Shown: one piece after another, positions 1-31,681 of the stretch
How the letters are laid out: each line of letters opens with the position of its first letter
Numbering within the stretch: the stretch's first letter is position 1
Source: a virus
DNA length: 31,681 nt
Direction: 5' to 3' (one strand)
Virus record (IMG/VR): IMGVR_UViG_3300021963_005729
Coordinates: 1 to 31,681 of that record
Notes under the pieces: generated by a model
Told to the model about the DNA's origin: nothing
Database searches by the model: none
Seen by the model: the letters and a program-made list of their open reading frames with translations, nothing else
Program-made: the position numbers and the translations under genes

Positions 1-123
1 AACCCTTATACACTTGGATTTCTTGGATACATTTTGATTGTTCTGCCGATTATGGGTATCTGGGCAATTCACAAATACAACTGGCAGCACTGGGCTCCAT
101 TTGACAAAGGGCATAAGAGGTAG
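1..123 (+). CDS. 3' end of a small membrane protein gene (partial)
   Basis: The reading frame is open from the first base and ends at TAG 121-123, giving the last 40 residues of a protein whose start lies outside the window. A hydrophobic stretch of about 18 residues (LGYILIVLPIMGIWAI region) predicts one membrane helix, followed by a short tail rich in W, H and K. I do not recognise the family. The final codons overlap the -35 box of a strong promoter for the downstream tRNA/HNH region, so this gene probably ends an upstream transcription unit. A chance open frame is possible but unlikely given the clean helix and stop. Confidence 0.6.
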   Translation, partial: NPYTLGFLGYILIVLPIMGIWAIHKYNWQHWAPFDKGHKR

Positions 124-129
124 TATAAT
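101..129 (+). promoter_or_regulatory. Sigma-70-type early promoter
   Basis: A perfect TTGACA at 101-106 and a perfect TATAAT at 124-129 are separated by 17 bases. The -35 box lies within the last codons of the upstream gene. Transcription would start near 136 and run through the HNH gene and the tRNA genes. Such transcripts carry the complete hairpin at 207-233. Confidence 0.85.
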
Positions 130-142
130 TAGTAATGACAGA

Positions 143-187
143 GCACAAGTCCCTGTTATGCCCTTATGAGGTATATCACACTTGTGC
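143..187 (+). repeat. Inverted repeat in the HNH leader
   Basis: GCACAAGT at 143-150 is the exact reverse complement of ACTTGTGC at 180-187. The arms are 8 bases with 29 bases between them, and lie in the early-transcript leader upstream of the HNH gene. Function is unknown, and a long-loop RNA hairpin is one possibility. Confidence 0.4.
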
Positions 188-198
188 CATCAAACTCT

Positions 199-206
199 TA
201 TAAATA
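199..206 (+). promoter_or_regulatory. T4-type late promoter of the HNH gene
   Basis: This is the exact late octamer TATAAATA. In T4 such a box places the start about 6 bases after its last base, which here is about base 212. That falls inside the left arm (207-214) of the hairpin covering the HNH start codon, so late transcripts would lack most of that arm. Confidence 0.75.
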
Positions 207-233
207 TTTGGGAACACAAATAGTATTCCCAAA
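207..233 (+). promoter_or_regulatory. Hairpin covering the HNH start codon
   Basis: TTTGGGAA (207-214) and TTCCCAAA (226-233) form a perfect 8-bp stem with an 11-base loop. The right arm reaches the A of the ATG at 233 and covers the ribosome-binding region. It is expected to block translation from early read-through RNA but not from RNA started at the late box 199-206. Confidence 0.7.
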
Positions 234-595
234 TGGAAACAAGAGTTTGTAAAAAATGCAAATGTGAAAAGTCACTTGACAATTTTGCAAATGCTGGTAT
301 GATTAAAGGAGTTGAATACAAGAGACACTTATGTATCCCCTGTTATTCAATATCTAAACAACCAAGAAAAAATCGTATCAAAGAAGAATACATAGAGTGG
401 AAAAAAACACTTAAATGTAATCGTTGTGATTATGATGATTATCGTGCTTTACAATTCCATCATCAAAGAGATAAAGAACACAATATCTCTAATATGATTA
501 AAAGCGGTATGAATCTTGATAAGATTAAAAAAGAGGCAGAAAAGTGCGAAGTTCTTTGTGCCAACTGCCATCAAATAGAACACTACGGGGCTTAG
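233..595 (+). CDS. HNH endonuclease with zinc-finger-like cysteine pairs
   Basis: The 120-residue protein begins with two CxxC pairs (C6/C9 and C34/C37), then a second zinc module C62/C65, an HH pair (H76/H77) and a C-terminal C105, CANCH (109-113) and H117. This is the layout of HNH (beta-beta-alpha metal) nucleases of phage free-standing homing type, which cut DNA to spread their own gene. No intron or partner gene is visible. The gene lies directly against tRNA-Pro; its last codons and stop lie inside the tRNA acceptor stem. The ATG sits in a hairpin, and the gene has both an early and a late promoter, a control pattern known for T4 homing endonucleases. The nuclease family is fairly sure; active homing is inferred. 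Confidence 0.8.
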   Translation: METRVCKKCKCEKSLDNFANAGMIKGVEYKRHLCIPCYSISKQPRKNRIKEEYIEWKKTLKCNRCDYDDYRALQFHHQRDKEHNISNMIKSGMNLDKIKKEAEKCEVLCANCHQIEHYGA

Positions 596-657
596 CGCAG
601 AGGTAGCGCGTCTGTTTTGGGAACAGAAGGTCACAAGTTCGATCCTTGTAGCCCCGA
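586..657 (+). tRNA. tRNA-Pro (anticodon UGG)
   Basis: Seven perfect acceptor pairs join CGGGGCT (586-592) with AGCCCCG (650-656), with discriminator A657. The anticodon stem TCTGT/ACAGA (611-615/623-627) encloses loop TTTGGGA with TGG at 618-620. The T-loop TTCGATC is standard. No CCA is encoded. The first ten bases overlap the 3' end of the HNH gene. Confidence 0.95.
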
Positions 658-671
658 TTCATAAACACTTT

Positions 672-902
672 ATGAAAATGTATCCAGAACTAAACGAACT
701 TCAGTCATTTACAGTAGAAGAATTTCAAAAAGATTTTGATAATCTAATACAAAGAGTTGAAAATGGTGAATCATTTATTATACAAGATGGAGATAACAGC
801 GCAGTGATAGTTCCTTACAATGAAACCATAAAGTACGCAATAGAATCAACTGTGGATGATGAAATGATACGTCTCCACACAGACCACGAAGAAGGTTCAT
901 AA
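672..902 (+). CDS. Phd/YefM antitoxin-like small protein
   Basis: The 76-residue protein lies between tRNA-Pro and tRNA-Ile. Residues 12-50 follow the Phd/YefM plan: a helix ending in a DNLIQRVENGE turn, a FIIQDGDNSAV strand pair and an AVIVPY strand. Those proteins bind operator DNA through this fold and neutralise a toxin through a C-terminal tail. The tail here (residues 51-76) is acidic and short. No toxin gene (Doc, RelE/YoeB) is adjacent, so it may act as a solitary regulator or counter a host toxin. A second ATG two codons in is an alternative start. The fold is inferred from the motif pattern only. Confidence 0.6.
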   Translation: MKMYPELNELQSFTVEEFQKDFDNLIQRVENGESFIIQDGDNSAVIVPYNETIKYAIESTVDDEMIRLHTDHEEGS

Positions 903-907
903 TTTTT

Positions 908-979
908 GGGAGTATAGCTTAATGGTTAGAGCGGGCTCCTTATAAGGGCTTAGTCTGGGTTCAACTCCCAGTATTCCCA
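908..979 (+). tRNA. tRNA-Ile (anticodon UAU)
   Basis: The 72-base cloverleaf has acceptor GGGAGTA/TATTCCC with one G-T pair, D-stem GCTT/GAGC, anticodon stem GGCTC/GGGCT around loop CTTATAA (anticodon TAT at 941-943), a 4-base variable loop, and T-arm CTGGG/CCCAG with TTCAACT. Discriminator A979. No CCA is encoded. UAU would read AUA codons, common in this AT-rich genome. Shifted anticodon alignments break the stem. Confidence 0.88.
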
Positions 980-981
980 TT

Positions 982-1054
982 GCTCCTTTAGCTATCTGGT
1001 GAAAGCAATCGACTCATAATCGATCTCAGGTGGGTTCGATCCCCTCAAGGAGCA
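982..1054 (+). tRNA. tRNA-Met (anticodon CAU)
   Basis: The 73-base cloverleaf has a perfect acceptor GCTCCTT/AAGGAGC, a D-stem of three pairs plus an A-A mismatch, anticodon stem ATCGA/TCGAT around CTCATAA (CAT at 1015-1017), and a T-arm with one T-T mismatch. The G1-C72 pair and lack of GGG/CCC in the anticodon stem argue against an initiator. A lysidine-modified Ile2 tRNA has the same anticodon and cannot be excluded, but the UAU tRNA next door would make it redundant. It starts 2 bases after tRNA-Ile. Confidence 0.9.
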
Positions 1055-1055
1055 C

Positions 1056-1085
1056 TTGACAGATTCTCTGTCAAACCTGTATAAT
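1056..1085 (+). promoter_or_regulatory. Sigma-70 promoter with a palindromic -35 region
   Basis: TTGACA at 1056-1061 and TATAAT at 1080-1085 are 18 bases apart. The -35 box is the first half of an inverted repeat, TTGACAGA (1056-1063) and TCTGTCAA (1067-1074), starting 2 bases after tRNA-Met. There is no U-tract, so it is an operator-like site or a processing/pausing hairpin rather than a standard terminator. It would drive the three genes from 1108. Confidence 0.8.
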
Positions 1086-1107
1086 ACATAGGTCAACATT
1101 CAAAACA

Positions 1108-1323
1108 ATGACTCTCACAGCAAAATTCAAGAAAGACGTTCAAACCCTTCGTGGTGCAGCAAATGGCGATTTCTACCTTGATGTAAAGAATCCAAAACTT
1201 TTCAAAAAGGTTCGCCGCTACTATGAAAACGAAGGTGTAGTGTTCTCTGGTGATCCTCTTGATGACTATGAAATGCTTATGGAGTATGTTCTTGCAGATC
1301 TTGAATCCGTTGAAGTGGCATGA
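1108..1323 (+). CDS. Small hypothetical phage protein (71 aa)
   Basis: This is the first gene after the promoter at 1056-1085. The protein is soluble, with a basic N-terminal half (several K and R among residues 6-37) and an acidic C-terminal half with a DPLDDYEMLMEYVL segment predicted helical. There is no signal peptide, membrane segment or recognisable motif. Its stop overlaps the next start by four bases (ATGA), so the two are probably translationally coupled. I do not recognise a function. Early, host-directed small proteins are typical of this position after a strong promoter. Confidence 0.7.
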   Translation: MTLTAKFKKDVQTLRGAANGDFYLDVKNPKLFKKVRRYYENEGVVFSGDPLDDYEMLMEYVLADLESVEVA

Positions 1324-1553
1324 CAAAAGTTCTTTTGGAACGTGAGGGATATCGATTTGTAGAAGTTGGTATTCTTGAGATAAACGGTAAACCCGATTAT
1401 CGTATGCAAAAACAAAACGAATACACCAAACGCTGGAATGACATTTATCTTTTTGATAATGTTCTACAATGTTCTACTGCAATGGAGGATATTGAGTATG
1501 CGAAATGGTTAGATCCAGATCGTGTTCCTTGTTATGTTAGAGATGATGATTGA
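1320..1553 (+). CDS. Small hypothetical phage protein (77 aa)
   Basis: The gene overlaps its predecessor by four bases. The product looks like a compact beta-rich soluble protein (VLLEREGYRFVEVGIL, then KQNEYTKRWNDIYLF) and ends in an acidic tail. No catalytic motif, signal peptide or membrane helix is visible. Context suggests the same early transcription unit as 1108-1323 and 1565-1831. Function unknown. Confidence 0.7.
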   Translation: MTKVLLEREGYRFVEVGILEINGKPDYRMQKQNEYTKRWNDIYLFDNVLQCSTAMEDIEYAKWLDPDRVPCYVRDDD

Positions 1554-1564
1554 ATTAGTCACGG

Positions 1565-1831
1565 ATGGACTATAACAGCACTGGTCGGGAGCAAAACCCC
1601 TTTATATCAAAATCTGATTTACTTCGGTGGATTGGAAATATTCTTCTTATAATTGGTTATCAAACTATGTTATGGGGAGAATTTAAATTTGGTTTGATAA
1701 TTAAATGTATTGGAGGATTACTGACAGTACCTTTTGCTATCAAACTTAAACTTTGGGATGTACTATTCTTATGTGCATTCTTTGGTATTACCGAGATATC
1801 AAAGTTAACCCAACTTTTCTTAGTTTCTTAA
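1565..1831 (+). CDS. Small multi-pass membrane protein (88 aa)
   Basis: After a polar stretch of about 20 residues, three hydrophobic segments follow, roughly residues 22-40, 43-60 and 66-84, so it is probably an inner-membrane protein. It has conserved-looking features (LLRWIGNILLIIGYQTMLWG) but no known family comes to mind. It begins 11 bases after the previous gene. Its stop codon lies in the loop of the first of the tandem hairpins (1819-1838), so those hairpins start inside this gene's 3' end. Confidence 0.7.
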   Translation: MDYNSTGREQNPFISKSDLLRWIGNILLIIGYQTMLWGEFKFGLIIKCIGGLLTVPFAIKLKLWDVLFLCAFFGITEISKLTQLFLVS

Positions 1832-1950
1832 AACTAAGTGGTGGAGTCAAAATGACCCCTTAGAGTTTCTTGCTTCTCTCAAGAGCAAGTGGTGCGGATG
1901 GGATCTCTCCCGCCTGGTTTCCAATTTCCAGTTAAAGAATTGGTGGCGAG
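1819..1950 (+). ncRNA. Array of three hairpins upstream of the sugar operon (possible cis-regulatory RNA)
   Basis: Three hairpins occur at near-regular spacing: 1819-1838 (CTTAGTTT/AAACTAAG), 1869-1889 (CTTGCT/AGCAAG) and 1921-1943 (CCAATT/AATTGG). Each is followed at once by a similar element: TGGTGGAG at 1839, TGGTGCGG at 1890, TGGCGAG at 1944. The second and third are preceded by GTTT, giving a loose repeat of about 51 bases. No cloverleaf and no open frame explains it. It lies just before a terminator and a gene of the GDP-sugar epimerase class. A cis-acting RNA named wcaG is known from cyanophages upstream of such exopolysaccharide genes. Assignment to it is a guess from context; I could not compare the consensus. 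Confidence 0.4.
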
Positions 1951-1964
1951 CCTGAGTTACATAA

Positions 1965-1992
1965 GATGGGTTGCACAAACCCATCTTTTTTT
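1965..1992 (+). terminator. Intrinsic terminator ahead of the sugar operon
   Basis: GATGGGTT (1965-1972) pairs perfectly with AACCCATC (1978-1985) around a 5-base loop, followed by seven T (1986-1992). It ends the upstream unit, or could be the expression platform of the preceding hairpin RNA. The -35 box of the next promoter lies inside it. Confidence 0.88.
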
Positions 1993-1999
1993 GTATAAT
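1971..1999 (+). promoter_or_regulatory. Sigma-70 promoter of the polysaccharide operon
   Basis: TTGCAC (1971-1976) and TATAAT (1994-1999) are separated by 17 bases. The -35 box spans the terminator stem-loop and the -10 follows its T-run. The 12-base string around the -10, GTATAATACATA, is identical to that at 1079-1090. Transcription would begin near 2006, leaving a leader of about 20 bases before the ATG at 2026. Confidence 0.8.
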
Positions 2000-2025
2000 A
2001 CATACTATAGGTATTTCATTAATCT

Positions 2026-3093
2026 ATGAGTGATTATAAGAAAACAGCACTTGTACTTGGTGCTGGTGGTTTTATTGGAAGCCATATGGTAAAGAGACTA
2101 CGATCCGAGGGGTATTGGGTGCGTGGTGTGGATCTTAAAAGTCCAGAGTTTTCTGAAACTGAAGCACACGAATTTGTTCACGGCGATCTTCGTGATGTGA
2201 ATTTTGTTCGTCGTGTGCTTGAATACAAAGGTCCTTATAGGAATTTTTATAATTCTGTTCCCTGGCGTTACATTGAAACATTTGATGAAATTTATCAGTT
2301 CGCTGCTGATATGGGTGGCGCAGGATTTGTTTTCACTGGAGAAAACGATGCGGATATCATGCACAACTCAGTCACCATTAATCTGAACGTTCTTGAGATG
2401 CAACGTAAAATGAATGAAGATAAAGGTGTAAATGCCACCAAGATCTTCTACTCTGGATCTGCGTGTATGTATCCAGAATACAATCAACTTGATCCAGACA
2501 ATCCTGACTGTCGTGAATCATCTGCATATCCAGCCAATCCCGATAGCGAATATGGATGGGAAAAACTCTTCTCAGAAAGACTCTATTTTGCTTACAATCG
2601 CAATTATGGAATTCCTGTTCGTGTTGCCAGGTATCACAATATCTTTGGTCCCGAAGGAACTTGGTCGGGCGGTCGTGAAAAAGCTCCAGCAGCAATGTGC
2701 CGTAAGGTAGCAGAACTTAGTGTTTCTGGTGGTGAGATTGAAGTTTGGGGAGATGGCAATCAAACTCGATCATTCCTTTATATTGATGAGTGTATTGAAG
2801 CAACTCGTCGTTTGATGGATTCTGATTTTATTGGACCCGTTAATATTGGATCGGAAGAAATGGTCACTATTAATCAACTTGTAGATACTGTTGCTAAAGT
2901 TTCTGGAAAATCTGTGGAGAAAAAACACATTGCTGGACCTTTAGGTGTTCGTGGTCGTAATTCTAATAACGATTTGATTCGTGAAAAATTGGGATGGGAT
3001 TATTCCCAAAGTCTTGAAGAAGGAATTCGTAAAACTTACGAGTGGATTAATGCCCAAGTCTATAAAGATACTGTAATGCACCATCCAGTTTGA
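2026..3093 (+). CDS. GDP-mannose 3,5-epimerase
   Basis: This is a 355-residue extended short-chain dehydrogenase/reductase. The NAD-binding loop GAGGFIG is at residues 12-18. S144 and the YGWEK motif (Y176, K180) form the SDR active site. The FAADMGG, SGSACMYPEY, RYHNIFGPEGTWSGGREK, WGDGNQTRSFLYIDE and NIGSEEMV blocks match plant GDP-mannose 3,5-epimerase closely. The acid/base pair of that enzyme (Cys145 and Lys217 in Arabidopsis) corresponds to Cys147 and Lys219 here. The enzyme converts GDP-D-mannose to GDP-L-galactose (and GDP-L-gulose) in the cytoplasm. It is the first gene of a 23-gene sugar operon, behind the promoter at 1971-1999. A different GDP- or UDP-sugar epimerase is possible but less likely. 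Confidence 0.9.
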   Translation: MSDYKKTALVLGAGGFIGSHMVKRLRSEGYWVRGVDLKSPEFSETEAHEFVHGDLRDVNFVRRVLEYKGPYRNFYNSVPWRYIETFDEIYQFAADMGGAGFVFTGENDADIMHNSVTINLNVLEMQRKMNEDKGVNATKIFYSGSACMYPEYNQLDPDNPDCRESSAYPANPDSEYGWEKLFSERLYFAYNRNYGIPVRVARYHNIFGPEGTWSGGREKAPAAMCRKVAELSVSGGEIEVWGDGNQTRSFLYIDECIEATRRLMDSDFIGPVNIGSEEMVTINQLVDTVAKVSGKSVEKKHIAGPLGVRGRNSNNDLIREKLGWDYSQSLEEGIRKTYEWINAQVYKDTVMHHPV

Positions 3094-3094
3094 T

Positions 3095-3997
3095 ATGGTA
3101 GTATATAAATTTTTGAATGACTGTTCTGAAATAAACAAAGACAACTTCAAAACAGAAAATTGGTATTTGATGAATTGGGGAATGGGAGATGCAATTGATG
3201 CAACTCTTTTTCTTGAATCAAATTCTCCAGTTAATTATAAAATTTTATGCAGACCTGGAATTTTTAATGGCATTAAATTTGTTTTAGATAATTTTATATC
3301 TAATCCAAAATGTGAAGTCGTTGAAGTTTTTCCTTTGGAAACTGGATATCCCATTCCAGAAGAAGAAATTATTATGTCCAAACACGGATTTTATCCACAG
3401 GATCTGAATATCTTAAATAATGCACATAATATTAAACAACTTAAGGTGTGCCATATGGCACCAAAGATGTGGTCTATTGTTCAAAATCTTCAGAATACTG
3501 GAATTCTTTCTAATATAGAAAAATATTCTAATTCAAAAAAAGACATAGAAGAAAAAACTTGTATTCTTTTTCCAGAGAGGGGAGATGGTTATCAACTAAA
3601 TGATTCTTTTTGGGACGACATTGTTTCAAAAATGAAAGATAAGGGATATAGAGTAATTGTAAATTGGACTAATAAGACAAACGTATTTACTAATCAGAAG
3701 ATCTTTCAAGATACTGAAAGATTGGATAAACTAGAACTACAAGATCTTTTAGATTACTTGGTTCGTCATAAAAATTTAGTAACTATTGGACAAATATCTG
3801 GCATTTTTGTTTTACTTAAATATTTTGAATTTTTAAAAATCGCTTTCTTTATTGACTATACCGATCCTAAAATGAAAGATCCAACAAGAGCATTGTACGA
3901 GTCTTGTAGTCTTGCAGATGGTCTTTATACGAAGAATATGGTAGAATTTAAATTATCAGAATTTAATATCAATCAACTTGACCTTGTGGTTCCATGA
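3095..3997 (+). CDS. Putative GT-B glycosyltransferase (GT9-like)
   Basis: The 300-residue soluble protein has an NWGMGDAIDATLFL segment near residue 30 that resembles the GLGD..L start of heptosyltransferase (GT9) enzymes. Its second half carries CILFPERGDGYQLND, a strand-helix segment (GYRVIVNW) and a late LVTIGQISGIFVLLKYF helix, as in the donor-binding half of GT-B folds. It starts two bases after the epimerase gene and overlaps the next gene by four. Identification as GT9-like rests on weak similarity. A sugar-transfer role fits the neighbours. Confidence 0.5.
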   Translation: MVVYKFLNDCSEINKDNFKTENWYLMNWGMGDAIDATLFLESNSPVNYKILCRPGIFNGIKFVLDNFISNPKCEVVEVFPLETGYPIPEEEIIMSKHGFYPQDLNILNNAHNIKQLKVCHMAPKMWSIVQNLQNTGILSNIEKYSNSKKDIEEKTCILFPERGDGYQLNDSFWDDIVSKMKDKGYRVIVNWTNKTNVFTNQKIFQDTERLDKLELQDLLDYLVRHKNLVTIGQISGIFVLLKYFEFLKIAFFIDYTDPKMKDPTRALYESCSLADGLYTKNMVEFKLSEFNINQLDLVVP

Positions 3998-4797
3998 AAA
4001 TAAAATTTAATTTGGTTGGAAATACTTTTACGCATTTGACAAACGGGAACAAAGGATACTCTGTTCACGGTAAAGAATCTAAGTATATCGAATGGGTAAG
4101 TGATGGTACAGGAGAAGCAACATTTTATATTGATAGTACTCTTGCTCAGGCACAATCTGATAATGTTTCTGGTCCAAAATATGGATGGCTTCTTGAATCA
4201 AAGTACATTACTCCACAAATTGTAGAGTCTGTTAAACAGTATCCAGAAAAGTATTTGGAAGTATTTGATATCATTTTTACCCATAATCAGGAACTTTTGA
4301 AAATCGATTCAAAATTTAAATGGGTTCCTGCCCAAGGATTTTGGATTAAAGAACCCAAGATTTATGAAAAGTCAAAAATGATTTCTATGATCGCTTCAAA
4401 CAAACAAATGTGTGAAGGTCATAGACTTCGCCTTGAATGGGTTGAAAGACTTTGGGGTCAGGTAGATCTTTATGGTCGGGGATTTAATGAAATCTCAAAT
4501 AAAGAAGAAGGTCTATGTGATTATATGTTTTCAGTTGCTATTGAAAATGGTCAGTATGAAACATATTTTACTGAAAAACTTTTAGATTGTTTTGCTACTG
4601 GTACTATTCCTGTTTATCTTGGTGCTCCTGATATTGGAAAATACTTCAATAAAGATGGTATAATTGATTTAAGTGAAAAATTTGATGTTTCTGATGAAAT
4701 ATATTATAATAAAATGAACGCAATTAAAGAAAATCTTGAAAAAGCAAAAGAGATGGAAGTCCTGGAAGATTTTATTTTTACACAGTATCTGAAATAA
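3994..4797 (+). CDS. GT10-type (alpha-1,3-fucosyltransferase-like) glycosyltransferase
   Basis: The 267-residue protein has the C-terminal GT10 signature: SMIASNKQ near 131-137, GHRLRLEWVERL (142-153), LYGRGF (159-164), an FSVAIENGQYETYFTEKL stretch (179-196) and ATGTIPVYLGAPDI (201-214). These parts bind the GDP-sugar in family GT10, which normally moves L-fucose from GDP-L-fucose. The N-terminal acceptor domain is less typical. Because the operon makes GDP-L-galactose and no GDP-fucose genes are visible, the donor could be GDP-L-galactose. It overlaps the previous gene by four bases. Confidence 0.82.
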   Translation: MKIKFNLVGNTFTHLTNGNKGYSVHGKESKYIEWVSDGTGEATFYIDSTLAQAQSDNVSGPKYGWLLESKYITPQIVESVKQYPEKYLEVFDIIFTHNQELLKIDSKFKWVPAQGFWIKEPKIYEKSKMISMIASNKQMCEGHRLRLEWVERLWGQVDLYGRGFNEISNKEEGLCDYMFSVAIENGQYETYFTEKLLDCFATGTIPVYLGAPDIGKYFNKDGIIDLSEKFDVSDEIYYNKMNAIKENLEKAKEMEVLEDFIFTQYLK

Positions 4798-4798
4798 A

Positions 4799-5419
4799 AT
4801 GATTGATAATTATAATAAAACTCAAGATGGGGTAATTTATCAGGTTGAAAGAAAACCTTTTGATTACACTGGCGCATATAATAATTATTATAAAGAAATT
4901 CAAGACTCAACAAGATATACTTCTTATTTGAGACTGGGATATATTGTTGGTAGCATTGGATATATTCCAAAAAGTATTTTGGATGTTGGTTATGGAACCG
5001 GAGCATTTCTTCAAGCGTGTGAAACAGAAGTAAAGGAAAGATATGGGCATGATATTTCTGGATGGGAAGTTCCATCTGGATGCAAATTTGTAGATAACAT
5101 TTTAGAGAATCATTATGATGTGATTACTTTTTTTGATTCTTTGGAGCATATGAACGATATTGAATTTGTTAAAGATTTAAATTGTAATTATATTTGTATA
5201 TCTGTCCCTGACTGCCATTATTTTGATGACAAATGGTTTGATAACTGGAAACATAAAAAACCAGATGAACATCTGTGGCATTTTAATAAAGATTCTTTAA
5301 AAGTTTTTATGAATAGAATGGGATATTCTGTAGTTAATATGTGCAATTTGGAAGATGTCACTAGAATTAATAACCAAGACTATACAAACATTCTTACAGG
5401 CATTTTTAAAAAAGCATGA
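4799..5419 (+). CDS. SAM-dependent methyltransferase (class I)
   Basis: The 206-residue protein has the SAM-binding loop ILDVGYGTGAF at residues 60-70, then a GHDIS acidic strand end, and the FFDSLEHM motif typical of small-molecule and sugar methyltransferases (UbiG/Methyltransf_23 class). The final third (EHLWHFNKDSLKVFMNRMGY) matches the usual C-terminal part of that class. It probably methylates a sugar or a lipid-linked intermediate in the cytoplasm. It begins one base after the GT10 stop and overlaps the next gene by four bases. Substrate unknown. Confidence 0.8.
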   Translation: MIDNYNKTQDGVIYQVERKPFDYTGAYNNYYKEIQDSTRYTSYLRLGYIVGSIGYIPKSILDVGYGTGAFLQACETEVKERYGHDISGWEVPSGCKFVDNILENHYDVITFFDSLEHMNDIEFVKDLNCNYICISVPDCHYFDDKWFDNWKHKKPDEHLWHFNKDSLKVFMNRMGYSVVNMCNLEDVTRINNQDYTNILTGIFKKA

Positions 5420-6267
5420 ATAAAAAAATTGCAGTAACTACTTGGGTTACCGATGATTATAATGAATTCATTGGAGTAAAAGAACTTAAAAATTCTTTTA
5501 AATACTTCCACCCAGATGTTGATTTCTTTGTATTTGATACGAAGATGACGGAAGAGGCAAAGCAGAAAGATTCTTGGTTAAATCCTGTATGGATGATGCC
5601 ACCAAGTTGTCTTCCCTTTGTCGATGATTATGATATGGTTGTACACATTGATGGTGATTGTGTTGTTACCGGACCTCTTAATGAATTATTTGAAAGCACC
5701 GAAGATTTAATAGGAGTTAGAAATAATAATTCTTTTAATAAAGCAAGTTCACATAAAGGAATTACAATCGCACATCTTCCTCCCTATGGCCAAGGTCATC
5801 TTATCCCAGTTCAAAACTTTATTAATGCTGGTCTAATAGCATCAAATAACAAAGAGTTTTGGTATGAATGGCATGAATTAAACAAACAAGCGTATAAGAT
5901 TAAGACCGAAATAAATCCATATTTTCATGGTCTCGGGGATGAACAAGATACTTTAAATCAAATATTTCACAGTGGTAAATATTCATCAAAAATTATTGAT
6001 TCTATGGGAACAGGATTATCTTACGGACTATGTAATACTTGGGGAGATCAAACTCATTGGGATAGTTGGGACCATCTTTACGTTGAAAATGATGAATTGT
6101 ATCTTGACGATCCTGTAGATAATGCTAAAATGAAAGTAAAGGTTTTGCATCAGGCAGGCGGGTCTTTGGCGGGAGAGTTAAATAGAAAGCATGGAACATT
6201 TAGAAATTGGTTAAAATCTACCTTAAAAGGAGATGTTCTTAATTACATAAACAAGGTATCAAAATGA
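5416..6267 (+). CDS. GT-A glycosyltransferase, GT8-like
   Basis: The 283-residue protein starts with a beta-strand (KIAVTTWVTDDY) and has VVHIDGDCVV at 75-84, whose DGD (79-81) is the metal-binding DxD of GT-A enzymes. An NFINAGLIASN segment and the later HGLGDEQDTLNQIF are typical of GT8-like and related retaining transferases. A late VLHQAGG could supply the conserved C-terminal histidine. It probably transfers a hexose or uronic acid in the cytoplasm. Four-base overlaps on both sides show coupling with the flanking methyltransferases. Confidence 0.7.
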   Translation: MNKKIAVTTWVTDDYNEFIGVKELKNSFKYFHPDVDFFVFDTKMTEEAKQKDSWLNPVWMMPPSCLPFVDDYDMVVHIDGDCVVTGPLNELFESTEDLIGVRNNNSFNKASSHKGITIAHLPPYGQGHLIPVQNFINAGLIASNNKEFWYEWHELNKQAYKIKTEINPYFHGLGDEQDTLNQIFHSGKYSSKIIDSMGTGLSYGLCNTWGDQTHWDSWDHLYVENDELYLDDPVDNAKMKVKVLHQAGGSLAGELNRKHGTFRNWLKSTLKGDVLNYINKVSK

Positions 6268-6968
6268 CAGTTTTAAATTTTAAAGACATTCGTGGAAACG
6301 AAATAAATCTATCTTCATCTGAAAATTATAGAAATCATGCATTTGCCCAACATTCCTGTGTAGGCGCAATTGTTCAACAGTTTGATCAAGACTTTTATTA
6401 TTTTCTTAAAGATCAAGAAGATTTGAATGTGATTGATCTAGGTGCAAATATTGGACTGTTTTCTTTATATGCATCCCCTATTGCAGAAAAAATTTATTCA
6501 GTAGAACCAACTCCTTCACATTTCTCTCTTCTTAAAGAATTGATTGAGTTGACAGGAAAGACTAATATTGAACCACTAAATCTTGCTGTTGGATTGGAAG
6601 ATGGTGAAGCAGAGTTTTTTGTTCATGATGGAAATTCTACAATGAATTCTTTTGTTAAACACACCACTAACCCTCATGGGGAAACTAGTGTTTTGGTTCA
6701 AACCAAAACACTCAATAGTTTAATTGATTCTTTGGGTCTTGATAGAGTTGGGTTTGTAAAAATGGATATTGAAGGATTTGAGAATCAGGTTATTTTTGAA
6801 CCTTCTTTTGAGGAAGCAGTTAGCAAGATTGATGCAATGTATGTTGAAGTGCATGATTTTGAAGAATCTGGTAAAATGCAAATTAATTTTAATAGAATAA
6901 AAGAACAATTTATCTCTTGGGGTAAAACTGTAGATAAATTGCAATTTGATGGTATGTTTGTTTATTAA
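6264..6968 (+). CDS. FkbM-family methyltransferase
   Basis: The 234-residue protein has the SAM motif VIDLGANIGLFSL at 56-68, an acidic VEPTPSHF turn after the second strand, NLAVGLEDGEAEFFV, and the FkbM hallmark VGFVKMDIEGFENQVI in the third quarter. FkbM proteins O-methylate sugars and polyketides and are frequent in polysaccharide gene sets. It overlaps the preceding GT gene by four bases. The next gene starts five bases after its stop. Confidence 0.88.
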   Translation: MTVLNFKDIRGNEINLSSSENYRNHAFAQHSCVGAIVQQFDQDFYYFLKDQEDLNVIDLGANIGLFSLYASPIAEKIYSVEPTPSHFSLLKELIELTGKTNIEPLNLAVGLEDGEAEFFVHDGNSTMNSFVKHTTNPHGETSVLVQTKTLNSLIDSLGLDRVGFVKMDIEGFENQVIFEPSFEEAVSKIDAMYVEVHDFEESGKMQINFNRIKEQFISWGKTVDKLQFDGMFVY

Positions 6969-6972
6969 TTAA

Positions 6973-7590
6973 ATGAAAAAACTTTATCGCAGACTTCTTG
7001 ATATTTGTTATAACAACAAACTACATCATCTTGGAAGTTATTTTTCTTCACTAGAAATTCTTGACAACATTTATAAAAATATGAATAAAGATGATATCTT
7101 TATTCTTTCTAATGGACACGCTGTAGTTGCACTATACGTAATACTGGAAAAATATCACGGATTAGATGCCCAAGAACTCCTTGATAAGTATGGAGAGCAT
7201 CCGAAAAGAAACGAATTAGATAAAATTTTTTGTTCTACTGGAAGTCTTGGGATGGGTATTACTGTAGCAGTAGGAAGAGCATTATCAAATCCCAAAAGAA
7301 ATGTTTACTGTATGATTTCTGATGGTGAATGTGCAGAGGGATCTGTATGGGAAGCACTTAGATTTTCAAATGATTATGGGGTAGTAAACTTACAGGTTTA
7401 TGTAAATGCTAATGGATGGGCTGCATATGATCCCGTCAATTTAATTCTTTTGGAAGATCGCATCAAAGCATTTAATCCAAGAGTTAAATTTTGTAGAACA
7501 TCAGTCGAGCACTTTGGGCTAAAAGGTTTGGACGCGCACTATACTAATTTTACTGAAGAACAGTATAAGGAGGCAATTAATTTATTATGA
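6973..7590 (+). CDS. Transketolase-like N-terminal subunit (ThDP domain)
   Basis: The 205-residue protein matches the diphosphate-binding half of transketolase: HHLGSYFSSLEIL at 18-30, ILSNGHAVVALY (44-55), a GSLGMGITVAVG block (90-101), then SDGECAEGSVWEA (116-128) with N144/N146 completing the thiamine-diphosphate/Mg site. Split transketolases usually have an N-subunit of about 270-300 residues, so this one is trimmed at the C-terminal end. It overlaps by four bases with its partner gene. Such pairs in capsule and O-antigen gene sets transfer two-carbon or acyl units in rare-sugar synthesis. The substrate cannot be told from sequence. Confidence 0.85.
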   Translation: MKKLYRRLLDICYNNKLHHLGSYFSSLEILDNIYKNMNKDDIFILSNGHAVVALYVILEKYHGLDAQELLDKYGEHPKRNELDKIFCSTGSLGMGITVAVGRALSNPKRNVYCMISDGECAEGSVWEALRFSNDYGVVNLQVYVNANGWAAYDPVNLILLEDRIKAFNPRVKFCRTSVEHFGLKGLDAHYTNFTEEQYKEAINLL

Positions 7591-8057
7591 GACGTAGATT
7601 TCAAGAACTTCTTACTGAAGAAATGAAAAAGAATGAAGATATTTTCCTTCTTGTTGGTGATGTTGGATATAAAGTATTTGACCATTTGAGAGAAGAATTT
7701 CCAAACCGCGTAATTAATCCTGGAGCTGCTGAGCAATTGATGATTGGTATGGGTGTTGGACTTGCTTTAGATGGAAAGATTCCTGTTTGTTATTCTATCA
7801 CTCCATTTGTTTTGTATCGTCCTTTTGAGTTTATTCGAAATTATTTGCACCACGAGCAAATTCCTGTTAAACTAGTAGGAAGTGGTCGTGATGATGACTA
7901 TGGACCTTGTGGGTTTTCCCACTACGCCTGCGAAGACACTAAAGTTTTAGAGGCACTTCCAAATATTGAAGTATTTCGTCCACAATCACCAGAAGAAGTT
8001 GATATTGAAAAATTTCTATACTCAGGTAAACCCTCATACATTAATTTAAGGCGATGA
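7587..8057 (+). CDS. Transketolase-like C-terminal subunit, pyrimidine domain only
   Basis: The 156-residue protein has the pyrimidine-binding domain: NPGAAEQLMIGMGVGLAL with catalytic E49, ITPFVLYRPFEFIRNYL, GSGRDDDYGPCGFSHYACED and NIEVFRPQSPEEVD. Normal C-terminal subunits are about 300 residues and carry an extra C-terminal (regulatory) domain; here the chain stops straight after the pyrimidine domain. It overlaps both neighbours by four bases. Together with 6973-7590 it should build one ThDP enzyme with the active site between subunits. Confidence 0.83.
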   Translation: MRRRFQELLTEEMKKNEDIFLLVGDVGYKVFDHLREEFPNRVINPGAAEQLMIGMGVGLALDGKIPVCYSITPFVLYRPFEFIRNYLHHEQIPVKLVGSGRDDDYGPCGFSHYACEDTKVLEALPNIEVFRPQSPEEVDIEKFLYSGKPSYINLRR

Positions 8058-8875
8058 AAATTTTATTCACAGGCAGTCGTGGTAATCTTGGTAAAGAACT
8101 TATTCCTCTTCTTGAGGAAGATCATTTAGTTCATTATTGTGATATTGACTATTCTAATTTTGATTGTGTAAATTCTTTCTTTCGTAATAGGGAGATTGAT
8201 TTTATAATTCACGCTGCTATTCGTGGTGGTCGTAGAGTTCGTGCTGATATTGCAGATGACTTTTACAATAATATGATGATGTTTGAGTGCCTAGCATCTC
8301 AAAATATTCCAATGATTAATCTATGCAGTGGAGCAGCATACGGTCGTAAAGATGATATTATGTCCGTGTCGGAACAAGATTTTGGAAAAACAATTCCGGA
8401 TGATTATTATGGACTTTCCAAATACTTAATAAGTCATAGATCTCGTCAGTTGAATCACGTATATAACTTAAGATTTTTTAATGTATTTGGGAAATATTCT
8501 CCTAAGGATATGTTTACTACTGCCAATATTCTTAATTATATTCATAAAAGAGAAATTGTTATTTTTAAGGATAAGTTTATGGACTTTTTCGGCGTTCTTG
8601 ATGCTAAAAAAGTAATAGATCTTTATCTTATGGGTAGAAAAGATCTTCCCCAAGAGGTTAATCTTGTTTATCCGGAAACTACCAAACTTTCCGAAGTTGC
8701 TGAAATGATTAACAATCTTTCTGATTATAGAGTTCCCATTGACATTCTTGAATCTGGATTTGATAAATCATATTGCGGAAACAGTCAATATCTTAATAGT
8801 CTTGGAATTGAGTTTAATGGACTAAAGAAATCACTTGAATATTGCTATAATAGTTTTGTAGAAAATGCCAAATAA
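8054..8875 (+). CDS. NAD(P)-dependent sugar reductase/epimerase (extended SDR)
   Basis: The 273-residue protein has the Rossmann loop GSRGNLG (7-13), a conserved CDIDY acidic end of the second strand, IIHAAIRGG (51-59), NLCSGAAYG (89-97, SDR Ser) and YYGLSK (Y119, K123). It is shorter than most epimerases and resembles the RfbD (dTDP-4-dehydrorhamnose reductase) and GDP-L-fucose synthase side of the family. Coming right after the transketolase pair, it may reduce or epimerise the keto-sugar those subunits make. Product and nucleotide carrier are unknown. Confidence 0.78.
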   Translation: MKILFTGSRGNLGKELIPLLEEDHLVHYCDIDYSNFDCVNSFFRNREIDFIIHAAIRGGRRVRADIADDFYNNMMMFECLASQNIPMINLCSGAAYGRKDDIMSVSEQDFGKTIPDDYYGLSKYLISHRSRQLNHVYNLRFFNVFGKYSPKDMFTTANILNYIHKREIVIFKDKFMDFFGVLDAKKVIDLYLMGRKDLPQEVNLVYPETTKLSEVAEMINNLSDYRVPIDILESGFDKSYCGNSQYLNSLGIEFNGLKKSLEYCYNSFVENAK

Positions 8876-9593
8876 AGTCTGCTTAATATATCAACCTCTA
8901 GGATTAGGTGATATACTTTGGGTTCAGCAAATCGTTGATACTATTATTTCCGATGGGTATGTTGTATATTATCCAGTTGGTAATGTATACTATGATATAG
9001 TATCTTCTCATATTAAAAAGGAAAATTTAATTTGGGTAAGAGAAACTGATGAATTTCCTCTAAAACAATATTATGGCCAAGTGAATTTTCATCAAACTGA
9101 AAATGAGTTGTATGTTCCTTTAAGTTATGCAGATAGGTATATTCCTAATGCATCAGTAATGATTTCGAAGTATTATTTTCTCTCAATTTCAATTGGAGAT
9201 TATCGTAAACATTTTTCAATTGAAAGAAATTATGAAAGAGAAGAAGCATTAATTGAAAAATATGAATTGGTTGGAAATTATATTTTAGTAAATTCTTCTT
9301 TTGGCACTGAGTCTCAGCAACGAGATCTTGAAATTAAATCTCACTTAAAAATTCATTATATGGACATTCAGCAAGATCGTGAGAATGGATTTCATATCTT
9401 TGATTGGATTGTGGCACTCGAAAATGCAAAAGAAATACATACAGTCGAAACATCTTTATGCTACCTGATAGATAAGTATTGCAAAAATAATAAGTTGTAT
9501 ATGTATGAAAAAAGAACTTCTTCTCAACCTAATACATATTATAACAATGTAAATTTAGTTTACCGCAATTCAAATTGGATTTATGAAAATTGA
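8865..9593 (+). CDS. Putative glycosyltransferase (GT9-like, GT-B)
   Basis: The 242-residue protein opens with VCLIYQPLGLGDILWVQQIV, the glycine/aspartate loop of heptosyltransferase-like GT-B enzymes. Its C-terminal third has DWIVALENAKEIHTVETSLC, the GT9-like donor-side motif. It is shorter than typical GT9 enzymes (about 320-350 residues). It overlaps the SDR gene by 11 bases and the following DUF6165 gene by 11 bases. Function as a sugar transferase is likely, donor unknown. Confidence 0.6.
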   Translation: MPNKVCLIYQPLGLGDILWVQQIVDTIISDGYVVYYPVGNVYYDIVSSHIKKENLIWVRETDEFPLKQYYGQVNFHQTENELYVPLSYADRYIPNASVMISKYYFLSISIGDYRKHFSIERNYEREEALIEKYELVGNYILVNSSFGTESQQRDLEIKSHLKIHYMDIQQDRENGFHIFDWIVALENAKEIHTVETSLCYLIDKYCKNNKLYMYEKRTSSQPNTYYNNVNLVYRNSNWIYEN

Positions 9594-9954
9594 AGTATCT
9601 GTTGGGGAGATAGTTGATAAGTTTACTATTTTAGAAATAAAAGAAAAGCACTGCCTTGATCAATCTAAAATAATAAACATACAAAAAGAATTAAATTACT
9701 TAAAAGATGTTGTTGATGATTTGAACATTCCTGAAGAATTGATAGATGATCTTCGAGAGGTAAATAGAAAACTGTGGAAGATTGAAGATGATATTAGACT
9801 TTGTGAAAGTAAATGGAAATTTGATGATGATTTTATTCGACTTGCAAGGTCAGTTTATTATACAAATGATAAAAGATTTGAAATAAAAAATAAAATTAAC
9901 TCTCTAGTTGAGAGTAATTTTAGAGAAGAAAAAATACTTCCAAAATATACTTGA
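9583..9954 (+). CDS. DUF6165-like protein of polysaccharide gene sets
   Basis: The 123-residue, mostly helical protein begins with the family signature EVSVGEIVDKFTILEIK, continues with long charged helices (about residues 25-60 and 60-115), and ends in a basic tail. DUF6165 proteins are found beside sugar-nucleotide and glycosyltransferase genes, but no biochemical role is established. Lack of membrane segments suggests a cytoplasmic adaptor or chain-length factor; that is only a guess. The gene ends one base before the next start codon. Confidence 0.7.
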   Translation: MKIEVSVGEIVDKFTILEIKEKHCLDQSKIINIQKELNYLKDVVDDLNIPEELIDDLREVNRKLWKIEDDIRLCESKWKFDDDFIRLARSVYYTNDKRFEIKNKINSLVESNFREEKILPKYT

Positions 9955-9955
9955 T

Positions 9956-11509
9956 ATGAAAGTAGTCATCCCAATGTCAGGAATGAGCAGCAGATTTTCT
10001 TCTGCTGGATATAAAATTCCAAAATACTTAATTGAAGTTGGTGGTAAACCTGTCATTGAACATATTGTAAATTTGTATCCTAAAGATACAAAGTTTGCTT
10101 TTATTCTTAATGAGGAGCATCATAAAAATACGAATATTGTTGATGTATTGCAGTCAATTACAAAAACACCTTTGATTGTCGTTATTCCTCCCCATAAAAA
10201 GGGACCAGTTCATAGTGTATTTGAAGAAAACTGGTTAATTGATGATGAGGAACAAGTCATTATCAACTATTGTGATTTTTCAATGTATTGGGATTATAAT
10301 CATTTTGAACAGTTTGTTAATGAAACAGACTGTGATGGATGCGTAGTTTCTTATACTGGATTTCATCCACATATGTTAGGTAGTGATAATTATGCATTCT
10401 GCCGCACTGATGATAATAATAAGATTTTAGAAGTTCGTGAGAAGCAACCATTCACAGATAATAAAATGTCTGAATTTGCTTCTACAGGAACATATTATTT
10501 TAAGAAAGGAAAATATATTAAGAAATATTTTAAGCAATTGATGGACGAAGATTTAAACATCAACGGAGAATATTATGTAAGTCTTGTTTATAATCTTTTA
10601 ATTCAAGATCAACTTAATAATTTTGTATATGAAGTTCCGCATATGCTTCAATGGGGAACTCCATTCGATCTTGATGTTTATAATAGTTGGTCAAACTATT
10701 ATCATAAAGCACTGGAAGGTCAGAAAGAAGTTAGACTAGAAAACTGTGTTCTTGCACTTCCAATGGCAGGTGCTGGAAGTCGTTTCTCAAAAGAAGGATA
10801 CACTGAACCAAAACCATTTATTCAAGTCAATGATAAGAATATGGTAGATCAGGCAGTTCGCTGTTTACCAAAAACTGATGATGTCATTTATGCCTGTCTA
10901 AAAGGTCATCAGTCTCCTGGTAAAAATACTGTTTGGATTGATGATGTTCTTGAAGGTCAAGCTTGTACGACTGAAAGAATTGTAAATACGATTGATCCCG
11001 ATAGTTCTATTCTTGTATCTGCCTGTGATAATGGTGTATTCTATGATGCTGATAAGTTTTTAGATTTAGTAAATGATGAAGAAAATGATATAATTATATG
11101 GACTTATAGAAACAATTATACAAGTCATCTACAACCAAACTCATATTCGTGGGTGAACTGTGATAGTGAAGGTAATGTTAGTAGTGTTGATGTTAAAAAC
11201 TTTACGGGAATTGATCCTGTAAAAGAGTTTGCCATTACTGGTACTATGTTTTTTAGAACAAAAGAAATTTTTTATCGTTCTCTTGAAGAACTTTATAAAA
11301 ATAACAACAGAACTAATGGTGAATTTTATGTTGACAGTATGCTCAATGAAGCAATTGGTTTAGGATATAAAGTTAAAAATTTTGAGATTGATAATTATAT
11401 TTGTTGGGGCACTCCAAACGATTTAAAAACCTACGAATATTGGCAAAGATTTTTTAATAAAGTTGACTGGCATCCTTATGAATATACAAAAGACTACTTT
11501 ACCAATTGA
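9956..11509 (+). CDS. Tandem (two-domain) sugar-phosphate nucleotidyltransferase
   Basis: The 517-residue protein contains two nucleotidyltransferase domains in a row. Domain 1 (about 1-255) opens with VVIPMSGMSSRF followed by IPKYLIEVGGKP. Domain 2 (about 262-510) opens with LALPMAGAGSRF followed by TEPKPFIQVNDK. Both have the glycine-rich NTP loop, a conserved R and K, an NGEYYVS/NGEFYVD block and a WGTP segment near the end. It was read from ATG 9956, one base after the previous stop, rather than the upstream in-frame start at 9908, which would overlap DUF6165. It should activate a sugar phosphate as an NDP-sugar. Whether both halves are active is unclear. Confidence 0.83.
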   Translation: MKVVIPMSGMSSRFSSAGYKIPKYLIEVGGKPVIEHIVNLYPKDTKFAFILNEEHHKNTNIVDVLQSITKTPLIVVIPPHKKGPVHSVFEENWLIDDEEQVIINYCDFSMYWDYNHFEQFVNETDCDGCVVSYTGFHPHMLGSDNYAFCRTDDNNKILEVREKQPFTDNKMSEFASTGTYYFKKGKYIKKYFKQLMDEDLNINGEYYVSLVYNLLIQDQLNNFVYEVPHMLQWGTPFDLDVYNSWSNYYHKALEGQKEVRLENCVLALPMAGAGSRFSKEGYTEPKPFIQVNDKNMVDQAVRCLPKTDDVIYACLKGHQSPGKNTVWIDDVLEGQACTTERIVNTIDPDSSILVSACDNGVFYDADKFLDLVNDEENDIIIWTYRNNYTSHLQPNSYSWVNCDSEGNVSSVDVKNFTGIDPVKEFAITGTMFFRTKEIFYRSLEELYKNNNRTNGEFYVDSMLNEAIGLGYKVKNFEIDNYICWGTPNDLKTYEYWQRFFNKVDWHPYEYTKDYFTN

Positions 11510-12581
11510 ATATTGGAATTCTAGAAAAACAAGATTAATCTCACCAAAAGACGAAAACGGCAGAGATATAGAAGTTGCATATTTCTTTACTTGTCAATTT
11601 ACCGGACTTTCAAAGCATTATCCTCAACCACTAATTTATTCACATCAAACTCAGAGACTGACTCTTCCAACTAAAGAAATGTTTATGTCTCTTGGTAGAG
11701 GTACTGTATATGAAGAAACAATGGAGTATGAGGCAGAACTTCCTTTTCATTTTAAGAATTTCTGCTCTGTTCCTGTATTTTACTTTGTATACAATATGGC
11801 AAATTATTATCATTTCATTTATGATACTTTGCCATATCTTTATTCATATTTCAATGAAAAGGAAATACATCCTGATCTCAAACTTCTTGTAAGTCCACCA
11901 GAAGGAAAGGATGATCTTTATCCATTTGTATGGGAGTGCTTAGAACTTCTAGGTATTCTTAGAAAGGATGTTATATTTTTAAATCCAGAGACTCTCTATA
12001 ATACTGTCGTAGTGGGGTCGTCCTTGACTCATAATGGTCTTTCAAATACTCCTCCACACTCTGGTGTGTTTGATATTATCAATTGTATGAAAGGTGAATA
12101 TCAAGGACCAGAAAAGATTTATATTTCACGGCGCACTTGGTTGCACAATAACTTGGATAATATTGGAACAAACTATACTGAGCGTCGTCGTTGTGTGAAT
12201 GAGGATGAGGTAGCAGAACTTTTCAAGTCTTACGGATATGAAGAAGTTTTCTGTGAAAATATGACGATGAAAGAAAAGATTGGTTTATTCAACTCCGCTA
12301 AGTATGTTGCTGGACCGATTGGTGGTGGAATGTGCAATGTGATCTTCTCACCACCGGAAACTAAAGTTATTTCTATCAATAGTCCTTTGTTTTTTGATAT
12401 CAATACTCGCTTTGAATATTCAATGTCTCACACGCACCTTTATCATTTCAATGATACGGAGTTTGTGGAAAAAGTGGAGGAAAATGTAGAAAGTGATGGT
12501 GCTCTTTCTATTTCGGGTGGTCTGAACTCTCCTTGGAAGGTGGATCTAAATAAACTAAAAATATTTCTTAACAATGTCTGA
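11478..12581 (+). CDS. GT61 (DUF563) glycosyltransferase
   Basis: Starting at ATG 11478 the protein has 367 residues. Its central block VYNMANYYHFIYDTLPYLY, the IYISRRTWLHNN segment, VNEDEVAELFKSYGYEEV and the C-terminal GPIGGGMCNVIFSPPETKVI are the hallmarks of family GT61. It overlaps the nucleotidyltransferase by 32 bases, and an earlier TTG start would increase that. GT61 members transfer xylose, arabinose, GlcNAc or other sugars in bacterial capsules and plant walls. It is coupled to the following aldolase gene by an 8-base overlap. Confidence 0.82.
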   Translation: MNIQKTTLPIEYWNSRKTRLISPKDENGRDIEVAYFFTCQFTGLSKHYPQPLIYSHQTQRLTLPTKEMFMSLGRGTVYEETMEYEAELPFHFKNFCSVPVFYFVYNMANYYHFIYDTLPYLYSYFNEKEIHPDLKLLVSPPEGKDDLYPFVWECLELLGILRKDVIFLNPETLYNTVVVGSSLTHNGLSNTPPHSGVFDIINCMKGEYQGPEKIYISRRTWLHNNLDNIGTNYTERRRCVNEDEVAELFKSYGYEEVFCENMTMKEKIGLFNSAKYVAGPIGGGMCNVIFSPPETKVISINSPLFFDINTRFEYSMSHTHLYHFNDTEFVEKVEENVESDGALSISGGLNSPWKVDLNKLKIFLNNV

Positions 12582-13245
12582 AATACTAGAACTAGCAAGA
12601 GAAATCAGTGACTACACTATTTGTGGTGAAGGTAATGTATCAGTTAGAGTGGACGAGAATAGTTTTCTAATCAAAGCAAGTGGAACAAGTCTTCATACAC
12701 TCTCAGAAGAAGACTTAACTTTATGTAATACAAATGGTGCTCAAATAGAACTGTTGCATAAGAAACCAAGTATTGAAACATCTTTTCACGCCTGGATTAT
12801 GAAAACATTTCCAGACATTAATTTTATTGCTCACACACATCCACCACATACTACAAAAATTCTCTGCTCTGAACCAACTGTTCTTTATGATTTTGCAGAA
12901 CATCGTTGGTTTCCAGACCAGATTGTTAGAAATGGTATTAAATCCTGTGTAGTTCCTTATGCACCTCCTGGGGAAGCAATTTTAAAATTAGTTGAAAAAC
13001 ACGTCTTTAAATTTGTAGACAAAGAAGGATACTTCCCCAAGTTGATTCTTTTGCAAAATCATGGTATAATCACAGCATCTGCATCTAAAAAAGATTGTAC
13101 AGCTTCTACTTTAATGTGTGAAAAGTCTGCTGATATTTTTATTGGCGCAAAACTTTTAGGAGGAGTTAAGTTCTTAACTAAACAGGAAGTTGCTGATGTT
13201 GATACTTGTCCGAATGAAAATTATAGGAGAAATATGTATCAATGA
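12574..13245 (+). CDS. Class II aldolase/adducin family enzyme
   Basis: The 223-residue protein has GNVS at 20-23, PSIETSFH (66-72) with the likely catalytic E68, HTH at 87-89 and the third zinc ligand H163 in QNHGI. These are the metal and catalytic residues of fuculose/rhamnulose-phosphate aldolases and related epimerases. It acts on phosphorylated ketoses in the cytoplasm. Placed between a nucleotidyltransferase/GT61 pair and a HAD phosphatase, it may shape or shorten a sugar precursor. The adducin family is broad, so exact chemistry is open. Confidence 0.8.
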   Translation: MSEILELAREISDYTICGEGNVSVRVDENSFLIKASGTSLHTLSEEDLTLCNTNGAQIELLHKKPSIETSFHAWIMKTFPDINFIAHTHPPHTTKILCSEPTVLYDFAEHRWFPDQIVRNGIKSCVVPYAPPGEAILKLVEKHVFKFVDKEGYFPKLILLQNHGIITASASKKDCTASTLMCEKSADIFIGAKLLGGVKFLTKQEVADVDTCPNENYRRNMYQ

Positions 13246-13553
13246 AAGTCATTTATGTTGATATTGATGAAACCATTTGTCATCGTGAAACTTCTATTGA
13301 CTTTGGAACAACACATGATTATTCAAAAGCAAAACCTATTCGAGAGAATATAGAAAAAATTAATAAACTTTATGATGAAGGACATACAGTAGTTTATTGG
13401 ACTGCTCGTGGTTCTAGAAAACAAATTGATTGGACTGAACTTACTGCAAAACAACTTGCAGAATGGGGTGCCAAGTATCATGAATTAAGAGTAGATAAAC
13501 CATTCTATGACTTATTCATTGAAGACAAATCATTGAGGATTGAAGAACTGTGA
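13242..13553 (+). CDS. Small HAD-superfamily phosphatase
   Basis: The 103-residue protein is a minimal HAD core: nucleophile motif DIDET (D7, D9), motif II WTARGS (53-58, Thr54), K86 in DKPFYD and acidic motif IV near D90/D95. It has no cap domain, as in the small capsule-locus HAD proteins that dephosphorylate sugar phosphates. It overlaps the aldolase by four bases and its stop overlaps the GTG start of the next gene. It probably removes a phosphate from a sugar intermediate made nearby. Confidence 0.82.
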   Translation: MKVIYVDIDETICHRETSIDFGTTHDYSKAKPIRENIEKINKLYDEGHTVVYWTARGSRKQIDWTELTAKQLAEWGAKYHELRVDKPFYDLFIEDKSLRIEEL

Positions 13554-13990
13554 TTGTTATTTCTCATCGTGGTAATATTCGTGGACCAGTTCTTGATAAA
13601 GAAAATCGCCCAAGTTACATTGACTGTGCGATTGGAAATGGATATCATGTAGAGATTGATATTCGTTCAATTGGTGGTGAGTTGTGGTTGGGTCATGATG
13701 AACCACAGTACAAAATAGACCACAATTGGTTAGATAAACGTAGGAACTACTTGTGGTTACATTGTAAGAATCCTGAAGCGGCAAAAGAATGTTGGGCATA
13801 TCACTCATTTTGCCATACTTCTGATCCATTTACTTATACTTCAACTGGACAAATATGGTTGCATGATTTGTCTATGAGAATTGGTAGTAATTCGATTATT
13901 CCTTTAATTGATAAGGACGAAGTTGAAGCATTTGTGTCATTTGGTGAAACTCCTTTTGGTATCTGCACAGATTATCCACATTTATTTTAA
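13550..13990 (+). CDS. Compact GDPD-like phosphodiesterase
   Basis: The start codon is GTG at 13550, overlapping the HAD stop (GTGA). The 146-residue product has the glycerophosphodiesterase active-site elements: SHRG (H6, R7), VEIDI (E35, D37), and GHDEP (H49). It ends with GICTDYP, matching the usual C-terminal (I/V)xTDYP. Normal members are 230-260 residues, so this is a reduced barrel, similar to short versions in phage sugar gene sets. It could cleave a glycerophosphate or sugar-phosphodiester. Activity is inferred. Confidence 0.75.
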   Translation: MIVISHRGNIRGPVLDKENRPSYIDCAIGNGYHVEIDIRSIGGELWLGHDEPQYKIDHNWLDKRRNYLWLHCKNPEAAKECWAYHSFCHTSDPFTYTSTGQIWLHDLSMRIGSNSIIPLIDKDEVEAFVSFGETPFGICTDYPHLF

Positions 13991-13999
13991 AGTATTAAA

Positions 14000-14746
14000 A
14001 TGACACGTATTGCTCTCTGTTATTCGGGTAGACCTAGAAGTATTTTTGAGTGCTTTGATAATCATAAAGAACATTTTAGATTGGGTCAGAATAATGTTGA
14101 TGTTTTTGCTCATCTTTGGTTTGATGGTGATTTAGTAGGGTCTCAATTTAGATCTGATGTTGGACAAGGAACTTGGCCAGATTCTTCTATTAAAGAATGG
14201 ATAGACGAAAATTGGAAACCTAAAAAAATAACATATGAAAAACCGAGATCCTTTGAGTCTATGTTTGAAAAAAGTTGGAATCCTCAGTGGCCATTTGCAC
14301 ATCCAAAAGATAATCAAATTTCTATGTTCTATGGGATTGAAAAAGTAATAAATCTTAAAAAAGAATATGAGCAAGAGAATAGTTTTAAGTATGATTACGT
14401 TGTGCGTATGAGAACCGATTTAACGTTTTTAGATTCTCCAGGTGAATTTGAAAGATATGATCAGAATAATCTTCACGTCTTTAATGTTATCCCTGGTATG
14501 GATTGGATTGAAACTAAAGTTAAAGATTTTGCAATTCTTGATATCGTTGCTTGGGGAGGGTCTGAAGTTATGGATAAGTATGGATCAACATATTCTAATT
14601 TGAAAACAATCATTGATTCTGGATGTCCCACCTTTACACCAGATGCAATATTAGGTTATAATGCTGTTAGGATAAACAATTTAAAAGTCCAAAAACATCC
14701 TTGGAAGTTTAAAATTTTTGTAGGAAATACTATTTACCAAAATTAA
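14000..14746 (+). CDS. Putative glycosyltransferase-like protein, unassigned family
   Basis: The 248-residue protein starts with RIALCYSGRPRSIFECFDNH, a start I associate with proteins from phage and capsule clusters annotated as putative sugar transferases. It has YDYVVRMRTDLTFL near residue 130-145, resembling the DxD-bearing region of GT-A enzymes, and a late DIVAWGGSEVMDKY. No signal peptide is present. It is the only gene in the operon, with the following nadE, not overlapping its predecessor (9-base gap). Assignment is from these partial motifs and context. Confidence 0.5.
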   Translation: MTRIALCYSGRPRSIFECFDNHKEHFRLGQNNVDVFAHLWFDGDLVGSQFRSDVGQGTWPDSSIKEWIDENWKPKKITYEKPRSFESMFEKSWNPQWPFAHPKDNQISMFYGIEKVINLKKEYEQENSFKYDYVVRMRTDLTFLDSPGEFERYDQNNLHVFNVIPGMDWIETKVKDFAILDIVAWGGSEVMDKYGSTYSNLKTIIDSGCPTFTPDAILGYNAVRINNLKVQKHPWKFKIFVGNTIYQN

Positions 14747-14748
14747 TT

Positions 14749-15492
14749 ATGAATAGAATAACTGATTACACAAATCTAAAAAATAGAATAGTAACTTGGT
14801 TGAATAATTATGTTACGGAAAATTCATCCATTAAGTCTCTTGTAGTTGGAGTATCTGGAGGAATTGATTCTGCAGTAGTTTCTACTCTTGCAGCATCAAC
14901 TGGTTTACCAACTTATGTACTAGGAATGCCTATACATCAAAATTCAGAACAAGAAGATTTATCTGATTCGCATTTAGAATGGTTACAGACAAAATTTGAT
15001 AATGTAATTGTTCAAAAATATAACTTAACTGATGCATTTGAATCATTCAAATGTACTATGAGAGAATTTGGTACTAATACTCACGCTCTTGCTAATAGTC
15101 GTTCTCGCCTTAGAATGGTAACTCTTTATCAAGTTGCAGGATCTGTAAATGGAATTGTTGTGGGAACTGGCAATAAAGTTGAAGATTATGGTGTAGGGTT
15201 TTATACTAAATATGGTGACGGTGGGGTCGATATCGCTCCTATCGCAGATCTTTATAAGACTGAAGTATGGGAACTTGGAAAATTTTTGGGTATTGATCCA
15301 AGAATTATCAATGCTAAACCAACAGATGGTCTTTGGGATGATGGAAGAACCGATGAAGATCAACTCGGTGCTTCATACGCCGAACTTGAAGAGGCTATGG
15401 AAACTGGATCTGGTCCAGGTCTCAACTCTTTAATTAAGTTTGGTGAAATTAATAAACATAAAATGCAACCCATTCCTACATTCAAACTATGA
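14749..15492 (+). CDS. nadE: NH3-dependent NAD+ synthetase
   Basis: The 247-residue protein has the ATP-pyrophosphatase P-loop SGGIDSA at 36-42, RLRMVTLYQVA, VVGTGNKVEDYGVGF, and the GVDIAPIADLYKTEVWELGKFLG block typical of NadE, then PTDGLWDDGRTDEDQLG. It converts deamido-NAD and ammonia to NAD+. The length matches the small ammonia-dependent type and lacks a glutaminase domain. Within the sugar operon it could raise NAD+ for the epimerase, SDR and dehydrogenase encoded beside it. It overlaps the following dehydrogenase by four bases. Confidence 0.93.
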   Translation: MNRITDYTNLKNRIVTWLNNYVTENSSIKSLVVGVSGGIDSAVVSTLAASTGLPTYVLGMPIHQNSEQEDLSDSHLEWLQTKFDNVIVQKYNLTDAFESFKCTMREFGTNTHALANSRSRLRMVTLYQVAGSVNGIVVGTGNKVEDYGVGFYTKYGDGGVDIAPIADLYKTEVWELGKFLGIDPRIINAKPTDGLWDDGRTDEDQLGASYAELEEAMETGSGPGLNSLIKFGEINKHKMQPIPTFKL

Positions 15493-16646
15493 AAATTGGC
15501 GTAATCGGTGCTGGAAGACTAGGTATTTGTTTTGCTCTTCTTTGTGAAGCTGCTGGATATAATGTCTTTGTTTCGGATATTAGAGAAGACTATGTAAGTC
15601 AATTAAATCAAAGAAAAATTGACACGAATGAACCAGAAGTAGATACGTTATTGCGTGGAGCAACCAATTTCAGAGCAACCACTAGCAACAAAGAAGTTAT
15701 TGAAGAGTGTGATTTGATTTACACTTTAGTTTCGACACCTTCTCTTCCTGATGGATCTTATGATGTTTCTTCCGTTTGGGATGTTGTAAAGGATTTTTCT
15801 GATATCACAACTAAAAAATATTTCGTTGTTGGATGCACAGTTAATCCAGGAGACTGTGAAGAATTTAAAAAACAATTACCTAAGAATGTAAAAGTATTTT
15901 ATAATCCAGAATTTATTGCTCAGGGAACTATCATCAACGATTTACGTAATGCTGATATGGTTCTGCTTGGGTATGACAGTGAAATTGGAAGTGATAATCC
16001 CATTATTTCTGATATTCGTAAGTTGTATACAAAAATTCAAACTAGTCGAGCAATAGTTTGTGCTATGTCAACTACTGCTGCAGAAATTACAAAAATTGCA
16101 ATCAATTGTTTTTTGACAACTAAAATTAGTTATGCCAATATGCTGGGTGATGTTTTGGCAATGGCTGGATGTGGAGATGAGGTAATTGGTGTTCTCGGTG
16201 CAATTGGGGCAGATACACGAATTGGTAGAAAATATTTGAATTATGGATTAGGTTATGGTGGTCCCTGCCTTCCAAGAGATAATAGGGCTTTTGCTGCATT
16301 TGCCAAAAAACTTGGTATGATTTATAATCTCGGGTTTGTGGTAGATGGAATTAATAATGAACACGCAGAATTTGTTTGCAATTTTTATGAGAATTTAAAT
16401 AAAAAAGATCTGCCATTTTATTTTGATTACATTACTTACAAAAAAGGGACCGATATTTTAACAGAGAGTCAGCAGTACCGTCTTTGCACAGATCTTCTTG
16501 ATCGTGGACATACTGTTTATATTCATAATGATAAGAGAGTAATCAATCAAATTTATGATTCTCTCATTGCAAAATACGATTCTAGAGTTAGATTTGTTGA
16601 TAATAAAGAAAATATAACCGAACCAATTTTTGTGGTAAATTTATGA
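15489..16646 (+). CDS. UDP-glucose/GDP-mannose dehydrogenase family enzyme
   Basis: The 385-residue protein starts with the NAD loop GVIGAGRLG, has STPSLPDGSYD, FYNPEFIAQGT, K202 in EITKIAINCFLTTKISYANML, and the catalytic YGGPCLPRDN with C260. These are the signatures of UDP-glucose 6-dehydrogenase and GDP-mannose dehydrogenase, which oxidise an NDP-sugar to a uronic acid using two NAD+. The C-terminal third is less conserved but fits the sugar-binding domain. UDP-glucose is the likeliest substrate. It overlaps both neighbours by four bases. Confidence 0.85.
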   Translation: MKIGVIGAGRLGICFALLCEAAGYNVFVSDIREDYVSQLNQRKIDTNEPEVDTLLRGATNFRATTSNKEVIEECDLIYTLVSTPSLPDGSYDVSSVWDVVKDFSDITTKKYFVVGCTVNPGDCEEFKKQLPKNVKVFYNPEFIAQGTIINDLRNADMVLLGYDSEIGSDNPIISDIRKLYTKIQTSRAIVCAMSTTAAEITKIAINCFLTTKISYANMLGDVLAMAGCGDEVIGVLGAIGADTRIGRKYLNYGLGYGGPCLPRDNRAFAAFAKKLGMIYNLGFVVDGINNEHAEFVCNFYENLNKKDLPFYFDYITYKKGTDILTESQQYRLCTDLLDRGHTVYIHNDKRVINQIYDSLIAKYDSRVRFVDNKENITEPIFVVNL

Positions 16647-17512
16647 TTGGATATAATCGTTTAGGAACTAATGGACGTTTGGGTAACCAAATGTTTCAAT
16701 ATGCCGCCCTTAGAGGAATTGCTTCAAATAATAATTTGGATTGGTGCATTCCTCCAGAGGATACTCCAACTTATGCAAACTACGGTCTTTTTGATGCCTT
16801 TAAACTAAAAAACTTGAAATATACGGGACTTATTAATGGTCCAACACACGATGAACCTGGATTTGATTTTGACGAAAAACTCTTTAATAGTTGCCCAGAT
16901 AATATAAACATTGATGGATATCGTCAAACTGAAAAGTATTTCAAACATATTGAAGATTCTATTCGTGAAGACTATCAATTCAAAGATGAAATCTATGAAC
17001 CTTGCAAAGAGTTTATAGATCAGTTCAATGGAAACATTGTTCTGCTTCATATTCGTAGAGGAGACAATGTAGGTCGTCCAGACTGGTATCCAATTCCTAC
17101 TATTGAACATTATGAGTATCTTCTTAATAAACACTTTTCGGATAATCAACCTGTATTGATTTGTTCTGATGATCTTGATTGGGTAAGAGAACAAAAACTT
17201 TTTACTGGTGATAGATTTTACTTGTCTGAAACTAGAATTTATTATCCAAAAGAAGTGTTGAATGGCGCCGGCCAGATGGAAAAATCTTTGGTTCCATTTT
17301 ATGATCTGTGTTTGATGACATTGTGTAGTGATGCAATTATTGCTAACAGTTCATTATCTTGGTGGGGTGCTTGGTTACAAAAAAATCCAGACAAAAAAGT
17401 AATCGCACAGACTCCCTGGTTTGGTGAAAAACTTTCTTTTAATAATCTTAAAGATTTGATTCCAGAATCTTGGATTGTTGAACCAATCCCCGAAGAGAGA
17501 ATTCAACAATGA
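16643..17512 (+). CDS. GT11 (alpha-1,2-fucosyltransferase-like) glycosyltransferase, copy 1
   Basis: The 289-residue protein begins with the GT11 start GRLGNQMFQYAALRGIA (11-27) and has the nucleotide-binding motif HIRRGD (136-141), a CSDDLDWV segment, and IIANSSLSWWGAWL near the C-terminus. GT11 transfers L-fucose from GDP-L-fucose to form alpha-1,2 links. It is clearly paralogous to the gene at 18312-19124, with TEKYFKHIED blocks almost identical. As GDP-fucose synthesis genes are absent here, GDP-L-galactose is a plausible donor. Four-base overlaps on both sides. Confidence 0.9.
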   Translation: MIGYNRLGTNGRLGNQMFQYAALRGIASNNNLDWCIPPEDTPTYANYGLFDAFKLKNLKYTGLINGPTHDEPGFDFDEKLFNSCPDNINIDGYRQTEKYFKHIEDSIREDYQFKDEIYEPCKEFIDQFNGNIVLLHIRRGDNVGRPDWYPIPTIEHYEYLLNKHFSDNQPVLICSDDLDWVREQKLFTGDRFYLSETRIYYPKEVLNGAGQMEKSLVPFYDLCLMTLCSDAIIANSSLSWWGAWLQKNPDKKVIAQTPWFGEKLSFNNLKDLIPESWIVEPIPEERIQQ

Positions 17513-18315
17513 TGAACCTTACTTTTCTTATTCCTACCAGAATTGAAACGGAAGATAGATTGAGAAACATCATATCATCTGTTTCTTATCTGTTAAGACA
17601 TATACCAGCAAAAGTAATTGTTAAAGAAGTATCTAACCACCCTACATTTCAATTTAGAGCATTACCTGAGATTAGAAAATACGCAAATACAGATAACTTA
17701 ACTTTTTTGTATGAAGAGAATAATGAATCTTTATTTTGCAAAAGTAAAGTTTTAAATGATTTAATCATTGCTGCAGATACAAAAGTGGTAGCAAACTATG
17801 ATGCGGATTGTATTCTTCCAATCTCTTCATATCACCAAGCTTATAGTGCTATTAATGATGGGCAGGCAGATATAGTGTATCCATATGGTTGTGGTATCTA
17901 CCAGTGGAAAGCAGAATATAATATGCAAATCTATGAAGAGTTTGTAAATAAATTTGATATCTCTGTTTTAGATAGAAATAAGACATTATCAAATTCTACA
18001 ATTGGATGGACTCAATTCATCAATCGTCAAAAATATATTGATTGTTATATGATGAATGAAAATTTTGTATCTTGGGGGTGTGAAGATGATGAATTTTATT
18101 TTCGTATGAGCACACTAGGGAATAGAATTGTACGAATTGATAATTACGTCTATCATCTAGAACATAGTAGAACTCATAACTCTTGGTTCAGTAATCCAAA
18201 CTTTAATAATAACTGGCAACTTTGGAATACAATTAAGACATTTGACAGAGATCAACTTATACAGTATTATGAAAATCAAGACTATCTTAAAATACGTAGA
18301 GAACAATTGAAATGA
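17509..18315 (+). CDS. GT-A glycosyltransferase, GT2/GT27-like
   Basis: The 268-residue protein opens with a LTFLIPTRIET strand, has KVVANYDADCILP with DAD as the metal-binding DxD, and later VSWGCEDDEFYFRM, the W-G-x-E-D/D motif of N-acetylgalactosaminyl- or galactosyltransferase-like GT2 enzymes. It sits between two GT11 paralogues. This order suggests sugar addition in alternation within one repeating unit. It overlaps both by four bases. Donor unknown. Confidence 0.8.
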   Translation: MMNLTFLIPTRIETEDRLRNIISSVSYLLRHIPAKVIVKEVSNHPTFQFRALPEIRKYANTDNLTFLYEENNESLFCKSKVLNDLIIAADTKVVANYDADCILPISSYHQAYSAINDGQADIVYPYGCGIYQWKAEYNMQIYEEFVNKFDISVLDRNKTLSNSTIGWTQFINRQKYIDCYMMNENFVSWGCEDDEFYFRMSTLGNRIVRIDNYVYHLEHSRTHNSWFSNPNFNNNWQLWNTIKTFDRDQLIQYYENQDYLKIRREQLK

Positions 18316-19124
18316 TAGGATTTAATGCCTTAGGTAGAATGGGACGTTTGGCAAATCAAATGTTTCAGTATGCATCACTAAAAGGAATTTCTAAAAATAT
18401 TGGTGCAGATATTTGTATTCCAAATCATACTCAAGCAGTTGATGATGGAATTGGTAATATGTTAAGAACAGAGTTGTTCGATTCTTTTGATTTAAATGTA
18501 AATATTGGTATCTTGAATAATGGACACTCTCCTGTTGTTCAGGAAAGATTTTTTCATTTTGATGAAGAACTTTTTACTTTATGTCCAGATCACGTAAGCC
18601 TTCAAGGATATTTTCAAACCGAAAAATACTTTAAGCATATTGAAGATGAGATTCGTGAAGATTTTACCTTCAAGGATGAGATTCTTAATCCTTGCAGAGA
18701 AATGATTTCTTCTGTAGAAAATCCTATTGCTCTTCACGTTCGACGAACTGATTATGTTAAAAATAGCGATAATCATCCACCTTGTTCAATAGACTATTAT
18801 AAAAAAGCACTTGAGCATTTTGGTACTGATAGAAATGTGATTGTTTTCTCTGATGATCCTATTTGGTGTAATCAACAGGAACTATTTGCAGATGATCGCT
18901 TTTTGATTTCAGAAAACACAGATAATAGAGTTGATCTTTGTTTAATGTCTCTTTGTGATGATTTTATCATTGCCAACTCTACTTTTTCTTGGTGGGGAGC
19001 ATGGCTTTCTTCAAATAAGAATAAAAAAGTCATCTCTCCAATCCAGTGGTTTGGAACTGGATATACAAAAGATCACGATACTAAAGATTTGATTCCCGAT
19101 GACTGGACAAGAATTGCTGCTTGA
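18312..19124 (+). CDS. GT11 (alpha-1,2-fucosyltransferase-like) glycosyltransferase, copy 2
   Basis: The 270-residue paralogue of 16643-17512 has GRLANQMFQYASLKGIS (11-27), LHVRRTDYV (141-149, binding HVRRTD), SDDPIWC and IIANSTFSWWGAWL. It differs in the middle (about residues 40-80), where an acceptor-binding loop is expected, so the two copies may attach to different acceptors. It overlaps the next gene by 26 bases. Confidence 0.9.
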   Translation: MIGFNALGRMGRLANQMFQYASLKGISKNIGADICIPNHTQAVDDGIGNMLRTELFDSFDLNVNIGILNNGHSPVVQERFFHFDEELFTLCPDHVSLQGYFQTEKYFKHIEDEIREDFTFKDEILNPCREMISSVENPIALHVRRTDYVKNSDNHPPCSIDYYKKALEHFGTDRNVIVFSDDPIWCNQQELFADDRFLISENTDNRVDLCLMSLCDDFIIANSTFSWWGAWLSSNKNKKVISPIQWFGTGYTKDHDTKDLIPDDWTRIAA

Positions 19125-19920
19125 TAAAAACAAATCAGCGTATAAACTTAAAGGTATTCCTCATATTTACTGGTTAAATCTTGATGCTGATAAACATCGT
19201 CGAGATTATATGGAACTTCAATTTAAATATTGGGAAATTGAAAATCATACTCGTATTTCTGGATATGATGGTAGAGAAGACGATGTTTCTTCTCATTTAA
19301 AAGGCAGAATACCTGATGGTGTAAGTCAAAATGAATTGGGTTGCTGTATGTCTCATCTTAAAGCAATCAAACATTTCTATGAAGAAACCAATGATGATTA
19401 TTGTTTGATTTTAGAAGATGATGTTAACTTCAATACTGTTAAGCACTGGAACTTTACTTGGACAGAGTTCTTTTCTTTAGTCCCGTATGATTGGGATTGT
19501 GTGCAGTTAACTACGATTTGTACTGGAGATATACACGTTAAATTGCATTTAAAATTTATTAATGATTTTTCTGCTGCAATTTACCTGATTAGTAGGCATC
19601 ACGCTGCAAAAATGATGAAGCATCATATTCGTGGTGATAAATTTAAATTGGATAATGGTGTAAAACCAAGAGCAGTTTCTGAAGATACTATTTTAGAAAC
19701 AGGTAAAACATATACAATTCCATTGTTTCTTTATAATCTAGAAATGGGATCTGCTATACATCCAGAGCACCTTGGTATTTTTCATAAAGGCCCACACGAC
19801 GCATTGTTGAATTATTGGGAACAACAAGGAACATCAGTAAATATCCGTGATTATATGGATTACGATCCATATCTTGGAAGAATTGTAGAAAACTCTGCAG
19901 CGCAACAGCAAAATTCTTAA
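19099..19920 (+). CDS. GT25-family glycosyltransferase
   Basis: The 273-residue protein has IYWLNLDADKHRRDYMELQF (about 23-42), GCCMSHLKAIKHF, and the acidic LILEDDVNF motif, which together define the LPS-type GT25 family (galactosyl- or glucosyltransferases of the LpsA/Lex type). It is the last gene of the operon and ends 132 bases before the porin ATG. The ATG at 19099 overlaps the preceding gene by 26 bases; no later ATG precedes the conserved strand except one well inside the protein. Confidence 0.85.
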   Translation: MTGQELLLDKNKSAYKLKGIPHIYWLNLDADKHRRDYMELQFKYWEIENHTRISGYDGREDDVSSHLKGRIPDGVSQNELGCCMSHLKAIKHFYEETNDDYCLILEDDVNFNTVKHWNFTWTEFFSLVPYDWDCVQLTTICTGDIHVKLHLKFINDFSAAIYLISRHHAAKMMKHHIRGDKFKLDNGVKPRAVSEDTILETGKTYTIPLFLYNLEMGSAIHPEHLGIFHKGPHDALLNYWEQQGTSVNIRDYMDYDPYLGRIVENSAAQQQNS

Positions 19921-19931
19921 CCAAACCTTAG

Positions 19932-19960
19932 TTGACAGACTGTAAAGGGTGTACTAAGAT
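19932..19960 (+). promoter_or_regulatory. Sigma-70 promoter upstream of the porin gene
   Basis: TTGACA (19932-19937) and TAAGAT (19955-19960) are separated by 17 bases, so transcription would begin near 19967. It lies 12 bases after the last sugar gene, with no terminator hairpin between. The 11-bp direct repeats that follow lie downstream of this start. Confidence 0.7.
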
Positions 19961-19969
19961 ACTCTTAAT

Positions 19970-20002
19970 CTTAAGTTTCTCTTAAGACTCTCTAAATACT
20001 GA
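19970..20002 (+). promoter_or_regulatory. Three 11-bp direct repeats before the porin (possible Pho box)
   Basis: CTTAAGTTTCT (19970), CTTAAGACTCT (19981) and CTAAATACTGA (19992) repeat at exactly 11 bases, with a fourth CTTAA at 19964. Cyanobacterial Pho boxes are 8-bp CTTAACCT-type repeats with 3-base spacers. Agreement in spacing is good, in the last bases of each unit moderate. The position after the TTGACA promoter's start is odd for an activator of that promoter. Confidence 0.4.
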
Positions 20003-20021
20003 GGTTTTATCTAAAACCTCA
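20000..20021 (+). promoter_or_regulatory. Hairpin in the porin leader
   Basis: TGAGGTTTTA (20000-20009) and TAAAACCTCA (20012-20021) are perfect reverse complements separated by 2 bases. The structure lies about 32 bases upstream of the porin ATG and overlaps the third 11-bp repeat. It may stabilise the mRNA or act as a weak terminator for read-through from the sugar operon. Confidence 0.55.
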
Positions 20022-20052
20022 TTTGTCGTTTAGTACATACAAAAAACTTTTT

Positions 20053-21540
20053 ATGAAACTCAAACAACTGATGCTTGCACCTGTTGCTCTGGGAATGGTT
20101 GCTCCTGTTGCTGCGAATGCCGCAGATCTTAATATGGCAGCAGTCAACCAATACACTTCCTCGGAACAAGTCTCAAGCATCAAACAACTTTCTGATGTCC
20201 AACCTACCGATTGGGCTTATCAGGCACTCAGCAATCTGGTTGAGCGTTATGGTTGCGTTGCTGGTTATGAAAACGGAACTTATCTTGGTGGTAAGGCAAT
20301 GACCCGTTTTGAGGCAGCAGCACTTCTGAATGCTTGTCTGGATCGCGTAACTGAAGTCACCGATGAACTCCAGCGTCTTGCTACCGAGTTCGCTAACGAA
20401 CTTCAAGTTCTTCGTGGTCGTGTTGCTAAACTGGAGAAGCAAACCGCTGCTCTTCAGGCACAGCAGTTCTCTACCACTACGAAACTCAAAGGTGAAGCAA
20501 CCTTCGTTCTGGGTGGTGTAGAAGGTGCTCGTCTTGCTAACAACACCAATGTTGGTAACACTGCTTTCAACTATGACCTCCGCCTGAGTTTTGATACTTC
20601 CTTCACTGGTAAGGATCTGCTCAAGACCCGTCTGCGTTCTGGTAACTTCTCCTCGCAACCCTTTGGTTCTTCCTCGTCTCTGTTCAAACTGGACAAGGCA
20701 GAAAGCACCTCCAACGCTGTACAACTTGACCGTCTGTACTACAGCTTCCCTGCACTTACTAAGGGCGTGACTCTGACTGCTGGTGCTCTTGTTCGTAACA
20801 CCGAGATGGCTTGGGTTCCTACCGCATACAAGTCGGATGTTCTTGACTTCTTTGCTGTTGCTGGTGCTCCTGGTGTCTATAACAAGGCAACTGGTTCTGG
20901 TTTCGGTGCTCAGTGGGTACAGCCTACCAAGAAAGGTAAACCTGGTTTCGTCGCTGGCATCAACTACGTCGCTCAAAATGGTTCTGATAGCACCAAAGGA
21001 GAGTTCAATGCTGCTGGTGCTCTGAATACTCTTGCTCAAGTTGGTTACCGTGCTCCTCAGTATGGTATTGCATTCGGTTATCGTAATGGTACTGAAGGCA
21101 CTCGTATCCGTACCTTTAATGGTGTTGCTGGCAATAGTGGCACTCTTGCTGCTAACCAAACCTCCAATGGTTATTCTCTGAATGCTTACTGGCAACCCAA
21201 GACCTCTGGTATTATTCCTTCTGTGAGTGCTGCCTATGGTTGGAACTATGTAAGTGGCCCTGCAACTCCTAATGCTGCTACCAACTCTCAGACTTGGATG
21301 GCAGGTGTTCAGTGGAGTGATGTATTTGCCAAGGGTAATGCCGCTGGTTTTGCCATCGGTGCCCCCGGTAATGCCGAATCTCTCACAAAGGATGCTGTGA
21401 TGTGGGAAGCATTTTATCGTTACAAAGTTAGCGATGCAATCAGCGTAACCCCTGCTGTGTTCTATGTGTCTAACAACCAAGCTCTGAAGAATTCTTCTTC
21501 TAACTATGGTGGTGTGATTCAGACGACGTTCCGTTTCTGA
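20053..21540 (+). CDS. SLH-domain outer-membrane porin (cyanobacterial OprB/Som type)
   Basis: Read from ATG 20053 the protein has 495 residues: a signal peptide ending ANA at about 23, an S-layer-homology domain around 45-95 (VQPTDWAYQALSNLVERYG, MTRFEAAALLNACL), a coiled coil (about 95-140), then a long Gly/Asn/Tyr-rich beta-barrel ending in TTFRF. This is the domain order of cyanobacterial porins that anchor to peptidoglycan by SLH and form an outer-membrane channel. Codon use is more GC-rich and host-like than in the neighbouring phage genes, suggesting fairly recent transfer from Synechococcus. The adjacent pstS suggests a role in nutrient (phosphate) entry, but a decoy or receptor-masking role is possible. 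Confidence 0.9.
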   Translation: MKLKQLMLAPVALGMVAPVAANAADLNMAAVNQYTSSEQVSSIKQLSDVQPTDWAYQALSNLVERYGCVAGYENGTYLGGKAMTRFEAAALLNACLDRVTEVTDELQRLATEFANELQVLRGRVAKLEKQTAALQAQQFSTTTKLKGEATFVLGGVEGARLANNTNVGNTAFNYDLRLSFDTSFTGKDLLKTRLRSGNFSSQPFGSSSSLFKLDKAESTSNAVQLDRLYYSFPALTKGVTLTAGALVRNTEMAWVPTAYKSDVLDFFAVAGAPGVYNKATGSGFGAQWVQPTKKGKPGFVAGINYVAQNGSDSTKGEFNAAGALNTLAQVGYRAPQYGIAFGYRNGTEGTRIRTFNGVAGNSGTLAANQTSNGYSLNAYWQPKTSGIIPSVSAAYGWNYVSGPATPNAATNSQTWMAGVQWSDVFAKGNAAGFAIGAPGNAESLTKDAVMWEAFYRYKVSDAISVTPAVFYVSNNQALKNSSSNYGGVIQTTFRF

Positions 21541-21560
21541 TAATATCCACGATACCTTTA

Positions 21561-21584
21561 AACCTCCTTTCGGGGAGGTTTTTT
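21561..21584 (+). terminator. Terminator after the porin gene
   Basis: AACCTCC (21561-21567) pairs with GGAGGTT (21574-21580) around TTTCGG, followed by further T through 21584. It separates the porin from pstS, implying a separate promoter for pstS or partial read-through. Confidence 0.9.
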
Positions 21585-21598
21585 GGTGTTAGGACTTA

Positions 21599-21617
21599 TT
21601 TAACCTATTCTTAACTC
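21599..21617 (+). promoter_or_regulatory. Pho-box-like repeat upstream of pstS
   Basis: TTTAACCT (21599-21606) and CTTAACTC (21610-21617) are separated by three bases, giving the 11-bp period of cyanobacterial Pho boxes. The element ends only 8 bases before the ATG at 21626, leaving little room for a -10 and leader. It may therefore act from an unusual position, or be fortuitous. No clear -10 was found near it. Confidence 0.4.
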
Positions 21618-21625
21618 TAACAACA

Positions 21626-22603
21626 ATGAAACTCAAACACATTGCTACAATCGGTCTTGCTTTTGCTCCTGCTGCTGCATTTGCTGGACCTGCTATTAAT
21701 GGTGCTGGTGCTACCTTCCCCGCACCCATCTACCAGCGTTGGTTCGTTGATTATTCATCTACCACTGGTGAAAAAGTAAACTATCAGTCCGTTGGTTCTG
21801 GTGCTGGTATTCGTCAGTTCGTTGCTGGAACCGTAGACTTTGGTGCTTCTGATGAACCTATCAAGGCAAAAGAAGCCGCAAAGGTCAAGCGTGGTGTCGT
21901 TCAGATTCCTATGGTCGGTGGAACGATTGCGATTGCCTACAACAAACCTGGTTGTAAACTGAAACTGACTCAGAAACAAGTTGTTGATATCTTCTCTGGT
22001 CGTATCACGGACTGGAAGCAAGTTGGTTGTGCTGCTGGTTCTATGCGAGTTGTTCATCGTTCTGATGGTTCTGGAACTACTTATGCCTTCACCAACTCTC
22101 TGGATGCCTTTGGTGGTTGGACTGCTGGTGTTGGTAAGTCAATCAACTGGCCTACTGGTGTTGGTGCTAAGGGCAATGAAGGTGTTGCTGGAACTCTTTC
22201 CAACACTCCTGGTAGTATCGGTTATCTGAACACTGGATTTGTTCGTGCTAACAAACTCCAAGCTGCTGTACTCCAGAACAAGTCAGGCAAGTTCGTTGGA
22301 CCTTCTGCTGTAACTGGTGCCGCTGCTCTGAACGGAATCAAACTGGACCCTGTGACTCTTGCTGGTGAAGACCCCAATCCCGCAGGTGCTCAGGCATATC
22401 CTATCTCCACTCTGACTTGGATTCTTGCCTATAAGAATAGTTATGCTCCTGGTAAGGCACAAGCAGTCCGTGATGCGATTAACTATGCCCTGAGTTCCAA
22501 GGCACAATCGATTGCTGATGATCTAGGTTATGTTCCTCTTGCTGGTTCGATTCTGAATAAGTCCAGAATCAAAGTCAACCAAATTGGTATGGGTGAGAAG
22601 TGA
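21626..22603 (+). CDS. pstS: Phosphate ABC-transporter substrate-binding protein PstS
   Basis: The 325-residue protein has an N-terminal signal peptide ending AFA at about 20, without a lipobox cysteine, so it should be a free periplasmic protein. Phosphate-binding segments are visible: INGAGATFPAPIYQRWF, SVGSGAGIRQF, FGASDEP and RSDGSGTTYAF. It would hand phosphate to the host PstCAB transporter, helping phage DNA synthesis in P-poor water. pstS is a known cyanophage auxiliary gene. Its G/C content is raised like the porin's. The two genes form a phosphate-linked pair. Confidence 0.95.
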   Translation: MKLKHIATIGLAFAPAAAFAGPAINGAGATFPAPIYQRWFVDYSSTTGEKVNYQSVGSGAGIRQFVAGTVDFGASDEPIKAKEAAKVKRGVVQIPMVGGTIAIAYNKPGCKLKLTQKQVVDIFSGRITDWKQVGCAAGSMRVVHRSDGSGTTYAFTNSLDAFGGWTAGVGKSINWPTGVGAKGNEGVAGTLSNTPGSIGYLNTGFVRANKLQAAVLQNKSGKFVGPSAVTGAAALNGIKLDPVTLAGEDPNPAGAQAYPISTLTWILAYKNSYAPGKAQAVRDAINYALSSKAQSIADDLGYVPLAGSILNKSRIKVNQIGMGEK

Positions 22604-22629
22604 TTTAGTAAGTATTAATACTTACTAAA
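22604..22629 (+). repeat. Perfect 26-base palindrome after pstS
   Basis: Bases 22604-22616 (TTTAGTAAGTATT) are the exact reverse complement of 22617-22629, with no spacer. It follows the pstS stop directly and precedes the true terminator by 13 bases. It could be a protein-binding site, a cruciform, or an mRNA 3'-end hairpin. Confidence 0.85.
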
Positions 22630-22642
22630 GTCAGCATTTTCT

Positions 22643-22672
22643 AACAAGGGTGGGTTTTCACCCTTGTTTTTT
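22643..22672 (+). terminator. Terminator after pstS
   Basis: AACAAGGGTG (22643-22652) pairs perfectly with CACCCTTGTT (22659-22668) around GGTTTT, followed by T through 22672. The -35 of the next promoter lies within its right arm. Confidence 0.92.
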
Positions 22673-22692
22673 CTTTAGGTTTCCTATATAAT
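22664..22692 (+). promoter_or_regulatory. Promoter of the hli-petF unit
   Basis: TTGTTT (22664-22669) and TATAAT (22687-22692) are 17 bases apart, so the start would be near 22699, giving a leader of about 21 bases. The -35 is a weaker match and overlaps the terminator's T-run. Confidence 0.6.
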
Positions 22693-22719
22693 TGTGTAAC
22701 GTTTCTTAACAAAACTAAA

Positions 22720-22929
22720 ATGACTGTTACAACGAATGATCGTGGACAACAGAATATGTGGGCGATTGAGCCCCCTGTTTATATTTCTGACGAAGATGCA
22801 AAAAAGTATGGGATGAAAAGTTATGCTGAACGCGCTGAATCCGCTAATGGTCGCTGGGCTATGCTTGGGATCGTGGCTGGTTTTATCTCTTATGCAGCCA
22901 CAGGAAAACTCTTCTTCGGACTCTTCTGA
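22720..22929 (+). CDS. hli: High-light-inducible protein (Hli), 69 aa
   Basis: The C-terminal part carries the Hli/chlorophyll-binding motif AERAESANGRWAMLGIV (36-52) in a single membrane helix running to about residue 65. The N-terminal 35 residues are polar. Hli proteins bind chlorophyll near photosystem II and dissipate excess energy; cyanophages carry them to protect photosynthesis during infection. It is the first gene of a unit including petF and a second hli. Confidence 0.95.
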   Translation: MTVTTNDRGQQNMWAIEPPVYISDEDAKKYGMKSYAERAESANGRWAMLGIVAGFISYAATGKLFFGLF

Positions 22930-22938
22930 TACTTGACA

Positions 22939-23025
22939 ATGACTTCAATTATCTTTACAATTACTAGTGTTGCCTTTTTTGTTCTCCTGGCACACTCAGT
23001 TAATCAACTATCAGAAACTTATTAA
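22939..23025 (+). CDS. 28-residue single-helix membrane peptide
   Basis: ATG at 22939, nine bases after the hli stop, opens a frame of 28 codons ending TAA at 23025, three bases before petF. Residues 4-19 (IIFTITSVAFFVLLAH) form one hydrophobic helix. It looks like the tiny single-helix subunits of photosystems or cytochrome b6f, but matches none that I know (psbI/K/L/M/N/X/Y, petG/L/M/N and psaM do not fit by motif). Tight placement between photosynthesis genes supports a real gene. Confidence 0.6.
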   Translation: MTSIIFTITSVAFFVLLAHSVNQLSETY

Positions 23026-23608
<583 letters not shown>

Positions 23609-23612
<4 letters not shown>

Positions 23613-23716
23613 ACGAAAGAGCAGAACGTATTAACGGTTGGGCAGCAATGATTGGTATTATTGCTGCGATGGGTAGCTATGCTGCCACAGGTCAAATCAT
23701 TCCTGGAGTATGGTGA
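23609..23716 (+). CDS. hli: Short high-light-inducible protein (35 aa)
   Basis: ATG 23609 follows a good ribosome site (AAAGGAG) and ends TGA 23716. The 35 residues consist almost wholly of the Hli motif, ERAERINGWAAMIGIIAAMG, in one helix, then YAATGQIIPGVW. This is the short form of Hli typical of phages and marine Prochlorococcus. The stop overlaps the start of the peroxiredoxin gene by seven bases. It is easily missed because of its size. Confidence 0.9.
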
Positions 23717-24258
23717 ATATGGAAGTGAATATGCGTAAAGAAGGATATCAGGTCCCCCAGGTTCAATTTATTTTTCGTGAGTCTGGTGAATTTGTAACTC
23801 GTACAACTGCCGAACTTTTTGATGGTAAGCGTGTGGTTATTTTCAGTCTGCCTGGTGCATTCACTCCTACTTGCTCTGCTTATCAGTTGCCTGGATTTGA
23901 AGAGAAGTATGAAGATTTTATTGGACTCGGTATTGATGCTATTTACTGTATCTCTGTTAATGATGGCTTTGTGATGAATGCCTGGGCTCAGGACCAGAAC
24001 ATCGAAAAAGTAAAACTCATTCCAGACGGCAATGCTTACTTCACACGTTCTATGGGAATGCTTGTCAGTAAGTCTAACCTTGGTTTCGGTGATCGCTCTT
24101 GGCGTTATGCTGCGGTCGTGGACAATGGAGTCATCGAAAAGATATTCGTGGAAAACGGTCAGCGTGACAATGCGGACACCGACCCATATGAAGTATCGAC
24201 ACCTGAAAATGTTCTAGAATATGTGTCAGCAAATGTTAAAGTAGGTGCTACTGCCTGA
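23710..24258 (+). CDS. Peroxiredoxin (Prx5-like)
   Basis: The 182-residue protein (from ATG 23710; ATG 23719 or 23731 are alternatives) has IFSLPGAFTPTCSAYQLPGF with the peroxidatic C55 and T52, and DRSWRYAAVVDNG with a conserved arginine. This is the Prx5/redoxin subfamily, which reduces peroxides using glutaredoxin or thioredoxin. No second resolving Cys is obvious in the C-terminal half, so a one-Cys mechanism is likely. It would limit oxidative damage from photosynthesis late in infection. It is the last gene of the hli-petF unit before a terminator. Confidence 0.9.
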   Translation: MVNMEVNMRKEGYQVPQVQFIFRESGEFVTRTTAELFDGKRVVIFSLPGAFTPTCSAYQLPGFEEKYEDFIGLGIDAIYCISVNDGFVMNAWAQDQNIEKVKLIPDGNAYFTRSMGMLVSKSNLGFGDRSWRYAAVVDNGVIEKIFVENGQRDNADTDPYEVSTPENVLEYVSANVKVGATA

Positions 24259-24267
24259 AATAAATGA

Positions 24268-24291
24268 AGCGCCCAAAGAGGCGCTTTTTTT
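24268..24291 (+). terminator. Terminator after peroxiredoxin
   Basis: AGCGCC (24268-24273) pairs with GGCGCT (24280-24285) around CAAAGA, followed by T through 24291. Its T-run merges with the late promoter at 24291-24298. Confidence 0.93.
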
Positions 24292-24298
24292 ATAAATA
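24291..24298 (+). promoter_or_regulatory. Late promoter of the C39-peptidase gene
   Basis: The octamer TATAAATA directly follows the terminator T-run. The expected start (about 24304) leaves an 18-base leader to the ATG at 24322. Confidence 0.85.
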
Positions 24299-24321
24299 CA
24301 ACGGTGTTTAAGTAATATCCA

Positions 24322-24993
24322 ATGACACTAGATCTTCATAACTTTTTTAAATTTTATGATGAGAAGAACTCCAATCATGTAGCGGCGGTTCAGTGGTTGG
24401 AAGATAAACTTCCAGAAAAATTCCTAGATGACGCAGAGACTGACTGGATTGGTATTTTTAGAACAAAACCACCAACCCCAGAAGTTCTCGCAGTTCCATA
24501 TTTCAATCAAGTAGACAATTATAGAGATGCACATAGAACTTGTAACAGTTCATCGTGCGCTATGTGTCTTGCTTTCCTCAAGCCAGGAAGCATCAAAGGT
24601 GATGATGAGTATGTTAAGAAAGTATTTGCGATTGGTGACACTACAGATCATGCGGTACAGACGAAAGTTCTCGCAGGTTATGGAGTTAAGTCACACTTTA
24701 GTTACAATCTTTCTTTTGCTGATATTGATAAGAGTCTTGATGCTGGGAAGCCTGTCGTTATTGGTATTCTGCACCGTGGTCCTTTATCTGCTCCTACTGG
24801 TGGGCACATGGTTGTAGTCATCGGTAAAACTCCAGACGGTAAAGGTTACTATTGCAATGATCCTTATGGGTCCTGCAATGATAACTACACTGGTCCAGTA
24901 ACGAATGGTAAGAAGACCATTTACACTAAAGCAGTTCTCAAGCATCGTTGGTGCCCATCCGGGTCTGACGGATGGGGTCGCATCTTTGATTGA
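24322..24993 (+). CDS. C39-like cysteine peptidase with a phage N-terminal module
   Basis: The 223-residue protein has two parts. Residues 1-47 (LDLHNFFKFYDEKNSNHV then AVQWLEDKLP) match the N-terminus of the lysozyme at 26356. Residues 58-220 look like a C39-family peptidase: Q63, C74 in a TCNSSSCAM block corresponding to CGPxSLAM, GGHMVVVIG with H162, and CNDPYG with D180. C39-like domains cleave peptides or cell-wall cross-links. There is no signal peptide. It has its own late promoter, as expected for a virion or lysis protein. Catalytic residues are assigned by motif only. Confidence 0.75.
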   Translation: MTLDLHNFFKFYDEKNSNHVAAVQWLEDKLPEKFLDDAETDWIGIFRTKPPTPEVLAVPYFNQVDNYRDAHRTCNSSSCAMCLAFLKPGSIKGDDEYVKKVFAIGDTTDHAVQTKVLAGYGVKSHFSYNLSFADIDKSLDAGKPVVIGILHRGPLSAPTGGHMVVVIGKTPDGKGYYCNDPYGSCNDNYTGPVTNGKKTIYTKAVLKHRWCPSGSDGWGRIFD

Positions 24994-25034
24994 TAAATAA
25001 TAATGCTCTAATGAGTTCGCATCCATAAGAGTGG

Positions 25035-25060
25035 AAAGGGAGCAGAAATGCTCCTTTTCT
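25035..25060 (+). terminator. Terminator after the C39-peptidase gene
   Basis: A 10-bp stem (25035-25044 with 25049-25058, one G-T pair) encloses the stable tetraloop GAAA, and the right arm runs into a T-rich end. A late promoter follows three bases later. Confidence 0.88.
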
Positions 25061-25062
25061 TG

Positions 25063-25070
25063 TATAAATA
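25063..25070 (+). promoter_or_regulatory. Late promoter before the GIY-YIG gene
   Basis: Exact TATAAATA, followed by GTATTGCG. A similar string, GTATTCG, stands upstream of the gene at 25754, after another TATAAATA. This suggests that the endonuclease gene was inserted between a late promoter and its original downstream gene. Confidence 0.8.
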
Positions 25071-25098
25071 GTATTGCGAACTCAATTTGGAAGCAGTT

Positions 25099-25731
25099 AT
25101 GGTAAATCCTAACAGATTTTATACCTATGCATATTTGCGTAAGGATAGAACTCCTTATTACATAGGTAAAGGAACGAGATACAGACTATTTGAAGGTAAT
25201 GGAAAACCTTGTCCTGTTCCATCAAAAGATAGAATATTAATACTTAAAAATAATCTAACAGAAGACGAAGCATTTAAGCACGAAACTTATATGATAAATG
25301 TGTTTGGTAGGAAGATTGATGGTGGAATTCTTTTGAATAAAACTTTTGGTGGTGAGGGTGCTTCTGGTAGAATTGTAAGTGAAGAGGTTAGAGGAAAAAT
25401 AAGATTATCTTTACTGGGTATGAAGCAAAGTTTAGATACTAGAAGGAAAAAAAGTATTTCTTTAATGGGAAAAAATAAAAATCCACTTACAGAAGAACAG
25501 AAACTTAAGATAAGTAATACTCTAAAAGGTAGAAAATTATCAAAAGAGAGGGTAGACAAAAGAACTCAATCTGTCTGTAAAAATACTTATGTTATAATAT
25601 CACCTGATGGAATTGAATATAATACTAATAACTTAAAAGAATTTCAAAGACAAAATAATTTAAAACATCTTTATGATGTGGTTTCAGGTAAAAGAAAACA
25701 AGATAAAGGTTGGATTTCTTTCAAATTATAA
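25099..25731 (+). CDS. GIY-YIG homing endonuclease
   Basis: Starting at ATG 25099 the protein has 210 residues. The N-terminal GIY-YIG domain is visible as FYTYAYLRKDRTPYYIGKG with a following R, and an E-bearing HETYMINVFG helix. The C-terminal part is basic, with repeated NUMOD3-type motifs (SEEVRGKIRLSLLG, TEEQKLKISNTLKGR) and a final NUMOD1-like helix-turn-helix (NLKEFQRQNNLKHLYDVVSG). This is the build of T4 Seg/I-TevI-type enzymes that cut DNA and spread their gene. The AT-rich body differs from its neighbours. The stop codon lies within the next late promoter. Confidence 0.9.
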   Translation: MVNPNRFYTYAYLRKDRTPYYIGKGTRYRLFEGNGKPCPVPSKDRILILKNNLTEDEAFKHETYMINVFGRKIDGGILLNKTFGGEGASGRIVSEEVRGKIRLSLLGMKQSLDTRRKKSISLMGKNKNPLTEEQKLKISNTLKGRKLSKERVDKRTQSVCKNTYVIISPDGIEYNTNNLKEFQRQNNLKHLYDVVSGKRKQDKGWISFKL

Positions 25732-25734
25732 ATA
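25727..25734 (+). promoter_or_regulatory. Late promoter of the 25754 gene
   Basis: TATAAATA overlaps the stop of the GIY-YIG gene (TAA 25729-25731). The expected start near 25740 leaves a short leader to ATG 25754, so insertion of the endonuclease does not cut this gene off from a promoter. Confidence 0.8.
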
Positions 25735-25753
25735 TCTAAAAAGTATTCGTAAA

Positions 25754-26224
25754 ATGGACGCACAAGATTTTCGTAGTCTTCAAGAAGCATATATGGAAGT
25801 TGTTGAAAAACAGAAACTTGATGAAGAACTTACTGGTGCTCGTGCTAAAAGAGCAGAGAAAAAAGGATTTAAACAACTTACTCGTGGGCAAGAAGGTTCA
25901 AGATTAACTATAAGTGGTAATCTGCCTACAAAAAGAGGTGGTGGAGGAAAAAAAGGAGAACCTAAAGTTGGTATGAGGTCATCGACAGCATCTGACCAAG
26001 GAAGTGGAAATAAGACAAAAAGAAGACAAGGTAAAAAAGTTGCTAATACAAGAGGTGAAGAAGATTTTGATTATCACTATTCCAAACAATATGATGAAAG
26101 TTTTGACCTCTACGACATCATCCTCTCACACCTTCTTGATGAAGGATATGCTGAAACTCCAGAAGCAGCAGAAGCAATTATGGTGAATATGAGTGAAGAG
26201 TGGAGACAAAGTATTCTTGGTTAA
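25754..26224 (+). CDS. Conserved cyanophage virion-type protein
   Basis: Read from ATG 25754, the 156-residue protein has three parts: an N-terminal helix (DAQDFRSLQEAYMEVVEKQ), a long basic, Gly/Lys/Arg-rich disordered middle (about 30-105), and a C-terminal helical domain, LYDIILSHLLDEGYAETPEA followed by AEAIMVNMSEEWRQSIL. The C-terminal pattern recurs in several cyanomyovirus proteins thought to be structural. An in-frame ATG farther upstream at 25673 overlaps the endonuclease and lacks the conserved start. Late promoter control supports a particle role. Function unknown. Confidence 0.7.
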   Translation: MDAQDFRSLQEAYMEVVEKQKLDEELTGARAKRAEKKGFKQLTRGQEGSRLTISGNLPTKRGGGGKKGEPKVGMRSSTASDQGSGNKTKRRQGKKVANTRGEEDFDYHYSKQYDESFDLYDIILSHLLDEGYAETPEAAEAIMVNMSEEWRQSILG

Positions 26225-26230
26225 ATACTG

Positions 26231-26368
26231 ATGGAGAATGAAAACTCCTCGATTAATTTCAAGAGAAAGATCTTACAAAGAATCAAAGATCTTACAAATC
26301 ACGGAAAGCATTTAGACGCTTCCAAACTTTTCAACAAATACTTTGGAGAAAAACAATGGCAAGAGTAG
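26231..26368 (+). CDS. Small basic protein overlapping the lysozyme start (45 aa)
   Basis: ATG 26231 opens 45 codons ending TAG 26368, 13 bases into the lysozyme gene in another frame. The product is helical and Lys-rich (INFKRKILQRIKDLTNHG) and ends KLFNKYFGEKQWQE. The gap before the lysozyme is otherwise empty. A ribosome site (TTGGAGAAAA) for the lysozyme lies inside this frame. It is plausible as a real small gene but there is no homology evidence. Confidence 0.5.
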   Translation: MENENSSINFKRKILQRIKDLTNHGKHLDASKLFNKYFGEKQWQE

Positions 26369-27024
26369 ATTTACATAACTTCTTTCAGTTTTATGACGAA
26401 AGAAATCCTAACCATGTGAAGGCAGTTCAATGGTTAGAGGATAATCTCCCTGTTGAATATCTTGGTGATAATGTAGAGTGGGCAGAGATTTATCGCGGAA
26501 AAAAGACTAGTGCTGCACCAGCCCCTGCCGCTGCTGCAGCTCCTGTAACTGGTGGTGATGATGTCCCAATGATGGGCATTAAGTTGATTAAAGAGTTTGA
26601 AGGATGTCATCTAAAGGCATATCCTGACCCCCTATCTGGTGGTCTGCCAATCACAATTGGTTGGGGTTCTACCCGTAAGAAGGATGGTTCTGCATTTAAA
26701 CTAGGTGATCAAATCACTCAACAGGAGGCTGATGAATTATTAATCAGTCAGTGTAAGAACCAGTTTCTTCCTGCCCTTCGTAAAATCCCACACTGGAATG
26801 AAATGTCAGATGGAAAAAGAGGCGCTCTGCTCAGCTTTGCTTATAATCTTGGTGCCGGTTTTTACGGTGGTGCTAACTTTAATACTATTACTAAACGCCT
26901 GAAGAATAAAGAATGGGATTTGGTGCCCGATGCGCTTTATCTCTATCGCAATCCTGGTTCTAATGTAGAAGCAGGACTTGCTCGTAGAAGAAAAGCAGAA
27001 GGTGAATCTTGGAAAAAAGGTTAA
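26356..27024 (+). CDS. GH24 lysozyme with a shared N-terminal module
   Basis: The 222-residue protein begins with VDLHNFFQFYDERNPNHV (to about 45), the module also found in the peptidase at 24322. An Ala/Pro linker (51-67) follows, then a GH24 (T4-lysozyme) domain: FEGCHLKAYPD with E82 and D91, and PITIGWGS with T100, equivalent to the T4 Glu11-Asp20-Thr26 triad. Later GALLSFAYNLG and ARRRKAEGESW are typical of the fold. It should cut peptidoglycan. The shared module suggests anchoring to a virion part, such as the baseplate, rather than a free endolysin, though endolysin use is possible. Confidence 0.9.
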   Translation: MARVDLHNFFQFYDERNPNHVKAVQWLEDNLPVEYLGDNVEWAEIYRGKKTSAAPAPAAAAAPVTGGDDVPMMGIKLIKEFEGCHLKAYPDPLSGGLPITIGWGSTRKKDGSAFKLGDQITQQEADELLISQCKNQFLPALRKIPHWNEMSDGKRGALLSFAYNLGAGFYGGANFNTITKRLKNKEWDLVPDALYLYRNPGSNVEAGLARRRKAEGESWKKG

Positions 27025-27041
27025 CTTCACACTAAAGACAA

Positions 27042-27377
27042 ATGGAAAACAAAAAAGAAAAAGCTATGGGACAGATTATTCGTATTGCCATCTTGAGTTG
27101 GAGTGCTGCTCTTCTGACTGCTAGTTATGCTGGTATGCTTGCTAAGATGGATCCAACTTTCATCGCTACAGTATTCACAGCATCTGCTGCTACCTTTGGT
27201 ATCAACACGATGAAAAAAAGTGGAGAAGATGAAGAGAAGAAAGAAGAACCACGCAGAGAAGAAGTTGTAGAAGCTCCCCCAGAACCACCTGCTCCAGTAG
27301 CAGAAGCAGCATCTCTTGAAGAAAGAGTTGAAGCTCTTGAAGAGGGACAAGTTCAACCTCGTACCACAGGAGCATAA
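27042..27377 (+). CDS. Two-helix membrane protein, candidate holin
   Basis: The 111-residue protein has two hydrophobic segments, about 13-33 (IRIAILSWSAALLTASYAGML) and 37-56, then a long acidic, Pro/Glu-rich tail. Its place straight after the GH24 lysozyme fits a class II holin, the pore that releases lysozyme across the inner membrane. The tail is longer and more acidic than is typical of holins, so a structural or regulatory membrane protein is possible. Its stop overlaps the following ATG (TAATG). Confidence 0.55.
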   Translation: MENKKEKAMGQIIRIAILSWSAALLTASYAGMLAKMDPTFIATVFTASAATFGINTMKKSGEDEEKKEEPRREEVVEAPPEPPAPVAEAASLEERVEALEEGQVQPRTTGA

Positions 27378-27484
27378 TGGCTAAATCTGCTAATAAGGGT
27401 AAGAAAGGTTCTGCTAATAATAAAAAGCAGAACCAGGGTAATGCTACTGCGAATAAAGCAAAGAACGGTGGTAAGAAAAAATAA
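27377..27484 (+). CDS. Very basic 35-residue protein
   Basis: ATG 27377 overlaps the previous stop by one base and the frame ends TAA 27484. The product is almost entirely Lys, Asn, Gly and Ala (KSANKGKKGSANNKK and similar repeats), with no hydrophobic core, so it should be disordered and bind nucleic acid or membranes. It lies between the candidate holin and the 64-aa gene, in phase with tight spacing. Function unknown. Confidence 0.55.
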   Translation: MAKSANKGKKGSANNKKQNQGNATANKAKNGGKKK

Positions 27485-27493
27485 TGAGGTATT

Positions 27494-27688
27494 ATGCCAC
27501 GCGAATGGAATACTCCAATTCGAGAACCTTGGAATCCTGTAATTAAAAAATGCCTTGATGCTGTTGATGAACACATCAAGGCATTTACCCGAACAGGAGA
27601 TGACTGGCACTTATCGCAAGCAGAAATATTAAGAAAGTATGTAAAAGATTTGAAGATCTGGATACATAAACAAGAGGGGAGAGAATGA
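27494..27688 (+). CDS. Small conserved phage protein (64 aa)
   Basis: This soluble, helical protein (WNPVIKKCLDAVDEHIKAFT, DWHLSQAEILRKYVKDLKIW) has a good ribosome site, GAGG, seven bases before ATG 27494. The helical pair looks like a simple dimer or binding module. Its stop overlaps the start of the exported protein at 27685 by four bases. I do not recognise a family. Confidence 0.65.
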   Translation: MPREWNTPIREPWNPVIKKCLDAVDEHIKAFTRTGDDWHLSQAEILRKYVKDLKIWIHKQEGRE

Positions 27689-28431
27689 AGAAACTCTTTG
27701 CAGCATTTGGTTTATCATTAACTCTGGCATTTCCTGCATTTGCTAGTTCATTAGAAAAGAAACAACCGACAGTTCCTGCATACAGCCTTGCAGCGATGGG
27801 TTGTATGATTCTTCTAGAATGCACCGAAGGAGTCCAGCAACTCGCACCAGACTCTTCTGTGCTTTTAGATAAGTCTTTTGATCCATTCCGAGAAGAAATC
27901 AAAAGTATTTTAACTGCCCTCAATAAAGTCAAAGTTTCTGTATATCTAGCACCACCAAGATATTTCACACCGAGAACAGTAGGACTTTATAAACCAAAGT
28001 ATAATCGTTTCTTTGTCAATGAAGAACTCTTAAAGGATCCTAGAGAATTCTTAGGAACGATGAGACACGAAGGATGGCACGTCGTTCAGGATTGTATGGG
28101 TGGTGGAATACAAACTTCCTTTATGGCACAGGTTCATCAGGACTCTGAAATTCCTGCTTGGGTGATGAAGAATACAAGACTTGCTTATGAGTCTATGGGA
28201 ATGAGTCGTGCCGTGCCTTGGGAAGCAGATGCTAACTGGGCAGAAGAACAGTCTGGACAAACTACCAAACACCTTGAGATGTGCGCTAAGGGGCCTTTGT
28301 GGGAACAAGTTCGTCCTACACCAATGACGGCAGAGTGGTTGATTGGATGTGGATGGATGAAACCACAAGATGGATATAAAGAATATACGCCAAATAAAAA
28401 GTCAGATTATTGTGTAGAAGGTAAGTTCTGA
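27685..28431 (+). CDS. Exported HExxH metalloprotease-like protein
   Basis: The 248-residue protein starts with a signal peptide (KKLFAAFGLSLTLAFPAFA, cleavage after residue 20). Residues 127-136 read RHEGWHVVQD, containing the zinc motif HEGWH (H128, E129, H132). E180 in PWEADANWAE, 48 residues later, could be the third ligand, as in gluzincins. Several Cys (40, 46, 137 and more) suggest disulfides in the periplasm. It could degrade envelope proteins during lysis or entry. The ATG overlaps the previous gene by four bases. Confidence 0.7.
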   Translation: MKKLFAAFGLSLTLAFPAFASSLEKKQPTVPAYSLAAMGCMILLECTEGVQQLAPDSSVLLDKSFDPFREEIKSILTALNKVKVSVYLAPPRYFTPRTVGLYKPKYNRFFVNEELLKDPREFLGTMRHEGWHVVQDCMGGGIQTSFMAQVHQDSEIPAWVMKNTRLAYESMGMSRAVPWEADANWAEEQSGQTTKHLEMCAKGPLWEQVRPTPMTAEWLIGCGWMKPQDGYKEYTPNKKSDYCVEGKF

Positions 28432-28559
28432 TGCCGCACGATTTTCCTTATGGTGTTGTAATAATCTTATCTTGTGGTCTTGCATTTACTGGTTATATAA
28501 TTTACTACATAATGAAGTTGGCGTTTGAGGAAATGAAAGATGAAAAAGAAGAAAAATAA
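28431..28559 (+). CDS. 42-residue single-helix membrane protein
   Basis: ATG 28431 overlaps the preceding stop by one base (TGATG), ending TAA 28559. Residues 7-28 ([20 protein letters not shown]) make one membrane helix, followed by an acidic/Lys tail. The next gene starts inside it in another frame at 28540. It might be a spanin-like or small envelope protein. No family recognised. Confidence 0.6.
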
Positions 28560-28746
28560 AGAACAACAAGAAGAAGTGGTATTTGAAGGTACTTTAGATT
28601 CTCTTCGTAGAGGAGATAAAGATGTAAAAGAAGTTTCATCAGGATTTGAATGTGGTGTTCAATGTGATGGATTTTCTGATTGGCAAATAGGTGACAGAAT
28701 TGAAATATATAAAACAGTTCCAAAGAAAAGAACTTTGAAAAAATGA
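28540..28746 (+). CDS. Fragment homologous to the C-terminus of translation initiation factor IF2
   Basis: The 68-residue protein starts with a Lys-rich leader (1-12) and then follows bacterial IF2 to its end: [12 protein letters not shown] (13-24), DVKEV (28-32), SGFECG (34-39), a [13 protein letters not shown] stretch (45-57) and KKRTL (62-66). In full IF2 the last part belongs to domain C2, which holds the formyl-methionine end of initiator tRNA; the cysteine in ECG is conserved there. The GTPase and other domains are missing, as are the first strands of C2. It could bind initiator tRNA or the host IF2/ribosome and shift translation. Similarity to cyanobacterial IF2 suggests a host origin. 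Confidence 0.8.
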
Positions 28747-28955
28747 AAAATTTGGCAATCATTCTGTCAGCGACGAGTCTGGCAATTAGTGGAGCACTTT
28801 GTTACGGTGCTTATGTAACCTATCAAAAAGCACAAAAGATTCTTGACAATCCAGAAGAGTTTGTTGGTGCTGTTGTAGAGAAGCAAGTCAATAAAGCATT
28901 TGAGAAACTACCTATTCCAAAACTAAATACCAAAGAGTTTAAGTTACCTTTCTAA
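28743..28955 (+). CDS. Small signal-anchored protein (70 aa)
   Basis: The N-terminal 25 residues ([21 protein letters not shown]) form a signal anchor or membrane helix; the rest is polar with a long helix ([20 protein letters not shown]) and a Pro-rich end. It overlaps the previous gene by four bases and the nuclease start by one. Predicted to stick into the periplasm. Function unknown. Confidence 0.65.
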
Positions 28956-29386
28956 TGGAAAAAGATCCATATATTTACAGAATCAAACAAGTTCTAAAAG
29001 TTGTAGATGGTGACACTATTGATGCTGCTATTGATTTGGGGTTTGATATCTCCCTTACTAAGCGAATTCGTCTTGCTGGTGTCGATACCCCGGAGAGTAG
29101 AACAACTGATGCAAATGAAAAGAAACTTGGGCTTGAAGTTAAAGAGTGGCTTAAAAAGAAATTAGAAGGGCAGACTGATGTTATTGTAAAGACTGAACTT
29201 CCAGACTCTACTGAAAAGTATGGTAGAATTCTGGGACATTTGTTTATCGGTGATAAAGAAGTATCAGCAGTTAATAAAAAGAAATCGGTCAATCAAATGA
29301 TGATTGACGAAGGTTATGCTTGGGAATATGATGGCGGCACTAAGAAAAAAGATTTTGCTTTACTAGAATCAAAAAGACAAAAGTAA
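28955..29386 (+). CDS. Staphylococcal-nuclease-like (TNase) protein
   Basis: The 143-residue protein carries the TNase motifs: VVDGDTI (D20), RIRLAGVDTPES (R39, E47) and KYGRILGHL (R92), matching the Asp21, Arg35, Glu43 and Arg87 catalytic set. It has no signal peptide, so it may act in the host cytoplasm or be released at lysis. It could help degrade host DNA or RNA. Its stop abuts the convergent stop of the minus-strand gene with no bases between. Confidence 0.85.
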   Translation: MEKDPYIYRIKQVLKVVDGDTIDAAIDLGFDISLTKRIRLAGVDTPESRTTDANEKKLGLEVKEWLKKKLEGQTDVIVKTELPDSTEKYGRILGHLFIGDKEVSAVNKKKSVNQMMIDEGYAWEYDGGTKKKDFALLESKRQK

Positions 29387-30115
29387 CTATTTGTTATTTG
29401 CTTTCTTGTATTGCTCTAGTTTTTGTTTCTTGAATTCCTTCTTAAGAGTCTTATTGATTTTTTGTTGATGCTCATAAGCAAAGAAGAGTTGTAACTCATA
29501 GTCCGTTAGATCTTTATCCATTGCTTTTTTGATTTGGGCAAAGATTCTTTCGACTATGGGTTTAAACTTTTTCACCATCCATTCCACCATAGATTTGCCA
29601 ACAAGAGCCGCAGCAACAGAAGCAGTAGCAGTGGTGCCAGCAAGAATAACCTGTTCTTTTGGAGGAACTGGAACCTCCCCGATGATTGGTACTTCAATGA
29701 CTGGAACTCCTAGATTATTTTTAGGGGTATCATCGGAAATAATCCGATTATCTTGAGTATTTTGAACAGGAACTTGGACTTGTGGTAATATTGGTTTAGT
29801 ATCAGGAAGTCCTCTAGTCTTTTCTTCTTTTTTCTCTTCTTCTTTTTTCTGCTCTGCTTTTACAGCAGCATCAAACTCTTCTTGAGTCGGCACATCAACA
29901 GTTGGATATTTGATCCCTGTATTGGGCATATTGATAATGGGAAGTTCCATTCCACGAACAACAGGAACTTCAGCACTTCTTAAAGTCGGTGGTTCAATCG
30001 CAGGAATAATATTTGGCTCATTAATTCGATTGATGTTTGAATTTTGAACTTTAATCGGAGTGCTTCCAATTATCTGTATTTGATTTGCACTATCAATTGA
30101 CTTTATTGGTTCCAT
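29387..30115 (-). CDS. Pro-rich phage protein with a membrane segment (242 aa)
   Basis: The N-terminal 60% is low-complexity, Pro/Ile/Val-rich with repeated PxIxxP and IPxxEVP elements, and an acidic KKEEEKKEEK run. A hydrophobic glycine/alanine segment (VILAGTTATASVAAALVG) near residues 155-173 could be one membrane helix, followed by a basic helical C-terminus. The build suggests a virion tether or envelope-spanning protein. It is the last gene of the minus-strand group and overlaps the start of its predecessor by 23 bases. Function unknown. Confidence 0.65.
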   Translation of the reverse strand: MEPIKSIDSANQIQIIGSTPIKVQNSNINRINEPNIIPAIEPPTLRSAEVPVVRGMELPIINMPNTGIKYPTVDVPTQEEFDAAVKAEQKKEEEKKEEKTRGLPDTKPILPQVQVPVQNTQDNRIISDDTPKNNLGVPVIEVPIIGEVPVPPKEQVILAGTTATASVAAALVGKSMVEWMVKKFKPIVERIFAQIKKAMDKDLTDYELQLFFAYEHQQKINKTLKKEFKKQKLEQYKKANNK

Positions 30116-30674
30116 TCACAACATCCTGTACTTTTGGATATTTCACAACCACATCAGCACATACTTTTGCATAAGGACTGTTTGGATGAAAATAGATACC
30201 TGCCTTGATTGCTTCACCACACTTTAATAATCTTACAAGTTCAAAATCTAATCTTGCTTTGTCTGCTTCTGCTTGTTGTCTTGAGATTTCAACTCTTGCT
30301 CTTGCTTTACATATCTCTGTAAGACTTCCATCAAGAGGAAAGTTAAAACCCATCGAGAATCCAGCATTTCCACTATGCGATTGGTATTGAGTGGGGTCTT
30401 GATTACCATTCATACTTCCCAAAACAAAAGGAGATAAACTCATTGTTGGACCCTGGCAACTCACACCAGAACCAAAAGTATTCATAGCATAAGGACCCTG
30501 AAGCACCTGAACTGCCTGGTTTGTTACATTACCAGTTGCAGATGCTGAGGGTCCTGCTATGTTTGTATTACTCGGTGCTGCCTGAGCGAATGCTGAACCA
30601 GCAGATAATATTATTGAGTAAAGACAGACATTGAGTTTGTTGTAGAATCTGTTGTGGTGGTTCGTTCGATCCAT
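30093..30674 (-). CDS. Exported protein with coiled-coil C-terminal half
   Basis: The 193-residue protein has a hydrophobic segment, NVCLYSIILSAGSAFA, 15 residues after the start, consistent with a late signal peptide cleaved after AFA or AQA. The mature part begins Ser/Asn/Gly-rich, then has a helical stretch (ARARVEISRQQAEADKARLD) and a Cys-bearing end. It overlaps the preceding gene by 64 bases on the same strand. No in-frame later ATG exists, so the long overlap seems real. Function unknown. Confidence 0.6.
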   Translation of the reverse strand: MDRTNHHNRFYNKLNVCLYSIILSAGSAFAQAAPSNTNIAGPSASATGNVTNQAVQVLQGPYAMNTFGSGVSCQGPTMSLSPFVLGSMNGNQDPTQYQSHSGNAGFSMGFNFPLDGSLTEICKARARVEISRQQAEADKARLDFELVRLLKCGEAIKAGIYFHPNSPYAKVCADVVVKYPKVQDVVNGTNKVN

Positions 30675-30970
30675 GTTTCTTTAGCAATCCCAGGTCCAAG
30701 GTATGTTTCGCTAAACTGGAATGGAGCACCAGGAGTCACGATAGAATAACCAGCACCCCTTTGAGGAGTTCCTGGGATATTAATATTTGTTCCAGTAACT
30801 GTGTAAGATTCCCCAGTTGTATATTCAACTTGACGAATAGTTTCTATAATCTCCGTATGAGATTTGGTTTCTGATGTGATAGTCCCCCTTGTAAAGTTAG
30901 GCACAACGGTATTCGCTAGAGCGGGGGAGGAAAACCCTAGCAGACAGATGCCTGCTAGGACTCTTCTCAT
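30611..30970 (-). CDS. Exported protein, paralogue of 30967-31431 (119 aa)
   Basis: A signal peptide (RRVLAGICLLGFSSPALA) is followed by a beta-rich domain with SYTVTGTNINI and GAPFQFSETYLG. The same pattern (SYSVSGTNIDV, GAAFTFSET) occurs in the next gene upstream. Its start overlaps the end of that gene by four bases. Low charge and Thr/Ser richness suggest a secreted or surface fibre-like protein. Family unknown. Confidence 0.65.
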   Translation of the reverse strand: MRRVLAGICLLGFSSPALANTVVPNFTRGTITSETKSHTEIIETIRQVEYTTGESYTVTGTNINIPGTPQRGAGYSIVTPGAPFQFSETYLGPGIAKETWIERTTTTDSTTNSMSVFTQ

Positions 30971-31431
30971 TTGAATACGCTTAACTCGATAGTTCTTTGT
31001 GCTGTTGCGGTTGTACCAGGACCACCAGCAGTTACTGTAGGAACACCAGTAGCACTCAATGTGCCTGCAAGAGAACCTGCTGAACCACCTAACTGAGTAG
31101 TAGAGTTGCTATAAAGGTTGGGAGTAGCAATTGTTCCAGAAGCTGCCGTTTGAGTGGTGACAACAGTATCTGCAGTGAATGATGTTTCAGAGAAAGTAAA
31201 TGCCGCACCATTTGTATTGATACCATAAGAACCAGCAGTTCCAACTCCACCAAGAGTTGTAACGTCAATATTTGTACCTGAGACAGAATAGGAGGCACCT
31301 ACTCTCTCTGTTTGTATCGCAGCACCCTGAACACCAAGTTGAATAGAGTCAGTTATTTTTGATGTAATTTCAGCAGCACTAACAGGAGTAACTAAGAATA
31401 ATGTAGAAAGAACTAAGAGAACTTTCTTCAT
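30967..31431 (-). CDS. Exported Ser/Thr/Gly-rich protein, first of a paralogous pair (154 aa)
   Basis: Read from ATG at 31431 it has a clean signal peptide (KKVLLVLSTLFLVTPVSAA) and then a repetitive beta-rich chain with SYSVSGTNIDV, YGINTNGAAFTFSET, and a Gly/Thr/Ala-rich second half. The longer frame starting 12 codons upstream has a poor N-terminus for export. It should be periplasmic or surface-exposed, or part of the particle. It is the first gene of a minus-strand group of four. Confidence 0.7.
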   Translation of the reverse strand: MKKVLLVLSTLFLVTPVSAAEITSKITDSIQLGVQGAAIQTERVGASYSVSGTNIDVTTLGGVGTAGSYGINTNGAAFTFSETSFTADTVVTTQTAASGTIATPNLYSNSTTQLGGSAGSLAGTLSATGVPTVTAGGPGTTATAQRTIELSVFK

Positions 31432-31457
31432 TTTTCTTGCGTGATAAACACTGGAAC

Positions 31458-31465
31458 TATTTAGC
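31458..31465 (-). promoter_or_regulatory. Possible late promoter of the minus-strand genes
   Basis: On the minus strand the bases read GCTAAATA, a one-to-two-base departure from the late octamer, about 26 bases before the ATG at 31431. The spacing suits a late start near 31452. Confidence 0.4.
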
Positions 31466-31486
31466 AAGATATCCCAAAATTGAGGC

Positions 31487-31515
31487 TTGACGCGGATGGG
31501 AAACCGTAGTATGAT
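31487..31515 (+). promoter_or_regulatory. Sigma-70 promoter at the right end
   Basis: TTGACG (31487-31492) and TATGAT (31510-31515) are separated by 17 bases. It points out of the window and is divergent from the minus-strand group. Confidence 0.72.
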
Positions 31516-31521
31516 AAATAA

Positions 31522-31681
31522 GTAAACAAATGTTACGAAATACTCATATTTCTTAACATTGCTAACACCCGTTAACCGAGACCTATGGGTGTATAAATTA
31601 CGTCTCTCATATCCCCGCTAAGGGTGCGGGGAGCATAGTATCTCCACCATTTCCCTGATGGTCTTACTATCCTTTTAATCA
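31522..31681 (+). ncRNA. Structured 5' leader of a gene beyond the window
   Basis: No open frame lies downstream of the promoter to the window's end. Three hairpins are visible: ACACCC/GGGTGT (31565-31570/31587-31592), CCCCGC/GCGGGG (31613-31618/31626-31631), and ACCAT/ATGGT near 31648-31664. A TATAAAT string lies at 31592. A leader of this length suggests post-transcriptional control. The known cyanophage motif PhotoRC-II, found in psbA leaders, is a candidate by context only. Confidence 0.45.

Follow-up and report, generated by a model that had tools for sequence, protein, structure and literature searches.

The wcaG RNA of cyanophages may be the 3′ half of a larger modular RNA, which would end the transcript of the phage gene pair gp205-gp206, carry one to four pseudoknot-UGGU modules that are interchangeable and have genes between them, and serve as an array of protein sites acting in cis or in trans; to this composite description we give an even chance. 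As regards its position, we read the array as a structured element at the 3′ end of the early gp205-gp206 transcript and not as a leader riboswitch of the sugar operon that follows; we consider this somewhat probable because the upstream unit is conserved while the downstream genes vary, and because the array ends at a terminator to which it shows no special complementarity. Comparison of related loci, at the level of sequence, establishes the predicted pseudoknots, the modularity, the conserved upstream unit, the terminator, and the promoter fused to it.

The window, that is, the whole stretch of DNA that was analyzed, is a 31.7-kb virus record. Three stem-loops are located at 1814/1819-1838, 1862-1889, and 1914-1943, and each is followed directly on its 3′ side by a short element, TGGTG (1839), TGGTG (1890), and TGGCG (1944), with spacings of 51 and 54 bases. 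These hairpins, their TGGTG/TGGCG elements, and the terminator after them had been noticed in a preliminary description of the DNA, and they are real; about 120 viral contigs contain the same elements at the same spacing. The description had also guessed at the wcaG family, and a covariance-model search with RF01761 (wcaG) agreed, with a match at 1861-1957 that scored 102.2 bits against a gathering score of 42 and covered model positions 1-98 of 98. Given this score, the elements in the window are far beyond chance. The wcaG model spans hairpins 2 and 3 of the window, and hairpin 1 lies outside of it; a repeated unit was first suspected because a weak, sub-threshold second alignment (21.5 bits) places hairpin 1 on the second half of the model. 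No other Rfam family matched the array stretch of the window at E < 0.6. A PhotoRC-II RNA (RF01717, 82.9 bits), a known psbA-associated cyanophage motif, was found at 31554-31646, the right end of the window, and psbA itself would fall beyond the window. Elsewhere in the window, two long frames on opposite strands overlap almost fully (20023-21540, + strand, 505 aa; 20173-21480, − strand, 435 aa).

Relatives were collected as 120 stretches from a pattern scan of viral contigs, with cultured cyanophages added, and their alignment revealed a conserved region that extends well upstream of the Rfam wcaG model. Each module consists of an H-type pseudoknot, followed directly by UGG(U/C) and then by a small hairpin, which the last module does not have. 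The tandem arrangement of similar units that had been proposed for the window was thus seen across the relatives as an array of modules. Furthermore, the stem-loops of the preliminary description are present where it had placed them; however, the elements are pseudoknots and not plain hairpins, and the array begins approximately 260 bases earlier, at 1557. On the + strand of the window, module 1 (1557-1600) contains a type X pseudoknot, the anchor TGGTCGG at 1582, and a hairpin CGGG..CCCC. Module 2 (1814-1859), which is hairpin 1, is of type A and has the anchor TGGTGGAGTC at 1839 and a hairpin GGAGTCA..TGACCC; its stem S2 covaries, and S1 is not evident in the window copy. Modules 3 and 4, the first and second halves of the Rfam wcaG, both contain type A pseudoknots: module 3 (1862-1914) with S1 AGAG/CTCT, S2 CTTGC/GCAAG, the anchor TGGTGCGGA at 1890, and a hairpin with a GGAU bulge, and module 4 (1914-1955) with S1 CTGG/CCAG, S2 CCAATT/AATTGG, and the anchor TGGCGAGCC at 1944. 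A small membrane-protein ORF (phrog_2318; 1565-1831, + strand) is inserted between modules 1 and 2, and its stop codon lies inside module 2. The usual ATG of this gene after module 1 is ATA in the window (1600-1612) and in S-SRM01, and in both the frame opens from an ATG inside module 1 (at 1565 in the window, in the pseudoknot loop); translation of the membrane gene may accordingly start within the module 1 pseudoknot.

The differences between the stems, which had been described as compensatory, behave as such in the homologue alignment. For modules 3 and 4, a set of 64 distinct sequences was scored against a structure of two crossing stems per module. Paired cells amounted to 98.4%, compared to 83% in shuffles, a control that ignores the relatedness of the sequences, and 39-52% when the partners were slid; likewise, 253 cells were changed on both sides, in both stems of both pseudoknots, compared to 80 in the shuffles and 9-24 with slid partners. 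Given the slid controls and how varied the pair types are, chance is an unlikely explanation for this pairing. S1 of module 4, for example, is mostly CUGG/CCAG, is CAGG/CCUG in other sequences, and is CCUG/CAGG in SynMITS9220M01 and Bellamy, and RN05-S and WH25-B have a quite different pseudoknot in the position of module 4. A crude search for the longest S1 of module 3 performed no better than swapped pairs; with the register fixed, this stem covaries in the alignment (G-C to A-U, columns 10-26). In type X modules, the four-pair S1 is paired in all 70 distinct sequences, and the pair between a loop base and the tail is C-G or U-A in 70 of 70. Compensatory changes were also found in the helices of type Y and of module 2. 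Three pseudoknot types interchange before the common UGGUGCGGA anchor, and the unpaired bases UUUC, UGGUGCGGAUGG, and AAA are near-invariant.

The number of modules was exactly four in 70 of the 88 distinct wcaG-bearing loci with enough flanking sequence, a set selected for the presence of module 3. Of these four-module arrays, 33 are uninterrupted, 34 have one gap, and three have two gaps; the gaps measure 200-800 nt and each holds a gene, with small genes located between modules 1 and 2 or 2 and 3. A layout of one module per intergenic gap was therefore rejected, since the number stays at four with zero, one, or two intervening genes. The 3′ anchors occur in the order TGGTCGG, TGGTGGAGTC, TGGTGCGGA, and TGGCG(A/T)GC, the first two of which sometimes trade places, and a TGGTGGAGTC-anchored module occupies the position of hairpin 1 in most relatives. 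Arrays of one to three modules were found after gp206 in S-RIM2, ACG-2014a/b/f, and P-SSM4; because these other T4-like cyanophages carry fewer modules, four is typical of wcaG-bearing loci and not universal. The repeats are not scattered across the phage genome, as the 240-kb genome of S-SRM01 contains a single array, and an origin in the host was also rejected: among 84,980 genomes of bacteria and archaea, a scan returned 33 matches, none of them in a record titled cyanobacteria, which were read as chance. Hypothetical genes have been annotated over the structured RNA in loci L170 (2341-2499, Syn9 gp208), L122 (4296-4502), and L166 (2490-2579, Syn1_206), and these are probably not real genes.

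Upstream of the array, all on the + strand of the window, a promoter designated P1 (1056-1085; TTGACA-18-TATAAT, 12/12 consensus) precedes the gp205 homologue (1108-1323; 71 aa, phrog_552), which is followed by the gp206 homologue (1320-1553; 77 aa, phrog_481), the near-universal upstream neighbor of the array. Homologues of gp205/gp206 were found upstream of the array in 83 of 91 distinct loci, and in 71 of 78 homologues the start of gp205 is preceded by a promoter matching at least 10 of the 12 consensus positions, compared to a background of 7%; the distance from promoter to gp205 start is 51-52 nt among the examples listed. Homologues of gp206 occur in 461 phage records, and the upstream synteny of the pair could reflect general conservation of the genome instead of a functional link. 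AlphaFold models of gp205 and gp206 were confident (pLDDT 91 and 84), and neither had a significant match among PDB structures (best E values 4.4 and 0.41). The possibility that these are RNA-binding proteins was rejected, as neither has a recognizable RNA-binding fold; gp206 has a beta-beta-beta-beta-alpha order reminiscent of PUR domains (E approximately 0.8), which was not counted as evidence. A Phd-like antitoxin gene (phrog_375) without an obvious toxin lies between tRNA genes in the window (672-902 and 908-1054), and an antitoxin-tRNA arrangement stands directly before the array in L010, L079, L110, and L120, which are loci without gp205/gp206. A perfect hairpin, TTTGCTATTTGCAAATAGCAAA, follows the tRNA and precedes the array or the next tRNA in L010, L079, and L120.

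Downstream, the RNA of the array would end at an intrinsic terminator (1963-1992, + strand), and such a terminator follows the array in 101 of 115 loci. A second promoter, P2 (1971-1999, + strand), has its −35 element (TTGCAC) in the terminator loop and, after 17 bp, its −10 element (TATAAT) at 1994-1999; in the −35 of the window, TTG is the only part shared with the consensus. Such a fusion of terminator and promoter is present in 74 of 122 records, with TTGCAT, TTGACA, or TTTACA in the loop, TATAAT after the U-run, and a spacing of 16-18 bp, nearly always 17 among the cases listed. The fused promoter is replaced in Syn9 and ACG-2014a by a separate one, TTGACA/TATAAT-like, that follows the terminator, and about one-tenth of the loci have no terminator, the array lying near the start codon. 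The first gene of the downstream glycan operon in the window is a nucleotide-sugar epimerase (2026-3093, + strand), as had been described, and an epimerase lies no more than 2.5 kb downstream in 68 of 89 loci. Other genes found in this position are a cytidylyltransferase, glycosyltransferases, a 2OG-Fe(II) oxygenase, and a tRNA followed by hli or a tail fibre gene; hli accompanies the array in Syn9 and S-IOM18. A tRNA gene begins right after the array in several marine isolates (L165 at 2617, L167 at 2654, L168 at 2695, and L169 at 2669), where array and tRNA are joined by a GC-rich hairpin whose U-run is short or absent; this suggests that the RNA is processed at these junctions rather than terminated.

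Whether the array controls the genes that follow it was weighed against this arrangement. According to Weinberg et al. (2010; PMC2864571), wcaG RNA is found in marine sequences and cyanophages, is probably cis-regulatory, and is linked to exopolysaccharide or high-light genes, whose regulation those authors proposed; later phage papers restate this description. The loci examined here are likewise marine or cyanophage sequences with the array near exopolysaccharide or high-light genes. A control of this leader type, in which a cooperative riboswitch, or an antitermination element that is bound by a protein or contacts the polymerase, would gate read-through from P1 into the glycan operon, would account for the terminator just past the array in most loci, for the nucleotide-sugar or glycan genes that are mostly found downstream, and for the highly conserved, aptamer-like unpaired positions. 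Antitermination RNAs also serve long exopolysaccharide operons elsewhere. Furthermore, the sugar-related gene downstream in most loci is what the published leader model leads one to expect, and it counts against the reading preferred here, as do the loci in which no terminator follows the array. However, the genes downstream have a promoter of their own, within the terminator or past it, and are replaced by a tRNA, hli, or a tail fibre gene in some phages, whereas the unit upstream stays constant. In addition, the array pairs no better with its own terminator than with those of swapped loci (−11.88 compared to −12.08 kcal/mol), and a simple riboswitch with an overlapping antiterminator was rejected for this reason. 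The preliminary description had taken the RNA for an aptamer or riboswitch in the leader of the sugar operon; this claim is now doubtful, given the terminator that intervenes, the −35 and −10 of the operon that are fused into it, the lack of switching complementarity, and a conserved partner that lies upstream. Leader-type control as a whole is considered rather unlikely, although it ranks first among the alternatives.

The array together with its terminator might also be cut out of a transcript, or be made on its own, and act in trans as a small RNA on host targets or as a sponge for a host RNA-binding protein. In L010, L057, L079, L110, and L120, a tRNA precedes the array and neither gp205 nor gp206 was detected upstream, so that the transcript there would consist of tRNA and array; moreover, the array often stands beside tRNA genes, which need processing, and four similar tandem sites resemble a sponge. 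On the other hand, the array has no evident promoter of its own immediately before it, it abuts the upstream stop codon in most loci, and genes are inserted within it, which makes a small RNA of this kind improbable.

Under the reading of the array as the 3′ end of the gp205-gp206 transcript, the early transcript would start at P1, carry gp205, gp206, and the array, and stop at the 1963-1992 terminator; the sugar operon would start anew from P2, which is fused into that terminator. The array could then remain as a stable 3′-terminal domain or be released as an RNA from the gp205-gp206 transcript, and its repeated pseudoknot-UGGU sites may be bound, possibly cooperatively, by a phage or host protein. 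The early transcript would thereby be controlled in its stability or output, or the protein would be titrated, and no sugar would be sensed for the next gene. That a protein or ligand recognizes each module is favored by the near-invariant unpaired bases and by the recurring UGGU anchor. Although the position of the array at transcript ends before terminators and its interchangeable stems would suit plain 3′-UTR ballast, that is, hairpins that merely slow 3′ exonucleases without specific recognition, this is very improbable, as UUUC, UGGUGCGGAUGG, and AAA are near-invariant while unpaired and the UGGU anchor is constant across pseudoknot types, which suggests specific recognition.

Phages of cyanobacteria are among the most abundant marine viruses, and the riboswitch candidate wcaG has been an orphan since 2010; if the array is not a sugar-sensing leader, ligand searches based on that model may pose the wrong question. 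The literature searched contained no experimental work on wcaG, no base-resolution cyanophage transcriptome, and no description of the extended modular architecture, the fused terminator-promoter, or the conserved upstream unit; nor were wcaG pseudoknots found described there, the 2010 drawing of wcaG not being part of this comparison. To our knowledge, a modular pseudoknot array with genes between its modules has not been described in phages of cyanobacteria.

Several known systems resemble the array in part. The EAR/epsC antitermination RNA is a structured RNA near long exopolysaccharide operons and the put RNA of HK022 is a structured RNA in phage early transcripts, and the array could act like either on a nearby terminator; however, a terminator closes the wcaG array and the operon beyond it has a separate promoter, and the Rfam model of EAR/epsC gave no match, either at the gathering threshold or with the E limit relaxed to 10. 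Similar to tmRNA, the array contains several tandem pseudoknots with a reading frame between them and has tRNA genes nearby, but it does not have tRNA-like ends, its inserted genes (200-800 nt) are of unrelated kinds, and neither ARAGORN nor Rfam identified a tmRNA, so this identity was rejected. Tandem pseudoknots in viral 3′ UTRs, such as exonuclease-resistant RNAs, likewise occur close to the 3′ terminus of viral transcripts; they are likened to the array by layout, with no sequence relation seen, and differ from it in that the array has a bacterial host and conserved UGGU-hairpin linkers. The closest comparison is with wcaG RNA (RF01761) itself, of which modules 3 and 4 together form a full-length, high-scoring member with the same hosts and the same association with sugar or high-light genes. 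In Rfam, however, wcaG is drawn as two plain hairpins with a middle hairpin, whereas two further modules lie upstream here, each module contains a pseudoknot, genes stand between modules, a fused terminator-promoter follows, and a conserved early gene pair precedes the array; the results thus redraw the borders and structure of wcaG and name its conserved partner genes.

Follow-up and report, generated by a model that had tools for sequence, protein, structure and literature searches.

A conserved small cyanophage gene encoding the C-terminal half of the IF2 C2 domain

Can half of a single domain of an essential translation factor live in a phage as a gene of its own, and if so, what might it do there? 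This question is raised by a stand-alone open reading frame, here called IF2c, in a 31,681-base virus record, a T4-like cyanophage contig that we refer to in its entirety as the window. IF2c lies within a run of overlapping small genes, of which the relevant features, together with the nearby lysozyme, are as follows.

26356-27024: phage lysozyme (PF00959).
28431..28559, plus strand: gene A, 42 aa, PHROG 25130/814, overlapping IF2c by 20 nt; its product is presumably of membrane type, as judged by eye.
28527..28532, plus strand: Shine-Dalgarno-like GAGGAA inside gene A, putative in its role.
28540..28746, plus strand: IF2c, 68 aa, a stand-alone ORF holding the C-terminal half of the IF2 C2 domain (read as strands 4-6 with loops L4 and L5) and a basic N-terminal leader.
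28743..28955, plus strand: gene C, a small phage protein, whose start overlaps the IF2c stop as ATGA.
28955..29386, plus strand: SNase/thermonuclease-type gene (PF00565, E 1.5e-15), the last of the overlapping run.

Judged by its sequence, IF2c shares descent with the C-terminus of IF2. Residues 9-66 matched the NCBIfam IF-2 model TIGR00487 at positions 529-586 of 587 (E 4.8e-16), a significant profile match with a score of 58.6 bits, which lies below the curated full-protein cut-off of 424.4. All 16 phmmer matches of IF2c to PDB sequences at E<=1 were IF-2 (best 2.3e-10), located at or near the C-terminal end of the factor (residues 43-92 of 99 in 1d1n, the G. stearothermophilus IF2 C2 domain, aligned gaplessly; 835-889 of 890 in E. 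coli), and a profile built from the phage family gave 16 matches at E<=10, again IF-2 in every case (best 6e-14). Neither Pfam nor PHROGs returned a match for IF2c, a result that is uninformative because the protein is a 68-aa fragment. Against the cyanobacterial IF2 tails of loci L026, L028 and L033, IF2c was identical at 37, 36 and 37 of 56 positions, while the largest values among 100,000 shuffles for each were 16, 15 and 14; the likeness thus far exceeds an effect of composition. The sequence-only reading of this locus had described a match to the IF2 C-terminal end with a conserved ECG, an added basic leader and no GTPase, and this description holds. The ECG is present in 6/6 phage and 33/33 host sequences. 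The leader is real and variable in length (12 residues in the window, 6 in the relative L007), occupying in the alignment the place of the host IF2 stretch that directly precedes strand 4, and the protein is basic, with a pI of 8.95-9.43 in three sequences. The GTPase (G2) domain is absent, since the 68 residues encode only the C-terminal part of IF2. Two candidate readings were rejected: a match in contig G004, considered as an extension of IF2c, crosses two stops, and an antisense gene at 28505-28762 (minus strand) was discarded when the same antisense frame proved to be open in only 2/6 sequences.

IF2c is carried in a phage genome. Three scans of IMG/VR found the same six contigs carrying it, and a fourth scan with the protein of L007 recovered four of them. 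In one contig (L002) the gene DNA is identical to that of the window, and this copy was excluded from alignment, tree and pN/pS calculation; including that of the window there are six different phage sequences, the other five being 77-92% identical to the window's. In 6/6 relatives IF2c is adjoined by gene A, gene C or the SNase gene, or by more than one of them, and in two (L004, L005) the gene behind it differs from gene C. Of 460 phage records with a relative of the SNase gene, 369 bear the name Synechococcus, Prochlorococcus or Cyanophage; one IF2c contig (G005, locus L006) encodes a phage DNA polymerase, a replicative helicase and a ribonucleotide reductase, and L007 contains an ORF that we take, by eye, to be PsbA. 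For gene C, the GenBank phages yielded two relatives, in Synechococcus phages DSL-LC02 and DSL-LC03, both listed as Kyanoviridae and described in PMC10611076 as metagenome-assembled from a lake, with hosts predicted as Cyanobiaceae. Neither of these complete genomes contains IF2c anywhere (0/2), as searched with a profile that recovers all 6 carriers. Peptide deformylase, whose presence might have pointed to a common fMet function, turned up in 0/8 records, of which 6 are fragments, and the control was positive in 10/14 genomes.

The remainder of the window offers several observations in their own right. A long cluster at 2026-19920, as judged by eye from the listed ORFs, contains sugar-nucleotide, glycosyltransferase-like and methyltransferase-like genes, followed at 20023-24258 by a host-like run comprising an OprB porin with an SLH domain, a PstS-like binding protein, a 2Fe-2S ferredoxin and a redoxin; relatives of the porin, the binding protein and the redoxin occur in L004. 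GIY-YIG-like ORFs, likewise recognized by eye, lie at different places in the window (25087-25731) and in L007 (5438-6106), are 36% identical and are possibly homing endonucleases. Directly ahead of gene A, at 27685-28431, is a 248-aa protein that looks secreted and has an HExxH motif (HEGWH), which belongs to PHROG 591, a family whose function is not known, and which had no match in Pfam. The T4-type late promoter pattern TATAAATA shows no enrichment, with 4 matches against 2.8 expected, in no case near IF2c.

How IF2c sits among its neighbours is most clearly seen by comparison with related sites that lack it. After the tail of gene A, these empty sites have a GAGGA-type sequence, with the gene C start codon next. 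In the window the left flank is the same but leads into the IF2c start codon, and gene C starts 203 nt further on. The joined flanks of the window align with many empty sites without gaps (at best 0.892 over 250 nt, in L137), and the 203-nt insertion is thus seamless, from start codon to start codon. The start codons of IF2c and gene C both read ATGAAAAA, a likeness that we do not press, AT-rich starts being common. Among the gene-C loci examined (the best 80 of 470, with 53 nt of upstream sequence in L139 and 240 nt in L091), gene C directly follows gene A in most, and IF2c is present in 1/80, namely the L002 contig itself; L139 is uninformative on this point because of its short upstream sequence. 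Other genes can take the same position, a small cargo site ahead of gene C: in 14/80 (L076, L081, L093 and 11 more) a frame starting 593 nt upstream encodes a class 3 lipase-like protein of about 199 aa, and in 2/80 (L082, L083) there is a lysine-rich 45-aa frame. Lipase-like gene, 45-aa frame and IF2c all overlap gene C at their ends by ATGA. In L007 IF2c stands side by side with a class 3 lipase gene (2202-2801), presumably a relative of the lipase-like frame, as recognized from the first residues.

Variable cargo slots often hold counter-defence genes, and a rare gene in such a slot might be a decoy or antitoxin-like protein that mimics the IF2 tail and occupies a host defence factor sensing or damaging initiation. 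We know of no defence system that targets the IF2 tail, however, and PADLOC gave no match for IF2c or three neighbours, and we regard this explanation as quite improbable.

Of 292 genomes of the cyanobacterial phylum, 291 contain an IF2 tail match at E<=0.001, one each; the frames holding the 30 best matches measure 984-1192 aa, and many belong to genomes of 1.6-2.4 Mb, a size that would fit picocyanobacteria. Among the matches listed, every cyanobacterial IF2 tail is part of an open frame of at least 636 aa, and none of the matches listed from these 292 genomes is a stand-alone tail. The genomes were reached via the ferredoxin gene, as patterns from the phage profile were phage-specific and found none. 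Host sequences for comparison came from 34 loci (L019-L052, the 30 best and four others), 33 of which entered the tree, L039 having been missed by a motif filter, and are thus biased towards similarity. In GenBank, 20 phage records matched IF2c at E<=1, all at less than 60% identity and 3/20 with an IF-2 annotation. Six of the 20 (H1, H6, H11, H14, H18, H20) were examined and rejected as phage IF2c: in three, the match is the end of an 802-948 aa frame with the GTPase motif GHVDHGKT, in the other three the infB frame runs off the end of the record, and these unverified records look like, and probably are, host infB DNA.

A tree built from 39 tails and 56 columns places the six phage sequences together on one side of a branch with a support of 100/100, beside the 33 cyanobacterial tails. 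The stem of this clade is long (0.47 changes per column), and the donor cannot be placed more finely because the columns are few and the bootstrap is unsettled. Across the 15 pairs of phage sequences pN/pS ranges from 0.073 to 0.236, values by which phage IF2c is under purifying selection, and 16 of the 18 positions that never vary among the 33 hosts are likewise kept by every phage sequence, including R24, E37, C38 and G39; the two exceptions are L22, which is Ile in one phage, and K26, replaced in all six. IF2c therefore looks like a real gene rather than an accident of assembly. A truncated domain in a contig fragment might suggest decay or an assembly-derived piece without function, but IF2c is intact in six different sequences with low pN/pS, is preceded by a Shine-Dalgarno-like sequence, is coupled to its neighbours by overlaps and is adjoined by gene A, gene C or an SNase relative in every carrier, and we find this the least credible of all explanations considered, close to negligible.

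What this conserved protein could do depends on which parts of the C2 domain it retains. Papers and sequence together suggest that its elements follow in the order strand 4, L4, strand 5, L5, strand 6, and IF2c encodes about half, the C-terminal half, of the six-stranded C2 barrel. According to PMC4236685, the surface of IF2 C2 facing the tRNA end is made up of strands 1, 2 and 5 and loops L1 and L4; strands 1 and 2 and loop L1 are absent from IF2c. The fMet pocket of G. stearothermophilus IF2 is given in PMC4611024 as R654, Q655, F657, G667 and E713, which fits the residues R, Q, F and G at positions 12, 13, 15 and 25 of 1d1n and E at position 71. As the alignment starts only at 1d1n residue 43, IF2c has 1/5 of the pocket residues (E37 = E713). 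For E. coli IF2, a preprint (PMC13345285) reports that Arg846 envelops A76 and that F804 and F848 flank fMet, and PMC8709274 reports lower fMet-tRNA affinity for R847G. E. coli residues 835-889 correspond to IF2c 12-66, so that R23 and R24 are the equivalents of R846 and R847, and these are Arg in 6/6 phage sequences; Phe804 lies upstream of the aligned part and is hence missing, and G25 replaces F848. The latter substitution is on its own weak evidence, because just 2/33 cyanobacterial tails have Phe at this place.

The sequence-only reading had also proposed that the fragment could compete for initiator tRNA. Homology to C2 and the kept equivalents of E713 and Arg846/Arg847 speak for competition for free fMet-tRNA at the ordinary pocket, but strands 1-3, loop L1, R654, Q655, F657, G667 and F804 are not encoded; with four of five pocket residues, strands 1 and 2 and L1 missing, this part of the proposal is not supported as it was worded, and we rate such competition as very unlikely, below even the decoy. 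The missing half was not found elsewhere either: a complete host C2 query against 7 phage contigs, which are fragments, recovered only the known IF2c piece and no partner half.

The changes specific to the phages include some in L4, which reads R-R-G-D/N-K-D in phages vs K/R-R-x-K-D/E-D in hosts. Position 26, which adjoins the tRNA-contacting arginines, is Lys in 33/33 hosts and Asp or Asn in 6/6 phages, and residue 27 is Lys in phages vs Asp or Glu in hosts. Altogether, phages and the 33 host tails have no residue in common at six positions (26, 27, 41, 56, 59, 67), among them position 56, where Ala, Val, Thr or Ser in hosts becomes Ile, and position 41, where Gly, Ala or Ser becomes Gln, Arg or Lys. 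Such positions may look as if the protein had been repacked after the loss of strands 1-3, and together with the long stem branch and the adjoining lysozyme and nuclease genes they are consistent with exaptation, in which the three strands would pair with those of another copy, giving a new small barrel with a role unrelated to initiation, for instance in RNA binding or as an accessory of the virion or lysis region. Yet R24, E37, C38 and G39 are invariant in IF2 and in the phages, and a pure scaffold needs neither the arginine nor the glutamate; moreover, a dimer found no support in either of two AlphaFold models, both poor (pLDDT 56.2 and 52.1, with 6 close sequences as rows) and of too low a confidence to serve in a fold search. 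We hold exaptation to be a serious, if tentative, contender.

The reading that we favour, at a rough probability of 0.36, is that IF2c may derive from the host and engage the initiation machinery, either as an oligomer or together with a partner; most weight thus goes to an effect on initiation, nearly as much to exaptation and less to the rest. A cyanophage lineage would have captured the last ~56 codons of a cyanobacterial infB (C2 strands 4-6), and the piece would have become an independent small gene in the cargo slot ahead of gene C, kept there by selection. The protein, once produced, would act via the retained side of L4 and strand 5, with the equivalents of Arg846, Arg847 and Glu713; the kept arginines, E37 and the ECG suggest that the tRNA-facing side still matters, while the missing half of the pocket and the altered L4 suggest that any fMet binding would differ from that of IF2. 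As half of the barrel is missing and a half-barrel of three strands would have an exposed core, the protein would probably need a dimer or a partner. In favour of an initiation role are the IF-2 match reaching the C-terminus, the 16/18 host-invariant positions kept and the low pN/pS; against it stand the loss of 4/5 pocket residues and of Phe804, the change at K26, the poor AlphaFold models and the rarity of the gene. An action on initiation is possible. A more specific proposal, which we consider rather doubtful, is that the half-barrel could be a separate regulator taking over initiation in infected cyanobacteria, paired with itself or docked on IF2 or the initiator tRNA end, with G-D/N-K-D forming an altered contact. 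IF2c might instead be a positive factor that promotes the initiation of phage mRNAs in late infection, for instance if it stabilized initiator tRNA together with host IF2. The retained arginines and the basic pI would suit this role, but the protein has neither a G domain nor any other IF2 domain and lacks half of the pocket, and we think it unlikely.

Whole translation genes borrowed by phages are known, and IF2c is only half a domain, yet conserved. A half-domain severed within a barrel and maintained by selection would demonstrate that part of an essential factor can persist as an independent gene, would offer a 68-residue handle on how phages alter the start of translation in cyanobacteria, and raises the question of whether three strands of a translational barrel can fold and work alone, and with it that of the origin of such barrels. 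The sequence-only reading knew of no described phage IF2 fragment, and we too found none from a phage or cyanophage among the open-access papers listed, although this is weak evidence of novelty.

The closest known counterpart of IF2c is the C2 domain (domain IV) of bacterial IF2 itself, as in 1d1n and cyanobacterial IF2, to whose C-terminal half it corresponds with up to 37/56 identical residues and with the equivalents of R846, R847 and E713 kept; unlike bacterial IF2, it comes without the other domains and without the first half of C2, has a phage-specific G-D/N-K-D in L4 and is an independent gene. Among phage genes, PMC6375957 describes ribosomal proteins (bS21, bL12, bL9 and HPF), of which bS21 enters ribosomes and also touches initiation. 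These resemble IF2c as host-derived translation components under purifying selection, but they are ribosomal proteins or domains, whereas IF2c is half of one factor domain. The same source reports T7-like kinases that phosphorylate IF1-IF3, which would share with IF2c, in the favoured initiation reading, a phage action on initiation factors, although exerted by enzymatic modification rather than by a piece of a factor. Some jumbo phages encode IF3 (PMC7824862, PMC11242549), likewise a phage-borne initiation factor gene, but for another factor, annotated as an IF3 gene and not a fragment, and in other phages and hosts. Set beside these systems, IF2c suggests a half-domain case of the host translation genes that phages carry.
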